DNA from: Rhizobium sp. CIAT894
Lineage (GTDB): Bacteria > Pseudomonadota > Alphaproteobacteria > Rhizobiales > Rhizobiaceae
DNA: 64,000 bases
Assembly (NCBI RefSeq): GCF_000172795.2
Contig: NZ_CP020947.1
Location: 3,413,001 to 3,477,000, forward strand
Direction: 5' to 3'
Numbering within the stretch: position 1 is the stretch's first letter; every line of letters begins with the position of its first letter. The translations under genes were made by a program, and so were the position numbers. Below, in pieces: positions 1 through 64,000 of the stretch. The notes below the pieces were generated by a model that had not been told where the DNA came from, made no database searches, and saw nothing but the letters and a program-made list of their open reading frames with translations.

Positions 1-1
1 G

Positions 2-2416
2 TTGATGGCCGCCTTCGTTGTCGTCTCGCAGTTGAAGATCAACGTGATGAATGCCTATGCCGGCTCGCTCGCCTGGTCGAACTTCTTCTCGCGGCTGACC
101 CACAGCCATCCCGGCCGCGTCATCTGGCTGGTCTTCAACGTCGCAATCGCCCTGCTCTTGATGGAGCTCGGCATCTACCGGCTGCTGGAGGAAACGCTCG
201 GCATCTTCTCGATCGTCGCCATGGCCTGGCTCTGCACGATCTCCGCCGATCTCTTCATCAACAAGCCGCTGGGACTGGCGCCCCCCGGCATCGAGTTCAA
301 GCGCGCCCATCTCTACGACGTCAATCCGGTCGGCCTCGGCGCCATGACGTTGTCGGCGACGGTGTCGCTGATCGCCCATTTCGGCGCCTTCGGCGAAATC
401 GCCGCCTCGCTCGCTCCCTATATCACCCTCGTCATCGCCCTGGTCGCCTCACCCGTGCTCGCCTGGGCGACGAAAGGCAGGTTCTATCTCGCCCGCAAAC
501 CGCGCCAGAGCTGGAAGACCCTGACGAACATCACCTGCTCGGTCTGCGAGCACCCGTTCGAGCCGGAAGACATGGCCTGGTGCCCGGCCTATGCCGCGCC
601 GATCTGCTCGCTCTGTTGCTCGCTGGACAGCCGCTGCCACGACATGTGCAAACCGGCCGCCCGTTTCAACGCCCAGGTCGGCACCGTCGCCAAGGCACTG
701 CTGCCGGAAACTGTTCTGGGCAAGCTGACGACGCGCCTCGGCCGCTACGGCATTGCCGTCGTGCTGGCACTGACCGCCATCGGCGCAATCCTGGCGATGA
801 TCGCCCATCAAGTTGCCGCCGCCTCACCCGAGACGGCCGAGGTCGTCAACCGCACGATCCTCATCGTCTTCTTCGTCTTCTCGATGATTTCAGGCGTCGT
901 CTGCTGGTTCTATGTGCTCGCCCATGACAGCCGTGTCGTGGCCGAAGAGGAATCCTCGCGGCAAAACACCCTGCTGCTGAAGGAAATCGCCGCCCACAAG
1001 AAGACCGACACCGCCCTGCAGAACGCCAAGGAGACGGCCGAGGCCGCCAATCGCGCCAAGAGCCGCTACGTCGTGGGCTTGAGCCACGAACTGCGCACGC
1101 CGCTCAACGCCGTGCTCGGTTATGCCCAGATCCTCGAGCGCGACGAGACCATTCCGGCGCCGCGCCAATCCTCGATCAAGGTCATCCGCCGCAGCGCCGA
1201 ACACCTCTCCGGGCTGATCGACGGCCTGCTCGATATTTCCAAGATCGAAGCCGGCCGCCTGCAGGTCTATTCCAACGAGATCAACATCCAGGATTTCCTC
1301 GACCAGATCGTCGACATGTTCCGCCCGCAGGCGCAGGCGAAAGGGCTCGCCTTCGTCCATCAGCGTTCGCCGGCCGTGCCGCAATTCGTCCGTACCGACG
1401 AAAAGCGGCTGCGTCAGATCCTCGTCAACCTGCTCTCCAATGCCATCAAATTCACCGATGAAGGCAGTGTGACCTTCGATGTCGGCTATCGCAGCCAAGT
1501 GGCGACCTTCACTGTCACCGATACCGGCCGCGGCATCACCGAGAGGGATCTGAGCCGCATTTACGAACCCTTCCAGCGTGGCGAAGCCGAAAGCGTGCGG
1601 CCGATGCCAGGCCTCGGCCTCGGCCTCACCATCACCCGGCTTCTGACCAACACGCTCGGCGGCGAGATTTCGGTTTCGAGCATCAAGGACGAAGGTTCGA
1701 CCTTCCGTGTCCGCCTCATGCTGTCGGCCGTCATGCGCGCCATGGCCGCCGCACCGCAGGAGAAACGCATCGCCGGTTACGACGGTCCGCGCCGCACGAT
1801 CGTTGTCGTCGACGATAACGAAGACCATCGCGAGATGATGCGTGAAATCCTGGCGCCGCTCGATTTCATCGTGCTGACGGCGGCAGGCGGCGCCGAATGC
1901 CTGACGCTGATCGAGGGAATTATACCGGACCTCTTCCTTGTCGATATCCTGATGCCCGGCATGAACGGCTGGCAGCTCGTCTCGCGTTTGCGCGAGGCCG
2001 GTCAGACCGCACCGGTGCTGATGCTTTCGGCCAATATCGGTGATGCGGCGGTTCTCGGCGACAGTGACGACAGCCACAATGATGCGATCGGCAAACCGGT
2101 CGACATCCGTCAGCTGCGCGACAAACTCGCTCTGCATCTTGGCCTGACGTGGATCTATGCCGACGCCGCGACCGCCGTTCCCGTCAAGACCGAAGCGCCG
2201 ATGCGGAGTCCCGGTGCCGCCCATGTGCAGGAATTGCTGCGGCTCGGCGAAATCGGCTATATCAGAGGCATCGAAGCCAAGCTTTCGGACCTTGCCAAGG
2301 TGGAGGCAAATCAGCCATTCACCGAGAAACTCCGCGCCTATGTCGCCGCCTTCGATCTCGCCGGCTTCATGACCTTCCTGCACGACTTCGACGAAAAGGT
2401 GGAATCCATTGGCTGA
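2..2416 (+). CDS. Hybrid sensor histidine kinase with transporter-like membrane domain (5' partial)
   Basis: The reading frame is open at the window edge and begins inside a membrane segment, so the N-terminus lies outside. The first ~165 residues are several hydrophobic helices resembling the C-terminal half of NCS1 (purine/cytosine permease) transporters. A Cys-rich patch follows at about residues 178-218 (CxxC pairs, possibly zinc-binding), then two more helices, a short coiled region, and a HisKA/HATPase core with the H-box SHELRTP (His ~362), N-box NLLSNAIKF and G-box DTGRGI. A receiver domain (VVVDDNED, acceptor Asp in LVDILMP) and a ~60-residue helical tail close the protein. It overlaps the next gene, a LuxR-type response regulator, by 8 bp and is probably its kinase. 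The design recalls CrbS/MxtR kinases, which carry an SLC5 transporter domain; the NCS1 assignment is by pattern only. Confidence 0.85.
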   Translation: MMAAFVVVSQLKINVMNAYAGSLAWSNFFSRLTHSHPGRVIWLVFNVAIALLLMELGIYRLLEETLGIFSIVAMAWLCTISADLFINKPLGLAPPGIEFKRAHLYDVNPVGLGAMTLSATVSLIAHFGAFGEIAASLAPYITLVIALVASPVLAWATKGRFYLARKPRQSWKTLTNITCSVCEHPFEPEDMAWCPAYAAPICSLCCSLDSRCHDMCKPAARFNAQVGTVAKALLPETVLGKLTTRLGRYGIAVVLALTAIGAILAMIAHQVAAASPETAEVVNRTILIVFFVFSMISGVVCWFYVLAHDSRVVAEEESSRQNTLLLKEIAAHKKTDTALQNAKETAEAANRAKSRYVVGLSHELRTPLNAVLGYAQILERDETIPAPRQSSIKVIRRSAEHLSGLIDGLLDISKIEAGRLQVYSNEINIQDFLDQIVDMFRPQAQAKGLAFVHQRSPAVPQFVRTDEKRLRQILVNLLSNAIKFTDEGSVTFDVGYRSQVATFTVTDTGRGITERDLSRIYEPFQRGEAESVRPMPGLGLGLTITRLLTNTLGGEISVSSIKDEGSTFRVRLMLSAVMRAMAAAPQEKRIAGYDGPRRTIVVVDDNEDHREMMREILAPLDFIVLTAAGGAECLTLIEGIIPDLFLVDILMPGMNGWQLVSRLREAGQTAPVLMLSANIGDAAVLGDSDDSHNDAIGKPVDIRQLRDKLALHLGLTWIYADAATAVPVKTEAPMRSPGAAHVQELLRLGEIGYIRGIEAKLSDLAKVEANQPFTEKLRAYVAAFDLAGFMTFLHDFDEKVESIG

Positions 2417-3326
2417 GCCGGCCCTGCCCCGCGACATCGTTCTGCTCGTCGACGACTCGCCCGAAGCGCTCGGCTTTCTGACCGACGCGCTCGAACAATC
2501 CGGCTTTTCCGTACTGATCGCCACATCGGGCACGGCAGCACTTGGCATCGTCGAGCGCATCACACCCGATCTCATCCTGCTTGACGCCGTCATGCCCGCC
2601 ATGGATGGATTCGAAACCTGCCGCAGGCTGAAAGCGAATGCCGCTGTCGCCCAGGTGCCCGTCATCTTCATGACCGGCTTGACCGAGACCGAGCACGTCG
2701 TGCACGCGCTGGAATCCGGCGGTGTCGATTACCTCAGCAAGCCGATCAACATCGACGAATTGCGCGCCCGCATCCGGGTCCATCTGCGCAACGCTCGCTC
2801 GGCCCAAAGCGCCCGCGTCGCGCTCGACGCCGCCGGCCGCCATCTGCTGGCCGTCAAGGGCGATGGCGCTATCCATTGGTCGACGCCGCAGGCGACACGG
2901 CTGGTCAATGCCGCCATGGGCAGCGACGACGGCATGGAAATCGTCGTTCGCCATATCGCCGGCTGGATGCGCAACCGCGTCGCTGCGGTGCGCGACGGCA
3001 TCATCTCGATCGCCCATGCCGGCCAGGCGGCGCTGCAGCTCGCCTTTCTCGGCGCGATCGGCCCCGACGAATATCTCTTCCGCCTCACCGCCGCCAATCA
3101 GCGCAGTGACGACGAGATGCTGCGCCAGCGCTTCTCGCTCACCCAGCGCGAATCCGAAGTGCTGCTCTGGATCGCCAAGGGCAAAGCCAACCGCGACATC
3201 GGCGAGATATTGGGACTGTCGGCGCGCACGGTGAACAAACACCTCGAACAGATCTACGTGAAGCTCGGCGTCGAGAACCGGGCATCGGCCGCCGTCAAGG
3301 CGACGCATGTGCTGCACGAGATGTGA
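2409..3326 (+). CDS. Response regulator, receiver plus LuxR-type HTH
   Basis: This 305-residue protein has an N-terminal receiver (acidic pair D15/D16, phospho-acceptor D59 in LLDAVMP, conserved Lys in YLSKPI). A middle linker of ~110 residues follows, then a C-terminal LuxR/FixJ-type HTH (LTQRESEVLLWIAKGKANRD ... LSARTVNKHLEQIYVKL). The start is a TTG overlapping the kinase stop by 8 bp, indicating translational coupling and a cognate pair. By analogy with CrbR/ErdR it could control carbon-source genes such as acetate use. That is inference, since no target is visible here. The next gene is convergent and belongs to the bra operon. Confidence 0.88.
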   Translation: MAEPALPRDIVLLVDDSPEALGFLTDALEQSGFSVLIATSGTAALGIVERITPDLILLDAVMPAMDGFETCRRLKANAAVAQVPVIFMTGLTETEHVVHALESGGVDYLSKPINIDELRARIRVHLRNARSAQSARVALDAAGRHLLAVKGDGAIHWSTPQATRLVNAAMGSDDGMEIVVRHIAGWMRNRVAAVRDGIISIAHAGQAALQLAFLGAIGPDEYLFRLTAANQRSDDEMLRQRFSLTQRESEVLLWIAKGKANRDIGEILGLSARTVNKHLEQIYVKLGVENRASAAVKATHVLHEM

Positions 3327-3454
3327 GGGATATTGGGCGGCATCGCCGCCGGGATTGCCGAGGACCTTCGTGACAGCCGGCAATTGACGGAAATCGTCGG
3401 CGCCAGATAAGCGGCACGGAGGCAAACGGAAATTCAGCTCCCCACAGAACGAAA

Positions 3455-3478
3455 GAAGCCCGGCCGAAACCGGGCTTC
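3455..3478 (-). terminator. Terminator hairpin of the bra operon
   Basis: A perfect 9-bp stem GAAGCCCGG / CCGGGCTTC with a 6-nt loop lies 34 bp beyond the braC stop. Read on the minus strand it is followed by a short T-rich stretch (CTTTCG). It also separates the convergent response-regulator gene. Confidence 0.65.
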
Positions 3479-3511
3479 CATCAGATCGTAGTACCAATAA
3501 GCAAGCTAAGC

Positions 3512-4636
3512 TTACTTAGCTTCCTGCGGGACGTAGGTGTACTTGCCGTCCGCGCCCTTCTTCCATTCGTACATGATGTAGCCAGGAATCTTCGGGTCGC
3601 CCTTTTCGTCGAACGAAATGTCGCCGAGAACCGTCGGGAACGGACCCTTTTCCTTCATGGCCGTGGCGACAGCTTCAGGATCCACCGAACCGGCAGCCTT
3701 GGCGGCTCCCGCGATCGCCTGCATCGCAGCGTAGGAGTAGAGCGTATAGGCTTCCGGGTTGAAGCCGGCGGCCTTGAACTTTTCGACGAGTTCCTTGTTG
3801 GCCGGGTTCAGCGTCGGATCGGGGCCGAAGGTGTTGAGCGTACCGGCAACGGCGTCACCAGCGATCGAGGCCAGTTCGTTCGAAACGATACCGTCGCCCG
3901 AAACCAGCGTTGCCTTCAGGCCCTGGTCGGCGGCCTGACGAATGATGAGACCGGCTTCAGTGTGCAGACCGCCCCAATAGATAATCGAGACGCCGGCTTC
4001 CTTCATCTTGGCGATGAGGGCCGAGAAGTCCTTGTCGCCGACGTTGATGCCTTCGTACATGACTTCCGTCAGACCGGCGGCATTCATCGCCTTCTTGGTT
4101 TCGTCGGCAAGACCCTGACCGTAAGGCGTCTTGTCGTGAACGACGGCGATCTTGGCGTCCTTGAAGTGATCGGCGAGATACTTGCCGGCGATGGCGCCCT
4201 GCTGGTCGTCACGGCCGCAGGTGCGGAACGTGTTCCAGAGGCCCCGTTCGGTGAACTTCGGGTTCGTAGCAGCCGGGGTGATTTCGAGGATGCCGTTTTC
4301 GGCATAGACTTCCGAAGCCGGGATCGAAACGCCCGAGTTGAAGTGGCCGATGACGAACTTGACGCCGTCAGCAACGAACTTGTTGGCGACCGAGATGCCC
4401 TGCTTCGGGTCGGAGACGTCGTCGCCGAGCTCGATCTTGATCTGCTCGCCGTTGATGCCGCCAGCAGCGTTGATGTCGGCGGCCGCCTGCTCGGCGCCCT
4501 TCTGGAGCTGAGCGCCGAATGCGGCGTTCGGGCCGGTCAGCGGACCAGCGACAGCGATGAGGACGTCGGCCCAAGCGTTGCCGCTGAAGGCGACCATCGC
4601 CGTCAGAGCCACTGCCGACAGAAGAGACTTCTTCAT
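3512..4636 (-). CDS. braC: Branched-chain amino-acid ABC transporter, periplasmic binding protein
   Basis: This 374-residue LivJ/LivK-family protein has a cleavable signal peptide ([23 protein letters not shown]) followed by the typical start [18 protein letters not shown]. Length and fold markers fit periplasmic type I amino-acid receptors. It is the last gene of braD-braE-braF-braG-(DUF6867)-braC, the order known for the R. leguminosarum Bra system, which imports Leu/Ile/Val and other amino acids. A 120-bp gap and a strong GGGAG ribosome site precede it, which may allow separate and higher expression of the binding protein. The ATG at 4636 is well supported by that site. Confidence 0.95.
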
Positions 4637-4756
4637 ATTGTTACTCCCAATTTTTGGGCGGGTTCCGGTCCAAGGCCCGACGCATTACCCACCATTGACT
4701 GCGCCAGGAAAGCTGTTCCACTCTGAAGGCAATTCATGCCTAGTTTCAACGGACTG

Positions 4757-5110
4757 TCAATGTTTGTCCTTCCACGAAAACGCGGAAGTTTTTTCGTACA
4801 GCCAGTAATAGTTGTTGACCATCTGGTTGGTGCGGCGAAAGCGGAAGCCGGCCGTTGCAAAGACCAGCAGCGTGACGAAATCGATGCCATAGTAGACGGC
4901 GTCGAGCATCGGCCCGTCGAACAAGGCGTGGTGCAGAAACTGCATCGCCCAGGCAAGCAGGAAGGTGTAGATCACGGCTAACGGATAATTGTTCCAGCCG
5001 TCCGCCACAGCCTTACCGGCTCGCCAGGCCGTCCAGAAGCCGATCAGCACGACGAGGCCCCGAATGACAACTCGGACACCGGCATCGCTTTCGAAGAAAA
5101 GTCCCTGCAT
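4757..5110 (-). CDS. Small membrane protein, DUF6867 family, in the bra operon
   Basis: A 117-residue protein with about three hydrophobic helices (near residues 14-32, 42-62 and 70-88) and a charged C-terminus. It sits 18 bp after braG and before braC, in the same direction. I recognise it as the small DUF6867-type protein found in rhizobial branched-chain amino-acid operons; no biochemical function is known to me. Its place between the ATPase and binding-protein genes suggests an accessory role in the transporter, but nothing in the sequence shows this directly. Confidence 0.75.
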   Translation of the reverse strand: MQGLFFESDAGVRVVIRGLVVLIGFWTAWRAGKAVADGWNNYPLAVIYTFLLAWAMQFLHHALFDGPMLDAVYYGIDFVTLLVFATAGFRFRRTNQMVNNYYWLYEKTSAFSWKDKH

Positions 5111-5128
5111 GTTAAACTCTCCCTTCGA

Positions 5129-5872
5129 CTAGTGTCTTCCGCCTTCGAGATAGGCGGCGCGGACCTCAGGATTGGCGAGCAGTTCCCTGCCGGAGCCGCT
5201 CATCGTTACCTTGCCGTTCACCATCACGTAAGCGCGGTGCGAAAGCTTCAAGGCGGCGAATGCATTCTGCTCGACGAGGAAAACCGTCAGCCCTTCCTGT
5301 TCGTTGAGCTTCTTGATCGCCTCGAAGATGCCCTTGACGATCAGAGGCGCAAGGCCGAGCGATGGTTCGTCGAGAAGCAGGAGCTTCGGGCGCGCCATCA
5401 GCGCGCGGCCGATGGACAGCATCTGTTGCTCGCCGCCCGAAAGCGTGCCGCCGCGCTGGGCGTGGCGTTCCTTGAGACGCGGGAAGAGCGTGAAGATCTT
5501 CTCGACGTCCTCGGCGAAATATTTGAGATTATCCAGGCCGGCGCCCATCTGGAGGTTTTCCAGAACCGTCATGCGCGGGAAGATGCGACGGCCCTCCGGC
5601 GACTGCGCGATGCGCAGGCGAGCGATTTCGTGGGTCGGCATCTTGGTGATATCGCGACCCTCGAAGACGACAGAGCCGGTACGGGCCTGCGGGCTGCCGC
5701 AGATCGTCATCATCAGCGTCGACTTGCCAGCGCCATTGGCGCCGATCAGGCTGACGATCTCGCCCTTGTTGACATGGACATCGATGCCGGCCAATGCACG
5801 GATATTGCCGTAATAGGTTTCGACGCCGTTCACCTGAAGGAGCGGTTGACCCGTCATTACTTCGTCGCCCAT
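5129..5872 (-). CDS. braG: Branched-chain amino-acid ABC transporter ATPase (LivF type)
   Basis: The 247-residue cytoplasmic ATPase has Walker A GANGAGKST, signature LSGGEQQ, Walker B LLLLDEPSLGL and the switch His in FLVEQN form, all intact. The length matches LivF. The ATG at 5872 overlaps the braF stop (TGATG), so the two ATPases are translationally coupled and presumably form a heterodimer energising BraD-BraE. An internal Met five codons later is an alternative start. Confidence 0.95.
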   Translation of the reverse strand: MGDEVMTGQPLLQVNGVETYYGNIRALAGIDVHVNKGEIVSLIGANGAGKSTLMMTICGSPQARTGSVVFEGRDITKMPTHEIARLRIAQSPEGRRIFPRMTVLENLQMGAGLDNLKYFAEDVEKIFTLFPRLKERHAQRGGTLSGGEQQMLSIGRALMARPKLLLLDEPSLGLAPLIVKGIFEAIKKLNEQEGLTVFLVEQNAFAALKLSHRAYVMVNGKVTMSGSGRELLANPEVRAAYLEGGRH

Positions 5873-6750
5873 CAGTTTGCGCCTCCTTCGAGCTGCTCGA
5901 CGGTTGCGATCACCTCTTCCACCTCTTCATCCTCGACGCCGAGATAGGCCGCGATGACCTTCGGATCGTTCTTCACGTGATCCGGTGTGCCATCGGAAAT
6001 CTTCTGGCCGTATTCCAGGACGACGACGTGATCGGAGATTTCCATGACGACCGACATGTCGTGCTCGATGAGCAATATCGACGTTCCGGTTTCGGCACGG
6101 ATGCTCTGCAGCAGCTCGTTGAGCGTTGCCGATTCCCGCGGGTTCAGACCTGCGGCCGGTTCATCGAGGCAAAGCAGCTCCGGACCGGTGCACATGGCGC
6201 GGGCGATCTCAAGGCGCCGCTGGGCGCCGTAGGGCAGATCGCCCGCCGGGTCGTCGGCACGGTCGATCAGATCGGCCTTTTCGAGCCAGTGACGTGCAAG
6301 CTCGACCGCAGCGGCCGCCTCCCGTCTGTAAGGGCCGATGCCGAGGAGGCCGAGGATCGTATAACCCGATGCCTGCATCAGCTTGTTGTGCTGGGCGACC
6401 AGCAGGTTCTCGAGAACGGTCAGGCCGGAGAACAGCCGGATGTTCTGGAAGGTGCGCGCCACCTTGGCTTCCTTGGTGATGCGGAAGTCAGGCAGACGCT
6501 CGAGCAGGTACTGCTTGCCGCTCTTCTGGTTGAGCGTAATCATTCCCATCGTCGGCTTATAGAAGCCGGTGATGCAGTTGAAGACGGTGGTCTTGCCCGC
6601 GCCGTTCGGCCCGATCAGCGCGGTAATATCGCCGCGCTTGGCTTCGAAGGAGAAGTCGTTGATGGCCATCAGGCCGCCGAACTTCATCGACAGGTGCTCG
6701 ACTTTGAGAAGCGTATCGCTCGACATCGTATTGGTAACGGGGCTCATCAA
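5872..6750 (-). CDS. braF: Branched-chain amino-acid ABC transporter ATPase (LivG type)
   Basis: The 292-residue ATPase has Walker A GPNGAGKTT, a LivG-type insert, the signature region LPYGAQRRLEIARA, and Walker B LLCLDEPAAGLNP. A Glu-rich tail (EDEEVEEVIATVEQLEGG) extends past the usual LivG end. The start codon overlaps the braE stop by 4 bp (ATGA). It partners BraG. Confidence 0.95.
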   Translation of the reverse strand: MMSPVTNTMSSDTLLKVEHLSMKFGGLMAINDFSFEAKRGDITALIGPNGAGKTTVFNCITGFYKPTMGMITLNQKSGKQYLLERLPDFRITKEAKVARTFQNIRLFSGLTVLENLLVAQHNKLMQASGYTILGLLGIGPYRREAAAAVELARHWLEKADLIDRADDPAGDLPYGAQRRLEIARAMCTGPELLCLDEPAAGLNPRESATLNELLQSIRAETGTSILLIEHDMSVVMEISDHVVVLEYGQKISDGTPDHVKNDPKVIAAYLGVEDEEVEEVIATVEQLEGGAN

Positions 6751-8138
6751 CCGTGGCCCTCCTTGGTGAAGCTTCCGGATATTGCCTTGCGTTCCTTGAG
6801 GAAAGCCGTCGGTTCACGCGAACCGACGAAACCGCGCGGCTTGAACAGCATGACCACGACCATGGCGAGGCCGAAGAGCAGCATGCGGTAGAGTTCCGGC
6901 GTGAAGTCTGGCCCGAAGACCACTTTCAGGAAGTCCATTTCGCGCAACGCTTCGGTACCGCCGACCATAACGATCGCGGCGACCGCGATGCCGGTCAGCG
7001 AGCCCATGCCGCCGAGAACGACGATGGCGAGAACGACAGCCGATTCCAGGAAGATGAAGGATTCCGGCGAAACGAAGCCCTGGCGCGCTGCGAAGAACGA
7101 GCCGGCGAAGCCGCCGAACATGGCGCCTGTCGCAAATGCGGTGAGCTTGGTCGTCACCGTGTTGATGCCGAGCGAACGGCAAGCGATCTCGTCTTCGCGC
7201 AGCGCTTCCCAGGCACGCCCGATCGGCATGCGGCGCAGCCGGATGGTAACGTAAGCCGTCAGCATGCAAAGCGCCAGGATCAGATAGAAGAGGAAGATCT
7301 TGTAGTAAGCGGAAGACATCGGCAGGTGGAAGAGCTTGGCAAAACCGCCGGCCGTCGCATCGAAAGGAATGCCGAAGAGCGTCGCCTTCGGAATGCTCGA
7401 GATGCCGAAGGTTCCCTTGGTCACGTCAGTCCAGTTTATGAGGACGAGGCGGATGATTTCACCGAAGGCAAGCGTCACGATGGCGAGATAGTCGCCGCGC
7501 AGGCGCAGCACCGGGAAGCCGAGGATCACACCCCACAAGGCCGCGAAGATGCCGGAAAGCGGCAGCAGCACCCAGAATGACAGGCCGAAATAGCTCGACA
7601 GCAGCGCGTAGGAATAGGCGCCGACCGCATAGAAGGCGACATAGCCGAGATCGAGCAGGCCGGCGAGGCCGACGACGATGTTCAGTCCCCAGGCGAGCAT
7701 CACATAGATCAGGATCTGGATGCCGAAATTGTCGACCCACTTCAGCGAGCCCTGTGCGCCGACAAGCGCCACGATCACCATGGGATAGAGCAGCAGCGCA
7801 ATCAGCGCGATCTTCAGGAAATGCCGATGGAAAAAGTTCTTTTCCGTCGAGATGTCGAGATCGCCCTCTCGCGCCTTGCTGAGCTTGCGGCGGTCGATAT
7901 TCGGCTTGATGAAAACGACCATGAGGAAACGGCCGATCGCCGCGACGGCGACGAAGATCGCAAGCAATCCCCAGCGCTGGACGATAATCAGCTCGTTGTT
8001 GATGTTCTGATCGGTCTTGAGACCGACATAGAGAACGAACATGCCGAACGACAGGACGGCGGCGAAAAGGGCTTCGGTAAGGCCTTTGCGGACAAGTCCG
8101 GCATCGGACTTGCCTGCAGAATTCTCAATGTTTGCCAT
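6747..8138 (-). CDS. braE: Branched-chain amino-acid ABC transporter permease (LivM type)
   Basis: A 463-residue inner-membrane permease. The LivM core starts near residue 130 (YVMLAWGLNIVVGLAGLLDLGYVAFYAVGAY, quoted only as landmarks AWGLNIVVG and GLLDLGYVAF). It contains the EAA-like loop GRAWEALREDEIACRSLGIN, the contact site for BraF/BraG. An extra ~110-residue N-terminal part carries three hydrophobic segments, typical of rhizobial LivM proteins that are longer than the enteric ones. It lies 4 bp after braD and overlaps braF by 4 bp. Confidence 0.93.
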   Translation of the reverse strand: MANIENSAGKSDAGLVRKGLTEALFAAVLSFGMFVLYVGLKTDQNINNELIIVQRWGLLAIFVAVAAIGRFLMVVFIKPNIDRRKLSKAREGDLDISTEKNFFHRHFLKIALIALLLYPMVIVALVGAQGSLKWVDNFGIQILIYVMLAWGLNIVVGLAGLLDLGYVAFYAVGAYSYALLSSYFGLSFWVLLPLSGIFAALWGVILGFPVLRLRGDYLAIVTLAFGEIIRLVLINWTDVTKGTFGISSIPKATLFGIPFDATAGGFAKLFHLPMSSAYYKIFLFYLILALCMLTAYVTIRLRRMPIGRAWEALREDEIACRSLGINTVTTKLTAFATGAMFGGFAGSFFAARQGFVSPESFIFLESAVVLAIVVLGGMGSLTGIAVAAIVMVGGTEALREMDFLKVVFGPDFTPELYRMLLFGLAMVVVMLFKPRGFVGSREPTAFLKERKAISGSFTKEGHG

Positions 8139-8142
8139 GACG

Positions 8143-9045
8143 TTATACCTTCTCGACTTCCGGCCGTCCGAGAATACCCGTCGGCTTGAAGATCAGCACG
8201 AAAGCGAGGATGGCGAAAGTCGCGACATCCTTGTACGCGATGGTGAAATAGGCCGACCACAACGATTCGATCAGGCCGATCATCAGCCCACCGAGGACGG
8301 CGCCCGGCAGCGAGCCGATGCCGCCGAGAACGGCCGCGGTAAATGCCTTCACACCCGGCGTGAAACCATCGGCGAACGAAGCGACGCCATAATACATCAG
8401 ATACATCGTGCCGGCGACGGCAGCGAGTGCCGCACCCATGACGAAGGTGATGGAAATCGTCTGGTCGACATTGACGCCGAGCAACGCCGCCATCTTGCGG
8501 TCCTGCTCCGTGGCGCGCTGGGCGCGGCCGAGCGCGGTGTGGTTGACGATGTACCAGAAGATCGTCAGCAGTACCGCCGTGATGACGATAATGATGATCT
8601 GCTTCAGCGACACCGAGATGTTGCCGAACTGGTAGACCGTGCTCACCATCGGCGGGATCGGCTTGTTGCGCGGTCCCTGCGTCACCTGGATGAAGTTGGA
8701 CAGTACGATCGACATGCCGATCGCGGTGATCAGCGGCGCCAGGCGGAAGGAACCGCGCAGCGGACGGTAGGCGACGCGCTCGATCGTCCAATTCCACAAA
8801 CTCGTCATCAGCATCGCAACGACAAGCATCGCCAGCAGCAGAATTGCCACCGGGAGACCTGCGAAGATGGATGTGAGGACGAGGAAGACGATGAGAGCGG
8901 CGAAACCACCGAGCATGAAAATGTCGCCATGGGCGAAGTTGATCATGCCGATAATGCCGTAAACCATCGTATAGCCAATAGCCACAAGGCCATAGATGGA
9001 TCCGAGCGTCAGCCCATTGAAGAGCTGCTGGACGAAATACTCCAT
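8143..9045 (-). CDS. braD: Branched-chain amino-acid ABC transporter permease (LivH type)
   Basis: A 300-residue LivH permease beginning MEYFVQQLFNGLTLGSIYGL, with the LivH hallmarks MVYGIIGMINFAHGD and the EAA-like loop GRAQRATEQDRKMAALLGVN. It is the first gene of the bra operon. I chose the ATG at 9045 because AGGGGAAA sits just upstream at good spacing; the frame runs 13 codons further to 9084 without a comparable site. Confidence 0.93.
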   Translation of the reverse strand: MEYFVQQLFNGLTLGSIYGLVAIGYTMVYGIIGMINFAHGDIFMLGGFAALIVFLVLTSIFAGLPVAILLLAMLVVAMLMTSLWNWTIERVAYRPLRGSFRLAPLITAIGMSIVLSNFIQVTQGPRNKPIPPMVSTVYQFGNISVSLKQIIIIVITAVLLTIFWYIVNHTALGRAQRATEQDRKMAALLGVNVDQTISITFVMGAALAAVAGTMYLMYYGVASFADGFTPGVKAFTAAVLGGIGSLPGAVLGGLMIGLIESLWSAYFTIAYKDVATFAILAFVLIFKPTGILGRPEVEKV

Positions 9046-9582
9046 ATGTCGTTTTCCCCTGGATGCGAGCCGAAAATGCTGCATCTCTTTTTGGTTCTTC
9101 GGTTCCCCGTTTCAGGGAACCTCATAAGCCGAATGCATAGCGGTTTCGTTGGAAATGTGAAGACAAAAAGGATTTACTCCGGCAGATTCTTGGCGAAACA
9201 GGCCTAAATGGTTCGTTTTGAACCAAAATCCACAGAAAATCGGCATCGGAAGGCGGATTTTTAGCCAGAAATCGCCGCCAGGTTAAACATTCGGCAATGT
9301 TGCCGGCGATTTCATGCGCCGTCTGCCGCGTAAGCTATTCCACAGAATTGGAAGATGACGCAAATTCAGACCTTAAGCCGGCTGCTTTTACGAATACCAT
9401 TTCATTAGCAGATACCCATCTTCGTCTGACAAGACTGAAAGCTTATGGTAGCATCGTGAGCTGCGTTATCGGGGATGCGGAGCGCAACGGGAAACACCAT
9501 ATTAATGAGCATGGTGACAGGGATGGTTTGCGGATGAGCGACAGTGGGACGTTCGCCCGCGCGGCGAAACGGCAAAAGGACA
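9046..9582. promoter_or_regulatory. Divergent intergenic region between bra operon and pssB
   Basis: This 537-bp region holds no convincing gene. It must contain the promoters of the bra operon (minus) and pssB (plus). A short inverted repeat ATGGTTCGTTTTGAACCAAAAT lies near 9208-9229 (stem GGTTC/GAACC). The stretch 9230-9300 is AT-rich. No operator could be assigned to a named regulator. Confidence 0.45.
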
Positions 9583-10380
9583 ATGCTGAGGACATTTGAA
9601 AGAGCGGCACTCGAAGCCGGCAGGGCCATTATAACGGTTTTGCGCGAAGGCTTCCCAGTCGCCATGAAAGCCGATGCAAGCCCGGTCACCGTCGCCGACG
9701 AGGAGGCCGAACGCATCATCCTCGCTCATCTCGCCAGGGATTATCCCGAAATACCGGTCGTGGCGGAGGAATCGGTCGCCGCCGGAAAAGTCCCCGACAT
9801 CGCCGGCCGAGGCTTCTTCCTGGTCGATCCTCTCGACGGCACGCGCGAATTCGTCGACGGGCGGCAGGAATTTACCGTCAACATCGCCTATATAGAGAAC
9901 GGCGCCCCGATGGCCGGCATTGTCTATGCGCCGGCGCTCGGGCTCGCCTTCTCGGGAGAGTGCGGCCACGCCGAAAGGCTCGTCGTCACGGAGGATTTCA
10001 CGGTCGGCGCACGCAGCGCAATCACCGTGCGCGAACAGCCGGACGACAGGTTGGCGCTCGCCAGCCTTCGCCACAACAGCCCTGAGACCGGAAGCTTCCT
10101 CGCCCGCCACGCGATCTCCAAATGCACCAATATCGGCTCCTCGCTGAAATTCTGCCTGCTCGCAGAAGGCAAGGCCGACGTCTATCCGCGTTTCACGCGC
10201 ACGATGGAATGGGACACGGCGGCCGGCGATGCGGTGCTGCGCGCCGCCGGCGGTTCGACTGTGACCCTCGACGGAGCGCCGTTGACCTACGGCAAGACGG
10301 GAGCGGCGGCCGATTCCGACTTCGCCAACCCGAACTTCATCTCCTGGGGTGGCAGGAAACACGTCCTCGAACCGGCGTAA
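9583..10380 (+). CDS. pssB: Inositol monophosphatase / CysQ-family phosphatase PssB
   Basis: A 265-residue Mg2+-dependent sugar/nucleotide phosphatase. It shows metal-site motifs VVAEE (residues ~51-55), motif A VDPLDGTREF and motif B WDTAAGDAVLRAAGG. The sequence is CysQ-like (3'(2'),5'-bisphosphate nucleotidase). In R. leguminosarum bv. trifolii the homologue next to pssA is called PssB, reported as an inositol monophosphatase that influences exopolysaccharide synthesis. The context here (directly upstream of a pssA-like gene, same strand) matches. The ATG at 9583 follows AAAAGGA; an in-frame upstream start at 9544 is less likely. The true substrate cannot be told from sequence. Confidence 0.85.
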   Translation: MLRTFERAALEAGRAIITVLREGFPVAMKADASPVTVADEEAERIILAHLARDYPEIPVVAEESVAAGKVPDIAGRGFFLVDPLDGTREFVDGRQEFTVNIAYIENGAPMAGIVYAPALGLAFSGECGHAERLVVTEDFTVGARSAITVREQPDDRLALASLRHNSPETGSFLARHAISKCTNIGSSLKFCLLAEGKADVYPRFTRTMEWDTAAGDAVLRAAGGSTVTLDGAPLTYGKTGAAADSDFANPNFISWGGRKHVLEPA

Positions 10381-11000
10381 TCTCGCGCTGCAGGCGCTGA
10401 CCTCAGACAACGGATAAATCCCTCGCACCGAGCGATGCTTCGTACCCGTCGCTGCCGGGCTCACATGGCTCCGTCTCCTCCTTAAGGCCGCTGCCGGCAC
10501 CGTTTGGAACACGGACAGCTAAAGGGTGTGATTTGCAACGCCAGGATGGATCAAGCGATTCCGGGCGCGAATCCGATTCGCCGAATCTTCCGGACCGAAT
10601 GCTGCCGATCCGCCTTGATTTTGTCATATTGTGATACAGTTTGAACGCAGCCGGGCATCCTCGCCCCAAAAATTTCGCTTAGGATCCGGTTAAAAATATC
10701 GGTTAACGAGTAGCGGTCGCGTGCCGAAACCGCACGTCGGACCACCCCTGGAAGGTCTCGCCAAAGGCCTAGAAACCTTGACGAAATTCCAATTATTAAC
10801 GGAATATCATGAGGTTGCCTCAACTTAACGCAAATGCGAAAGATTTGTTGCGATGCGATATTTCTCTGGACACCATTACACAATTGTCGCATTTTTCCGT
10901 TTTAGTAGGGTTACCAACACCTGAGTGCAGCCCTGGTGACAGGGTTAACCATTGATCGCCTATTGCCGCCGCGCCCCTCGAAGACAACAGAGTACGATCC
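10381..11000 (+). promoter_or_regulatory. Long pssA upstream/leader region
   Basis: These 620 bp contain no plausible gene. AT-rich patches lie at 10620-10650, 10690-10705 and 10790-10920. An imperfect dyad TGTCATATTGTGATACA lies at about 10622-10638. TTAAC half-sites occur near 10701, 10797, 10825 and 10945. For R. leguminosarum bv. trifolii a long pssA upstream region with more than one promoter and RosR, phosphate and carbon-source control is described; the length here agrees, but individual boxes were not verified. Confidence 0.6.
10945..10952 (+). promoter_or_regulatory. TTAACCAT element upstream of pssA (CtrA half-site-like)
   Basis: The octamer TTAACCAT lies 49 bp upstream of the TTG start of pssA. 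The same octamer occurs upstream of ctrA (15131-15138). It matches the short type of CtrA recognition element known in alphaproteobacteria. A second half-site at proper spacing is not present, so binding is only suggested. Confidence 0.35.
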
Positions 11001-11726
11001 TTGAGCATCACGGAACTAAACAACAGCATTTCGACTGACTCCTTCCGGCCGAGCCGCCGCCAGCAGCCGACCCTGAAGGTTCAGACCCCTGTGATCCATA
11101 GCGATGCGCCGCAGGCGCCGCTGATGGACATTGCCCTGAAGCGGGCGTTCGACATCGTTTCGTCGTTGAGCGCCCTCCTCGTCCTTGCCCCCTTCCTTCT
11201 TTTGGTCGCGCTGCTGATCAAGCTCGACAGCCCGGGACCGGTGCTCTTCAAGCAGACCCGCTGGGGCAAGAACTGCAAGGCCATAAAGGTCTACAAGTTC
11301 CGCTCCATGCGGACCGATCTCTGCGATGTCTCGGGTATTGCCCAGACGGTAAAGAACGACCCGCGTATCACCCGTATCGGTGCCATTCTTCGTCGCACGA
11401 ACGTCGATGAGCTGCCGCAGCTGCTGAACGTGCTGATGGGCGACATGTCCGTCGTCGGTCCGCGCTGCCATGCGATCGGCATGCGTGCAGGCGGCATGCT
11501 CTACGAAGAGCTCGTGCCGGAATATCATCAGCGCCACTCCATGCGCCCGGGCATGACGGGTCTTGCCCAGATGCGCGGCCTGCGCGGTCCGACCGATCGT
11601 CCGGCCAAGGCGCGCGCCCGCATCGCCAGCGATCTCTATTACGTCGGCAATTTTTCGATCGTGATGGATATCCGCATCATTGCCGGCACCGTCGTGTCGG
11701 AACTGACCCGCGGAAAAGGCTTCTAA
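11001..11726 (+). CDS. pssA: Exopolysaccharide sugar-phosphate transferase PssA
   Basis: A bacterial sugar transferase of the WcaJ/ExoY type (polyisoprenyl-phosphate hexose-1-phosphate transferase), the priming enzyme of exopolysaccharide repeat-unit synthesis at the inner membrane. Landmarks are a hydrophobic anchor (residues ~50-73), [33 protein letters not shown] and RPGMTGLAQ. Context (downstream of pssB, long leader) points to PssA, which transfers glucose-1-phosphate in R. leguminosarum. The start is uncertain: TTG at 11001 gives 241 residues, while the ATG at 11124 ([10 protein letters not shown]) gives 200 residues; neither has a strong ribosome site. The first 41 residues lack family features. 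Confidence 0.85.
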
Positions 11727-11752
11727 GCTTTCCGAGAAGACCAGCTGCGTTT

Positions 11753-11797
11753 ACGCATGTAGGCCAAAACTGTGCATCAGTTTTGGCCTACATGCGT
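11753..11797. repeat. Perfect 20-bp inverted repeat after pssA
   Basis: Arms ACGCATGTAGGCCAAAACTG (11753-11772) and its exact complement (11778-11797) enclose the 5-nt loop TGCAT, 26 bp past the pssA stop. There is no T-tract on either side, so it is not a textbook terminator, though a hairpin this strong could end or stabilise the pssA transcript. Confidence 0.8.
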
Positions 11798-11951
11798 TGA
11801 AGCTGAACCTGAAGCGCGCAGTGACACTGCTTGAATGCAAGCCCGGAAGTGTATAGCGGTTTCGGAATAACGACAGGCACGAAGGCAAAGAGCCAAAGAA
11901 ATCGCGCCGGAATGCCCTGGCGGCCGCCTGCGACGGCTGACCGAATCACGC

Positions 11952-12149
11952 TTACGAAGCCCACGCTTCAGATAGCGCCACCGCCAAACGCGGCGAGAAA
12001 TCGAGAATGATCGCGATTACGTCGCCGCTCCTGCCGACCGCAAACCATCGTAAGCATTCGATTTCGCGGCGGCTCAGCTCTCCAATACCCTCCTCTGGGC
12101 CGGCGCCGCGGCAGACATCGCCCGGAAGCTTTCCACAGCCGCAGAGCAC
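11952..12149 (-). pseudogene. Remnant of a LuxR-family regulator (HTH part)
   Basis: On the minus strand a short frame encodes ELSRREIECLRWFAVGRSGD followed by VIAIILDFSPRLAV. This resembles the start of a LuxR HTH (LTPRExECLxWxAxGKSxxxIAxxLxxS...). The C-terminal recognition helix is missing, and upstream coding continues only in another frame with stops. It looks like a decayed quorum-sensing-type regulator. The call rests on one motif. Confidence 0.4.
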
Positions 12150-12517
12150 GCCACCGCCTGCTCTTGCACGGTACAGCTGCCGAGAAGGCGAAAAATGTAT
12201 TGTTTCAGATCAGAGTCGTGCAACGGCATTCTTCAGCCCGTGCCTCGGAAAAGCGTCTTCAAGTGACGGTTTTGCTGATTGGCGGCGACGCCTGCAATTG
12301 ACCGCTCCTCTCACCGAAGATCGGCACGATCCTCTGCTTCATCGCGTTATCACCCTGCCACAACAGAAGAGATCGGCGGCGGCGCACTCAAGGAGACCCC
12401 GCGGACAGTTGTCGATCAACGCGACACGCTAAGAGCCGTGCGGTCGCGCTCCGTGGGAAAGCCATGACCAGATATATATCGAAGCCAGCAAGCATCGCCA
12501 TCTCGCCGAGCCGCTCC

Positions 12518-12571
12518 TTAGAGCATGATGCCGAAAAGTGTGAGCGGTTTTCGGGCGACATCATGCTCTAA
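12518..12571. repeat. RIME-like palindromic element
   Basis: Outer arms TTAGAGCATGATG / CATCATGCTCTAA are perfect (13 bp), with an inner stem CCGAAAA / TTTTCGG around GTGTGAGCG. The core (AAAAGTGTGAGCGGTTTT) matches the rhizobial RIME1-type elements seen again at 27889 and 57415. Confidence 0.75.
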
Positions 12572-12581
12572 CTCTTTAATT

Positions 12582-12633
12582 TAGAACAGGATTCAGATTT
12601 AAGGCCGACCCGGCCTTAAATCATCCTGTTCTA
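12582..12633. repeat. Second nested palindrome beside the RIME element
   Basis: Outer arms TAGAACAGGAT / ATCCTGTTCTA and inner arms TTTAAGGCCG / CGGCCTTAAA are separated by ACC. It follows the RIME-like element by only 10 bp, forming a mosaic of two hairpins. Confidence 0.7.
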
Positions 12634-13037
12634 GCGTCGTTGATCGAAATCCGAAATCCTCGGTCGGCGAAGGCAAAAATGCAGCATTCTCAGCGCCATC
12701 ATCGACTCACCACTCACGTTTATCTTCGTAGCCTCATATTCTCGGGTCGGCACGCTGCTGCCGTCGACGAGAAGCTCGCGCCGAAGCATGCAGAAAAACG
12801 GCTACCCCATCCCACCGACACGAAGCATCAGGCACGAACTGGACTGAAACAGCGGGAAGACCGAGACGAAGTCTGCGTTCATTCTTATATTGGAGCGCTT
12901 GGAAAATTATCCCGGCAGACCGGGTATTATTGACCTCGTATCGCTCCCATGCAGCCGCTGCACGTGGCGGCAGCCGGCTACCCCAAATCCCGGGCCGGGA
13001 GGGCGGCTAAATTTGTTATCAAAGTCTTACGATGGGT
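12634..13037. other. Stretch with no recognisable gene
   Basis: About 400 bp between the palindromes and the sciP promoter. Short open frames exist but their translations (rich in His, Arg and Gln) resemble no family and lack ribosome sites. With 11798-12517 this forms a ~1.2-kb gene-poor zone containing only the LuxR-type remnant and repeats. Confidence 0.5.
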
Positions 13038-13052
13038 TTAGGCAAATTTTAA
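13038..13052 (+). promoter_or_regulatory. Candidate CtrA box upstream of sciP
   Basis: TTAG-N7-TTAA (13038-13052) differs at one position from the full CtrA consensus TTAA-N7-TTAA and lies 52 bp before the sciP start. In Caulobacter the sciP promoter is CtrA-dependent, so the position is biologically sensible. Confidence 0.5.
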
Positions 13053-13103
13053 ATGTGGCAGGCTAGAGTGACGTCCGTGGTCTTGCGTTGTGTAGAGAGT
13101 CCA

Positions 13104-13379
13104 ATGACCGAAATGATACGTCCCCGAGTGAAATATGTCATCGGCCCCGATGGCAGCCCCCTGACGATCGCGGATCTTCCGCCGCCCAATACGCGGCGCT
13201 GGGTGATTCGCCGGAAGGCAGAGGTTGTCGCGGCGGTTCGCGGTGGCCTGTTGAGCTTGGAAGAGGCCTGTGAGCGTTACACGCTCACGGTCGAAGAATT
13301 CCTCTCCTGGCAGTCGTCAATCAACAGCCATGGCCTTGCCGGCCTGCGCACCACGCGCATCCAGCAGTATCGCCACTGA
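13104..13379 (+). CDS. sciP: CtrA inhibitor SciP (DUF1153)
   Basis: A 91-residue DUF1153 protein: conserved N-terminus PRVKYVIGPDGSPLTIADLP, then RRWVIRRKAEVVAAVRGGLL and a small helix-turn-helix (LSLEEACERYTLTVEEFLSW). In Caulobacter SciP binds CtrA and blocks recruitment of RNA polymerase at CtrA promoters. The ATG at 13104 was chosen because it gives the family length and follows AGAGAG; the frame extends upstream to 13053 without conserved sequence. It lies 1.8 kb from ctrA, a neighbourhood usual in alphaproteobacteria. Confidence 0.9.
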   Translation: MTEMIRPRVKYVIGPDGSPLTIADLPPPNTRRWVIRRKAEVVAAVRGGLLSLEEACERYTLTVEEFLSWQSSINSHGLAGLRTTRIQQYRH

Positions 13380-13401
13380 TCGCACCCAGCATCGATGCAA
13401 T

Positions 13402-13869
13402 TTATTTCGGGCCGGACGCATCTCCCATCAGGGAATGCAGAAGGCCCGAAATCATTGACGAGGCCGCGTAGCACCAGAGACCGGGCTGCGTGAAGGCATC
13501 CGCCAGCCCCGTCGTCTTTGCCGCCGCAATGACGATCGCGACCAGCAGCACGTCCATCATTGACCACTTGGACAGATGCGGCACGACGCGACGATAAAAC
13601 AGGCTGCCGGCACCGCCGCCGGCAGCCGTCGCTTCTGCGGCAATCCCGCTCATCTTCAGAAACGGCAGCACGATCGAGACCAGCGCGACGATCGCCGCCA
13701 GCAGTCCATCGCCGCCCTTCCAGAGGGAGGCGACGATTTCGATGAGCGACGGGGTCTGATCGAAAAAATACAGCGTCTCGAAACGGACCAGCGGCAAGAT
13801 GAGGCCGAGCGCCAGGAGGAAGGGCGCTGCCACGAGAAGAGCGGGGCGGATGATCGAAAGCGGGCTCAT
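13402..13869 (-). CDS. Paraquat-inducible protein A-like membrane protein
   Basis: A 155-residue protein with four predicted membrane helices (near residues 9-30, 47-72, 96-118 and 122-142) and the motif SKWSMMDVLLVAIVIAAAKT. That motif is characteristic of PqiA-domain proteins, which are linked to envelope lipid transport (Pqi/Mce systems). Only one PqiA half is present, against two in enteric PqiA, and no pqiB lies next to it. The start at 13869 (MSPLSIIRP) is the first sensible Met; the frame runs further to 13947. Confidence 0.75.
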   Translation of the reverse strand: MSPLSIIRPALLVAAPFLLALGLILPLVRFETLYFFDQTPSLIEIVASLWKGGDGLLAAIVALVSIVLPFLKMSGIAAEATAAGGGAGSLFYRRVVPHLSKWSMMDVLLVAIVIAAAKTTGLADAFTQPGLWCYAASSMISGLLHSLMGDASGPK

Positions 13870-14004
13870 TGCTGCGAACCTCGCGCCCATCCGGCATTTT
13901 TCATGAACACTGCGTCTCCCCCGGGAATTGTTCCATCGGCTTGGCACGACGGCGCCGCCGTGTCACCGTCGGCTGTGATAAATATCTGTGCACTGGGAAA
14001 GACA

Positions 14005-14283
14005 ATGGACATTCGAAATGAGGAAGGCGCCTCCGGCGGCCGTTATACCGCAGAAGTCGAGGGGCACCAGGCGGAGATGACCTATTCGCGCACCTCGCCG
14101 AAGCTCGTCATCATCGATCATACGGCGGTTCCCGATGCCTTGCGCGGCAAGGGCGTCGGCCAGGCATTGGCGCTTCACGCGGTGGAATCGGCCCGCGCAG
14201 GCGGTTGGAAGATCATTCCGCTCTGCCCGTTCTTCAAAGCGCAGGCGCAGCGCCATCCCGAATGGCACGATGTCGTGAACTGA
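14005..14283 (+). CDS. Small GNAT-family N-acetyltransferase (YjdJ-like)
   Basis: A 92-residue compact GNAT-like protein with the acetyl-CoA loop VPDALRGKGVGQALALHAVE (R/QxxGxG/A form) and a C-terminal LCPFFKAQAQRHPEW motif typical of the small YjdJ/GtlR family. The protein is close to family length. The substrate is unknown. The ATG at 14005 follows GGGAAAGACA. Confidence 0.85.
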   Translation: MDIRNEEGASGGRYTAEVEGHQAEMTYSRTSPKLVIIDHTAVPDALRGKGVGQALALHAVESARAGGWKIIPLCPFFKAQAQRHPEWHDVVN

Positions 14284-14347
14284 TCCGCCTGCCTGAGGTG
14301 TCTCGACTTCGGGACGGTGACATGCAAACGCAAAAATGAAACACCAA

Positions 14348-14388
14348 AAGCCATGTATGAAGGACAGCACGCCCGTCATACATGGCTT
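14348..14388. terminator. Hairpin between convergent GNAT and fliJ genes
   Basis: Perfect 13-bp arms AAGCCATGTATGA (14348-14360) and TCATACATGGCTT (14376-14388) with a 15-nt loop lie between two convergent genes. Placement suggests a bidirectional terminator, although no long T-tract follows. Confidence 0.5.
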
Positions 14389-14436
14389 CTCTGAGGCGAT
14401 CCCCGCGGCGCCGAAGCCGGCGCCCGGCGTTTTCTC

Positions 14437-14787
14437 TTATGCCCGTGCGCGAGCGCTGGTGTCACGCTCTTCCAGCGCCGTCGCCCTTGCATATTCCGCC
14501 TGCATTTCTTCGAGCGCCATTTCCAGCGTCTCTTCCTGCATTTTCAGTTCCTTGATCGAAACCTGCAGGTTGTCGGCCCGCTGACGCGCAGCCTTGGCGA
14601 AGGTCGGATAAGCAAAGTGATTCGGGTCTGATATTCCGGACTTCTTTTCCTCGACGACGATCTGGCTCTCCAGATCCTTCGTCATCCGTTCAAATTCGGA
14701 CATCATCATCTGCAACTGCTGCAATTGACGTCGTTTTTCGTTCACCTGAAATTCCTTCAGGCGAACGAGACTCTCTCGCGACTTCAT
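14437..14787 (-). CDS. fliJ: Flagellar export protein FliJ
   Basis: A 116-residue, highly charged, almost entirely alpha-helical coiled-coil protein (MKSRESLVRLKEFQVNEKRR at the N-terminus), as expected for the FliJ chaperone/stalk of the flagellar type III export ATPase. The second of two in-frame ATGs (14787) is favoured because GGGAG lies 8 nt before it. It is divergent from ctrA, and flagellar genes are classic CtrA targets. The ATPase gene fliI is not in this window, so the family call rests on size, composition and location. Confidence 0.75.
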   Translation of the reverse strand: MKSRESLVRLKEFQVNEKRRQLQQLQMMMSEFERMTKDLESQIVVEEKKSGISDPNHFAYPTFAKAARQRADNLQVSIKELKMQEETLEMALEEMQAEYARATALEERDTSARARA

Positions 14788-14992
14788 ACGCATTACTCCC
14801 GTGATGCGAGACCCCGGCTCAACTTGAAACCGCCCTGCGCGCCGCTTTGACACGGTTTGCTAAAAAATTTCCGGCGATATTAACAAATACCTACCGCTGG
14901 TAACCTTTCGTTTACGGGCATCGTTAATGATAGGCCCGATGATTTAAGGGTCGGTAAATGCCGCGGCATGAAGTTCGAACCTTTTCATTGGC

Positions 14993-15057
14993 GAGTCGGA
15001 TGAATCACTTAGCGTCTTTTCCTAATGTTAAAGTTTAGGAAAGCCTTTTTGAGATTC
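14993..15057. promoter_or_regulatory. Cluster of three GANTC (CcrM) sites upstream of ctrA
   Basis: GAGTC (14993-14997), GAATC (15002-15006) and GATTC (15053-15057) lie within 65 bp. GANTC is the CcrM adenine-methylation site, and in Caulobacter methylation state and GcrA time ctrA transcription. The clustering in the promoter is seen directly; the regulatory meaning is by analogy. Confidence 0.6.
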
Positions 15058-15130
15058 CTATTGGAAAACAGAGAAATGGAAAAATTATTTAATAAATTCG
15101 ATACTCCTTGCCAGAGTGAATTAGAATTTG

Positions 15131-15138
15131 TTAACCAT
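15131..15138 (+). promoter_or_regulatory. TTAACCAT CtrA element upstream of ctrA
   Basis: TTAACCAT lies 85 bp before the ctrA start, with TTAG 10 bp upstream of it (TTAG-N6-TTAA, one base short of the N7 spacing). It is a candidate for CtrA autoregulation. Confidence 0.5.
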
Positions 15139-15222
15139 TTCGTGGCAGCTTCCAAATCACGTAGCGTGTTCGGTATCGTGTAGGGGCCAGACCACCTTTC
15201 GGCGGCGGTAAAGGGGATAATT

Positions 15223-15924
<702 letters not shown>

Positions 15925-15955
15925 TTTTCCGATCCCCCCTTATCGGATAACGAAG

Positions 15956-15981
15956 ATCCCGCCCTTCTGGCGGGATTTTTC
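15956..15981. terminator. Rho-independent terminator after ctrA
   Basis: Stem ATCCCGCC / GGCGGGAT with loop CTTCT is followed by TTTTTCG, 32 bp past the ctrA stop. It also lies at the 3' side of the convergent receiver gene. Confidence 0.85.
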
Positions 15982-16129
15982 GTTGGCCGGCCATCGGAAG
16001 CGGCCCCGAGATGAGGACCTCCGGCTGGATCGGTTCAAAATCCTCTCTATCTCGATCAAGGAAACAGAATATCGGCGGCCGGAAGCGCCTGCACTTTCGG
16101 CCTCATGCTGCAGGGGAAGAGAGCTGCCG

Positions 16130-16492
16130 TCAGGCAGCGATCGCGCGGTTTCCGAAGACGGCGGTCAGGATCTTTCGATCGAACGGCTTCAGGAGGAAAT
16201 CAGTGGCACCGGCACGCTTGCCGGCCATCAGCTTCTTCAGATCCGCCTCGACAACGCAGTAGTAGATCTTGACCTCTTTGCCACCGTCCATGGCGCGGAT
16301 GGCGGCGATCAGGTCGAGAGCGCCTTCCATACCGGAATCAACGATCAGATATTCCGGCAGCTCCGCCTGGCAGCGCTGCAGCGCCTCGCCGGCATTGGAG
16401 GCCTCGCTGACGAGAAAATCGAGTTCGGAGAGAATGCGCTTGCCGACCTTGCGGACGATATCCGAATTATCGGTGATCATGAACCTTTGCAT
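16130..16492 (-). CDS. Single-domain response regulator next to chpT
   Basis: A 120-residue stand-alone receiver. The phospho-acceptor D52 (LIVDSGM) and Lys102 (LLKPF) are present. The usual acidic pair is reduced to D8 with N9 (ITDNSD), and the switch Thr/Ser position appears replaced (IYYCVVEAD). It lies 121 bp downstream of chpT on the same strand and is convergent with ctrA. It is neither DivK- nor CpdR-like in sequence. Location suggests it acts in or draws phosphate from the ChpT relay; that is inference. Confidence 0.82.
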   Translation of the reverse strand: MQRFMITDNSDIVRKVGKRILSELDFLVSEASNAGEALQRCQAELPEYLIVDSGMEGALDLIAAIRAMDGGKEVKIYYCVVEADLKKLMAGKRAGATDFLLKPFDRKILTAVFGNRAIAA

Positions 16493-16613
16493 GGGCGCTC
16501 CTTTGCCCCTCGCATTCGTCGCAGCGAGAGGCCTCTTACAACCCTGGAGGATAGGTCCATCTGGCTAAGGAATCGTTACCGTCCGGGCACCGAAACCCAC
16601 CCAGGCTCCAAAA

Positions 16614-17261
16614 TCAGGCAGCGGCGGCCACCGCCGTGAACACCAGCTCTTCTGCGCTGGCGCTGTGATCGAGCGTCATTCCGCATTCCTGCGCCAGCAG
16701 AACGGTATAATAGGGCTGGATCGAATGGGCATCGATCGCCTCTTCGATCGCGCCGGTCGATATCTCGACGAATTTCGGCGGCAAGCGCATCAGCTTGCCT
16801 TTGGCCGTGAGCTTGAACCTGGCATCGAACTCGGGATTCTCAAGCGTCACTTCGAGCACGCCGCCGCGCGGGATGGCGGAATAGGCGACGAGGAAGAGGT
16901 TGAGCAGCAGCTTGACGCGGTTCTTGGCGACGATGGCGCGCGGCCCGTTCCAGATCACCTCGGTCTTCTTCTCGGCGACGGCGAAATCCTTGGCGGCCCG
17001 CTCGGCCTCGCCGGTATCGATCGAAGCGCCGACGGAGCCTGAAGCGCCGAAGGCGAGGCGCGCAAATTTCAGGCGGACGGAAGCGTTGAGCGCGCTGGTG
17101 CGGATCAGGTCCATCGCATCGGCATCGGCACCACCCTCATCGAGGAGTTCCAGCCCATTATTGATCGCACCGACCGGTGAGATGACGTCGTGGCAAACGC
17201 GGCTGCAAAGAAGCGCGGCCAGATCCGGGCCGGACAAGGTGAGATTGGGATTCTTGGACAT
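16614..17261 (-). CDS. chpT: Histidine phosphotransferase ChpT (DUF2328)
   Basis: A 215-residue ChpT-family protein: an N-terminal dimerisation helix pair with the phospho-His motif SRVCHDVISPVGAINNGLEL (His24) and a degenerate HATPase-like C-terminal half. ChpT carries phosphate from the hybrid kinase CckA to CtrA and CpdR. Adjacent ATGs lie at 17264 and 17261; the latter is 6 nt from AGGAG and is preferred. The frame also extends to 17315. No cckA gene lies in the window. Confidence 0.92.
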   Translation of the reverse strand: MSKNPNLTLSGPDLAALLCSRVCHDVISPVGAINNGLELLDEGGADADAMDLIRTSALNASVRLKFARLAFGASGSVGASIDTGEAERAAKDFAVAEKKTEVIWNGPRAIVAKNRVKLLLNLFLVAYSAIPRGGVLEVTLENPEFDARFKLTAKGKLMRLPPKFVEISTGAIEEAIDAHSIQPYYTVLLAQECGMTLDHSASAEELVFTAVAAAA

Positions 17262-17366
17262 CATCGTCTCCTGAGGGGCGGCAACTTCATCGCGCCCGGG
17301 AATATGCTTCATCAAAATTGCGCGAAGTTTGCGATCGTATTCAGTGCCATAATGACACCATATTTG

Positions 17367-17381
17367 GTAAACCGATTGTTA
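17367..17381 (+). promoter_or_regulatory. Possible CtrA site upstream of eipA
   Basis: TAAA-N7-TTAA (17367-17381) lies 76 bp before the eipA start; the right half-site is perfect and the left is imperfect. Brucella eipA is reported to be directly activated by CtrA, which motivates the call. Confidence 0.35.
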
Positions 17382-17456
17382 AGATCATCGGCGCAAAATG
17401 CACCAATCGCCGCGAGCGCTTGCCCGCTCCCAGCCAAACGACGAACGGATGACACC

Positions 17457-18044
17457 ATGCGCCCTCGATTTCCGCACCGATTCATCGGCTTCTGCAGGTT
17501 GCTTTCGGCCCTCGTTTTTTCCTCGCTGATGGTTGCCGGACCCGCCTCCGCCCAGGACAACGGCCAGTATACGATGCAGGAAATCGTCGATGCCGGCCAT
17601 TCCTTCTTCGGCTCCGCCAGCGGCGGCCTTGCCAAAGTCGTCGAGGGTGCCTTCCAGAAATACGGCCTGCCGAACGGCTACATCCTCGGACAAGAGGGCG
17701 GCGGCGCCTTCATCGCCGGCCTGACCTACGGCGAAGGCCAGCTGAACACCAAAAACGCCGGCGAACATAATCTCTACTGGCAAGGCCCCTCGCTCGGCCT
17801 CGATTACGGCGGCCAGGGCTCGCGCGTGATGATGCTGGTCTACGACCTGCCCACCGTCAACGGTATCTATGCCCGCTTCGGCGGCGTCAGCGGCTCGGCC
17901 TATGTGATCGCCGGCTTCGGCATGACCTTGCTCAAGAATAACGACGTGCTTGTCGTGCCGATCCGCACCGGCGTCGGCGCCCGTCTCGGCATCAATGTCG
18001 GCTATCTCAAGATCACCCAGGCGCCGACCTGGAACCCCTTCTGA
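17457..18044 (+). CDS. eipA: Periplasmic envelope protein EipA (DUF1134)
   Basis: A 195-residue DUF1134 protein with an N-terminal signal peptide ending ASA-QD at about residue 33. The mature part has the conserved QEIVDAGHSFFGSASGGLAK and repeated Gly-rich beta strands (GLDYGGQGSRVMMLVYDLP). The Brucella abortus homologue EipA is a soluble periplasmic small beta-barrel needed for envelope-stress resistance and virulence. It is divergent from chpT. The ATG at 17457 is the only start that gives a proper signal peptide. Confidence 0.88.
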   Translation: MRPRFPHRFIGFCRLLSALVFSSLMVAGPASAQDNGQYTMQEIVDAGHSFFGSASGGLAKVVEGAFQKYGLPNGYILGQEGGGAFIAGLTYGEGQLNTKNAGEHNLYWQGPSLGLDYGGQGSRVMMLVYDLPTVNGIYARFGGVSGSAYVIAGFGMTLLKNNDVLVVPIRTGVGARLGINVGYLKITQAPTWNPF

Positions 18045-18066
18045 GGCCGCAGAGCAACGGGGAATT

Positions 18067-18089
18067 GGCCGCCGACCGCATCGGCGGCC
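18067..18089 (+). terminator. GC-rich hairpin after eipA
   Basis: Stem GGCCGCCGA / TCGGCGGCC with 5-nt loop, 22 bp past the eipA stop. The following T-run is short, so termination strength is uncertain. Confidence 0.5.
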
Positions 18090-18126
18090 TTGCCATGCGC
18101 ACCATGCGTGCTTAATCATCTCGGTT

Positions 18127-18149
18127 GACTCCGTATTAACCTTCGAATC
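18127..18149. promoter_or_regulatory. Two GANTC sites and a TTAACC element before the coiled-coil gene
   Basis: GACTC (18127-18131) and GAATC (18145-18149) flank TTAACC (18136-18141) immediately upstream of the GTG at 18162. This resembles CcrM/CtrA-type promoters; no experimental link is known to me. Confidence 0.4.
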
Positions 18150-18161
18150 GATGGCCGCGCC

Positions 18162-19322
18162 GTGATCGAATATGCTCTCTTGTTCGGATTGGGCTTCCTG
18201 ACCGCGGCCTTCCTCGTCTTTCTGATCTCGCCCGCCGTGCACCGGCGCATCGTCTGGTATACCGAGAACCGCTTGAAGGCGACCATGCCGCTGAGCCCGC
18301 AGGAGGTTCGCGCCCAGAAGGATATGGTGCGCGCGCTCTATGCCGCTGAAAATGCCCGGACCACCCAGGACCTTCTGCGTGAGCGCGAAAAATCCCTGTC
18401 GCTCCAGCTTCGCCACGACGCGCTTGCCGTCGATGCCGGCAGGCTCGCCGCCGAGATCAGCGAATTGCAGTCGCAGATCGGCGAGATGCATGTCGAGGCC
18501 GCCGAGCAGCGCTCGCATCTGCGCAAGGACGAGAATTATATCAGCCAGTTGAAGACCAACCTGCATATTGCCGAACAGTCCGTTGCCAACAAGGAGAGCG
18601 AACTGGCGCAGATGAGGACGCGGCTGAGCAAACTCGGCGAACAGACCGATGGCCTGAGGATCGACCTCGCCGCACGCGAAACCGAGGCGGAGAGCCTGAA
18701 GTTCCGCGCCAACGCGCTGCGCGACGAACGAGACACGCTGCGCCAGGACGTCAACCTGTTGCAGAAACGCGCAAGGGATGCCGAACAGAAATTGACGCAG
18801 CAGCAGCACATGGTGATCCGTCTCGAGGACAAGGCCGCGCGCGACAGCGCTTCGGCTGCCGAGAAGGAAACCCTGCTCGCCCGCCGCCAGCAGGAGATCG
18901 CCAAATTGAAGGAGCAGGTGAAGGCCGCCAACGCCGAGATCCGCAAAGTCAACCGGTTGCTGCGCGACGCAGGCCTTGCCAAAATGGCCACGGAAGTGCC
19001 GGCCGGGGATGCGGCCGAAGACACGACCGCATCCTCGCTCGATACCGCTGCCCTGACGACAGAGATGGGCGAGGATGTCCGCAGCCGCAGCGCCGCTCTT
19101 GCCGATCGCCTTCAGAAGGCAAAGACCGTTACCGGACGCGACGGCGCGATCCGCGAAGAAATCGCCTCGATCGCCGCCAACATGGTGGCGCTGACCGCGC
19201 TCAACGAAGGTCCATCGTCGCCGATCCGCTCGCTGTTGCCGGATGCGGCGGAAAAGACCTCTGGCGATCGTGTCAGCCTCGCCGACCGGGCGGCGGCGAT
19301 CATCGCCGATCCCCAGCACTGA
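18162..19322 (+). CDS. Membrane-anchored coiled-coil protein, unknown function
   Basis: A 386-residue protein with one N-terminal membrane helix (residues ~5-24), a short basic segment (HRRIVWYTENRLK), and a long predicted coiled coil from about 60 to 265, rich in Glu, Gln, Arg and Ala with heptad Leu spacing. A less ordered Ala/Ser/Thr-rich tail ends the protein. The architecture recalls cell-division or envelope-organising proteins, but I recognise no family. The start is GTG at 18162. Its place beside ctrA-circuit genes and the GANTC pair in its promoter make cell-cycle control plausible. Confidence 0.8.
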   Translation: MIEYALLFGLGFLTAAFLVFLISPAVHRRIVWYTENRLKATMPLSPQEVRAQKDMVRALYAAENARTTQDLLREREKSLSLQLRHDALAVDAGRLAAEISELQSQIGEMHVEAAEQRSHLRKDENYISQLKTNLHIAEQSVANKESELAQMRTRLSKLGEQTDGLRIDLAARETEAESLKFRANALRDERDTLRQDVNLLQKRARDAEQKLTQQQHMVIRLEDKAARDSASAAEKETLLARRQQEIAKLKEQVKAANAEIRKVNRLLRDAGLAKMATEVPAGDAAEDTTASSLDTAALTTEMGEDVRSRSAALADRLQKAKTVTGRDGAIREEIASIAANMVALTALNEGPSSPIRSLLPDAAEKTSGDRVSLADRAAAIIADPQH

Positions 19323-19326
19323 GATC

Positions 19327-20151
19327 TTAAAAAAGCTTCATCGCGGAAGCCATGGAAAACAATGCAATCCCCGTCGCGGTCGCAGCATTGAGGCTGTCGA
19401 GTTCCTCCGACTGCGGAATGCGCGCGCTCTGGAAACGCGCCAACAGCGCCTCCGGCAATCCCTCCCCCTCCGTGCCGACGACGAGCGCCATGCGCGCTGA
19501 AGCCGGAATGGCACGGATATCGGTCTCGCCGTGCGGCGAAAGCGTCCAGATGGCAAAACCTCGTTCGGCAAGCGCCAGCAGCACATCCAGCGCCTTGCCG
19601 CCGCGCCGGTAGGGAACGCTCAGCACCGAACCGACCGAGACACGCAGCGCCTTGCGGTAGAGCGGGTCACAGCAGGTTTCGTCGAGCAGCACCGCATCCG
19701 CCCGGAAGGCCGCCGCATTGCGGAACATCGAGCCGGCATTGTCGTGATTGGAAATGCCGCAGCCGACGAGCACCAGCGCCCGCTCCGGCAGCGCATCGAG
19801 CAGCGCCGCCTCTCCCCGATCCTCCCGCCTGCCGAGCGCGAGAACGCCGCGATGCAGATGGAAACCGACGACGCCGTTGAGAACATCGGCCTCGGCGACA
19901 TAGACCGGCACATCGGCCGGCAACCGCTCCAGGATCGGCAGAACGCCGTCGACGCGGTTGCGCAGCAGCAGGATCTTCTCGGCAGAAAAGCCGCGGTCTT
20001 GCGCATGCGCATCGGCGAGCATGCGCAGCACGACGGTGCCCTCGGCGACGAACCGGTTGTCCCGTCCCGTCAGGTCACGCTCTCTGATATCGCGGAATTC
20101 AGCGATGCGCGGATCGTCGGCGCTGTCGATGGCGATCGGAACGGCGGCCAT
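19327..20151 (-). CDS. SpoU/TrmH-family RNA 2'-O-methyltransferase
   Basis: A 274-residue SPOUT methyltransferase. The N-terminal substrate-binding region starts IAEFRDIRERDLTGRDNRFV. The three SPOUT motifs follow: NHDNAGSMFRNAAAF, VVGTEGEGLP and IPQSEELDSLNAATATGIAL, which form the knotted SAM site. It methylates a ribose in rRNA or tRNA; the target base cannot be told. The stop is 4 bp from the convergent coiled-coil gene. The ATG at 20151 begins 7 bp after the DUF6476-like gene. Confidence 0.88.
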   Translation of the reverse strand: MAAVPIAIDSADDPRIAEFRDIRERDLTGRDNRFVAEGTVVLRMLADAHAQDRGFSAEKILLLRNRVDGVLPILERLPADVPVYVAEADVLNGVVGFHLHRGVLALGRREDRGEAALLDALPERALVLVGCGISNHDNAGSMFRNAAAFRADAVLLDETCCDPLYRKALRVSVGSVLSVPYRRGGKALDVLLALAERGFAIWTLSPHGETDIRAIPASARMALVVGTEGEGLPEALLARFQSARIPQSEELDSLNAATATGIALFSMASAMKLF

Positions 20152-20158
20152 GCAGGCC

Positions 20159-20545
20159 TCAATTGCCCGCGACAGTGACGTCGGCGACGGTGCGGCCGGT
20201 CCTGAGGTCGAAGACCAGCGCCTTGCCCTTGCCCTCGGCCGTTTCGCCGTAGAACAGAATCTGCCCTGCCGAAAACGAGGTGGACTGCACCTTGAAGCCG
20301 GACGGCAGGGAAACGGTCGCTCCAAGCGGTGCATCCGAGGGCACGCCGGAGGCGGCAGAGATGGCCGCCGTCTCCTTCGGCTCGCTGTGCATCGCCTTGT
20401 AGACAACCGCGCCGAAGACCGCCATAAGGCTCACGAACATGATGGCGCCGGAAACGATCTGCAGGCGGACCATCTTGCGCCGGACACTTTCCATCGCCGG
20501 ATCAAGGGGCTTTTCTTCCTGCTCGTCTGGCTCGATTGCTGTCAT
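20159..20545 (-). CDS. Small membrane protein (DUF6476-like)
   Basis: A 128-residue protein: a charged N-terminus, one membrane helix at about residues 30-50 (IVSGAIMFVSLMAVFGAVVY), and a ~75-residue periplasmic domain predicted to be beta-rich. I associate this layout and its position divergent to rluD with the rhizobial DUF6476 family; the function is unknown. It precedes the TrmH gene by 7 bp, so the two are probably co-transcribed. Confidence 0.7.
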   Translation of the reverse strand: MTAIEPDEQEEKPLDPAMESVRRKMVRLQIVSGAIMFVSLMAVFGAVVYKAMHSEPKETAAISAASGVPSDAPLGATVSLPSGFKVQSTSFSAGQILFYGETAEGKGKALVFDLRTGRTVADVTVAGN

Positions 20546-20587
20546 CTGTGCGTCCCGTTCTAAAAAATACGTCGGAGAAGAAGCGTC

Positions 20588-21613
20588 TTGAGCGACCCCT
20601 TTAAACAAGCAGCCGGCAATAGAAAAGTCCTGACCGCCGATGAAACTGCCGAAGGCCGGCTCGATGCATGGCTGACGGCGCAGGTCGGCGAGGAATTTTC
20701 GCGCAGTCGCATCAAGACGCTGATCAAGGACGGCCAGGTTTTTCTGCGCGGCGAACCCGTCACCGACCCGCAGCGCAAGGTGCGCAAGGGCGACAGTTTC
20801 GAGATCACGCTGCCCGAGCCGGAAGACCCGACGCCGCTCGGCGAGGACATCCCACTCGATATCCTCCATGAGGACGAAGACGTCATCGTCATCTCCAAGC
20901 CTTCCGGTCTCGTCGTCCATCCCGGCGCCGGCAACTGGACGGGGACGCTAGTCAACGCGCTGATCTATCATTGCGGCGATACGCTCTCCGGTATCGGCGG
21001 CGTGCGTCGCCCCGGCATCGTCCACCGTCTGGACAAGGACACGACGGGGGTCATGGTCGTCGCCAAGAACGATATTGCCCATCGCCACCTCTCGCTGCAA
21101 TTTGCCGACCATGGCCGCACCATGCCGCTGGAGCGGGCCTACCAGGCAGTCGTCTGGGGCAGGCCTCGCGCGCTGACGGGCACGATCGACGCGCCGCTCG
21201 GCCGCGCCACCGGCGATCGCACGCGCCGCGCCGTCAAGCGCCCCGACAGCCATGACGCCGATGAGGCGATCACTCATTACGAGGTGATCGAGCGCTTCCA
21301 GGAGAAGCCGGATGCAACCGCGCTTGCCTCGCTGGTCGAGTGCCACCTCGAAACCGGCCGCACCCACCAGATCCGTGTCCACATGGCCCATATCGGCCAT
21401 CCGCTGCTCGGCGATACGGTTTACGGCGCCGGCTTCAAGACCAAGGCCAATCGCCTGCCCGAGGACATCCGCAAGGTCGTCAACGGTTTCGGCCGCCAGG
21501 CGCTGCATGCCTTCATGCTGCAATTCGAGCATCCCCGCACTGGCGAAATCATGCATTTCGAGGTGCCTCTGCCGGATGATATGGTGGAACTGGTCGAGGC
21601 ATTGCGGGGATAG
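20588..21613 (+). CDS. rluD: 23S rRNA pseudouridine synthase, RluD family
   Basis: A 341-residue RluA/RluD protein with an N-terminal S4 RNA-binding domain (RLDAWLTAQVGEEFSRSRIK ... KDGQVFLRG), catalytic motif HRLDKDTTGVMVVAKN (Asp nucleophile) and the C-terminal GRTHQIRVHMAHIGHPLLGD. It isomerises uridines in helix 69 of 23S rRNA. The start is TTG at 20588, divergent from the DUF6476-like gene with only 42 bp between. Confidence 0.9.
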   Translation: MSDPFKQAAGNRKVLTADETAEGRLDAWLTAQVGEEFSRSRIKTLIKDGQVFLRGEPVTDPQRKVRKGDSFEITLPEPEDPTPLGEDIPLDILHEDEDVIVISKPSGLVVHPGAGNWTGTLVNALIYHCGDTLSGIGGVRRPGIVHRLDKDTTGVMVVAKNDIAHRHLSLQFADHGRTMPLERAYQAVVWGRPRALTGTIDAPLGRATGDRTRRAVKRPDSHDADEAITHYEVIERFQEKPDATALASLVECHLETGRTHQIRVHMAHIGHPLLGDTVYGAGFKTKANRLPEDIRKVVNGFGRQALHAFMLQFEHPRTGEIMHFEVPLPDDMVELVEALRG

Positions 21614-21792
21614 AGGCGTCTCCGCCCCTCTCACACTCGCGTGAGCGGCACCTTGAACCGCCGTTTCGCCACACTTATCTGTATATGGACTTAGTGCGGG
21701 CTCGGAATAAGAGCCGCACGTCCCGGTTTGCCTTTTTTAACGCGAGGACGCGTTTCCAACGGGAACCGGAATCCACTTTAGGAGGGTGCACT

Positions 21793-22701
21793 ATGGCCCG
21801 AAATACCTTGCCGTCCATTACCGCCGGCGAAGCCGGTCTCAATCGTTATCTCGACGAAATCCGCAAGTTTCCGATGCTTGAGCCGCAGCAGGAATACATG
21901 CTCGCCAAGCGTTATGCCGAGCATGGCGACCGCGACGCCGCCCACAAGCTGGTCACCAGCCATCTTCGCCTGGTCGCCAAGATCGCCATGGGTTATCGCG
22001 GCTACGGCCTGCCGATCGGTGAAGTCGTTTCCGAGGGCAATGTCGGCCTGATGCAGGCCGTCAAGAAATTCGACGCCGAGCGCGGCTTCCGTCTTGCCAC
22101 TTACGCCATGTGGTGGATCAAGGCCTCGATCCAGGAATATATCCTGCGTTCGTGGTCGCTGGTGAAGATGGGCACGACGGCCAACCAGAAGCGCCTGTTC
22201 TTCAATCTGCGCCGGCTGAAAGGCCGCATTCAGGCGATCGACGACGGTGATCTGAAGCCGGAGCACGTCTCCGAAATCGCCACGAAGCTGAAAGTCTCGG
22301 AGGAGGAGGTCATTTCGATGAACCGCCGCCTGTCCGGAGACGCCTCGCTGAACGCGCCGATCAAGGCGGCAGAAGGTGACAGCGGCCAGTGGCAGGATTG
22401 GCTGGTGGACGACCATGACAGCCAGGAAGACGTGCTGATCGAACAGGATGAGCTCGATACCCGTCGGCGTATGCTGGCGAAAGCGATGAGCGTGCTGAAC
22501 GAACGCGAACGCCGCATCTTCGAGGCTCGCCGCCTCGCCGAGGATCCGGTGACCCTGGAAGACCTGTCGACGGAATTCGACATCAGCCGCGAACGGGTCC
22601 GCCAGATCGAGGTCCGCGCCTTCGAAAAGGTTCAGGACGCTGTCCGCAAGGAAGCCCAGGAACGCGCCAAGGCCGTCCGCGTCGTCGAAGCTACGGCCTG
22701 A
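21793..22701 (+). CDS. rpoH: Heat-shock sigma factor RpoH
   Basis: A 302-residue sigma-70-family factor: region 2 (GNVGLMQAVKKFDAERGFRL, TYAMWWIKASIQEYIL), the RpoH box QKRLFFNLRRLK, and region 4 with the HTH DISRERVRQIEVRAFEKV. An excellent ribosome site AGGAGG lies 7 nt before the ATG. Rhizobia usually carry two rpoH genes; this resembles the main heat-shock one, but the paralogue cannot be fixed from this window. Confidence 0.95.
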   Translation: MARNTLPSITAGEAGLNRYLDEIRKFPMLEPQQEYMLAKRYAEHGDRDAAHKLVTSHLRLVAKIAMGYRGYGLPIGEVVSEGNVGLMQAVKKFDAERGFRLATYAMWWIKASIQEYILRSWSLVKMGTTANQKRLFFNLRRLKGRIQAIDDGDLKPEHVSEIATKLKVSEEEVISMNRRLSGDASLNAPIKAAEGDSGQWQDWLVDDHDSQEDVLIEQDELDTRRRMLAKAMSVLNERERRIFEARRLAEDPVTLEDLSTEFDISRERVRQIEVRAFEKVQDAVRKEAQERAKAVRVVEATA

Positions 22702-22723
22702 TTGCTCAACTTGAGAATTGGAA

Positions 22724-22759
22724 ACGCCACCTCCCGATGGGAGGTGGCGTCTTTGTTTT
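22724..22759 (+). terminator. Rho-independent terminator of rpoH
   Basis: A perfect 12-bp stem ACGCCACCTCCC / GGGAGGTGGCGT with a 3-nt loop is followed by CTTTGTTTTG, 22 bp past the rpoH stop. Confidence 0.9.
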
Positions 22760-22835
22760 GTCAATTGGAGCGTACCATGCGCCCTCATCCAACCTGTCTG
22801 CAGACGTCTTGGGATGGCAGGGCGTTACAACGAAT

Positions 22836-22860
22836 CTCTTCTCCCCAGCGGGGAGAAGAG
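22836..22860. repeat. Dispersed CTTCTCCCC/GGGGAGAAG palindrome
   Basis: Arms CTCTTCTCCCC / GGGGAGAAGAG with a 3-nt spacer in the rpoH downstream gap. I know this type of palindrome as a common intergenic repeat in rhizobia; only one copy was noticed here. Confidence 0.6.
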
Positions 22861-22921
22861 GGAGCAAGCGGTTAACTTCGCCCCCACAACAAATGTCTCA
22901 AGAAAAACGAAGCGTCCGCCA

Positions 22922-25417
22922 TCACTGGCTCGTAGAAACATCCCCGAGTGCAGCCCATTCCTTGATCGCCGTATTGAAGGCCTCGGTTCCCGTGTCGCCC
23001 TTTTCCATCGTCAGCAGCGCGCGGCGGCCGTTGCGGTAAGTGACGGGGATATCGATCCAGCTGCGGGTCGACATCAGGTCGAGATTGGCCTTGCGCGCAT
23101 CGGGATAGTCGTTGAGGGCGATCATGTGGAAATCGTCGGTGATCTTGGCCGGGACCGCGATCAGCGCATCACCGCGGTCCTGCTCGGTGCGCTTCATCGA
23201 GATGCGCTGGACGCTGTCGATGCTGCCGCCTTCGAAATTCGGCGGCACCGAGAAGACGATCTCGACGAGATGGCTTGCCGGCAGCGACGGGTCGGAATTG
23301 CGTTTGAAGGTGACGAGAGCCGAAAGATTGCGCTCCGGCACGGTCACGTTGCCCTGCACTGTCGCCTCCTGCCGGCCGCCCTGGCCAGCCTCGTGCTGCA
23401 CACTCCAGACGACTGACCCCTCAATCGCCGTCGGCGAGCTTTGGCCGATGCGCTCCTCATAGAGGAACATCTTTTGCGACGAGCCGACGGGAGCGGTCTG
23501 CTGCGGGGAAGCCGCCGGGCCGTTCGGCGTCAGCGTTTCGGCCGGTGCCGTATCACCTTGCGCGCTCGCAGGCGGCGGCGCATCGGCGGCCGCGACATTC
23601 TGTTCGGCGACCGATTTTCCTTCCGCGGTCAGCGTTCCCGGCACTGTCGCCGGTCCGCTGTCGACCTCGGTCCCATCCGTCAGCAGCCGCTGGGTGAATT
23701 TCGAATTGGCCGCAGCGCCGTCATTGTTCACTGACGCTACCTGCGGGTTCGGGTTCGGGTTCGGCTGCGCCGGCGCCGCGGGCGTATTCTGCGCTCCCGG
23801 CGTGGTCGGCTGGGCCGGTGTTGCCGCATCCGGCTGGGCAGGCGTCGCGGAGCCTGCCGACGGCGGCGTCTCGTTCCTGGTTGCCTGCGACGGCGCCGAA
23901 CTGACGAGCCCGTCGACCATCGCCACCAGCGCCTCTCTGTTCATCCAGCCGGCATAGGCGCCGCCGCCGATCAGGATGAGGGCGAAGATGAGCGTGATCA
24001 CCGTGCCGATGCCGAAGCGACGGCGCTTCGGCTCCATCCGGAAGCTCTTGCCCTGCAGCTTGGAAGCGACGATCTGATCGATATCCATTCCCGGATTGGC
24101 GTCATCGTCGTCAGCGGCGACTGAGCCGCGGCGATCGTAACCGCGCAACGCCTTAGCCTCGCGCCAGTCATCGCTCGGCGCGCTGCCTGGAGCCGCCGGC
24201 TTGCCGTTGTGCACTTCCGCAAAGATATCGACATCGTCGAAATGCGAGGCGACCGGCGTCTTCTTATTGCTGCTGGCCTCGATCGGCGGCAGATCGTCGA
24301 AGGCAGCGGTCTCCCAGGAGAAACTTTCCTTGGCCGTCGGCATGACAGCTGCAGGCGCCGCATTTTCGAGGCTCGATATTACCTCCTCGAAAGCACGCGC
24401 CGAGGTATCCGGGGTGGTCGGCGCCGTCTGTGAATATTGCCGGAGTTCCTCTTCCGCCCATTCGGTCTCCGCATCCTTCGGCGCCGGGGCCGGCGCTTCG
24501 GCGGCCGGCTCGGTCCAGACGGGATCGAAATGCGCAGCCGCGTCAGCCTGCAGCGGCTCCTCGCGGCTGTGCTCGACGAACTCCTGCGGACGATCGAAAT
24601 TGGCGACCGGCTCCACCAGCCGGTTGGCAGCATGGTCTATGCCACGTGTGAGCGGCTGGAGCGGCTCGACGGGCTCGTAAGCGTCCTCGGCCGACGGTGC
24701 GGCCACGGTCTCCTCGGTTTCAGCGGGATGCTGATCGTCAGCGCGATGTTCGTCGGCTTCCTCGTAAGAATGCCCGGCAGGCGGCGCCCAGCCGACATGT
24801 CCGGAGGCAACGTCTTCGGCGGCAACGCCGCGCGCCTCGCCGGCATGCCATTCCTCGGCCGGCGCTTCCTCCTCATGCGAGGGATGCCAGTATGTCTCGA
24901 CGGGAGTGGATGTCTCCGGCGAAACCTCTGTCTCGGCTAAAGCAGGTATTTCCGGGGAAACCAGTGTTTCCTGGGAAAGAGGCTCTTCGGCGGCGACCTC
25001 TTCCTCTGCTTCCTCAGGCGCGGCGGCTTCGACGTGATCGGTCTCGTCGGCAGCCTCGGCCGCCTGCGGTTCCGCATCGGCTTCGTAGGCCGGCTCCTCG
25101 GCGGCTGTCTCCGGCGCAGACGCCGGTTCGCCTTCGTCCTGAACCGTTTGTTCTTCCGAGGGTTCCGGCGCGGCGACGGCGGCAGCCGACGCATCGAGCG
25201 GCAGCGCTTCGGAATGCTCGCCTTCCACCTCGCGGATGGCGGCCTCGAGCTTTTCGAGCTGGCGTTGCAGCATGGCTTCCGGCGGACGCGGCTTCATGTT
25301 CTCGAGCTGCCGCTGCACTGCGCCGCGGGCACGTTCGTAGACTTTCACCCGCATTTCGGGGGTATTTTCAGCCAGGCCGTCAACAGCCCGCCGAATAACT
25401 GCAATAAAATCCGCCAT
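22922..25417 (-). CDS. Large acidic single-pass membrane protein, unknown function
   Basis: An 831-residue protein in three parts. Residues 1-70 are a conserved-looking helical region (IAVIRRAVDGLAENTPEMRV). Residues ~70-460 are low-complexity, very rich in Glu, Ala and Pro, and probably disordered. One membrane helix lies near 470-492 (VITLIFALILIGGGAYAGW). A Pro/Ala/Gln linker then leads to a folded ~190-residue C-terminal domain (SQKMFLYEERIGQSSPTAIE onwards) outside the membrane. The topology suggests a cytoplasmic acidic arm and a periplasmic sensor or binding domain. I do not recognise the family. It is convergent with rpoH and follows purA in the same direction, 60 bp apart. Confidence 0.8.
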   Translation of the reverse strand: MADFIAVIRRAVDGLAENTPEMRVKVYERARGAVQRQLENMKPRPPEAMLQRQLEKLEAAIREVEGEHSEALPLDASAAAVAAPEPSEEQTVQDEGEPASAPETAAEEPAYEADAEPQAAEAADETDHVEAAAPEEAEEEVAAEEPLSQETLVSPEIPALAETEVSPETSTPVETYWHPSHEEEAPAEEWHAGEARGVAAEDVASGHVGWAPPAGHSYEEADEHRADDQHPAETEETVAAPSAEDAYEPVEPLQPLTRGIDHAANRLVEPVANFDRPQEFVEHSREEPLQADAAAHFDPVWTEPAAEAPAPAPKDAETEWAEEELRQYSQTAPTTPDTSARAFEEVISSLENAAPAAVMPTAKESFSWETAAFDDLPPIEASSNKKTPVASHFDDVDIFAEVHNGKPAAPGSAPSDDWREAKALRGYDRRGSVAADDDDANPGMDIDQIVASKLQGKSFRMEPKRRRFGIGTVITLIFALILIGGGAYAGWMNREALVAMVDGLVSSAPSQATRNETPPSAGSATPAQPDAATPAQPTTPGAQNTPAAPAQPNPNPNPQVASVNNDGAAANSKFTQRLLTDGTEVDSGPATVPGTLTAEGKSVAEQNVAAADAPPPASAQGDTAPAETLTPNGPAASPQQTAPVGSSQKMFLYEERIGQSSPTAIEGSVVWSVQHEAGQGGRQEATVQGNVTVPERNLSALVTFKRNSDPSLPASHLVEIVFSVPPNFEGGSIDSVQRISMKRTEQDRGDALIAVPAKITDDFHMIALNDYPDARKANLDLMSTRSWIDIPVTYRNGRRALLTMEKGDTGTEAFNTAIKEWAALGDVSTSQ

Positions 25418-25477
25418 CAGTACTTTCTCAAGAAGTCCGGCACGCTACCGAACTATCCTCCACAGTGACCCGTGAGC

Positions 25478-26776
<1,299 letters not shown>

Positions 26777-26967
26777 CCAACTCTTCCTGTTACCGGCGCA
26801 GAACCGCGCACCTGCTCAAACCCGCGCATCTATAAAGCTTTGTTTTTGGGAAAGCGACCCTGTTGTCACAGGTGATTGGGCTTTTTACGTGACAAATCAG
26901 CAGCCGACAGGCTATTGCCCGTGATAAAACGTCGCTCGGCGAGCGCGAAAAGACCGGAAGAACGCTC

Positions 26968-27885
26968 TTGCAAGCCACCGCCTATGTATGCCTCGTCGTC
27001 GCCACCCTCTGCTGGGGCGGCAACTCCGTCGCCGGAAAGCTTGCGATCGGGCATGTCAGCCCGATGATGCTGACCTTCCTGCGCTGGTTCCTCGCCGTCG
27101 CGCTGATCGCCTTGATTTCCGTACCTCAGTTGAAGAAGGACTGGCCGGTGGCCAGGAAGAACCTGCCACTGCTCCTTTGCTACGGCGCCATCGGCTATAC
27201 CCTCTTCAACGCCATGCTTTACTCGGCCGTGCAATATACGACGGCCATCAACGTCGCCATCGAGCAGGCCGGCATTCCGATGCTGATCTTCCTGCTGAAT
27301 TTCGTATTTTTCCGCACCGGCATCTCGTTGGCGCAATGCCTCGGCTTCGGCATGACGCTGGTCGGCGTGGCGCTGACGGCCGCCCATGGCGACCTCGCCA
27401 CGCTGTGGCAGTTGCAGCTCAACCGCGGCGACGGATTGATGCTGATCGCCATCGCCGCCTATTCGCTCTACACGATCTTCCTGCGCTGGAAACCGCCGGT
27501 TGACTGGCGCACGCTGATGGCCTTTCCGGCCTTCGCCGCCATGTTGACGTCGGTGCCGCTGCTCCTCTGGGAGCTTGGCCGAGGTGCGGCGCAATGGCCG
27601 GACCAGGCCGGCTGGGGCATCACCCTCTACACGGCGATATTCCCGTCGCTGCTGGCACAGATCTTCTATATCAAGGGTGTCGAGGCGATCGGCGCCAACC
27701 GGGCCGGCCTCTTCATCAATCTGGTGCCAGTGTTCGGCACGTTGCTATCCGTCGCCCTGATCGGCGAGACGCTTCAGTCCTTTCACGCAATCGCGCTGGC
27801 GCTGACGCTCGGCGGCATCGCGATTGCCGAAAAGGGCCGGCCAAAAGCGTCCGCCCCGACCGTACCGGCCTCGCCGGTGGATTAG
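26968..27885 (+). CDS. EamA/DMT-family transporter
   Basis: A 305-residue inner-membrane protein with ten predicted helices in two EamA repeats (first ATLCWGGNSVAGKLAIGHVSP, second ending NLVPVFGTLLSVALIGE). The family exports or imports small metabolites; the substrate is unknown. The start is TTG at 26968, preceded by GGAAG. Confidence 0.88.
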   Translation: MQATAYVCLVVATLCWGGNSVAGKLAIGHVSPMMLTFLRWFLAVALIALISVPQLKKDWPVARKNLPLLLCYGAIGYTLFNAMLYSAVQYTTAINVAIEQAGIPMLIFLLNFVFFRTGISLAQCLGFGMTLVGVALTAAHGDLATLWQLQLNRGDGLMLIAIAAYSLYTIFLRWKPPVDWRTLMAFPAFAAMLTSVPLLLWELGRGAAQWPDQAGWGITLYTAIFPSLLAQIFYIKGVEAIGANRAGLFINLVPVFGTLLSVALIGETLQSFHAIALALTLGGIAIAEKGRPKASAPTVPASPVD

Positions 27886-27888
27886 AGC

Positions 27889-28050
27889 ATGTCGCGCAAA
27901 AGTGTGCAGCGGTTTTGGGGCAACGACATGCGAAAACAAAGACCTAAAGCGCGAAGAGCGAAGAGCGAAGAGCGAATCTGAAAGATCGCGACGCGCTTTA
28001 GAACAATTCCAGCAAAAGTGTGCCGCGGTTTCGCGTCCGGAATTGCTCTG
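27889..28050. repeat. Mosaic of RIME-like palindromes
   Basis: Two related elements lie end to end between convergent genes. The first (27889-27931) runs AGAGCATGTCG ... CGACATGC around AAAAGTGTGCAGCGGTTTT. The second (about 28003-28050) is bounded by AATTCC/GGAATT around a similar core. Between them is an inverted pair AAAGCGCG/CGCGCTTT flanking a tandem 7-mer. Confidence 0.7.
27951..27976. repeat. Tandem 7-bp repeat GCGAAGA
   Basis: About 3.7 direct copies of GCGAAGA sit in the loop of the surrounding palindromic mosaic. Copy number could vary between strains. Confidence 0.8.
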
Positions 28051-28052
28051 GA

Positions 28053-28901
28053 CTAACCGAGCTCCAGCGTCGTCACCCCGAAGACATGCTTGATCTGGAT
28101 GGCCGGCGCCGGCCCGCGATACATGCGCATCGTCTCGAACACCGGTTGCAGGCCGAGGCCTTCGGCAAGCGCGACCGCCTCCTGGTTCTCCGCGGGGATA
28201 TCGATGAAGATTGCAGCCCCTTTTGCCTCAGGGATCAATTCGGCAAGCAGTGCTGCGGCGCTGTCGGCGTCGTTGGCAAAAAGCGGGCCGATCTTGTAGC
28301 CCTCATAGCAGCGGCGGATCGTGCCGTAACCGCGGATCTTGCCGCTTTTGCGTACCACAGCCGAGCGACGGCCCTTGCGGCCGGTACACCAGGCGGCGAG
28401 GAAAGCATCCCGCGGCTGCGGAAAGATCGCCGAATCATAACGCTGCAGGCCTTCGAGGCGCGAATCCAGCACCGGCTGCGCAACAAGCGTCGAGACCGGC
28501 AAGGAGGCGGCGACGCCGCCGTAGCGAATGGTGGAATAGGCGGGTTCGAAGCCGGCCTTGCGGTAGTTGTCCTGCTGTGCGGCCACACCGTCGAGGCCGA
28601 TGGTCCGGTCTTGCGCGCTTGATATGCCCGCCTCCCAGATCGCCTTGCCGTAACCCTTGCCGCGGAAATCGGGATGGACGATGTAGAGGCCGAGGAAAGC
28701 GAAACTCTCGCCATATTTGACGACCGAGATCGAACCGACCGGGACTTCACCCATGGCGCCGACGAAGAATCCGGACGAATCGGCCTCGAGAAATGCAAGC
28801 GAATCGTCGAGGCCCGGATTCCAGCCCTCTTGGCGCGCCCATTCGAGCACGAGTTCCAGTTCGCCGGGCCGCATCGAACGAACGGCAAATTCCGAATTCA
28901 T
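28053..28901 (-). CDS. GNAT-family N-acetyltransferase with C-terminal acetyltransferase-like domain
   Basis: A 282-residue protein with an N-terminal GNAT domain (FAVRSMRPGELELVLEWARQ, acetyl-CoA loop VHPDFRGKGYGKAIWEA) and a second ~130-residue domain (YDSAIFPQPRDAFLAAW onward) like that of YitH-type proteins. The target is unknown. The start at 28901 (MNSEFAVRS) opens the domain; an upstream extension to 28955 looks non-coding. Confidence 0.85.
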   Translation of the reverse strand: MNSEFAVRSMRPGELELVLEWARQEGWNPGLDDSLAFLEADSSGFFVGAMGEVPVGSISVVKYGESFAFLGLYIVHPDFRGKGYGKAIWEAGISSAQDRTIGLDGVAAQQDNYRKAGFEPAYSTIRYGGVAASLPVSTLVAQPVLDSRLEGLQRYDSAIFPQPRDAFLAAWCTGRKGRRSAVVRKSGKIRGYGTIRRCYEGYKIGPLFANDADSAAALLAELIPEAKGAAIFIDIPAENQEAVALAEGLGLQPVFETMRMYRGPAPAIQIKHVFGVTTLELG

Positions 28902-29198
28902 GCGACCTTCCCAGATTGAATGTCCCGCAAGTTCATCCCGGCAACGGCAAAGCAATTGCCGGGTCCCCGGCTCCCCGATTGCAGCCGAAAATGACGAAGA
29001 ACCACGCGCTCATGGTCTTGGCGACGCGTATAGTCATTTTCGATGCAATGCAGAAAGCTTCGTTTCCGCATTACCATGAAACAGGACCGTTGCAAGCTCA
29101 AGAAAATTACTTGCGCGTCAATTCTCCTCCCGCCGATGGGAGCAAAACGCCGCACCGAAGAGATATCGCACGCCCGTCTTCAAAAGCGGGGAAACATC

Positions 29199-30989
29199 TT
29201 AACCGCCAATCACGGCCTTTTGCTTTTGGCTTCCGCTCTTCGTCGATGAAAAAAGCCGGTCCATCTCGGCCGCCGGAGCGGGATAACCGAACGCATAACC
29301 CTGCAAGCCGTCGCAGCCGAGTTCAGCCATCACGACGGCATGGGCTTCAGTCTCTATGCCTTCGGCGATCACCTCGACATCGAGTGCCTTGGCGATCTCC
29401 ACGATCGAACCCACCACGCGCCGCTGTTCGGCGGCACCGACGACCTCGGCGATGAGCTGCCGGTCGATCTTCAGCCGCTTCGGCCGCAGCTTGACGAGAC
29501 CGATGAGCGAGGCGTGGCCGGATCCGAAATCGTCGATCTCGATGTCGATGCCCATCTGTTTGATATCGCCGATATGATCGAGCAGTTTTTCGTCGCTGTC
29601 GTCGAGGAAAATCGTCTCGACCAGTTCGAAGACGATCACGCCGGGCGGGATATCGAGTTTCCTCAGCTTGCCGAGCAAGGTCGGGTCGGCAAGGCGGGAC
29701 GCCGAGATATTGACGGCGATGCGCGGAACAGCGAGGCCCCGCAACATCCAGAACAGTCTGTCTTCCAGGACGCTTTTGAGGATCGCCGCGTCGATCTCCG
29801 CCGCCAGCCCGTGCTCGTCGGCGATCTTGAGGAATACCCCCGGGGCGAGCACGCCCTTCTCGGGATGTTTCCAGCGCGCCAGCGCCTCGAAGCCGATGAC
29901 ATCACGCGTCCGGGCGTCGAGCTGCACCTGATAATAGGGAACGATCTCGCCACGCTCCAGCCCGAGCTTCAGCTCTTCGACGAGGCGACGCTTGGCGCGC
30001 AGATCCTCCTGCAGCTGCCGCGTGAAGAATTCGACGCGGTTGCGCCCGAGCTTCTTGGCCTGGTAGAGCGCCAGATCGGATTCGGCAAGCAGGCTGCGCG
30101 CCCGCCGATCGCCGCTCCAGGAAACGCCGATCGAGGCGCCGGATTGCAGCATCTCCTGACCGAAGCGGATCTTTTTCCGCAGCCGGCGCTGAACGTCCTC
30201 GGTAATCAGCTTCAGCTCAGCGAGATCGCTGAAATTGATCAACACGATAACGAATTCGTCGCCGCCGACGCGGGCGACCATACCGTTTGCAGGAATGGCG
30301 GCAGTGATGCGAAGGGCTGCGGCCTTGAGAACGGCGTCGCCGGCCGCATGACCGTGACTGTCGTTGATCTGCTTGAACTGGTCGAGGTCGAGATGCAAGA
30401 CGCCGAGCGTCGTAATGCTTCTGTCGGCCGGCAGCTCCGTCAGCCGCTTGTCGAGAAGGCGACGGTTCGGCAAGCCGGTGAGATAATCGTGATCGGCGAC
30501 GTGCTCGATGCGGGCATTACTTTCCTCCAGCGCCAACGCCCTCGCCTCTGCCACCACCTTCTGCCGCGCGAGTTCCGCATTGAGCAGTACGTCGGCAGTC
30601 ACATCCCATTCAGCGCCGATGAAGGAGGGCAGCCCCTCCGCATCCACGTAGAAATGCGCGCGTGAGCGCAGATGGCGGATTTCGCCGCTCGGCAGGACGA
30701 TCCGAAATTGTGAATTATAGGCGCCCCGTGTTGCAATCGCCTCATCGAAGTCGCGTTCGGCCTGCTCGCGATCGTCGGGATGGATCGCGTTCGACCAAAG
30801 CGATGCCGGCACCAGACGGAAGCTCTCCCCAGTCTCATAAAGGCGGTGCATCTGCGCATCCCACAAGATCCCGTCCTGCTCGATGCTGTGCTCCCAGACA
30901 CCGATCTGAGAGGCATCGAGAGCAAGTTCGAGCCGACGCAGAAGATCCTGAAACTCTCGTTCGGATCGTGTGGCTTTGTTCTCTGGCAC
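29199..30989 (-). CDS. GGDEF-EAL cyclic-di-GMP protein with PAS-type sensor
   Basis: A 596-residue cytoplasmic protein. A PAS/PAC fold covers residues ~15-135 (LDASQIGVWEHSIEQDGILW). A GGDEF domain with intact motif GGDEF lies at ~243-247, and an EAL domain with intact EAL motif (GFEALARWKHPEKG, ~366) and downstream EIDDFGSGHASL. Both active sites look complete, so it may make and degrade c-di-GMP. No RxxD inhibitory site was seen at the usual place. The start is GTG at 30989 with a weak ribosome site. It has no membrane helix. Confidence 0.9.
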   Translation of the reverse strand: MPENKATRSEREFQDLLRRLELALDASQIGVWEHSIEQDGILWDAQMHRLYETGESFRLVPASLWSNAIHPDDREQAERDFDEAIATRGAYNSQFRIVLPSGEIRHLRSRAHFYVDAEGLPSFIGAEWDVTADVLLNAELARQKVVAEARALALEESNARIEHVADHDYLTGLPNRRLLDKRLTELPADRSITTLGVLHLDLDQFKQINDSHGHAAGDAVLKAAALRITAAIPANGMVARVGGDEFVIVLINFSDLAELKLITEDVQRRLRKKIRFGQEMLQSGASIGVSWSGDRRARSLLAESDLALYQAKKLGRNRVEFFTRQLQEDLRAKRRLVEELKLGLERGEIVPYYQVQLDARTRDVIGFEALARWKHPEKGVLAPGVFLKIADEHGLAAEIDAAILKSVLEDRLFWMLRGLAVPRIAVNISASRLADPTLLGKLRKLDIPPGVIVFELVETIFLDDSDEKLLDHIGDIKQMGIDIEIDDFGSGHASLIGLVKLRPKRLKIDRQLIAEVVGAAEQRRVVGSIVEIAKALDVEVIAEGIETEAHAVVMAELGCDGLQGYAFGYPAPAAEMDRLFSSTKSGSQKQKAVIGG

Positions 30990-31145
30990 GCGGTTTCAGC
31001 CTTAGCTGCTTTGCATAACTGTAATATGGTCTCAAGCCGGCATTAATGAAGCCTTGTTCCAATAACCGAATTCGTGACGAGGTGAACCGTTCGTTACGGC
31101 TTCCTCTTTTGGATCAAAGAAATTGCAGCTCCCAGCACATCACGA

Positions 31146-32930
31146 TCAGTGGTTGTGTCTCGGCGGATTTTTCGCGATCCTGCGGAAATCCGTCGCCCCC
31201 TCCAGCACCGCACCGTCCGACAATTGCGTGACCGAGCGGCGGTAGATCTGCTGCCACGGCGTCGCATCCGCCGGCACCGGCGGAATACCTTCGCCCTTGC
31301 GCCGCTCGATCTCGGTCTCGTCGACCAGCATGTTGCAGCGTCCCTGATTGAAGTCGATGCGGATGACGTCGCCGGTGCGAAGCCAGGCGAGGCCGCCGCC
31401 GGCAGCACTTTCCGGCGAAGCGTTGAGGATCGAGGGGCTGTCGGCCGTGCCCGATTGGCGGCCATCGCCGATCGTCGGCAGGCTGCTTATGCCGCGTTTC
31501 AGCAGGTGATCCGGCGGCTGCATGTTGACGACCTCAGCCGAGCCCGGCCAGCCGAGCGGCCCGGCGCCGCGGATAACGAGGATAGTATTTTCGTCGATGC
31601 CGAGTTCAGGATCGTTGATACGCCGATGATAATCCTCCGACCCGTCGAAAACCACTGCCCGGCCCTCGAACACGCCCTCGCGCCCAGGCTCCTGGAGGTA
31701 GCGCCGGCGGAAATCCTCCGACACGACACTCATCTTCATGATCGCGAAATCGAACAGATTGCCCTTGAGGACGAGGAAGCCGGCTCGCTCCTTCAGCGGC
31801 GTCTGGAATGGCCGTATAACCTCGCGGTCGCGCGCTTCCTTGCCCTCCAGGTTCTCGGCCATCGACCGGCCCGTCACGGTGCGACAGTCGCCATCGAGCT
31901 TTCCGGCCTGCAGCAATTCCCACATGACCGCCGGCGTGCCGCCGGCACGATGAAAGCGCTCACCGAGATAGGCGCCCGCCGGCTGGACATTGGCCAGCAG
32001 CGGAATATCGAAGCCATGCACCTGCCAGTCGTCGGGATGAAGTTCGACGCCGGCGTGCCTGGCCATCGCAGCCAGATGCGGTTGCGCATTAGTCGAGCCG
32101 CCGATCGCCGAATTGGTGCGGATGGCGTTGAGGAATGCCGCGCGCGTCAGGATATCGGACGGCTTCAGATCCTCGGAGACGATCTCGACGGCACGCCGCC
32201 CGGTCCGATAAGCCATCTGGCCGCGCTCACGGTAGGCGGCCGGAATGGCGCTGCAGCCGGTCAGCGACAGGCCGAGCGCTTCGGCAAGGGCGTTCATCGT
32301 CGAAGCCGTGCCCATCGTATTGCAATGGCCGACGGATGGAGCCGAATCGAGCGCTGCCTGCAGGAATTCTTCCCGATCGATCTCGCCAGCCGCATATTTC
32401 CGCCGCATCCGCCAGATCACCGTGCCGGAGCCCGCCAGTTCCCCCTCATGCCAACCGTCGAGCATCGGGCCGCCGGAAAGCACGATCGCCGGAATATCGA
32501 CGGTCGAAGCCGCCATGATCGCCGAAGGCGTGGTCTTGTCGCAGCCGGTGGTCAGCACCACGCCGTCGAGCGGATAGCCGTAGAGGATTTCGACGAGGCC
32601 GAGATAGGCGAGATTACGGTCGAGGGCGGCCGTCGGGCGCTTGCAGTTCTCGAAGATCGGATGGGTGGGAAATTCGATTGGAATGCCGCCGGCATCGCGA
32701 ATGCCGTCGCGCACGCGTTTGGCAAGTTCGACATGCACCCTGTTGCAGGGTGTCAGATCGCTGCCGCTCTGGGCAATCCCGATGATCGGCTTGCCCGAGC
32801 GCAGCTCTTCCGGCGTGATGCCGTAATTCATGAAACGCTCGAGATAGAGCGCCGCCATGTCGATGTGGTCGGGATTGTCGAACCAGTCCTGCGAACGCAG
32901 ACGCCGCTTCGGAGAATGGCTGTCCGTCAC
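31146..32930 (-). CDS. IlvD/EDD-family sugar-acid dehydratase (arabinonate/xylonate type)
   Basis: A 594-residue Fe-S dehydratase. Cluster-ligand cysteines are C62 (LTPCNRVH), C130 ([10 protein letters not shown]) and C203 ([11 protein letters not shown]). Their spacing equals that recalled for the structurally studied R. leguminosarum L-arabinonate dehydratase ([2Fe-2S], C59/C127/C200). The sequence resembles pentonate dehydratases more than biosynthetic IlvD. It dehydrates an aldonic acid to a 2-keto-3-deoxy acid. It overlaps the upstream reductase gene by 4 bp, suggesting one catabolic operon. The exact sugar acid is not settled. Confidence 0.85.
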
Positions 32931-33838
32931 TGTTTTCCTCCCGGCCGACCATTCTTCTCTTCGAGATGGAGGAGCAGACCGCTGTGGTCCTTCTCACCAT
33001 TGCCGTTGGCGACGAATTCACTGAATTCGGCGTGCACGGCCGCCGTCAGCGGCAGGGTCAACGACAGGGACTTCGCCGTCTCCATGGCGGCGTTCAGATC
33101 CTTCAGCTGGTTGCTGGACGAACCGCCTGGAGTAAACTGCCGCTCGACCATGCGCTTGCCGTGGAGTTCGAGGATGCGGCTCTCGGCGAAGCCGCCGCGA
33201 ATGGCGTCCCGGAAAGCGGCCGGCGAACCGCCGCCGGCCGTGATCAGCATCATCGCTTCGGCAACGGCGCCGATCGTCACTGCGACAATCTGCTGGTTGG
33301 CAAGCTTGGCAAGCTGGCCCGATCCGCTTGGGCCGACGCGGGTGACACGCCCCATCGGCGCAAAAACGTCCTGAAGCTTTTCGATCACCGCCTCGTCGCC
33401 GCCCGCCATGATCGCCAGCGTACCGGCCTCCGCTCCAACGACGCCGCCGGAAACCGGCGCATCGACATGAGCGATGCCGCGCTCAGCAAGCCGCGCCGCA
33501 TGATCACGGGCAAAATGTGGGGCGATTGAACTCATGTCGATAACGATAGCGCCGGACGCCACCGCATCGGCCACGCCGCGGTCGAACAAAACGTTTCCGA
33601 CGGCTTCGGCGTTGGTCAGCATGGTGATGACGACATCAGCCCCCGAAACGGCATCCCCGGGCGTTTCCGCAAGGACCGCACCGTCCGCTGCCAGCGCCTT
33701 AGCCTTGCCGGGATCGCGATTCCAGACGGTGACGGCAAAGCCCGCACCCAGCAGCCGGCGGGCCATCGGCGCGCCCATCAGGCCGGTGCCGAGGAAGGCG
33801 ATCCGCCTGCCGTCATGACCTCTGCTCGAACCTGTCAT
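32927..33838 (-). CDS. NAD(P)-dependent beta-hydroxyacid dehydrogenase
   Basis: A 303-residue member of the 3-hydroxyisobutyrate dehydrogenase/tartronate semialdehyde reductase family. It has the Rossmann motif [20 protein letters not shown], substrate-binding [22 protein letters not shown] and catalytic Lys in [10 protein letters not shown]. The stop overlaps the dehydratase start (ATGA), so the pair is co-translated. It may reduce an aldehyde acid produced from the dehydratase pathway; the substrate is unproven. Confidence 0.88.
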
Positions 33839-34006
33839 TCAGTCCTCCCAACTGTTGTCAGTCTTTGATAGTCCCCTCGCCCACCGATGCAAATCGTTTT
33901 AATCGGCGGAGCGCATTTTGTCGGATGCCGAAGCATGCGCAAAACGATACGGGCGAGAACCGAAGTTCCCGCCCGATTTACTCGACAAAGGAAGGTTGAA
34001 TTCCGT

Positions 34007-37000
34007 TTATTCGGCCGCGAGCCGGATGACCTCGGCCTCTTCTTCCTTGTGTTCGTCCGGCTTGTGCTGGACGAGCGGACGATTGCCCGCCAGCCGCCGC
34101 AGCAGCACGTAGAAGACAGGCGTCATGAAGATGCCGAAGAACGTCACCCCGATCATGCCCGAGAAGACCGCGACACCCATGGCCGCGCGCATTTCGGCGC
34201 CGGCGCCGGTGGAGACGACAAGCGGCACGACACCCATGATGAAGGCGAGCGAGGTCATCAGGATCGGGCGAAGGCGAAGGCGGCTGGCCTCGATCGCGGC
34301 TTCCCGCGGCGTCCTGCCCTCGAACTCCAGTTCGCGGGCGAATTCCACGATCAGGATCGCGTTCTTCGCCGATAGACCGACAAGCACCACAAGACCGATC
34401 TGGGTGAAGATATTGTTGTCTCCACCGGTGAGCCAGACGCCCGTCAGCGCGGCCAGCACACCCATCGGCACGATCATGATGATCGCCAGCGGCAAGGTCA
34501 GGCTTTCATACTGGGCAGCCAGCACCAGGAAGACGAGCAGCAGGGCCAGAGGGAAGACGACGATGCTCGAATTGCCGGCGAGGATCTGCTGGTAGGTCAG
34601 ATCCGTCCATTCGAAGTCGATGCCCGCAGGCAGGGTCTCGTGCAGGATCTTCTCGATTGCCGCCTGCGCCTGGCCGGACGAGAAGCCCGGGGCCGGGCCG
34701 CCGTTGATATCGGCGGCGAGGAAACCGTTATAACGGTTCGCGCGCTCCGGACCAGTGCTCGGCTCGACTTTCAAAAGGGCCGACAGCGGGATCATCTCAC
34801 CCGATGCCGAACGGACCTTCAACTGGCCGATATCTTCCGGCTGGGCGCGGAACTTCGCATCGGCCTGCACCCGGACGCTGTATGTGCGGCCGAAGGCGTT
34901 GAAGTCGTTGACGTAAAGCGAACCGAGATAGATCTGCAGCGTCTGGAAGACATCGGTGACGGAAACCCCGAGCTGCTCGGCCTTGGCGCGGTCGAGATCG
35001 GCATAGAGCTGCGGCACGTTGATCTGGAAGCTGGAGAACAGGCCGGCAAGCTCAGGCGTCTGATAGGCCTTGCCGAGTACCGCCTTGGTCGCCTCGTCGA
35101 GCGCCTGGTTGCCCAAGCCAGCGCGATCCTCGATCTGCAGCTTGAAGCCGCCCGTCGTGCCGAGGCCGTTGACCGGCGGCGGCGGGAACATGGCGATGAA
35201 GGCATCCTGGATGGCGCCGAATTTCTGGTTCAGCGCCATGGCGATGGCGCCGCCGGAAAGATCCGGCGTCTTGCGCTCCTCGAAATCCTTCAGCGTCACG
35301 AAAACGATGCCGGCATTCGAGGAATTGGTGAAACCGTTGATCGACAGTCCCGGGAAGGCGATCGCATTGGCAACGCCCGGCTGGGCGAGCGCAATGTCGG
35401 TCATGCGCTTGATGACGTCTTCCGTGCGGTCGAGGCTTGCAGCGTCCGGCAATTGAGCGAAGCCGATCAGATATTGCTTGTCCTGGGAGGGCACGAAGCC
35501 GCCGGGAACCGTCGTGAACAGGCTGTAGGTCGCGCCGACCAGCGCCAGATAGATCACCATGACGATGCTCTTGCGCGACAGCAGACCGCCGACACCCTTG
35601 CCATAGGCATTCGAGCCCGCGCCGAAAACACGGTTGAAGCCGCGGAAGAACCAGCCGAAGATCGCATCCATGAACCGCGTCAGCCAGTCCTTCGGCGCAT
35701 GGTGGCCCTTCAGCAGAAGGGCCGCGAGCGCCGGAGACAGGGTGAGCGAGTTGAAGGCCGAGATGACGGTCGAGATTGCGATCGTCAGGGCGAACTGGCG
35801 ATAGAACTGTCCCGACAGGCCGGAGATGAAGGCGAGCGGCACGAAGACCGCAACGAGCACCAGCGCGATCGCGACGATCGGACCGGAGACTTCCTTCATC
35901 GCCTTGTAGGTGGCAGCCCGCGGCGAGAGCCCGTGTTCGATGTTGCGCTCGACGTTTTCGACCACGACGATCGCGTCATCAACGACGATACCGATCGCCA
36001 GCACTAGACCGAACAGGCTGAGCGCGTTGATCGAGAAGCCGAAGACATACATGACCGCGAAGGTGCCGATGATCGAGACCGGAACCGCGATCAGCGGGAT
36101 GATCGACGCGCGCCATGTCTGCAGGAACAGGATGACGACGAGCACGACGAGCGCAATGGCCTCGAGCAACGTGTCGATCACCTTCTCGATCGAGGCACGC
36201 ACGAATTTCGTCGTATCGTAGACGATCTCGTATTTGACGCCCTCGGGCATGGCGAGCTGCAGCTGATCCATGGTCGCGCGCACATTGTCGGCGATCTCGA
36301 TCGCGTTCGATCCGGGCGCCTGAAGTACGGCGACGGCAACGGCCGGCTTGCCGTCGAGCAGCGAGCGCAGCGTATAGTCGGCAGCGCCGAGCTCGATGCG
36401 GGCGACATCGCGAAGGCGGGTGATCTCGCCATTGGCGCCCGTCTTGACGATGATGCTGCCGAACTCCTCGGGCGTGCGCAGGCGGCCCTGGGCATTGACG
36501 TTGAGCTGCAGATCCACACCCGGCTGGCTTGGCGATGCGCCGATAATGCCGGCGGCGGCCTGAACGTTCTGGGAACTGATGGCGTTGCTGATGTCGCTGG
36601 CGGCGAGATCATGCTCTGCAGCCTTCTGCGGGTCGATCCAGACACGCATCGAATAGTCGCCGGCGCCGAAGACCTGCACCTGACCGACGCCGGCGATGCG
36701 GGCGAGCCGATCCTTGATATTCAGCGTCGCGTAATTGCGAAGATAGGTAATGTCGTGATTGTCGCCGTCGGAGACGAGGTTGACGACCATGATGAAGTCG
36801 GGCGAACTCTTGACCGTGGTGATCCCGAGCGCACGGACTTCCGCCGGCAGCCGCGGTTCGGCCTGGCTGACCCGGTTCTGCACGAGCTGCTGCGCCTTGT
36901 CGGCGTCGGTGCCGAGCTTGAAGGTGACGGTCACGTTGAGCACGCCGTCGGATGTCGCCTGGCTGGACATGTAGAGCATGCCCTCGACGCCGTTGATCTG

Positions 37001-37207
37001 CTCTTCGAGCGGTGTGGCCACCGTTTCGGCGATGACCGACGGGTTGGCGCCGGGATAGGTGGCGCGCACGACGATCGACGGCGGCACGACTTCCGGATAT
37101 TCGGAAATCGGCAGCGCGCGCAGGCCGATCAGGCCGGCAACCACGATGAGGACCGATAGAACGCCGGCAAAGACCGGACGGTCGACAAAGAATCTGGAGA
37201 TGTTCAT
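34007..37207 (-). CDS. RND efflux pump inner-membrane transporter (AcrB/MexF type)
   Basis: A 1066-residue HAE1-family proton antiporter: N-terminus MNISRFFVDRPVFAGVLSVL, 12 membrane helices, periplasmic porter loops, and proton-relay Asp pair in GIVVDDAIVVVENVERN. It lies 137 bp after its adaptor gene on the same strand. It exports drugs or other amphiphiles with an outer-membrane factor not encoded here. The closest pattern is the MexF/BepE-like branch. Confidence 0.93.
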   Translation of the reverse strand: MNISRFFVDRPVFAGVLSVLIVVAGLIGLRALPISEYPEVVPPSIVVRATYPGANPSVIAETVATPLEEQINGVEGMLYMSSQATSDGVLNVTVTFKLGTDADKAQQLVQNRVSQAEPRLPAEVRALGITTVKSSPDFIMVVNLVSDGDNHDITYLRNYATLNIKDRLARIAGVGQVQVFGAGDYSMRVWIDPQKAAEHDLAASDISNAISSQNVQAAAGIIGASPSQPGVDLQLNVNAQGRLRTPEEFGSIIVKTGANGEITRLRDVARIELGAADYTLRSLLDGKPAVAVAVLQAPGSNAIEIADNVRATMDQLQLAMPEGVKYEIVYDTTKFVRASIEKVIDTLLEAIALVVLVVILFLQTWRASIIPLIAVPVSIIGTFAVMYVFGFSINALSLFGLVLAIGIVVDDAIVVVENVERNIEHGLSPRAATYKAMKEVSGPIVAIALVLVAVFVPLAFISGLSGQFYRQFALTIAISTVISAFNSLTLSPALAALLLKGHHAPKDWLTRFMDAIFGWFFRGFNRVFGAGSNAYGKGVGGLLSRKSIVMVIYLALVGATYSLFTTVPGGFVPSQDKQYLIGFAQLPDAASLDRTEDVIKRMTDIALAQPGVANAIAFPGLSINGFTNSSNAGIVFVTLKDFEERKTPDLSGGAIAMALNQKFGAIQDAFIAMFPPPPVNGLGTTGGFKLQIEDRAGLGNQALDEATKAVLGKAYQTPELAGLFSSFQINVPQLYADLDRAKAEQLGVSVTDVFQTLQIYLGSLYVNDFNAFGRTYSVRVQADAKFRAQPEDIGQLKVRSASGEMIPLSALLKVEPSTGPERANRYNGFLAADINGGPAPGFSSGQAQAAIEKILHETLPAGIDFEWTDLTYQQILAGNSSIVVFPLALLLVFLVLAAQYESLTLPLAIIMIVPMGVLAALTGVWLTGGDNNIFTQIGLVVLVGLSAKNAILIVEFARELEFEGRTPREAAIEASRLRLRPILMTSLAFIMGVVPLVVSTGAGAEMRAAMGVAVFSGMIGVTFFGIFMTPVFYVLLRRLAGNRPLVQHKPDEHKEEEAEVIRLAAE

Positions 37208-37344
37208 ATCAAAGCCCTCTCCGGGGTGAACATGGATGCAAAATCCCTCTCCGGCAGCCTGGGAGCCGCCGGCGGGTCATATCATTTCGGGTATCAGCCC
37301 TCCCCGGGCGAGGCATTGCCTTGCCCCCCGGGAAGGCGAAGTCC

Positions 37345-38535
37345 TTACTGCGCGGTCGCGACCTTCTCTTCCATCTGCGGGACGACGACGGCGCCCGGAC
37401 GGATGCGCTGCAGGCCGTTGACGACGATCTTCTCACCGGCAGTCAGGCCGCTTTCGACCACCCGCTGACCGTCGGCCAGCGTCCCGAGCTGGACCTGCCG
37501 GTAGGCGACCTTGTTCTCACCGTCGACGACGAAGACGAATTTCTTGTCCTGGTCGGTGCCGACGGCACGGTCGCTGATGACGATCTTGTTCTCGGCCTTC
37601 GGCTGACCCATGCGGACCCGAACGAACTGGCCGGGGATGAGACGCCCGCCCGGATTGTCGAACACGGCGCGTACGGCGATCGTGCCGCTTGATGCATCGA
37701 CCTCGTTGTCGATCAGCTGCAGCTTGCCCTTGATCGGCGTGCCTTCGTCTGCGAGCGTGCCGACCTGAACCGGGATCTCTTCGACGGCAGGCAAGGCGCC
37801 GTCCGTCTGCGGAAGCTGGGCAAGTGCGCGCGTCACCATCTCTTCGCTGGCATTGAAGCTCGCATAGATCGGATCGACCGAAACGAGCGTTGTCAGTTCA
37901 GGCGAGGCCGAGCCGGCGGCGACGAGGTTGCCGGCGGTCACCTCGATCTTGCCGATGCGGCCGGACACCGGAGCCCGCACCTGCGTATAATCGAGATCGA
38001 GCTGGGCCGACTGCAGTGCGGCCTGCGCCGAACGCAGCCCCGCCTGGGCCTCGGCCAGCGTGCTCTGCCGCTGGTCGAGATCGCTCTGGGAGATGGTACG
38101 ATTGTCGGAAAGCCGGCGGCCGCGATCGAGCTCGGTCTGAGCCAGGCTGACCTTGGCATCGGCCGAAGCGACCTGGCCTTGCGCCTGCGCCACGCTCGCC
38201 TGATAGGGAGCCGGGTCGATGGTAAAGAGCAGGTCGCCCTGCTTGACCAGCGCTCCTTCGCGGAAAGCCACCGCCAGGATGGCGCCGGCAACGCGCGAAC
38301 GCACCTGCACCCGGTCGACCGCTTCGAGACGGCCGGAGAAATTTTCCCAGGCCGTCACGTCGCGCGCCGCGACGACGGCAACCGTCACCGGCACGGCGGG
38401 AGGCTGCGCAGGGGCGGAAGCGGCCGTGGCTGTCGTGCTCATCGGCAATTCGAAAAACAATGCGGCGCCGGAAACGGACGCAACAAGGCCTAAGCCGGCG
38501 CCCACCAGGGCCCAGCGTTTACTTCTGGACGTCAT
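37345..38535 (-). CDS. RND efflux periplasmic adaptor (MFP)
   Basis: A 396-residue membrane fusion protein with an N-terminal anchor or signal helix, a lipoyl-like half (VQVRSRVAGAILAVAFREGA ... QVRAPVSGRIGKIEVTAGNL), an alpha-hairpin between the halves, and a beta-barrel plus membrane-proximal domain. The start at 38535 follows AAGGAG. It is the first gene of the operon with the RND transporter. Confidence 0.92.
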   Translation of the reverse strand: MTSRSKRWALVGAGLGLVASVSGAALFFELPMSTTATAASAPAQPPAVPVTVAVVAARDVTAWENFSGRLEAVDRVQVRSRVAGAILAVAFREGALVKQGDLLFTIDPAPYQASVAQAQGQVASADAKVSLAQTELDRGRRLSDNRTISQSDLDQRQSTLAEAQAGLRSAQAALQSAQLDLDYTQVRAPVSGRIGKIEVTAGNLVAAGSASPELTTLVSVDPIYASFNASEEMVTRALAQLPQTDGALPAVEEIPVQVGTLADEGTPIKGKLQLIDNEVDASSGTIAVRAVFDNPGGRLIPGQFVRVRMGQPKAENKIVISDRAVGTDQDKKFVFVVDGENKVAYRQVQLGTLADGQRVVESGLTAGEKIVVNGLQRIRPGAVVVPQMEEKVATAQ

Positions 38536-38583
38536 CAGTGCTCTCCTTGCGGCCCCCAAGGCCGCCGAAATATCAGGTCTTCT

Positions 38584-39396
38584 TCAATGCAATTGCGGTT
38601 GGACGCTTACATCCCGAAGGAAGCTTCCGAAATGGCGGCTGACGTGCTCCTGCCAGTCGAGTGTTCCCTCGGATTTCCCACCATAAATCGAGGGCCAGCC
38701 CGTCCCGGCGGGAAGAACATGCTGGCGCACACCGACACCGGCCGTTTTCAGGCGGGCGCCGTAACCAAGCGTTTCATCATGCAGAGGATCGTCCTCGGCG
38801 GTGAATATCAGCGCTGGCGCGACGCCAGAAAGACGCGAACAGAGGCAGGGCGCCGCATAGGGATGGCAACCGCCGCCGCTCAGATAGTGGCTCCAGCCGT
38901 CCGTCCAGCGCTGCCGCATGCCGATGGCTTCCGCCTTGCGGATCGAGGAGGTGCCCATGAACGGATCGAGCAGCGGCGAAATCAGCACCTGGCCGTCGAG
39001 CGCATCCGGCATCTGGTCGCGCGCCTTGAGCGCCACGCCGGCGGCGACATTGCCGCCCGCTTCTTCACCGGCGACGAAGAGCAGCGATTTGCGGTCGCCG
39101 AGGCCGGCGCGTTTGTTGGCGAGATAGGTGAGAACGGAAAAGGAAACTTCGAACGCCTGCGGAAACAGGTTGCCGGACAGGCTGCTGTAATCGACTGCGG
39201 CAACGATGGCGCCTGATTTGGCCAGACTCATTGCCACCGGCCGATCGACGTTCGTTTCGCTGTCGAGAAACGCGCCGCCATGCAGGTAAAGCACGATCGG
39301 CGGGCCCTTTCCGTAATCGGCGCCCTGGTAGACACGCGCGGAAACGGGGCCGATGGCCACCTTATCCAGCATCATATCTTTCCATTCCACCGTCAT
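38584..39396 (-). CDS. Alpha/beta-hydrolase-fold protein with lost catalytic residues
   Basis: A 270-residue protein of the hormone-sensitive-lipase-like fold. The oxyanion motif HGGAF (39-43) is present, and Asp203 in EDDPLHDE fits the acid position. The nucleophile elbow, GDSAGG in active members, reads GEEAGG, so Glu112 stands in place of Ser. The usual His region reads AGTGWPS with Trp instead of His. It is therefore unlikely to be an esterase and may be a binding or regulatory pseudoenzyme. It lies 48 bp upstream of the RND adaptor on the same strand and is divergent from a LysR gene. Confidence 0.85.
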   Translation of the reverse strand: MTVEWKDMMLDKVAIGPVSARVYQGADYGKGPPIVLYLHGGAFLDSETNVDRPVAMSLAKSGAIVAAVDYSSLSGNLFPQAFEVSFSVLTYLANKRAGLGDRKSLLFVAGEEAGGNVAAGVALKARDQMPDALDGQVLISPLLDPFMGTSSIRKAEAIGMRQRWTDGWSHYLSGGGCHPYAAPCLCSRLSGVAPALIFTAEDDPLHDETLGYGARLKTAGVGVRQHVLPAGTGWPSIYGGKSEGTLDWQEHVSRHFGSFLRDVSVQPQLH

Positions 39397-39561
39397 CGAT
39401 TCCGGTCTCTTTTCACATCGCTATAGACAGACAACGCCTGTCGCTTGCAATTTGCACAAAAAAGATATTGTTATTCAGAACAGGGAATAAGAAGCGATAT
39501 CGCGATTACACTGTTCCAATTCTCGAACAATGGTGCAACGCAAACTGCGGATTTGAAACCG

Positions 39562-40473
39562 ATGGATCAGCTTTCGGCAATGCGCGTCTTCATCCGCGTG
39601 GTGGAGACGGGCAATTTCACCCGTGCCGCCGACATGCTCGCCATGCCCAAGGCGACGGTAACCAATCTCATCCAGGGTTTGGAGGCGCATCTGCGCACCA
39701 AGCTTCTCAACCGTACCACGCGCCGGGTCATGGTAACCACCGACGGCGCGCTTTATTACGAACGCGCCGCCCAGATCATTTCGGAGCTGGAGGAACTCGA
39801 CGGCAGCCTCTCCAATTCGCAGAGCCTGCCGAGCGGGCGGCTGCGCGTCGAGATGGCCGGCGCTTTTGCCGATTGGATCGTCGTTCCCGCACTCTGCGAC
39901 TTTTATCAGCGTTATCCCGATATCCGCATCGACCTCGGTGTCGGCGATCGCACGGTCGATTATCTTGCGGAAAACGTCGACTGTGCGCTGCGGGCCGGCA
40001 CGCCGGCCGACCAGTCGCTGATCGCGCGACGGGTCTCCGAAGTCGAGATGATCACCTGCGCTTCGCCGAGCTATATCCAGAAATTCGGCGTGCCAGAGCG
40101 GCCGGAGGATCTGGAGGCCGATCATTACTCGGTCAACTATTTCCGCGCCCAGAACAACCGAACGATGCCCTTCGAATTCCGTCGGCACGACGAGGTGATT
40201 GAAAGCAGTCCGCGCTACATCGCTTCGGTCAACGATAGCCGCACCTATCTGACGGCTGCGCTGACGGGTCTCGGCATCGCGCAGGTGCCGATTTTCATGG
40301 CGCGCGAACCGATAGCGAGAGGTGAACTCGTCCGCGTGCTCCCAGATTGGCGCCGCGATCCGCTGCCGCTCTATGTCGTCTACCCCCCGAACCGCCACCT
40401 CAGCAACAAAGTCCGCGTCTTTGTCGACTGGCTGGTAAAACTTCTGGTAGAGGCGAGACTGAACGACGGCTGA
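39562..40473 (+). CDS. LysR-family transcriptional regulator
   Basis: A 303-residue LTTR with N-terminal winged HTH (MDQLSAMRVFIRVVETGNFT ... RTTRRVMVTTDGALYYERAA) and a C-terminal type-2 periplasmic-binding effector domain. It resembles the DmlR/CrgA-like subgroup. It is divergent from the hydrolase-fold gene and RND operon (165 bp apart), so it probably regulates them. The frame extends upstream to 39445, but the HTH starts at 39562. Confidence 0.9.
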   Translation: MDQLSAMRVFIRVVETGNFTRAADMLAMPKATVTNLIQGLEAHLRTKLLNRTTRRVMVTTDGALYYERAAQIISELEELDGSLSNSQSLPSGRLRVEMAGAFADWIVVPALCDFYQRYPDIRIDLGVGDRTVDYLAENVDCALRAGTPADQSLIARRVSEVEMITCASPSYIQKFGVPERPEDLEADHYSVNYFRAQNNRTMPFEFRRHDEVIESSPRYIASVNDSRTYLTAALTGLGIAQVPIFMAREPIARGELVRVLPDWRRDPLPLYVVYPPNRHLSNKVRVFVDWLVKLLVEARLNDG

Positions 40474-40936
40474 GCACCAAAACAAATACGGCCCGGAAGG
40501 CAGGGGAAACCTTCAACGGGCCGGAATGTGCAACTTTGAACATCAAGCCTGTCGCACCGCAGGAAGGGCACGGCAGGCTCTGGAGGTCGGAAGAGGGCGG
40601 CAGGGAATTCCACTCTCTTGCGATAGAACAAATATACGCACTCCCCGCAGGATTGTAAGGGGAAATTCCGCAACCCCGTTCACATAATCGCGATGACGGC
40701 GCTAACTAGACGTGCCGAAGTGTTCGGATCTTTACATTGATCAACTCAAGCTGAAAAGCCACAACTTTATTAGATCGAATGCTGGGCCTATCACGATCGA
40801 GCATTCCTATTGTATGGCATTACGCCGTCATGAGCGGAAATCTGCGCGATTTACATATTTACGTTACTGGTCAATTGAGTACTGTCTTGATATATATCCA
40901 TACGCGAGTAATATTTATGATTAATGGGAGGCGACC
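40474..40936. other. AT-rich gap at the left edge of the accessory island
   Basis: 463 bp with no credible gene. From about 40680 the base composition drops sharply in GC and repeated AT-rich tracts appear (for example 40850-40925). Promoters for the 40937 gene pair are expected here. No tRNA or att-like direct repeat was recognised. Confidence 0.5.
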
Positions 40937-41050
40937 GTGGTCAGAGTAATTACATTCAGCTTCCTGATGATTGGGCTTTTGACCACTCTATCAGCTCCTG
41001 CTGATGCGGACATCATTTACAATAACTGCCAAAGAACGGGAGCTTGCTAA
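40937..41050 (+). CDS. Tiny exported peptide (37 residues)
   Basis: A short GTG-initiated gene preceded by GGGAGG at good spacing. The translation is a classic signal peptide (MVRVITFSFLMIGLLTTLSA, then PADA) followed by the short segment DIIYNNCQRTGAC with two cysteines. The stop is 2 bp before the next ATG, implying translational coupling. If cleaved after ADA the mature peptide is about 13 residues, possibly with a disulfide. It could be a signalling or toxin-like peptide, or the stub of a decayed gene. No homologue is known to me. Confidence 0.55.
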   Translation: MVRVITFSFLMIGLLTTLSAPADADIIYNNCQRTGAC

Positions 41051-41052
41051 CG

Positions 41053-41628
41053 ATGACGGAGCAGGCACCATTTTCCAGCTGGGACTTACCTTTTTGGTAT
41101 CGAAAACTATCTCGTTTCTCCAAGCTTATTGGCGCTGCCGGGGCTACCATCGCCGTTGCCGGCTTCGTCGTCGCTGCAGTTAATTTAGCGTTTGGGGTTT
41201 CGATATGGCAGAATCCAAGTGAACGCTATCGGGTAGAACTGGCAGATCACGCGAAGCCTATCATCGATGCATCGTATTCGCTTTTAGCGAAACCGGGCGT
41301 CACAGAGAGGCTTCTCGGCATCGAGGATATTCCACAGCGACGAGCCGCTATGGAGGCCATTTTCACAAGCTATATTGAAGATGGCGGGCTGGAAGGAACT
41401 CTTGAACAGGCGGTCGATACCTACGATCGCATTGTCAGGTGTCACGCCAGCTGGTTCTGTCGCTTCGACGACTACGATTCTCTTAATGATCAAATGATCA
41501 ACATCTGGTTTTCATACGCTGGGAAAATTCAGCAGATGCGTGGCAAGGTGACTGCGTCAGATTTCGGTGTGCCTTTGGAGCACGAAGCGGAACGCCTAAG
41601 GGCCGAGCAAAAAGCCAGGGTTGGCTAA
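41053..41628 (+). CDS. Single-pass membrane protein, unknown
   Basis: A 191-residue protein: short N-terminal region, one strong membrane helix at about residues 24-50 (LIGAAGATIAVAGFVVAAVN), and a helical ~140-residue soluble domain containing two Cys (RCHASWFCRFDDYD). The start is ATG at 41053, coupled to the tiny peptide gene. No family is recognised. It is the first of a run of exported proteins. Confidence 0.7.
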   Translation: MTEQAPFSSWDLPFWYRKLSRFSKLIGAAGATIAVAGFVVAAVNLAFGVSIWQNPSERYRVELADHAKPIIDASYSLLAKPGVTERLLGIEDIPQRRAAMEAIFTSYIEDGGLEGTLEQAVDTYDRIVRCHASWFCRFDDYDSLNDQMINIWFSYAGKIQQMRGKVTASDFGVPLEHEAERLRAEQKARVG

Positions 41629-41831
41629 TTCGGTACAATTTCAAGAGCACTGCTGAGCTTTTCATAACATAGTCAGCCACGGTAGCGGACAATGCCCGGG
41701 TGATCTTCCCTAAAGCCACGCTGGTAGCATTGGCGGCCGCGGAAACCACCAAGGATTGCCAAAGTCCGCAACCATTGAATAGCATTTTGGTCGGTCGAGT
41801 GCGGATTTCGGTCCGCCGTGAGGGGGATTCT

Positions 41832-43607
41832 ATGTCAGTCAGGACTTTGGCCGCATCGTTGATAGCGGCGGCAGTAATTGCATCCGGGGCAAGCGCTCAC
41901 GCGGACGAAACAAGCTCTCAGGGGTGGACGACCGCCCAGCGTGAAGGGTGGTATTGGGGCAGTCAGGGGTCACGTCTGTTGCCAGAGAAGTGGTTCCGAG
42001 CGCTTGAACGTGCGGGAAGCACGGAGAAACTGTCGGACGTGAAGTTTCTTGCATCGTTCGGCTACCTACCGCCACCTACTGGTAAAAGCCGTTACCCTGT
42101 GGGTTTTGGCATCGACAAGCAGCCCGACAAGGATTTCGAGGTCACCAGACTTCGGTGGTACGCGAACCAGTCGGGTGGAAGCCATGCCGAGCCTTGGATC
42201 GGGATGAATTGTTCCGCCTGCCACACTGCGCAGCTTAGCTACCAAGGCTCGTCGATAAGGATCGATGGCGCGCCAAGCCTGACGGACTTCCAGTCCTTCG
42301 TCGAGGCCGTCGACGCATCCATGAAGGAAACCAGGGAAGACAGCGCCAAATGGACCAGGTTTGCGAAGAATGTTCTCGGCCCTCAGAATAGCCCAGCCAA
42401 CAGGAAGCTTCTTGGCGCAGCCTTTGATAAGATGCTGACCTGGCAGCAAGATACTGCGAACCTGAACGCTACACCCCTCCGATACGGCTACGGGCGCGTG
42501 GACGCCTTCGGGCACATCTTCAACAAAGTCGTGATGTTCGCGGGTTCGGGAAAACTCGTCAACAATCCTTCGGACGCTCCGGTGAGCTTCCCATTCCTTT
42601 GGAACATCCACCGACAGACGCACGTGCAATGGAACGGCATCGCAGAAAACAGCAAGCTCAAGGTCGGTGCAGACTACGTCGATTACGGAGCGATGGGACG
42701 CAATGCCGGCGAGGCGATCGGCGTCTTCGGTGAAGTGGTGATCAAGCCGCAGAATAGCTTGATAGGAAACCTCGAGGGCTACACATCGAGCGTCCAGCTG
42801 GCAAACCAAGACAAGATGGAGTCGCTGGTGGAAATCCTCCAGCCTCCGAAGTGGCCAGCGGCCTTCCCGCCGATCGACAAGGAGCTCGCCAAAACAGGCC
42901 GTCGCCTGTTCGTGGAAAAATGCTCGAGCTGCCACTTCGACACGACAAAGCCCGAAGCGACCGAAACGCTCCACATTCTGTCGGCGATGGACCCCAAGGA
43001 CAGAACGGATATCTGGATGGCATGCAATGCCTTTTCCTCTACGATGCCATCCGGAATGTTGTCGCCATCGCAGCCGAATTCTTACGTCTTCGTCCGCGAC
43101 GGCCTCAGCGACACAGTCAAAGGCGCTCTTATTGGCAAAAAGACCGAGCTGGCCAAGGTTGCGCTCGGGAAGGTATTCGGCGGCGAGCCGGTTCCGCCGA
43201 TCATCGTCGACAAGACCTGGATGAATGCACTGCTGAGCCCCAAAGATCAGCGCCGCAAGTTCTGCGAGGCGTCGAAGGACAAGCTTATCCGTTACAAGGC
43301 ACGTCCGCTCGACGGTATCTGGGCCACGGCTCCCTATCTCCATAATGGGTCCGTCCCGACGCTTTATGATCTGCTTCTTCCTGCAAAGGACAGGCCAGCG
43401 AACTTCAGCATGGGAGGTAGGGAATACGATCCCAAAATGGTCGGGTTCGCAAAGGGCCAGACCGACGGAAACACCTTCCTCTACGAGACCAAGGACGGCG
43501 ACGGAAAGGCTATTGATGGTAATAGCAACGCCGGTCACGAGTACGGCGCGGCCGCGCTCAAGGACCCAGACCGATGGGCATTGGTGGAATACCTTAAGAC
43601 GCTTTGA
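41832..43607 (+). CDS. Exported di-haem cytochrome, RoxA-like family
   Basis: A 591-residue periplasmic c-type cytochrome. It has a signal peptide (SVRTLAASLIAAAVIASGAS, then AHA) and two haem-attachment motifs, CSACH (127-131) and CSSCH (364-368). C-terminal hallmarks of the RoxA/di-haem peroxidase-related family are RPLDGIWATAPYLHNGSVPT and FSMGGREYDPKMVGF. RoxA is a rubber dioxygenase; many relatives are uncharacterised and annotated as di-haem cytochrome c peroxidase. The start at 41832 follows AGGGGGATTCT. An oxidative role in the envelope is likely; the substrate is unknown. Confidence 0.85.
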   Translation: MSVRTLAASLIAAAVIASGASAHADETSSQGWTTAQREGWYWGSQGSRLLPEKWFRALERAGSTEKLSDVKFLASFGYLPPPTGKSRYPVGFGIDKQPDKDFEVTRLRWYANQSGGSHAEPWIGMNCSACHTAQLSYQGSSIRIDGAPSLTDFQSFVEAVDASMKETREDSAKWTRFAKNVLGPQNSPANRKLLGAAFDKMLTWQQDTANLNATPLRYGYGRVDAFGHIFNKVVMFAGSGKLVNNPSDAPVSFPFLWNIHRQTHVQWNGIAENSKLKVGADYVDYGAMGRNAGEAIGVFGEVVIKPQNSLIGNLEGYTSSVQLANQDKMESLVEILQPPKWPAAFPPIDKELAKTGRRLFVEKCSSCHFDTTKPEATETLHILSAMDPKDRTDIWMACNAFSSTMPSGMLSPSQPNSYVFVRDGLSDTVKGALIGKKTELAKVALGKVFGGEPVPPIIVDKTWMNALLSPKDQRRKFCEASKDKLIRYKARPLDGIWATAPYLHNGSVPTLYDLLLPAKDRPANFSMGGREYDPKMVGFAKGQTDGNTFLYETKDGDGKAIDGNSNAGHEYGAAALKDPDRWALVEYLKTL

Positions 43608-44057
43608 GGAAAGGGAAGAGATTTGGTTCCTAAGAGGAACCCTGGCGGCTTCCGCGCTGGCGGGTTCGCTACTATTACGGTGCTCGCCCGCGCCGCCTCC
43701 CACGATGCGGAGCGAGCTGCGCCACCGCGTATTAAGTATTGTCTTTCAAAATGGAAAATATTAAGCATATTTACAGACGAGTATTTTCAGTGTTTACTAA
43801 ATCTATGCTGGAATCCGCTTGCCTGCCAATTACATTCTAGCTCTTTGCTCAAAGTCACTCTGGTTTTTGAACCTCGCGTAAGTGCGTTGTTGTAGCCCGC
43901 CACGCTGGCGGATGAAATCTATGTCGCCGTCGTCACCGTTGCATCAGGAATACTGCCTGTCCCCTTGATTTAAGTTGCGGACTTTCTGCGCCAGATGGAG
44001 AAATCTGATATGTCGACACGGGATGATCGTCGGGACGGGAATGCTAAGGAGGAGAGC
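43608..44057. other. Gap without a gene
   Basis: 450 bp with no credible coding frame. The first ~130 bp remain GC-rich; 43740-43880 is AT-rich. A promoter for the DUF3616 gene probably lies at its right end. Nothing else was recognised. Confidence 0.45.
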
Positions 44058-45059
44058 ATGAGAAGAGCGCTAATCCATCTCACGGTGCTGCCGTTTCTGA
44101 TTGCCGTACCGGGCGCTTTCCCGGCGTCTGCAAACGCTATCCAACCGGAAAACCAACTCACTCCGCAGACTTCGCCGCCAATCGCGCCGGATGAAGCTAC
44201 TAAGGTGAGCGGAGCGGCCTGTTCGAACGATGGGAAGACATGTCTGCTCGTCGGCGACGAGTACAGTTACGCGTTGACCTTCGATGTGGACGACAACAAT
44301 GTCGCTATAAAGGATCGAGTATTCCTGCTCCCCAAGAAGGCTCAAGACGGACACAAATACAAGGAAACGGATGCTGAAGGCGTCTCCTTCAGCGACGGTT
44401 TCTTTTACATCGTCGGCTCCCACGGGCGTGACAAGGAAGGCGAAAAGCAAGACTCGCGCTATTTCGCATATCGGATTCCTGCCGAAGCGCTGTCGGGCGG
44501 CGATATAGGAGAAGAAAACAAGGTCTCACCAGCTGTTGAAAAAAGCGATCGTTTAGCCGCGCTGCTCAACCAGAGCGAAGCTTTGAAGAAAGCGAACGCG
44601 TTGCCTCCCGAAAAAGACGGTACGAATATCGAGGGGCTCGCCGTCACAGGAGACAAGTTGTTCGTCGGGTTCCGGGGCCCGCTTCCGGATGGCAAGGCCG
44701 TCATCGGTGAAACTTCGGTGAAACATGTGTTCGGCGCTGGGGCAGGCGGGCTGCAACTGCACCCGGTGGATTTGGGAAAGGGCCAGGCAGTCCGCGATCT
44801 TGCGGCATATCACGGCGATAGCTTGTTGATCTTGGCCGGTCCGCAAGACAGGAAGGGTGGCAAGGCCGCGGTCTATATTTGGAGTTCGGAAAACGGGCTT
44901 CTTGAACTGGCGGAGCTCGGTCCGGCTGGTTCAAAAGATCGGCAACCCGAGACGTTAATGGTGCTTTCTGAGGCGAACGGTTTGATACGCTGCCTTGTGT
45001 TCGACGACGGTGGCCTACCGTTCAATCCTCGGATATTCGAGATCCCTTCAAACCAATGA
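44058..45059 (+). CDS. Exported DUF3616-type protein
   Basis: A 333-residue protein with a clear signal peptide (MRRALIHLTVLPFLIAVPGA, cleavage near ASANA) and a beta-propeller-like body. Typical DUF3616 landmarks are SGAACSNDGKTCLLVGDEYS, DAEGVSFSDGFFYIVGSHGR and GTNIEGLAVTGDKLFVGFRGP. No enzymatic residues are evident; the family is thought to bind rather than catalyse. The ATG at 44058 has an optimal AAGGAGGAG site. It is flanked by gene-free gaps and probably has its own promoter. Confidence 0.8.
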   Translation: MRRALIHLTVLPFLIAVPGAFPASANAIQPENQLTPQTSPPIAPDEATKVSGAACSNDGKTCLLVGDEYSYALTFDVDDNNVAIKDRVFLLPKKAQDGHKYKETDAEGVSFSDGFFYIVGSHGRDKEGEKQDSRYFAYRIPAEALSGGDIGEENKVSPAVEKSDRLAALLNQSEALKKANALPPEKDGTNIEGLAVTGDKLFVGFRGPLPDGKAVIGETSVKHVFGAGAGGLQLHPVDLGKGQAVRDLAAYHGDSLLILAGPQDRKGGKAAVYIWSSENGLLELAELGPAGSKDRQPETLMVLSEANGLIRCLVFDDGGLPFNPRIFEIPSNQ

Positions 45060-45300
45060 AGCCGAGCTGGGAGCACACATCTTCAAGAATGGTAACGCTC
45101 AGGAGAGGGAACACCAGAGGCGGTCGTTCGTGTAATAGGTCATGTGTTGGCTGAGTTCTCGTCGGATAAATATTCTTGGTGCTTGCGGCATCTGTCCCGG
45201 TGGCCGCTCAAAGCGTCTGGCCTGCTGATCGGGTGATGTCCCAAAGCCTAGCCTGCCCTTAGGTGCATCGAATACCTCGGAGGCTAACGCTCTCTTCAAA

Positions 45301-45495
45301 ATGGACCATATTTCTAGTCCGCTGAGACAAGCTCTGTTCTGGGCGCATTCGCGTCGCAAATTTTTCGTGCTTGCCGACATCTCCACGAACGCCAAAAGGG
45401 AAAGAACGCCGGGCCGATCGCCAGTGGCGCTCAAGGCCGCGAAATGGATCGATGCCCTATTCGATACCGAGCCTGATCAACCTCGCTGCAAGTGA
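45301..45495 (+). pseudogene. IS66-family transposase remnant
   Basis: A short frame encodes ALFWAHSRRKFFVLADIST and then ALKAAKWIDALFDTEPD. This resembles the C-terminal region of the IS66 TnpC transposase (CWAHxRRKFFELAD ... ALxRIxxLFxIE). No start, no catalytic core and no terminal repeats remain. It shows that the island has received mobile elements before. Confidence 0.6.
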
Positions 45496-45693
45496 GAGAT
45501 GGCGCGACGTCACAAGGGCAGCCGTCGTCTTGTCGAAGAGTCTGCCTCACCTTCGCCGGGTAATATCAGATTCGTATTTAAAATTAGAAATTTGTCTAAA
45601 CTCAAATAAATCTATGTATACGATCGCAACTTATTCTTGTAAATCCGTATTATTGTGATAATGTTTGATATGGGTGGAGTTGTGGAGGGGGAA

Positions 45694-46047
45694 ATGTCGC
45701 GAAAAACAGCGAATGCATTGGCATTCCTACTAATAATGACTTCTTGTCATACTCCTAGCACGTCCCCTCGTGGTCCGGCTTTGGGCGATAGTACAGAAGA
45801 CAAGATAAAGAGCCGAATATTAGTCGGAGCGGCGGCTTGTCATTTCGTTCCGACACTGCAAACGATCGAAAGCCTGATCGTACTCTTTGGCGGATATAAA
45901 ATTCCCGTGATTGACATGGTGGTAGACGCGATTTGTTCGACAGTGGACAAATCGAAGGCTGCTGGCTTTGTTGTCGCCCCCTCCGCGGCAGTCCGTTCGT
46001 TTGGCAGCTACAAGGGTGTGGCCATCCAAGGACGTATCAAACCCTAA
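45694..46047 (+). CDS. Small putative lipoprotein
   Basis: A 117-residue protein with an N-terminal hydrophobic segment ending in a lipobox-like MTSC (Cys18), then a Ser/Pro linker and a short domain with two further Cys (AAACHFVPT, AICSTVD). The ATG at 45694 follows GGAGGGGGAA. It lies 14 bp before the next exported-protein gene and probably begins that operon. No family is recognised. Confidence 0.65.
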   Translation: MSRKTANALAFLLIMTSCHTPSTSPRGPALGDSTEDKIKSRILVGAAACHFVPTLQTIESLIVLFGGYKIPVIDMVVDAICSTVDKSKAAGFVVAPSAAVRSFGSYKGVAIQGRIKP

Positions 46048-46061
46048 ACAACAGGTGTGCT

Positions 46062-46730
46062 ATGCTCGATGTACGCCTTCGTCTTATTGTTTCGGTCGCA
46101 TGCTTTGCCACCATTTTTCATGTCGCTGCCGCGCAGGAAACATTGCTGCAGCCAATCTGGTCGGCTCCGGTGTCTGCCCGATACTTGGCAGCGGTTGACA
46201 ACAGCGCGGGGTTTGCCGCGCAAAGCAACGAATTCGGGAGACTGGATAGCTTTTCCCTGCCTGTAATCGGTTTGCAGGATGGTTTTGCGAGCGGAACACC
46301 GGACCCGGCATTGACCGACGCGTTCATCGGTAAAGCGTCGCAGGCAGCTCCAGACGAAAAATGGTGGCCATCCTGCGCAGGGCCTGTGCCGAAACCCCAA
46401 CTCGCGCGCGATGACACGGGCACATGGTATGCCGGTACCTACGATTTCGGATGTGTTCAGGTTACGATTATGGGCGATCGTAGCACCTCGAAGCCGACTT
46501 CGACGCAGTTTTCGGACGAGTTGAGCGAGCCAAGGGTAGATCCTTCGTCTCCTGCAGACGAAAGCGGTGATCCCGACGACGTCTATTCGGTCGTGCTCGA
46601 CAGCCTCCAGTTCGGAGTCCCTTACACGCTGACAATCGACTGCGACGACAGCAGCAAGGACCTGTGCCGAAACCGGCAGGATCAACTCACGCTATTGTCG
46701 AGGTTCACTATTCGCGCAGGAAAACCGTGA
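46062..46730 (+). CDS. Exported protein of unknown function, first before the protease genes
   Basis: A 222-residue protein with signal peptide (MLDVRLRLIVSVACFATIFH, cleaved near VAAA-Q). The mature part is acidic, rich in Asp, Ser and Pro, with four to five Cys (PSCAGPVPKP, FGCVQVTI, IDCDD, DLCRN) that could form disulfides. The stop TGA overlaps the ATG of the M23 gene (TGATG). Because it is co-translated with proteases it could be a substrate, inhibitor or chaperone for them; this is inference. Confidence 0.7.
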   Translation: MLDVRLRLIVSVACFATIFHVAAAQETLLQPIWSAPVSARYLAAVDNSAGFAAQSNEFGRLDSFSLPVIGLQDGFASGTPDPALTDAFIGKASQAAPDEKWWPSCAGPVPKPQLARDDTGTWYAGTYDFGCVQVTIMGDRSTSKPTSTQFSDELSEPRVDPSSPADESGDPDDVYSVVLDSLQFGVPYTLTIDCDDSSKDLCRNRQDQLTLLSRFTIRAGKP

Positions 46731-48226
46731 TGTTCAGGACCCTATCTATTTTGTCGACCTTACTGCTTTTAGGATCTACTGCGACCGCGGCGGACTCGTT
46801 TCGTTATCACGCGCCCGGCATTCTTGCCAAAGGATTGGGCCGTACAGGCGATCGGACGGTTTACTTCGAGCAGTTCGGCTTTCCGCTGCAGGCTGGACCA
46901 AAATACGGGGACGCCAGAGCATTTGCGAACAGCCAGGTTTACAGCACTGCGGGTGGCAATAGTGTTCTGAACTATGCCTATCCGTGGAAGGATACGTATT
47001 GTGAAGCCCGCTCATGGACGATGCCGCTTTGCCCGGGGAAAACGGGGCATCAAGGCGTCGATATTCGGCCCAATGCACCACCGGCCAAGGGTCTTGTGCA
47101 TCCAGTGCTTGCGGTGGCGGATGGGGTGATAATCGCCGCCACTCCCTTCACGCGCGTGGAAATACGTTCGATGGACAGCGAGGGACCATTCACGTGCCGA
47201 TACTTGCATATGAGCAAAGAGAGCATTGTAGGCTTGAAGGTCGGCGCGACCGTCAAAAAGGGCGATACGCTCGGTGACGTATCCAACATCATGGGCGCGA
47301 AGCCGGACACAACTTATCACCTCCATTTCGACTGCATGCGCAATATCGATGGAGTTGCAATCAGACCTCCGGTTTATACCTCGCTTGTGGCGGCCTATCG
47401 GAGAGCATGGCAGCTCGACGATCTTGTGAGCGACGGAAAGCTTGGTGTCGATCAACAGCGAGAAATCTCCGAGGTCGTCAATGACCAGCCATCCGGCGAA
47501 GTGAATACGTCACCGAAAACTTGGCAGACCAAAAACTATGGAGCAATCACTCCCCAAACCGAGCCAGATGGCTGGCCGCAGTACATAAAGACGTGGCCCG
47601 GTCTGGATCTCGCCAAGCAGGTTCGCGACAGCAAGGGCAAGATTATCCCCACGCTTTCCAATGATCAAAGCGGCGTTGGGCTCTGGTGGTATTGGTTGGT
47701 TGTTCGGGCAGGCTTTAATACCAGCGGTAAAATGACATTCCGGAATCTTGCGATGAAATATTCCGGTGCTCAGACTACCGCCGATCCATCCGTCATAAAT
47801 TATCTCACTAATTACGTTGGAGCGGGGGAGGGCGGAGGAGGAATAGCCAAGCTGTATTTTCCGACACCACCCAAGGCGGATGATGAACTCTCCTTGAACG
47901 ACGCCGAAACCCGATGGCGTATCGCTCAGACCGTTTTCCATTTCGAAGCTGGCCGAGCCGTTCCATTCGGCAGGTCTGCCTTCGATGAAGGAGTTGCGCT
48001 TGGCGATCGATTGATCGCCGGTGTGGCCGATTCGGGTGTAACGGTCCCCTTGGTATCATCTCCTGCGGAACCCGCCGGGACTGGTTCGCCTTCAGAAAAT
48101 GGAAAACTTCCAGCGTCGGCTTCCTGTGCTGCCAGCAATATCGAGATCACGAGACAACAAACGAGCGTAAAGCTCTCGGGATGTCTTTCGGAGAAACTGA
48201 TCCTGGAAATTGTCGGCTTGAATTAA
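46730..48226 (+). CDS. Exported M23-family metallopeptidase
   Basis: A 498-residue secreted protein. After the signal peptide (MFRTLSILSTLLLLGSTATA) an M23/LytM domain spans about residues 95-215 with all zinc ligands: H107 and D111 in HQGVD, and H197-x-H199 in HLHFD. M23 enzymes cut peptidoglycan cross-bridges or Gly-rich peptides. A second ~200-residue region (SGVGLWWYWLVVRAGFNTSG onward) has no family I can name; the C-terminus ends in a small domain with two Cys. The start overlaps the preceding stop. Confidence 0.85.
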   Translation: MFRTLSILSTLLLLGSTATAADSFRYHAPGILAKGLGRTGDRTVYFEQFGFPLQAGPKYGDARAFANSQVYSTAGGNSVLNYAYPWKDTYCEARSWTMPLCPGKTGHQGVDIRPNAPPAKGLVHPVLAVADGVIIAATPFTRVEIRSMDSEGPFTCRYLHMSKESIVGLKVGATVKKGDTLGDVSNIMGAKPDTTYHLHFDCMRNIDGVAIRPPVYTSLVAAYRRAWQLDDLVSDGKLGVDQQREISEVVNDQPSGEVNTSPKTWQTKNYGAITPQTEPDGWPQYIKTWPGLDLAKQVRDSKGKIIPTLSNDQSGVGLWWYWLVVRAGFNTSGKMTFRNLAMKYSGAQTTADPSVINYLTNYVGAGEGGGGIAKLYFPTPPKADDELSLNDAETRWRIAQTVFHFEAGRAVPFGRSAFDEGVALGDRLIAGVADSGVTVPLVSSPAEPAGTGSPSENGKLPASASCAASNIEITRQQTSVKLSGCLSEKLILEIVGLN

Positions 48227-48245
48227 CCGGAAATTGGAGCTGAAG

Positions 48246-49121
48246 ATGCGCCCGACTATTGTCTTGATGAGACTTCTCTCTGTGTTGGCCGCCTGCAGCG
48301 TCGCGGCCACGCCAATCTTCGCACAGGATCAGTTGGCCAACGCTATCGAACATCCTGACGATGCCGATGCTGTTAATCGCTATATCGAAACCCTCCCGGA
48401 GATACCGCCCGGATCTGGTCATTTCATGATCGAAGGAGATTTGTATCTCGACCGCCCCTCCGTCGTGGCATTTCTGAAGTCAAAAATAGAGACCAAGCCA
48501 CTGCCTGCCGGCGAGTTGATAGTAGATACGGTCAACGGGCAACCGAGCTATCTGAAGTCGATTCCCAGCCGACAGATGACGTACTCCTTGGTGGCATCGA
48601 GCTTTCCAAATGACCAACTTGCGCAACGCACCGACAGCGAACTCAAGCAGGCTGCTCAAGACTGGATCGACGCGTGCGCGAACTGCAACATCTCACTCAA
48701 GGAAATACCAATCGAGCAGGCCGGGAAATTCTACGAAAAGGTATCTTTCGTGCTGACCTACCTCGATGTCCAGGGCGGCCCGATCGCTCGATCGTTTTTT
48801 CCAAGCTCGCCGCCTGATGACCGGCAGATCGTGATCTTTCCCGATTTCTTTTCCAAAGACATGACCTTCGACCGGAGGGGCGTTTTGAGGCACGAGTTTG
48901 GACATATCCTCGGCTACAGGCATGAGCAGCTCGAACAGGCATCCGGATGTAACACGGCCGAGCCGAACAACTGGAAACCGCTGACGCCCTATAATCCGCA
49001 CTCGGTGATGCACTATATGTGCGGAAAGGGTGGTTCCTTCTCTCTCGCCCTGACGGGGAGCGACATCAAGGGACATCGGTGCCTTTATTTGACGGGGGCT
49101 GCATGCCCTCCGGGTAATTGA
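48246..49121 (+). CDS. Exported metzincin-type zinc metalloprotease
   Basis: A 291-residue protein with signal peptide (LSVLAACSVAATPIFA) and a C-terminal matrixin-like catalytic region. The zinc motif HEFGHILGYRH (H216, E217, H220, H226) is complete and is followed by a Met-turn candidate SVMHYMCGKGG. The N-terminal ~100 residues may be a propeptide. The ATG at 48246 follows GGAGCTGAAG and is 19 bp after the M23 gene. Two Cys pairs may form disulfides. Confidence 0.85.
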   Translation: MRPTIVLMRLLSVLAACSVAATPIFAQDQLANAIEHPDDADAVNRYIETLPEIPPGSGHFMIEGDLYLDRPSVVAFLKSKIETKPLPAGELIVDTVNGQPSYLKSIPSRQMTYSLVASSFPNDQLAQRTDSELKQAAQDWIDACANCNISLKEIPIEQAGKFYEKVSFVLTYLDVQGGPIARSFFPSSPPDDRQIVIFPDFFSKDMTFDRRGVLRHEFGHILGYRHEQLEQASGCNTAEPNNWKPLTPYNPHSVMHYMCGKGGSFSLALTGSDIKGHRCLYLTGAACPPGN

Positions 49122-49132
49122 GGGAAAATGCC

Positions 49133-51223
49133 ATGTTGCGCGCCGCCACAACCTTTCTGCTTCTTCTTCTAACCGGGACAATCTTTGCCGAAGCTCAAGA
49201 TAAACCGGGCAGCACGGTAAAGGAGCCCGCTCCGGTAACTGATCCGGTAGCTGATGAAGTGTTTGATGCTGCGTCGAAGGTCGAATTGCGAGGTCGAAAC
49301 GTTCCCGACGACTGGGCGGTTTTAGTCGATTCCCTCTCAAAGACTCCAGGTGCCCTCAAAACCCGTGAGGTTGTTGTTGGCCACGGCGACACGCTTTGTT
49401 CGATTTTGAAGAGCAATTTGCAACTTCCGGGGTGCTCTCAAAAAGCGGTTGAGGTGACCGCCAAGCTGAACGACAACGACAGCGTAGCCCGAGAGGGGAA
49501 GCGTCTCGTAATACCAGACTACGCCCTTGTGCCTAGCAGTTGGACGGTAACGTTCGACACCGCTGTTACCGAAGATCAATTTCGACTGGCCGACTTCGAG
49601 CATCGCTGGGGGGGATCGATCGCTGAAAAGACGATGAAGGACACGCGCGTCCAGCTGAAGCTCACCTCTTATGACGTGTTCGTCGACGCGCCTTTGGATT
49701 CGCGTTCGGCCGCTAAAGTTGACAGGGCGGTGCCCGAAAATCCGGTTGTGAAATCCTTGTCATCGCCTGCAACTGTTGCACCGTGGATCAAGAAACTTTT
49801 TTCTGTGAGCAATGACCTCGAAAAGAGGGCCGCCGCTTGCCAGCAACCAGGTTTCAAGATCGTCGATTCCATTTCCTACTATCAACTGTTCGGGGATGAC
49901 ACCCCGCCCACCTGCGTCACTCAATGCTTGAGAGGAGAATGTCCAGAGATAACACTGCTGGATACCGGCGTCTTCCGTCATGAGGTTCTCAAGGACGCAC
50001 TGGAAGTCGGAGGCATCGACGGCCCCTTAGGCTCGACGAGCGGCCCCCAGTGTCCCTTCATTGCCTGGCCGGGCGACGTCTCGCATGGAACGATGTTGGC
50101 GTCGATCATGGCCGCTAGGAAGACTGCAAACTCGGCGTTTACGGGTCTCGCTCCTTCGGCACTCATCAGATCCCACAACTACGTGGATATTCCCAATCCA
50201 GGCGCTGTCGCTACTATTGTCGACGATCGCGCCAACCATGTGTTCGACCGACCTCAACTTTTCGTTTTCGCATCCTCGATGCGCTATCCGCAGTCAAGCC
50301 TTGTGACGAGTGGTCAACTTCAGGATGAACATCGCCGTACGACAGATATCCCGGCTCTTGTCTCGGTGATCGCCAACAACTTGACCTGGGTGACCGCGGT
50401 TGGACAATCTGAAGGCGGTATCCCGCCGCACCAGATAACAAAGATCTCGCCGGAGACACCGATGAATCTTGGTGACCAGCGGAGTATAATCGTCGTGACA
50501 TCCTGCGATCCCTGCTCAGGACCAGCCGCAAAGGTCTGGTCACAAGCGAACTATTCAAATGAGCAGGAAGGTCTCGTTTCGATCGCGGCTCCGGGCGGGA
50601 CCGAAACGCATCCAATCCCGGGTGTAGCGAACCAGACGGAATACAGTGCGACCTGGGGAACCTCACAGGCTGCAAGCGTCGTCGGAGGCGTTTCAGCCGC
50701 CCTGATGAGCTGTTATCCGGAGTTCGATCGGGATGGCCGTTTCTTGAAATCGCGCCTACTTCAAACATCGCAGCCATTCCCCAATCCCGGGCCCCGGGAA
50801 AAAGGGCTCGGCATTCTCGATGCGAAGAGAGCGTTTCTGGACCCTTCGAAGAGTTGGTTGGACACGGGTGCAGGATTTGAGGCCCTAGACAGCTACAAGG
50901 TCTGTTCAGGCTCCTCGATAAACTTGATGGATGATCAAAACACGCCAATCGCCGTTGATACTCCGAGGGACTTTAGACTTGGCCAAATCCTGAATGTTGA
51001 ACCCAACGCAGCTGGCACTCCGGAATGGGTGGTCACATACATGAATTTGATGACCGCCCAACGGCGCGAGGTTGGCCCCGGAACATGGGCAGACGGTGCC
51101 TCGCTTTTGCAGGTTAAGAAAGAGGGGAACCCCCCCGAAGTTATTAACGGACTACAGATTAAAGCGTTCGTTCCGGCATTGACATCGATCGGTTCGGATC
51201 CGGAGGTGGTTAAGTGTTTGTAA
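49133..51223 (+). CDS. Exported subtilase (S8) with LysM-like segment
   Basis: A 696-residue serine protease. The signal peptide (MLRAATTFLLLLLTGTIFAE) is followed by a LysM-like stretch at ~79-127 (GHGDTLCSILKSN ... KRLVIPD), which could bind peptidoglycan. An S8 domain has the complete triad: D277 (LLDTGV), H318 (SHGTMLA) and S511 (GTSQAA). A ~100-residue C-terminal region follows. The start at 49133 is 11 bp after the metzincin stop; the end overlaps the trypsin-like gene by 10 bp. Confidence 0.87.
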   Translation: MLRAATTFLLLLLTGTIFAEAQDKPGSTVKEPAPVTDPVADEVFDAASKVELRGRNVPDDWAVLVDSLSKTPGALKTREVVVGHGDTLCSILKSNLQLPGCSQKAVEVTAKLNDNDSVAREGKRLVIPDYALVPSSWTVTFDTAVTEDQFRLADFEHRWGGSIAEKTMKDTRVQLKLTSYDVFVDAPLDSRSAAKVDRAVPENPVVKSLSSPATVAPWIKKLFSVSNDLEKRAAACQQPGFKIVDSISYYQLFGDDTPPTCVTQCLRGECPEITLLDTGVFRHEVLKDALEVGGIDGPLGSTSGPQCPFIAWPGDVSHGTMLASIMAARKTANSAFTGLAPSALIRSHNYVDIPNPGAVATIVDDRANHVFDRPQLFVFASSMRYPQSSLVTSGQLQDEHRRTTDIPALVSVIANNLTWVTAVGQSEGGIPPHQITKISPETPMNLGDQRSIIVVTSCDPCSGPAAKVWSQANYSNEQEGLVSIAAPGGTETHPIPGVANQTEYSATWGTSQAASVVGGVSAALMSCYPEFDRDGRFLKSRLLQTSQPFPNPGPREKGLGILDAKRAFLDPSKSWLDTGAGFEALDSYKVCSGSSINLMDDQNTPIAVDTPRDFRLGQILNVEPNAAGTPEWVVTYMNLMTAQRREVGPGTWADGASLLQVKKEGNPPEVINGLQIKAFVPALTSIGSDPEVVKCL

Positions 51224-52413
51224 AGATCTGCGTCGTTATCGCGGCAGTCATAGGACTGGTAGGTGAATGTTACGGCGCGGAGCTTTGCGCAGTCGAAAAA
51301 CTACCGCTAACGACGTTTGGGGAGCACGCCACGCTTAGCTATACCCTAAATGGTACTTCGCCCGAAAAGACATTTCCAGTCAAGCTCACGGGGGCGGAAA
51401 TACGATACACGCGGCTGCTTATTTCCGCTCCGTCACAGGGTTCCTATGACATCGAGATCAGGGATTTTACCGGCAAAGTACTGCAATCCATTGGACCAAA
51501 CTCCGTCGTCCATTCACAGAGCAATCCAACGCCAGGCGCAGTTGCCTTTTGGTCAAACCGCTTACCTGCGGCTATTTTGAAAGTCGAGGTGGCGGGTCTC
51601 AGCGCGAATCAGGACGTTAAGCTTTTAGAATATGAAGCAATGCCCGCAGGAGCCAAAGCCCCTTTCTACTCGGTCAAAGGCAACGAACCTTATTGGTTTG
51701 ACGCGTACAGCAGCTCGTTCGATGACGCCATCAAAGCCGAAGCCGATTCGGTGGGGATGTTGGTGACATCGGAGGGAAGCTCCTATAGCGGCTTCCGGAA
51801 TTGGTGCTGCTCAGGTTCGATTGTTTCAACAAAGCCCAGATTGCTCTTCATGACCAATTTCCACTGTGGAGGAACCGCCGGGGCAGTGGAAGACTATTGG
51901 AGTGATGACGTGTGCCATCACACGATCGTCGACTTTTCCTGGGATGGCGATACCGTCGGTAGAGAATACCAGTGTGTTAACGTTCCCGTGAAGGAGAAGA
52001 GCTTGGATCTGGCTGTTCTGGAACTTGCCCCTCTCGTGCCGGGCACTCCACCTCCGCCGGCAGTATTCTTTACCGCTGCCGAAATTAGGGATGGACAGAA
52101 TATTCACGTGATCCACCACCCACAATGTTTGCAGAAACAGGTTAGCGTGGCATGTACGGTTACGAAATCGAAGGCTGACGACTGGCTGAATGCCGGCCTG
52201 ATGAGCGATTTCGAACACGACTGCAATACTGAAGGCGGCAGCTCGGGAGCACCGGTCTTTGACGATGACGGCGAAGTTATCGGACTTCACCACCTGCCAT
52301 ATCACGAGACATCCCCTGGACTCTGCCAGCGCGCCAATGCGGCAGTATCGATCAATCCTGTAATTTCGGTGCTCAAATCGATATCTCCCACCCCGGTGTT
52401 GGATGTGAGGTAA
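51214..52413 (+). CDS. Exported trypsin-like serine protease
   Basis: A 399-residue protein with signal peptide (FVKICVVIAAVIGLVGECYG), an N-terminal ~140-residue beta-type domain, and an S1/V8-like protease domain with intact triad: H217 (TNFHCGG), D265 (LDLAVL) and S344 (GGSSGAPV). Several Cys suggest disulfides. The start is GTG at 51214, inside the end of the subtilase gene, with GGAGG at good spacing. It ends the protease operon. Confidence 0.87.
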   Translation: MFVKICVVIAAVIGLVGECYGAELCAVEKLPLTTFGEHATLSYTLNGTSPEKTFPVKLTGAEIRYTRLLISAPSQGSYDIEIRDFTGKVLQSIGPNSVVHSQSNPTPGAVAFWSNRLPAAILKVEVAGLSANQDVKLLEYEAMPAGAKAPFYSVKGNEPYWFDAYSSSFDDAIKAEADSVGMLVTSEGSSYSGFRNWCCSGSIVSTKPRLLFMTNFHCGGTAGAVEDYWSDDVCHHTIVDFSWDGDTVGREYQCVNVPVKEKSLDLAVLELAPLVPGTPPPPAVFFTAAEIRDGQNIHVIHHPQCLQKQVSVACTVTKSKADDWLNAGLMSDFEHDCNTEGGSSGAPVFDDDGEVIGLHHLPYHETSPGLCQRANAAVSINPVISVLKSISPTPVLDVR

Positions 52414-52745
52414 TTGTACCAAGAGTGTCCACCGGACTGTGTCAATCTTATGCCGCGTGCGAGCGCCATCCGTGCGGATTGCTGGCAAAACAATGATTAC
52501 CGGTGCTGGGATTGCATGCTTCCAGCAGCAGAAAAGGCCCGGATCGGGACAAATTGTTATGTCACGGCCTGAAGCCGACGATTTGCTCAAGGTTATGGCG
52601 AGCGCTTAGCAGCGTGCTGACGGCGCTCGTGGCCTGATCCCCGCCGCCAAATGCCTTAACCGCTCGCGCGGATGCGATATGCCAGTTATGCTGAAAGTTC
52701 GCGCAAGTCGCCGTTCAGCATGAACTCACAGCGTTGGAAGTCACG
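52414..52745. other. Gap between protease operon and phosphatase
   Basis: 332 bp without a credible gene; base composition is mixed. A promoter for the phosphatase gene is expected near its right end. No clear hairpin terminator was seen. Confidence 0.4.
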
Positions 52746-53321
52746 ATGAACCATTTCAGGCAGAACTCGCTACTTACAGCGCTTACCCTCGGGCTTTTGC
52801 TTCCGCTGACCTCCGCCGGATTTGCGAAGGAAACGGTGCGAAACGGTGATTGGGCGATGTCGGTTGTGCCGTCGGCCAATTTATATCGCATAACTCCGAC
52901 CTTTTTTCGCAGCGCGCAGATCCGCAAGGACGATGTGAGAGCCATTCGCTCGCTTGGCATTAAGACGATCGTCAGCCTTCGCGCATTGCATTCCGATCGC
53001 AACTTGCCAGGGCTTGAGAAAATCAAACTTGTCGGCATTCCGATGAACACTTGGCATATCGAGGATGAGGACATTATCGCGGCGCTGCGCGCGATCAGGA
53101 ACGCCGAGAAACTCGGCCCAGTACTTTTGCATTGCCAACACGGGGCCGATCGCACTGGAGTCGTGACGGCTATGTACAGGATAATTTTCCAGAAATGGAG
53201 CAAGGAAAAAGCTTTGGACGAACTCCAGAGCGGTGGCTTCGGCTACCACGCAATTTGGGCGAACATCCCACGGTACCTACGTACGGTCGATGTAGATAAG
53301 ATCAGACAAGCAGTGAACTAA
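52746..53321 (+). CDS. Exported dual-specificity phosphatase-like protein
   Basis: A 191-residue protein with a signal peptide (residues ~1-27, TALTLGLLLPLTSAGFA) and a cyclin/DSP-type phosphatase domain (PTFFRSAQIRKDDVRAIRSL). The catalytic P-loop HCQHGADRTG has the nucleophile C130 and R136. Export to the periplasm is unusual for tyrosine or dual-specificity phosphatases; relatives include phosphoinositide and polysaccharide-linked phosphatases. The ATG at 52746 follows GGAAG. Confidence 0.82.
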   Translation: MNHFRQNSLLTALTLGLLLPLTSAGFAKETVRNGDWAMSVVPSANLYRITPTFFRSAQIRKDDVRAIRSLGIKTIVSLRALHSDRNLPGLEKIKLVGIPMNTWHIEDEDIIAALRAIRNAEKLGPVLLHCQHGADRTGVVTAMYRIIFQKWSKEKALDELQSGGFGYHAIWANIPRYLRTVDVDKIRQAVN

Positions 53322-53575
53322 TTGCTTCAAGGGATGATCTGGCGAACGCGGGCAAAGCCTCTATTGTAAGGTGGGTGGCGGGTCTCGCAGATCAGCGGAA
53401 TAGGCTACGCAATGCAGGGCATTACCGGCATGACAAAGCCGGCTCCGGGGAAGGACGCGCGATGCCCCTTAGCACTGGAGGAACCGTCGACGGTTGCACC
53501 TCTTGTCGGGACACCGGCCGCGGGCTATCTTGCGCGGAAGCTGAGAATCGATTTTACCCTAATCGGCGTCACTTA

Positions 53576-54622
53576 AAGCGTGTCGCACTTATTCAGCCTC
53601 ATATCCGGCTGCTCTGAAGAAATTCAGGCATTCGTCGACCGAGAAGAGGCCGACAATTTCACCGAGGGCTTTTGTTATTGCATCGAAGCTTCGTGCGGCG
53701 CGTTTTCGTAGTAAGGTTTTGAGCTTGGAGAATGCCATCTCGATGGGGTTGAGGTCGGGTGAATAGCACGGCAAGAACAGCAGCCACGCTCCCCGCTCCT
53801 TGACCAGTTGTGCGGCACGCTCGCTCTTGTGGAAGCCAACATTGTCGAGAATTACGACATCTCCCCTCGACAATGTCGGAGCGAGTTGAGTTTCGATCCA
53901 GGCTTCGAAGATCCGTCCGTTCATCCGTGCATCGACGATGAACGGCGCAGTCAAGCTGTGACATCGCAGTCCGGCGATGAAGGTTTGAGTTCTCCATTTG
54001 CCGAATGGCGCATGGGTCCGATAGCGCTGGCCTTTGGGACACCGTCCGGTGCGCTTGGTCAGCTTGGTATTGGTCGATGTTTCATCGATAAAAATCAGCC
54101 GGGCCAATGCTTTGTTGAAGAAGCGCCGACGTCGCTTGATCCACAGGTCACGAGCCTGCGCGATCTCCGGTCGCAGTTGTTCGCTGGCCATGAGGCTTCT
54201 TTTATTGCTCAACCCAAGCCGTTGGAGAAACCGACCGATCGTGGCGCAATGGACCATCACACCGCGTCCGGCCAGTTCGAAACACAATTCGTCCAGCGTC
54301 ACATCGCCATCGACGGCAACACGCGCGACAATCCATTGGCTATGCGCCGCCAATTTACCGCCGCCTGCTGCATGGCCCTGCCTGGCCGGCGCCACCGAGC
54401 CCTGCGACCGGTGCAAGATCATCATATTGTTGACGAACCGCGGCGATACCCGGAAATGACGGGCGGCTTCGCGATGGCTATTGCCTTCCTCTACAAACGC
54501 AACCACTCGCACACGCAACTCTAACGGATGCGGCTTGCCCATGGTCGATCTCCTTCCATGCACAAGTGAACCACAAAGCAAGCTTCAATGGAATCCTGAA
54601 TCACGTAAGCTGCGACACGCTC
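53576..54622. mobile_element. IS630-type insertion sequence, complete
   Basis: Terminal inverted repeats AAGCGTGTCGCA (left) and TGCGACACGCTC (right) match at 11 of 12 positions, enclosing one transposase gene. TA dinucleotides flank both ends (53574-53575 and 54623-54624), as expected for the TA target of IS630/Tc1 elements. Length is 1047 bp. It marks the right edge of the accessory island. Confidence 0.85.
53589..54542 (-). CDS. IS630-family transposase
   Basis: A 317-residue transposase: N-terminal paired-type HTH (GNSHREAARHFRVSPRFVNN) and a DDE catalytic domain with acidic residues in LIFIDETST, VILDNVGFHKS and DLNPIEMAFSKLK. All three are intact and the frame is uninterrupted, so the element may be active. 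The ATG at 54542 (MGKPHPLELR) gives family length. Confidence 0.92.
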   Translation of the reverse strand: MGKPHPLELRVRVVAFVEEGNSHREAARHFRVSPRFVNNMMILHRSQGSVAPARQGHAAGGGKLAAHSQWIVARVAVDGDVTLDELCFELAGRGVMVHCATIGRFLQRLGLSNKRSLMASEQLRPEIAQARDLWIKRRRRFFNKALARLIFIDETSTNTKLTKRTGRCPKGQRYRTHAPFGKWRTQTFIAGLRCHSLTAPFIVDARMNGRIFEAWIETQLAPTLSRGDVVILDNVGFHKSERAAQLVKERGAWLLFLPCYSPDLNPIEMAFSKLKTLLRKRAARSFDAITKALGEIVGLFSVDECLNFFRAAGYEAE

Positions 54623-54645
54623 TAGGAACAGCCGTCGGTTCGTTG

Positions 54646-55389
54646 TCAGACCATCCCGCCATTGGCGCGCAGCGTCTGGCCGTTGATCCAGCCGCCGTCC
54701 GGGCCGGCGAGGAAGGCCACCGCTGCGGCAATGTCTTCAGGCGTGCCGAGGCGCTCCAGTGGGTTCATCTTCGCCATGCGGGCGATAAGCTCTTCCGATT
54801 TGCCGTTGAGAAAGAGGTCCGTGGCGACAGGACCGGGTGCGATGGCGTTGACGGTGATATTGCGGCCACGCATCTCCTTCGCCATGATCGCCGTCAGCGT
54901 TTCCACAGCAGCCTTGGTGGCGGCGTAGACGCCGTAGGTTTCGAGCTTCACCCCGACGACCGAGGTTGAGAAGTTGATGACCCGGCCACCGTCGCGCAGT
55001 CGCTTGGCCGCTTCCCTCAACGTATTGAACGTACCCTTGAGGTTGACGCCGATCTGGCGGTCGAAATGGGCATCATCGGCCTCGGCAAGCGAGGAAAGCA
55101 TCATGATGCCGGCATTGTTGACGAGAACGTCGACACCGCCGAAGGCGGCTTCCGCGGCATCGAACATGCGGCGGACGGCTTGCGCATCGCTGACATCGGC
55201 TTTCTCAGTCAGCGCCGTGCCGCCGGCCTGCTCGATCTCCCGGGCGAGTTCCTCTCCCGGAGCCGCATTGCCGGAGTAATTGATGACGACGGTGAAACCG
55301 TCCTTGGCGAGGCGTTTGGCGACCGCCGCGCCGATGCCGCGGGAAGCGCCGGTGACCAGTGCGACCTTGCCGTTTTCGTTGGGAGCCAT
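54646..55389 (-). CDS. SDR-family oxidoreductase
   Basis: A 247-residue short-chain dehydrogenase with cofactor motif TGASRGIG, NNAG, catalytic Ser region (NFSTSVVG) and YAATK, and the C-terminal GGWINGQTLRANGGM. The Asn/Tyr pattern near the first beta strand (VINYSG) suggests NADP preference. Its stop lies 21 bp from the IS630 element, so the insertion just missed it. It is divergent from a LysR gene that probably controls it. Confidence 0.9.
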   Translation of the reverse strand: MAPNENGKVALVTGASRGIGAAVAKRLAKDGFTVVINYSGNAAPGEELAREIEQAGGTALTEKADVSDAQAVRRMFDAAEAAFGGVDVLVNNAGIMMLSSLAEADDAHFDRQIGVNLKGTFNTLREAAKRLRDGGRVINFSTSVVGVKLETYGVYAATKAAVETLTAIMAKEMRGRNITVNAIAPGPVATDLFLNGKSEELIARMAKMNPLERLGTPEDIAAAVAFLAGPDGGWINGQTLRANGGMV

Positions 55390-55495
55390 TGCCGTTCTCC
55401 TTCATCGCGTTTCGATGAGGGAAAGATGCGCCTTTTCCTTCGACGGATAATCATGCATATTTCGGCATTACTATCCGGGAATGGCGAACAAATAG

Positions 55496-56404
55496 ATGGA
55501 CAGATTCGATGCCATGCGGGTGTTTTGCCGAGTCGTGGAGCGTCGCAGCTTCACCCTTGCCGCCGAAGACACCGGCCTGCCGCGCTCGACCGTCACCGAT
55601 GCGGTGAAGCAGCTCGAGGCGCGTCTCGGCGTGCGCCTGCTACAGCGCACGACACGCCATGTCAGCCCGACGCTGGATGGCGAAGCCTATTATCAGCGCT
55701 GCCTGTCGATCCTTGCCGATATCGAGGATGCCGAAGGCGCCTTTGCCGGCGCCAGGCCGAAGGGCCTGCTGCGCGTCGATGTGCACGGCACCCTCGCCCG
55801 CCATTTCGTGCTGCCGAGCCTGCCGTCTTTTCTCCAAACCTATCCCGAGATCGAATTCTACATGAGCGAGGGCGACCGGCTGGTCGATCTCGTGCGCGAA
55901 GGCATCGACTGCGTGCTGCGCGCCGGCACGCCCGGCGATAGCGACATGATCATCAGACGTGTCGCCATGCTCGACGAGATCACCCTCGCCTCGCCTGATT
56001 ATATCGCCGCCCATGGACTGCCGCAGCATCCAGGCCGGCTTGCCGGCCACCGCATGGTCGGCTTCCGCTCCAGCGGCACCGGCAGCCAGTTGCCGCTCGA
56101 ATTCACCGTCGACGGCGTGTTGCATGAGATCCGCATTCCCGCCACCGTCGCCGTCAACGCCGCCGAAAGCTACATTTCAGCGGCGAGGATGGGCCTCGGC
56201 CTGATCCAAATCCCGCGCTATCACGCTGAAAAAGATCTTGCCGAGGGAACGCTGATCCATGTGCTCAAGGATTTTCCGCCGACCCCGACACCGGTCTCCC
56301 TGCTCTACCCGCGCAACCGCCAGCTTTCACCGCGCGTACGCGTCTTCATCGACTGGCTGGTGAAGGTCTTCGCTCGACAAAATTCGCAAAACGCGCTTTG
56401 CTAA
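55496..56404 (+). CDS. LysR-family transcriptional regulator
   Basis: A 302-residue LTTR of the DmlR-like subgroup with HTH (FDAMRVFCRVVERRSFTLAA ... LLQRTTRHVSPTLDGEAYYQ) and effector domain. It is divergent from the SDR gene across 106 bp, the standard layout for LysR control of a neighbour. It is similar in type to the regulator at 39562. Confidence 0.9.
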   Translation: MDRFDAMRVFCRVVERRSFTLAAEDTGLPRSTVTDAVKQLEARLGVRLLQRTTRHVSPTLDGEAYYQRCLSILADIEDAEGAFAGARPKGLLRVDVHGTLARHFVLPSLPSFLQTYPEIEFYMSEGDRLVDLVREGIDCVLRAGTPGDSDMIIRRVAMLDEITLASPDYIAAHGLPQHPGRLAGHRMVGFRSSGTGSQLPLEFTVDGVLHEIRIPATVAVNAAESYISAARMGLGLIQIPRYHAEKDLAEGTLIHVLKDFPPTPTPVSLLYPRNRQLSPRVRVFIDWLVKVFARQNSQNALC

Positions 56405-56743
<339 letters not shown>

Positions 56744-56787
56744 CGCGGGTGGGCCCAAAGCATGAAGCGATTTCGGGATGACGGCGG

Positions 56788-57414
56788 ATGCACTGGATGT
56801 TATCTGCGTCGGCCATGACCGAGAGTGGAATGATATCGGGCGCGACCGGCGCCGGCGCGCTCACCGGCGAAAGCCTCAGGGCGTTTTTCGAGCGCGACGC
56901 GATCGCCGTTGCCCGTGATCTGCTCGGCTGCCATCTCACGGTCGACGGCGCCGGCGGCCGGATCACCGAGACGGAAGCCTATTTCCCCGATGACGAGGCC
57001 TCGCACAGCTTCCGCGGCCCGACCCAGCGCAACGGCGCCATGTACGGCCGGCCCGGTAACGTCTATATTTACCGCATTTACGGCATGTACTGGTGCCTGA
57101 ACTTCGTCTGCCATCCGGGCTCGGCCGTGCTCATCCGCGCCCTTGAGCCGGAAATCGGAATCCCTCAGATGATGGAGCGACGCGGCACCGACATGCTGAC
57201 GGCGCTCTGCAGCGGCCCGGGCAAACTCTGCCAGGCGCTCGGCATCGATATCGAGATCAACGACAGGCTGCTCGACCGCCTACCCTATGCGCTGACGCCG
57301 TCCATGCCGGCCCCGATCATCTCGGGAAAACGCATCGGTATCACCAAAAATGCCGAGGTGCCATGGCGCTTCGGCATTCAGGGGTCGCGTTATCTCAGCA
57401 AGCCGTTCCGTTAA
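56788..57414 (+). CDS. 3-methyladenine DNA glycosylase (AAG/MPG family)
   Basis: A 208-residue AAG-type glycosylase with VARDLLGCHL, the catalytic-site motif ITETEAYFPDDEASHSFRG, RNGAMYGRPGNVYIYRIYGM and CSGPGKLCQALGI. It excises alkylated purines. The start is uncertain (56788, 56815 or 56830), since the first ~20 residues are not conserved and no ribosome site is clear. A RIME-like repeat follows directly. Confidence 0.88.
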   Translation: MHWMLSASAMTESGMISGATGAGALTGESLRAFFERDAIAVARDLLGCHLTVDGAGGRITETEAYFPDDEASHSFRGPTQRNGAMYGRPGNVYIYRIYGMYWCLNFVCHPGSAVLIRALEPEIGIPQMMERRGTDMLTALCSGPGKLCQALGIDIEINDRLLDRLPYALTPSMPAPIISGKRIGITKNAEVPWRFGIQGSRYLSKPFR

Positions 57415-57456
57415 GCAATTCCAGCAAAGTGTGCAGCGGTTTGCGTCCGGAATTGC
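57415..57456. repeat. RIME-like palindromic element
   Basis: Arms GCAATTCC / GGAATTGC enclose AGCAAAGTGTGCAGCGGTTT. It matches the second element at 28003-28050 almost base for base and lies between convergent genes. Confidence 0.75.
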
Positions 57457-57471
57457 GTGAAAGGCCAGAGC

Positions 57472-59013
57472 CTATTCCATGACGGCGCTGTGATCGACGG
57501 CGGGCGCCGCCTTCGGCTTGCGCAGCAAGAGCACCAGCGGAATGACCGCGAGCGACATCAGCATCAACAGCTTGAAATCGTCCATATAGGCGATGATCGT
57601 CGATTGCAGCGTGATGAGTTCGTTGAGCGAAGCGCGCCCGGCTGCTGTCACCGGACTGAGCCCCTGCGCCGCCACGGCATTGAAGGCATGGTTGAACGGC
57701 GTCACATAGGCCGCGATCGATTCATGATTGCTCTGCGTATTCTCCACGATCAGCGCCGAGACGATCGAGATGCCGACCGCCGAGCCGATGTTGCGCGACA
57801 GATTGTAGAGGCCGGTGCCGTCGCCGCGCATATGGGCGGGCAGCGTCGCGAAAGCGATCGTCGTCAGCGGCACGAAGAGAAAGCCCAGGCCGGCGCCCTG
57901 GATGAAGCCGACCGAGACGATCGTCCATTGCGAAACATCCGGCGTCCAGCCGGTCATGTCGTACATCGCCCAGGCAGTCAGGCCGAGACCGAGCACCAGC
58001 AGCACGCGCGTATCGACCTTGCCGATCAGCCGCCCGACAATGAACATGCAGAGCATGGTGCCGAGCCCGCGCGGCCCCATGACGATGCCGGCGGTAATGA
58101 CGGGATAGCCCATCAGCGTCTGCAGATAGGGGGTCATCAGCGCCAGCGAGGCGAGATAGGTAACGCCGACCACGAAGATGAAGATCATGCTGACCGTGAA
58201 ATTCTGGTCGAGGAACAGCTTCGGATTGACGAAGGATTTCTCTGCCGTCAGCGTATGCGCCAGCAGCAGATAGAAGGCGGCAGCGCAGACAATCGCTTCG
58301 AGCATGATCTCGCCGGAGGAGAACCAGTCGAGCTGCTCGCCCCGGTCAAGGAAGAGCTGCAGCGAGGCGATGAACAGGCTCATCATCCCGAAGCCGAACC
58401 AGTCCAGCTTGGCGAGCGCATCCCTCTTCGTTTCCGAAACGAAGATGACGATACCGGCGAAAGCAAGCGCGCCGATCGGCACGTTGATGTAGAACACCCA
58501 GCGCCAGCTGATATTGTCGGTCAGCCAGCCGCCGATAACAGGCCCGAGGACCGGCCCGACCATCACCGAGACGCCGAAAAGCGCCATGGCAGAGCCGCGC
58601 TCCTCCACCGTATAGATATCGAGAAGAATGCCCTGGGAAAGCGGCACCAGCGATGCGCCGAACAGTCCCTGCAGCAGGCGGAAGGCGACAATCTGGTTCA
58701 GCGATTGCGCCAGGCCGCAGAGCACCGAAGCAACCACGAAACCGGCGATGGCGACGAGCAGCACGCGCTTGCGGCCGAACTTGGCGGCGAGGAAACCGGA
58801 GGGCGGCGTCATGATCGCCGCCGCGACGATGTAGGAGGTCAGCACCCAGTTGATCTGGTCGGCGGAGGCCGACACGCTGCCCTGGATATAGGGCAGCGCC
58901 ACATTGGCGATCGTTGTGTCCAACGCTTGCATGATGACGGCGAGGATGACGCAGGCCGTGATCGCGCCGCGATTGGCGACCGGGCTCGCCGAAGATGCGG
59001 AGGCGTTACTCAT
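57472..59013 (-). CDS. MFS multidrug transporter, DHA2/EmrB type
   Basis: A 513-residue, 14-helix drug:H+ antiporter with motif A (GFLAAKFGRKRVLLVAIAGF) and motif C region (SVMVGPVLGPVIGGWLTDNI). It is the third gene of a marR-emrA-emrB-like operon and overlaps the adaptor gene by 8 bp. It exports hydrophobic compounds through the adaptor. The start at 59013 (MSNASASSAS) lies inside the end of the adaptor gene. Confidence 0.92.
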   Translation of the reverse strand: MSNASASSASPVANRGAITACVILAVIMQALDTTIANVALPYIQGSVSASADQINWVLTSYIVAAAIMTPPSGFLAAKFGRKRVLLVAIAGFVVASVLCGLAQSLNQIVAFRLLQGLFGASLVPLSQGILLDIYTVEERGSAMALFGVSVMVGPVLGPVIGGWLTDNISWRWVFYINVPIGALAFAGIVIFVSETKRDALAKLDWFGFGMMSLFIASLQLFLDRGEQLDWFSSGEIMLEAIVCAAAFYLLLAHTLTAEKSFVNPKLFLDQNFTVSMIFIFVVGVTYLASLALMTPYLQTLMGYPVITAGIVMGPRGLGTMLCMFIVGRLIGKVDTRVLLVLGLGLTAWAMYDMTGWTPDVSQWTIVSVGFIQGAGLGFLFVPLTTIAFATLPAHMRGDGTGLYNLSRNIGSAVGISIVSALIVENTQSNHESIAAYVTPFNHAFNAVAAQGLSPVTAAGRASLNELITLQSTIIAYMDDFKLLMLMSLAVIPLVLLLRKPKAAPAVDHSAVME

Positions 59014-60229
59014 GATCCTTGACCTGAGACCGCCCCAGGAGCTTGTTGACGAAGTCGGGCAGGCCTCTGATATGGCCGGTATCGACATCGACCACCGTGC
59101 TCATGCCGACGCGAAGTGGCGGCTTGCCTTGTGCATCCTCGATGCTGACGCGCATCGGAATGCGCTGGACGACCTTCACCCAGTTGCCGGTGGTGTTCTG
59201 CGCCGGCAGCAGCGAGAAGCTGGAGCCGGAGGCCGGGCTGATGCTCTCGACCTTGCCCTTCCACGTCACACCGGGATAGGTGTCGACGTAGATCTCGACG
59301 GTCTGGCCTGCTTTGACATAGGTCAGCTCGGTTTCCTTCGGGCTGGCGGCGATCCACAGGTGATCGGTGGCGACAAGCGAGAAGGCCTGCTGCGAAGCCT
59401 GCAGGTAGGAGCCGACCTGGAGCGCGTTGACATTGGTGACGATGCCGTCAAACGGCGCCTTGACGACGCTGTGGTCGAGTTCGCGCTGGGCGTTGTCGAC
59501 CTGCGATTTGGCCTGCAGATAGAGCGGATTTTCCTCGACCGGCTGGTCGGCGCTGCCGCCGAGCTGGGCGAGTGTCGTTGCGGCTTCCGCCTTGGCGACG
59601 GCAACCTTCTGCTGCGCAGCCTCGAGATTGTGCTTGGCCTCGTCATAGGCCGATTGCGTCGCGCTGCCATTGTTGACGAGGTTCTGCTGCCGGTCGAACT
59701 GATCCTGGTAATAGGGAATGTCGGCTTGGGCCTGCGTGATCTCGGCGAGCGACTGCTGGTAGCTGGCCTTGAGGTTCATGATCTGGTTGCGCTGCACGCC
59801 GAGCTGCGCCTTGGCGCCGTCGAGCGCGATCTTGAAGGAATCGGCCTTCAGGCTGAAGAGCACCTGCCCCGCCTTGACCGCCTCGTTCTCATGCACGTCG
59901 ATCTTCTCGACGATGCCCGAGACGTCGGTGGTGAGCCCAACCATGTCGGCCTGGAGATAGGCATTGTCGGTCGACATCACCTGGCCGCCATTGACGTAAT
60001 AGTAGCCGCCGACGACCAGCGCCACCGGTAGCAGGGCGAAAAGGACGGGGCGCGTGAGACTGCGCCGGCGGCGGACCTTGTTGCCGCCAGGCGCAGCCAC
60101 GGCGGCAGCCGGCGCTGAATTGGATGAAGGCGCTTCGGCTACCGTTTCCTGCTGTTTGGCTTGGTTTTCTTCGACAGATGTCTTGGCATCGGCGTCGGCA
60201 ACGACGCGGAGGGAGGGTTTATCAGCCAT
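59006..60229 (-). CDS. HlyD/EmrA-family efflux adaptor
   Basis: A 407-residue membrane fusion protein with a ~60-residue cytoplasmic N-terminus, one membrane helix (~62-80, LFALLPVALVVGGYYYV), a lipoyl and coiled-coil hairpin region, and a beta barrel, as in EmrA. It overlaps the MarR gene by 8 bp and the MFS gene by 8 bp. Confidence 0.92.
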   Translation of the reverse strand: MADKPSLRVVADADAKTSVEENQAKQQETVAEAPSSNSAPAAAVAAPGGNKVRRRRSLTRPVLFALLPVALVVGGYYYVNGGQVMSTDNAYLQADMVGLTTDVSGIVEKIDVHENEAVKAGQVLFSLKADSFKIALDGAKAQLGVQRNQIMNLKASYQQSLAEITQAQADIPYYQDQFDRQQNLVNNGSATQSAYDEAKHNLEAAQQKVAVAKAEAATTLAQLGGSADQPVEENPLYLQAKSQVDNAQRELDHSVVKAPFDGIVTNVNALQVGSYLQASQQAFSLVATDHLWIAASPKETELTYVKAGQTVEIYVDTYPGVTWKGKVESISPASGSSFSLLPAQNTTGNWVKVVQRIPMRVSIEDAQGKPPLRVGMSTVVDVDTGHIRGLPDFVNKLLGRSQVKDHE

Positions 60230-60686
60230 CGTTCATCTCATTTTCTTCGACCGGTGTTCGGCAAGCCTGCACCAGGTTCGTCTTCATTACGGACAGAATT
60301 TGATAAAGCTGCTCACGCTGCTCGGCCGACACGCTTTGCAACGCTTCTGCGCGGGTGGTGTCGCCGAGCTCGCGCATTTCAGCGAGCAGCGGGTGCGCCT
60401 CATCGCGCATATAGAGCAGCCAGATGCGCCGGTCGGTCGGGTGCTGGCGGCGCTCGATCAACCCGCGCTCGGCGAGCTTGTCGAGGATGCGCACCAGCGT
60501 GATCGGCTCGACTTCGAGGATTTCCGCAAGGCCGCTCTGGTGGATGCCTTCATTGTTCGAGAGATAGGCCAGCGTCTGCCATTGCGACCGGGTCAGCCCC
60601 AGACACTTCGCGCGTTGCTCGAACCGCTTGCGCAGCAGCCGTGCGACGTCGTGGAGAAGGAAGCCGAGGGTTGGCGTGGCGCTCAT
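60222..60686 (-). CDS. MarR-family repressor of the efflux operon
   Basis: A 154-residue winged-helix MarR protein (LTRSQWQTLAYLSNNEGIHQ, then LVRILDKLAERGLIERRQHP and TDRRIWLLYM). It is the first gene of the operon, overlapping the adaptor gene. A palindrome lies 23 bp upstream of its ATG, so it likely represses its own operon until a ligand binds. Confidence 0.9.
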   Translation of the reverse strand: MSATPTLGFLLHDVARLLRKRFEQRAKCLGLTRSQWQTLAYLSNNEGIHQSGLAEILEVEPITLVRILDKLAERGLIERRQHPTDRRIWLLYMRDEAHPLLAEMRELGDTTRAEALQSVSAEQREQLYQILSVMKTNLVQACRTPVEENEMNDG

Positions 60687-60708
60687 GGAGACCTGCGATC
60701 GTCAATTT

Positions 60709-60722
60709 ATAAGCATACTTAT
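60709..60722. promoter_or_regulatory. Palindromic operator upstream of the MarR gene
   Basis: ATAAG-CATA-CTTAT is a perfect dyad in an AT-rich promoter region, 23 bp before the MarR start codon. Size and position fit a MarR operator. Confidence 0.6.
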
Positions 60723-60946
60723 GATATCGGTAGATATATTGAGCATGCCGACCGCGCAAGGGTGCGGCCGAAGGATTTCGAAGGCACAGCCAAAATGCCG
60801 CAGCTGCGGCCAGGACGCTCGCAATCGTCGTCTCTCTCCGGGATGCAAGACTTCCGTCCAGTGGTCGCAGCCGGGCTTCGGCCCTAATTTCGGGTAGCGA
60901 TTGCCTCCGCCGGAGGTGCGCAGGAGGGCTGGCATTCTTCGAAAGC

Positions 60947-61505
60947 ATGCTGACGCTGCTCCTGGTGGCGATCGTCTTCCTGCAATTCTCCAGGAAATTC
61001 CGCGTCCCTTATCCCACGATGCTGGCGATCGCCGGCATCATCGTTGCAGCCGTACCCTGGGGGCCCGGGGTCGCCATCGATCCTCAGCTAGCGCTGGCGC
61101 TGTTGATCGCGCCGGTGCTTTTCGACGCCGCCTCTGGGGCCGCTGATCCGTTTCCGGAAATTCAACCCCGACACCTCCCTGGAGCGCGATCTCACCAGGA
61201 CCCGAGTCATCTTGATCGACGCAGCACTGGCAGAGCTCGCCGGCGGCGAGGACAAATCCACCCGCATCCTGCGCGAAGTCTATACTTCCGAGCGTGAGAT
61301 CGCCGCCGACGGGAAACACCCGCGCAAAGTCAGCAGGCTCGACAGGCAGAGCCGCAGCGTCATCACCGCCAAACGCCGTAAACTGGCAGCCATGCGCCAT
61401 GCCGGCGAGATCGACGACGATGTTTTCCACATGCTGGAACAGGAGCTCGATTGGGCCGAGCTTGCCGTCCTGCCGCCCGGCCGCGACGAGATCGTCGAGA
61501 GCTGA
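60947..61505 (+). pseudogene. Na+/H+ antiporter gene with large internal deletion
   Basis: The first ~62 codons (MLTLLLVAIVFLQFSRKFRV, PYPTMLAIAG, LALALLIAPVLFDAA) are the N-terminus of an NhaP-type antiporter with a good ribosome site (AGGAGGG). At about 61130-61140 the sequence jumps, in another frame, to the family C-terminus (PLIRFRKFNPDTSLERDL through GEIDDDVFHMLEQELDWAEL). Most membrane helices are missing. One deletion of roughly 400 codons explains it. Confidence 0.75.
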
Positions 61506-61763
61506 CGTGCCCCATGAAGTTTGAACGGATTCTGCAACCGCAGCCAATTGGCATTTGCTATTTTTCGCCGCTGCCGTTTATATCCAGTTCCATAGCGTTA
61601 CGATTTTTCCGATGTGCATTGCGTGCCGGCCTTCCTTTCCAAGGATTGGACACCGGGGGAAATCGCGGGGGCCGAGGCCTTCGTCCAAAGCAAAGACCTG
61701 ACTAGCATCACTTCATCTTAGCTTCGTCGGCAGTCGATCGGCCGTCGAGATTGGAGGACCGGT

Positions 61764-62942
61764 ATGACTTACGTGCTTCGACAGATGTTGGCGCTTGGCT
61801 GCATCGCCACGTTCATGCCTCTGGCCGCGATGGCGCAGGGCGCACCGGCTGCTCCTCCTCCCGTCACCGTCGCAAAACCGGTGGTGCGCGATGTCGTTGA
61901 TAACGACGAATTCATCGGCCGGTTCCAACCGGTCGACGAAGTCTCCGTCCGCTCGCGCGTCGGCGGATACCTGCAGGAAGTTCATTTCGAGGACGGCGCC
62001 TTGGTCAAACAGGGCGACTTGCTCTTCGTCATCGACCAGCGGCCGTTCATCACCGCGCTCAACCAGGCAAAGGCCACGCTCGAAGCCTCGCAGTCCACCC
62101 TTGTCTTCGCCGATGCTCAGTACAAGCGCGCCCAGTCGCTCGCTTCGAGCGGCAGCCAATCCGCGCAGACGCTGGACGATCGTCGCCGCGAATTCGATTC
62201 CGCCCAGGCCAATGTCCGCGGCGCTCAGGCCGCCGCCGATCGCGCCGCTCTCGACCTCGAATATACCGAGATCAAGGCGCCGCTCAGCGGCCGTATCGAC
62301 CGCCGCCTGCTCTCGACCGGCAATCTCGTGCAGGCCGACCAGACGGTACTCACCACGATCGTCTCCCTCGATCCGATCGATTTTTACTTCGATGTCGACG
62401 AGCGCCGCCTGCTGAATTTCGCCGACACCGCGCGCAAGCAGGGCAAAGATCTGCAGCTCGGCGGCGGCGGCGTCGACGTATCCGTCACGATTTCCGACCC
62501 CACGGCCAAACCTTTCATGGGGAAACTCGATTTCGCCGAGAACCGGGTCGACAACGAGAGCGGCACCATCCGCATCCGCGCCCGGCTTGCAAATCCCGAT
62601 CTCGTGCTGCAGCCGGGCTTGTTCGGCCGTGTGCAGGTCGCCGCTTCCAATACCTACAAGGCCATTCTCGTCCCGGACGAGGCGATCGGCTCGGACCAGA
62701 ATGAACGCGTCGTTTATGTCGTCGATGCGCAAGGCAAGGTTTCGACCAAGCCGGTACGGCCCGGACCTCGGCTCTACGGCTATCGCGTCATCCGTGAAGG
62801 CCTCGACGGCAGCGAGACGATCATCGTCAACGGCCTGATGCGGGCGCGACCGGGTTCGACCATCACGCCGCAGATGAGCGAACTGCCGCAGGAGCGGCAG
62901 GACACTCCGCCCGAATCCGCAAACGCGGAGAGCGGACAATGA
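61764..62942 (+). CDS. RND efflux periplasmic adaptor (MFP)
   Basis: A 392-residue adaptor with signal peptide (LGCIATFMPLAAMAQ), lipoyl halves (VSVRSRVGGYLQEVHFEDGA, EIKAPLSGRIDRRLLSTGNL), an alpha-hairpin and C-terminal beta domains. GGAGGA precedes the ATG. The stop overlaps the next start (ATGA), linking it to an RND transporter. Confidence 0.93.
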   Translation: MTYVLRQMLALGCIATFMPLAAMAQGAPAAPPPVTVAKPVVRDVVDNDEFIGRFQPVDEVSVRSRVGGYLQEVHFEDGALVKQGDLLFVIDQRPFITALNQAKATLEASQSTLVFADAQYKRAQSLASSGSQSAQTLDDRRREFDSAQANVRGAQAAADRAALDLEYTEIKAPLSGRIDRRLLSTGNLVQADQTVLTTIVSLDPIDFYFDVDERRLLNFADTARKQGKDLQLGGGGVDVSVTISDPTAKPFMGKLDFAENRVDNESGTIRIRARLANPDLVLQPGLFGRVQVAASNTYKAILVPDEAIGSDQNERVVYVVDAQGKVSTKPVRPGPRLYGYRVIREGLDGSETIIVNGLMRARPGSTITPQMSELPQERQDTPPESANAESGQ

Positions 62943-64000
62943 GATTCGCCCATTTCTTCGTGGACCGGCCGATCTTTGCGGCCGTCATCTCGATCCTCTT
63001 TCTCGTCGTCGGCGGCATCGCCTATACGCAGCTGCCGGTCTCCCAATATCCGGAGATCGCGCCGCCGACCATCGTCGTGCGCACCTCCTATCCGGGCGCC
63101 GACCCGCAGACCATCGCCGACACCGTTTCGACCCCGCTCGAGCAGCAGATCAACGGCGTCGAAGACATGCTGTACATGTCGTCCTATTCCAGCGCCGACG
63201 GCGCCATGTCGCTGACGATCACCTTCAAGCTCGGCACCGATCTCGACAAGGTGCAGGTGCTTGTCCAGAACCGCGTTTCGATCGCGCTGCCCCGTCTTCC
63301 TGAGGAGGTTCAGCGGCTCGGCGTCACCACCGACAAGAGCTCACCTGACCTGATGATGGTGGTGCACCTCCTGTCGCCCTCGCACCGTTATGATCAGCTT
63401 TATGTCTCGAACTATGCCCGCAACCGCATCCGCGACGTGCTCGTGCGCCTGGACGGTGTCGGCGACGTGCAGATCTTCGGCGAGCGGCAGTATTCGATGC
63501 GCATCTGGCTGGATCCGGAAAAGCTCTCCGCCTACGGCATGACGTCCGACGACGTCGTCTCCGCTTTGAGGGATCAGAACGTCCAGGTATCGGGCGGCAA
63601 GATCGGCGCGCCGCCGGTGACCGGTAGGAACGCCTTCGAATATACGGTGCGAACGGACGGGCGCTTCTCCGATGCGCGCGAATTCCGCTATGTCATCGTC
63701 AAATCGACGGGAGCGGGCAGGCTGGTGCAGTTGCAGGATGTCGCCCGAATCGAGCTCGGCGCGCAGGACTACGTCACCAACAGTTACCTCAACAACGACC
63801 CTGCGGTCGCTCTCGGCATTTTCGCCCGGCCGGGAACCAACGCTCTCGATACGGCCCACCAGGTCCAGACGCTGATGAAGGATATCTCCCAGACCTTCCC
63901 TGAGGGACTGGAGTATCGCATCGTCTACGACACGACCGAATTCATCTCGGATTCGATCGACGAGGTCTACAGAACCATCGCCGAAGCGGCCATCCTGGTG
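62939..64000 (+). CDS. RND efflux transporter, AcrB type (3' partial)
   Basis: The first 354 residues of an HAE1-family transporter (MRFAHFFVDRPIFAAVISIL, VNGVEDMLYMSSYSSADG-type porter sequence). The frame is open at the window end. It belongs with the adaptor just upstream and is a second RND system, distinct from that at 34007-38535. Confidence 0.93.
   Translation, partial: MRFAHFFVDRPIFAAVISILFLVVGGIAYTQLPVSQYPEIAPPTIVVRTSYPGADPQTIADTVSTPLEQQINGVEDMLYMSSYSSADGAMSLTITFKLGTDLDKVQVLVQNRVSIALPRLPEEVQRLGVTTDKSSPDLMMVVHLLSPSHRYDQLYVSNYARNRIRDVLVRLDGVGDVQIFGERQYSMRIWLDPEKLSAYGMTSDDVVSALRDQNVQVSGGKIGAPPVTGRNAFEYTVRTDGRFSDAREFRYVIVKSTGAGRLVQLQDVARIELGAQDYVTNSYLNNDPAVALGIFARPGTNALDTAHQVQTLMKDISQTFPEGLEYRIVYDTTEFISDSIDEVYRTIAEAAILV

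Follow-up and report, generated by a model that had tools for sequence, protein, structure and literature searches.

To our knowledge, nearly all the bacterial defence and cell-death systems catalogued so far operate inside the cytoplasm, and this is also the location of the conflict systems built around caspase, CHAT, and trypsin proteins. For proteolytic activation, a precedent comes from staphylococci, where aureolysin activates SspA (PMC3454333). Regarding wall-degrading enzymes, the Enc34 endolysin is described (PMC8943055) as relying on Glu131 together with Trp79 and Tyr95. Here, we present a chromosomal island that combines three exported proteases with a predicted double murein hydrolase and that looks like an undescribed envelope system: in line with the initial annotation, which knew of no described system with this gene set, our literature search returned no description of either the metzincin–S8–S1 trio or the M23–Enc34 lysin fusion.

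Results

A Foreign Island of Exported Proteins

Within the window, that is, the whole 64-kb stretch of DNA analysed, the following features were delineated:

40703..54623 (right end approximate), no strand: whole island, a foreign insert with a LysR-family gene on one side and an SDR gene on the other
40937..41050, + strand: possible micro-peptide of 37 aa, signal peptide and two-Cys tail (GTG start, GGGAGG upstream)
41053..41628, + strand: one-helix protein of 191 aa with an N-terminal anchor (reading frame)
41832..43607, + strand: exported di-haem cytochrome, CytoC_perox subfamily (NF040606, 545.6 bits; two CxxCH)
44058..45059, + strand: exported DUF3616 protein, weak phytase-like match (PF12275, 76.8 bits, cut-off 20.6)
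45286..45540, no strand: short piece of repeated sequence, probably left by an IS, parting the island into two blocks
45694..46047, + strand: small lipoprotein, with homologues next to M23 lysins elsewhere
46062..46730, + strand: Cys-rich exported protein, its gene immediately upstream of the lysin gene and overlapping it
46730..48226, + strand: murein hydrolase predicted to be bifunctional, with an M23 endopeptidase domain and a lysozyme domain resembling the Enc34 endolysin
48246..49121, + strand: matrixin-like metzincin metalloprotease (HExxHxxGxxH, SVMHY)
49133..51223, + strand: subtilase (S8) with an N-terminal extension of 200+ residues (PF00082, 48.7 bits, cut-off 21.8)
51214..52413, + strand: V8-like serine protease (S1) with an N-terminal beta domain, probable zymogen (fold, triad)
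52746..53321, + strand: exported DSP/tyrosine phosphatase (PF03162, 44.7 bits, cut-off 27; motif HCQHGADR)
~53573..54625, − strand: IS630-family element, right edge of the island (DDE_3, 104.7 bits)

The island is real, bounded, and of foreign origin: its GC content is 0.545 against 0.615 elsewhere in the window, and it is missing from the equivalent site in 11/11 relatives. In six of these relatives, position 40702 joins 54624–54645 with 1–7 bases between, in a seventh with 96 bases, and the remaining four hold a different insert of ~1 kb at this site. The initial annotation had thus pointed at a genuine island, which turns out to be larger than the 40937–53321 interval that it delimited, and the IS traces it mentioned are found at the right edge and, probably, in the repeated piece between the DUF3616 and lipoprotein genes. 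The IS630-family element matches DNA of Rhizobium sp. CC1099 at 91.5% and its ends have GAGCGTGTCGCA / AAAGCGTGTCGCA in common; the repeated piece has matches of ~80–265 bases in most of 40 other matching genomes of the genus, and its reading frame (45301–45492) has no Pfam match. No direct or inverted repeats of at least 10 bases are common to the two island ends, no RNA family was found in the 64-kb window, and neither was any tRNA, hence no tRNA-type integration site. Most likely, the island is carried on mobile DNA. A phage or prophage origin was rejected, relatives of the S1 protease, the metzincin, and the M23 lysin being unconfirmed in viral contigs in a limited test based on patterns and tblastn.

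All the genes named by the initial annotation were found, all on the + strand, and their near-exclusive export was supported, as was an envelope location: a crude hydrophobicity test, blind to the difference between a signal peptide and a membrane helix and applied to island gene starts picked by eye, flagged 11/11 island genes as exported or anchored versus 15/42 genes outside. Catalytic motifs are undamaged in the M23 lysin, the metzincin, the S8 and S1 proteases, and the DSP phosphatase. The 10 island proteins scanned against PADLOC-DB (2023) revealed no known anti-phage system; the only matches, those of S8 (28.7 bits) and of S1 to the C-terminal part of a reverse transcriptase–protease model (28.1 bits), were weak, and known PADLOC systems were accordingly rejected.

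In the left part of the island, the micro-peptide, both Cys of which lie downstream of the presumed signal-peptide cut, has no homologue that we could see and occurs in no other cluster; it may not be a real gene. The one-helix protein, absent from all other clusters too, has no match in Pfam, NCBIfam, PADLOC, or PHROG. The cytochrome, with CSACH and CSSCH as its CxxCH motifs, far exceeds the curated cut-off of NF040606 (150 bits), when it reaches only 53.6 of the 1000 required for RoxA rubber dioxygenase (NF050033) and lies far below the RoxB equivalog cut-off; “RoxA-like,” as it had been labelled, was therefore too strong. At the other end, the phosphatase is found elsewhere only in decayed copies of the same island, where, in Rhizobium plasmids, it sits after a decayed S1 gene.

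A Protease Trio and a Two-Domain Lysin

The four proteases initially announced can be retained for three of them. The metzincin displays HEFGHILGYRH, the His and Glu of which are invariant in 11/11 rows, followed by the Met-turn SVMHY, and matches only Matrixin (22.2 bits, under the cut-off of 24) and Reprolysin_5 in Pfam. The S8 protease carries a D277/H318/S511 triad; its assignment to T7SS mycosins (TIGR03921) was rejected (50.5 vs a cut-off of 278.75). The S1 protease is modelled with a chymotrypsin fold and an H217/D265/S344 triad, preceded by an N-terminal beta domain that ends before residue 153, where residue 1 of V8 aligns. Because this N-terminal domain stops where the mature chain of V8 starts, S1 is probably a zymogen; Ser153 is invariant in 16/16 sequences.

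The fourth, the “M23 protease,” is on the basis of model and profile a double murein hydrolase, and better viewed as a wall lysin. Its M23 domain, of LytM fold with the Zn ligands HxxxD and HxH present (HQGVD, HLH), is similar to enzymes that include lysostaphin, LasA, and the beta-lytic protease of Lysobacter. Its second domain is predicted to adopt an all-helical lysozyme-like fold, as in the Enc34-type endolysin (PHA02564). At the sequence level, hhalign against six phage sequences gave E 8.1e-5 and a probability of 61, versus E 0.33 for the reversed control and 0.076 or worse for ten column shuffles. Taken alone, this C-terminal domain has no sequence match in PDB or PHROG, PDB yielding only chance-level matches to immunity proteins. 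In both alignments, the Enc34 catalytic Glu pairs with Glu406, which is nearly invariant in 27 relatives; a Tyr aligns near Enc34 Tyr95, and Trp79 has no clear counterpart. Upstream of the lysin gene, the Cys-rich protein has no family match in Pfam, NCBIfam, or PHROG, and its homologues occupy the same position before the lysin in Hansschlegelia (L026) and in L007.

Conservation of the Trio across Genomes

Far from being scattered, homologues of the island proteases keep company across genomes: S8 adjoins S1 at 17/17 loci (12 from an S1-seeded genome scan, 4 plasmid loci, and the window), and a metzincin is present at 12 of these 17, being absent from 3 of the 12 scan loci (L016, L017, and L019). 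The plasmid loci correspond to the 4 that were read out of 6 S8 matches, with S8–S1 adjacent in 4/4, and S1 is also present in 6/6 plasmid records with S8. The loci come from Alphaproteobacteria, one Chromatiaceae MAG, and one myxobacterium. Neighbouring genes mostly overlap or nearly touch, 4-base overlaps being common; gene order shifts between loci while the set remains constant, with S1 and S8 on the same strand in 11/12 scan loci. Pairwise distances of S1 correlate with those of S8 at 0.97 (17 loci) and with those of the metzincin at 0.62 (12 loci). As a control, generic trypsins had an S8, metzincin, M23, Cys-rich, or cytochrome neighbour at 0/15 scorable loci out of 18, L076, L081, and L085 being dropped because the gene caller had missed the trypsin gene; L072, an intermediate case with an S8–S1 pair of its own, was excluded. 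A genome scan seeded with a single metzincin sequence confirmed no locus, and nine plasmid records contain decayed S1 pieces only.

Other components are less constant. The M23 lysin is missing from 11/12 scan loci, and its relatives in 58 Phaeobacter records are without proteases at the one locus read as representative. Hansschlegelia repeats the Cys-rich–M23–metzincin–S8–S1 order of the window, R. ruizarguesonis (L001) has lipoprotein–x–M23 plus metzincin–S8–S1, and a single R. redzepovicii protein (P0029) fuses M23 to an astacin-type metalloprotease. An M23 lysin with 98% identity to that of the window (P0007) is also encoded in R. ruizarguesonis. Homologues of the lipoprotein adjoin M23 lysins in R. 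ruizarguesonis (E 4e-8) and in S. medicae (L005; E 6.5e-6, both among 983 called genes), and in the latter a DUF3616 homologue stands two genes ahead of the lysin. When loci were seeded with the cytochrome (20 fetched from the 36 places listed), protease partners were found in 2/18 scorable ones, the gene caller having overlooked the cytochrome in L098 and L109. Overall, the idea of a single system stands for the exported protease set, which behaves as a unit in gene order, and lacks support for the eleven genes together: the conserved core is metzincin–S8–S1, which lipoprotein, Cys-rich protein, M23 lysin, cytochrome, and DUF3616 join variably.

The island might also be read as cargo gathered by IS elements, in which a block from micro-peptide to DUF3616 and another from lipoprotein to phosphatase do separate jobs. 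The repeated piece between the blocks, the trio standing without cytochrome at 9/17 loci, and the unmatched micro-peptide and one-helix protein all point that way, but the cytochrome adjoins S8–S1 at the other 8/17 loci and co-varies with both, and in S. medicae DUF3616 and lipoprotein both accompany the M23 lysin; we regard this division as rather unlikely.

Discussion

We tentatively favour, with a confidence that stops a little short of even, an exported zymogen cascade of metzincin, subtilase, and V8-like protease that controls the cutting of the wall in the periplasm. The three proteases would be co-produced, exported over the inner membrane, and held inactive, until a cut by the metzincin or the subtilase just N-terminal of residue 153 activates S1. 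Activated proteases would then remove envelope proteins and free or permit the lysin, which could cleave murein at both peptides and glycan and which the Cys-rich protein, encoded by the overlapping gene just upstream, may restrain; as an optional addition, the di-haem peroxidase might act as an oxidative partner or as a sensor. A proteolytic cascade had been proposed at the outset, and the zymogen-like build of S1 speaks indirectly for it; a use in defence, competition, or host interaction is inference. As no type II secretin is evident, the own genome having only one secretin (a 503-aa frame), the enzymes most likely act in the periplasm of the cell that makes them, and the likeliest use would accordingly be controlled envelope lysis or the destruction of invaders, with phages, plasmids, or neighbours as possible partners in conflict.

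The same enzymes could instead be turned outward, proteases and lysin leaving the cell through vesicles, lysis, or an unrecognised exporter to digest neighbouring bacteria, after the manner of lysostaphin and the bacteriolytic enzymes of Lysobacter. The kinship of the M23 domain with such enzymes fits this picture, as does the cluster in a myxobacterium (L020), myxobacteria being predators; however, the sole secretin of the genome, the lack of a dedicated exporter or a recognisable immunity gene among island genes, and the resemblance of the lysozyme-like domain to an endolysin working from inside make a weapon unlikely. Quite improbable, in our view, is ordinary accessory metabolism, namely the digestion of protein and dead-cell envelopes for nutrition: the island enzymes are degradative only and patchily distributed (with the S1 profile, 3/397 genomes of the order, the own genome among them, score above 100 bits), but no peptide-uptake or sugar genes occur in the island, S1 is zymogen-like, some copies are plasmid-borne, and exactly these three protease types stay linked across distant taxa. 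Finally, a helper of plasmid or conjugative transfer, opening the envelope for DNA export or blocking incoming DNA, is very improbable, for although L001 lies ~0.5 kb from traA, a VirB3-type gene is near L022, and several carriers are typed as conjugative, the window's island is chromosomal and has no transfer genes, and transfer regions typically bring a single small lytic enzyme.

Returning to the periplasmic cascade, exported proteases conserved as a mobile cassette and associated with a double murein hydrolase would indicate programmed periplasmic proteolysis, and this is directly testable, with three proteases in one operon, a predicted S1 activation site, and a predicted lysin. A bolder version, to which we would give little credence, likens the cassette to complement, as an immune or suicide system based in the bacterial envelope: a mobile, exported three-protease zymogen cascade, triggered by envelope damage at phage or DNA entry, would unleash the lysin with its two phage-type domains, with lipases, caspases, or peroxidases as effector in other lineages; if true, it would be the first known defence cascade entirely outside the cytoplasm. 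Even under scavenging, the M23–Enc34 fusion and the conserved trio would still be undescribed as far as the literature search reaches.

Comparison with Described Systems

The island lysin has the M23 fold in common with LasA, lysostaphin, and the beta-lytic protease, but adds a lysozyme-like domain in another genetic setting, and its exit from the cell is hypothetical when these enzymes are secreted. Phage endolysins of the M23 and Enc34 (PHA02564) types together offer probable counterparts for both of its catalytic domains; unlike them, it is a chromosomally encoded, exported product of a protease operon, outside any phage, that unites the two domains, and the fusion is absent among PHROG matches. 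Its cytochrome belongs with the CytoC_perox subfamily among di-haem peroxidases, far from the cut-offs of the RoxA/RoxB rubber dioxygenases. A relative, L007, has caspase (C14), TPR-CHAT, trypsin, and S8 genes flanking Cys-rich–M23–metzincin, recalling caspase/CHAT/trypsin conflict systems, whereas the island itself is without caspase or CHAT gene and its proteins are exported. With respect to the staphylococcal cascade of aureolysin, SspA/V8, and SspB, a metzincin replaces the family of aureolysin, and none of the 10 island proteins scanned against Pfam matches a staphopain-type cysteine protease; the island differs from that cascade by an additional subtilase and wall lysin, by the large folded N-terminal domain of its S1 protease, by its Gram-negative hosts, and by its residence on a mobile island.

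An Insertion at a Variable Site

The initial annotation had described an island of genes for exported proteins between flanking genes, a description that our comparisons uphold and sharpen. Between the two genes listed below lie eleven plus-strand genes, then an IS630-family element.

39562-40473, LysR-family gene, left flank of the island
54646-55389, SDR gene, right flank of the island

GC content is 0.545 in the island vs 0.615 in the remaining window, and island genes score low for codon usage as trained on the window itself (34 for the 696-codon S8 subtilase gene, against 415 for the 1066-codon gene at 34007). GC is also lowered, to 0.55-0.59, at 8001-16000 of the window. Sequence left of 40702 runs on into that right of 54624-54645 in 11/11 relatives examined, the best 11 (own genome aside) of 59 other matching genus genomes, with junctions of 1-7 bases in six, 96 bases in one, and another insert of ~1 kb in four (L034, L035, L036, and L040). 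Since the left flank leads on to the right one in all these relatives, the alignments identify the island as an insertion of ~13.9 kb at a site variable within the genus, and the other inserts found there suggest that this site may be a small hotspot. A TA adjoins the junction at both edges and the right edge is the exact end of the IS630 element, which is compatible with, but no proof of, an IS630-linked insertion.

Spread of the Island DNA

Island DNA is matched, at least partly, in 41 of 148 genus genomes, own genome included. The longest match outside the latter is 858 bases at 68% in the DUF3616 region (G027), and nearly all the remaining ones are pieces of ~80-265 bases at 45286-45540. 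Among 150 relatives, the S8 protein found a match in its own genome only; a large protein set held five such proteins, the window's own counted. Decayed island pieces (part of S1, the V8-like serine protease gene, plus the phosphatase gene) with ~93-94% DNA identity lie on nine R. leguminosarum/R. ruizarguesonis plasmids, and an M23 lysin recorded in R. ruizarguesonis is 98% identical to that of the window (P0007). These close identities reflect recent horizontal traffic of island DNA between plasmids and a chromosome. In the nine plasmid records (L008:9794-11379 and eight more), the S1 piece is decayed and the phosphatase intact; an ISRle4 transposase adjoins the piece in the one such plasmid examined.

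A Rare Protease Core

By tblastn, S8 was found in six Rhizobium plasmid records and S1 in the same six, the two being adjacent in 4/4 loci examined. An S1 profile scan of ~85,000 species genomes yielded 12 confirmed loci, in which S8 adjoins S1 in 12/12, with the metzincin in nine, the di-haem cytochrome in five, and the Cys-rich and M23 genes in one. The gene-order search proposed in the initial annotation returned, once the window and those four plasmid loci were added to these 12, S8 in 17/17, the metzincin in 12/17 (counting L021, a weak match at 9e-6), and the cytochrome in 8/17. None of the 15 scorable loci among 18 generic-trypsin controls (same S1 profile, lower score) held relatives of S8, metzincin, M23, Cys-rich, or cytochrome. 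The claim of a single system is supported for a metzincin-S8-S1 core with variable partners, but not for all eleven genes together.

Carriers of the scan loci include Rhizobium, Mesorhizobium, Bosea, Microvirga, Hansschlegelia, and Phyllobacterium, along with two MAGs (Rhodospirillaceae and Chromatiaceae) and a myxobacterium, Pyxidicoccus fallax. The trio is rare: the S1 profile exceeds 100 bits in 3/397 genomes of the order, own counted, and reaches E 1e-20 in 4/385 of the class. Gene orders vary while the set is constant (metzincin-S8-S1, metzincin-S1-S8, S8-S1-metzincin, or divergent S8 then S1-metzincin). Neighbouring genes in the scan loci mostly lie -4 to +82 bases apart and, where they overlap, share 4 to 53 bases, and 39/40 module genes of these loci are predicted to be exported by a crude hydrophobicity test. 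Pairwise distances of S1 correlate with those of S8 (0.97, 17 loci), cytochrome (0.99, eight loci), and metzincin (0.62, 12 loci), each with permutation p ~0.001 or less, the hosts' common descent contributing. At L072:3387-10715 (G303), DUF1353 comes next after an S8-S1 pair, and the opposite strand carries an exported caspase fragment ~2.7 kb off.

Variable Partners

Around the M23 lysin, L001 carries on its minus strand a lipoprotein, a protein occupying the position of the Cys-rich one, and M23, adjoining metzincin-S8-S1. The order is DUF3616, x, M23, lipoprotein, trypsin in S. medicae (L005), and exported caspase, trypsin, Cys-rich, M23, metzincin, TPR-CHAT, S8 in R. leguminosarum OyaliB (L007:6308-20946, plasmid p1). 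The C14 caspase of the latter is exported, and such an extracytoplasmic setting seems unusual. In G349 (L110:1-13594), a divergent alpha-2-macroglobulin-domain protein precedes metzincin, trypsin-like, lipoprotein, cytochrome, catalase-like, x, and M23; encoding a protease trap, this gene could possibly serve self-protection. In R. redzepovicii, lysin and metalloprotease are tied to each other within one protein, an M23-astacin fusion (P0029). In Hansschlegelia zhihuaiae (L026:4592-14085), a Cys-rich-M23-metzincin-S8-S1 cluster stands two genes from an apparent purA; another apparent purA, likewise named by eye, occupies 25478-26776 of the window, ~14 kb left of the island.

Around the cytochrome, clusters comprise trypsin, patatin, and hydrolase genes in R. 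etli (L015), catalase-like and patatin genes in NGR234 (L013), and trypsin, GH19, amidase, and endopeptidase genes on a cyanobacterial plasmid (L014). On this Geminocystis plasmid (L014:87-8608), a trypsin-lipase fusion, GH19, amidase, murein endopeptidase, and di-haem cytochrome stand in a row. Because protease partners occur in 2/18 scorable loci of an unbiased cytochrome sample, the protease theme is confined to a minority of cytochrome loci.

Proposed Working

The island proteins are likely exported to the periplasm. The own genome yielded a single secretin family protein, a 503-aa frame whose size we infer to be closer to a pilus secretin than to a type II one, which gives no support to their release into the medium. 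Two-way murein cutting in the cell's own periplasm would need restraint, which a zymogen cascade and the co-encoded Cys-rich partner could supply. Candidate end uses are suicide of the infected cell, invader destruction, attack, transfer, and feeding. If a defence role were shown, the island would be a new kind of system; among known kinds, we rate it as comparable to a secreted protease cascade with lytic enzymes.
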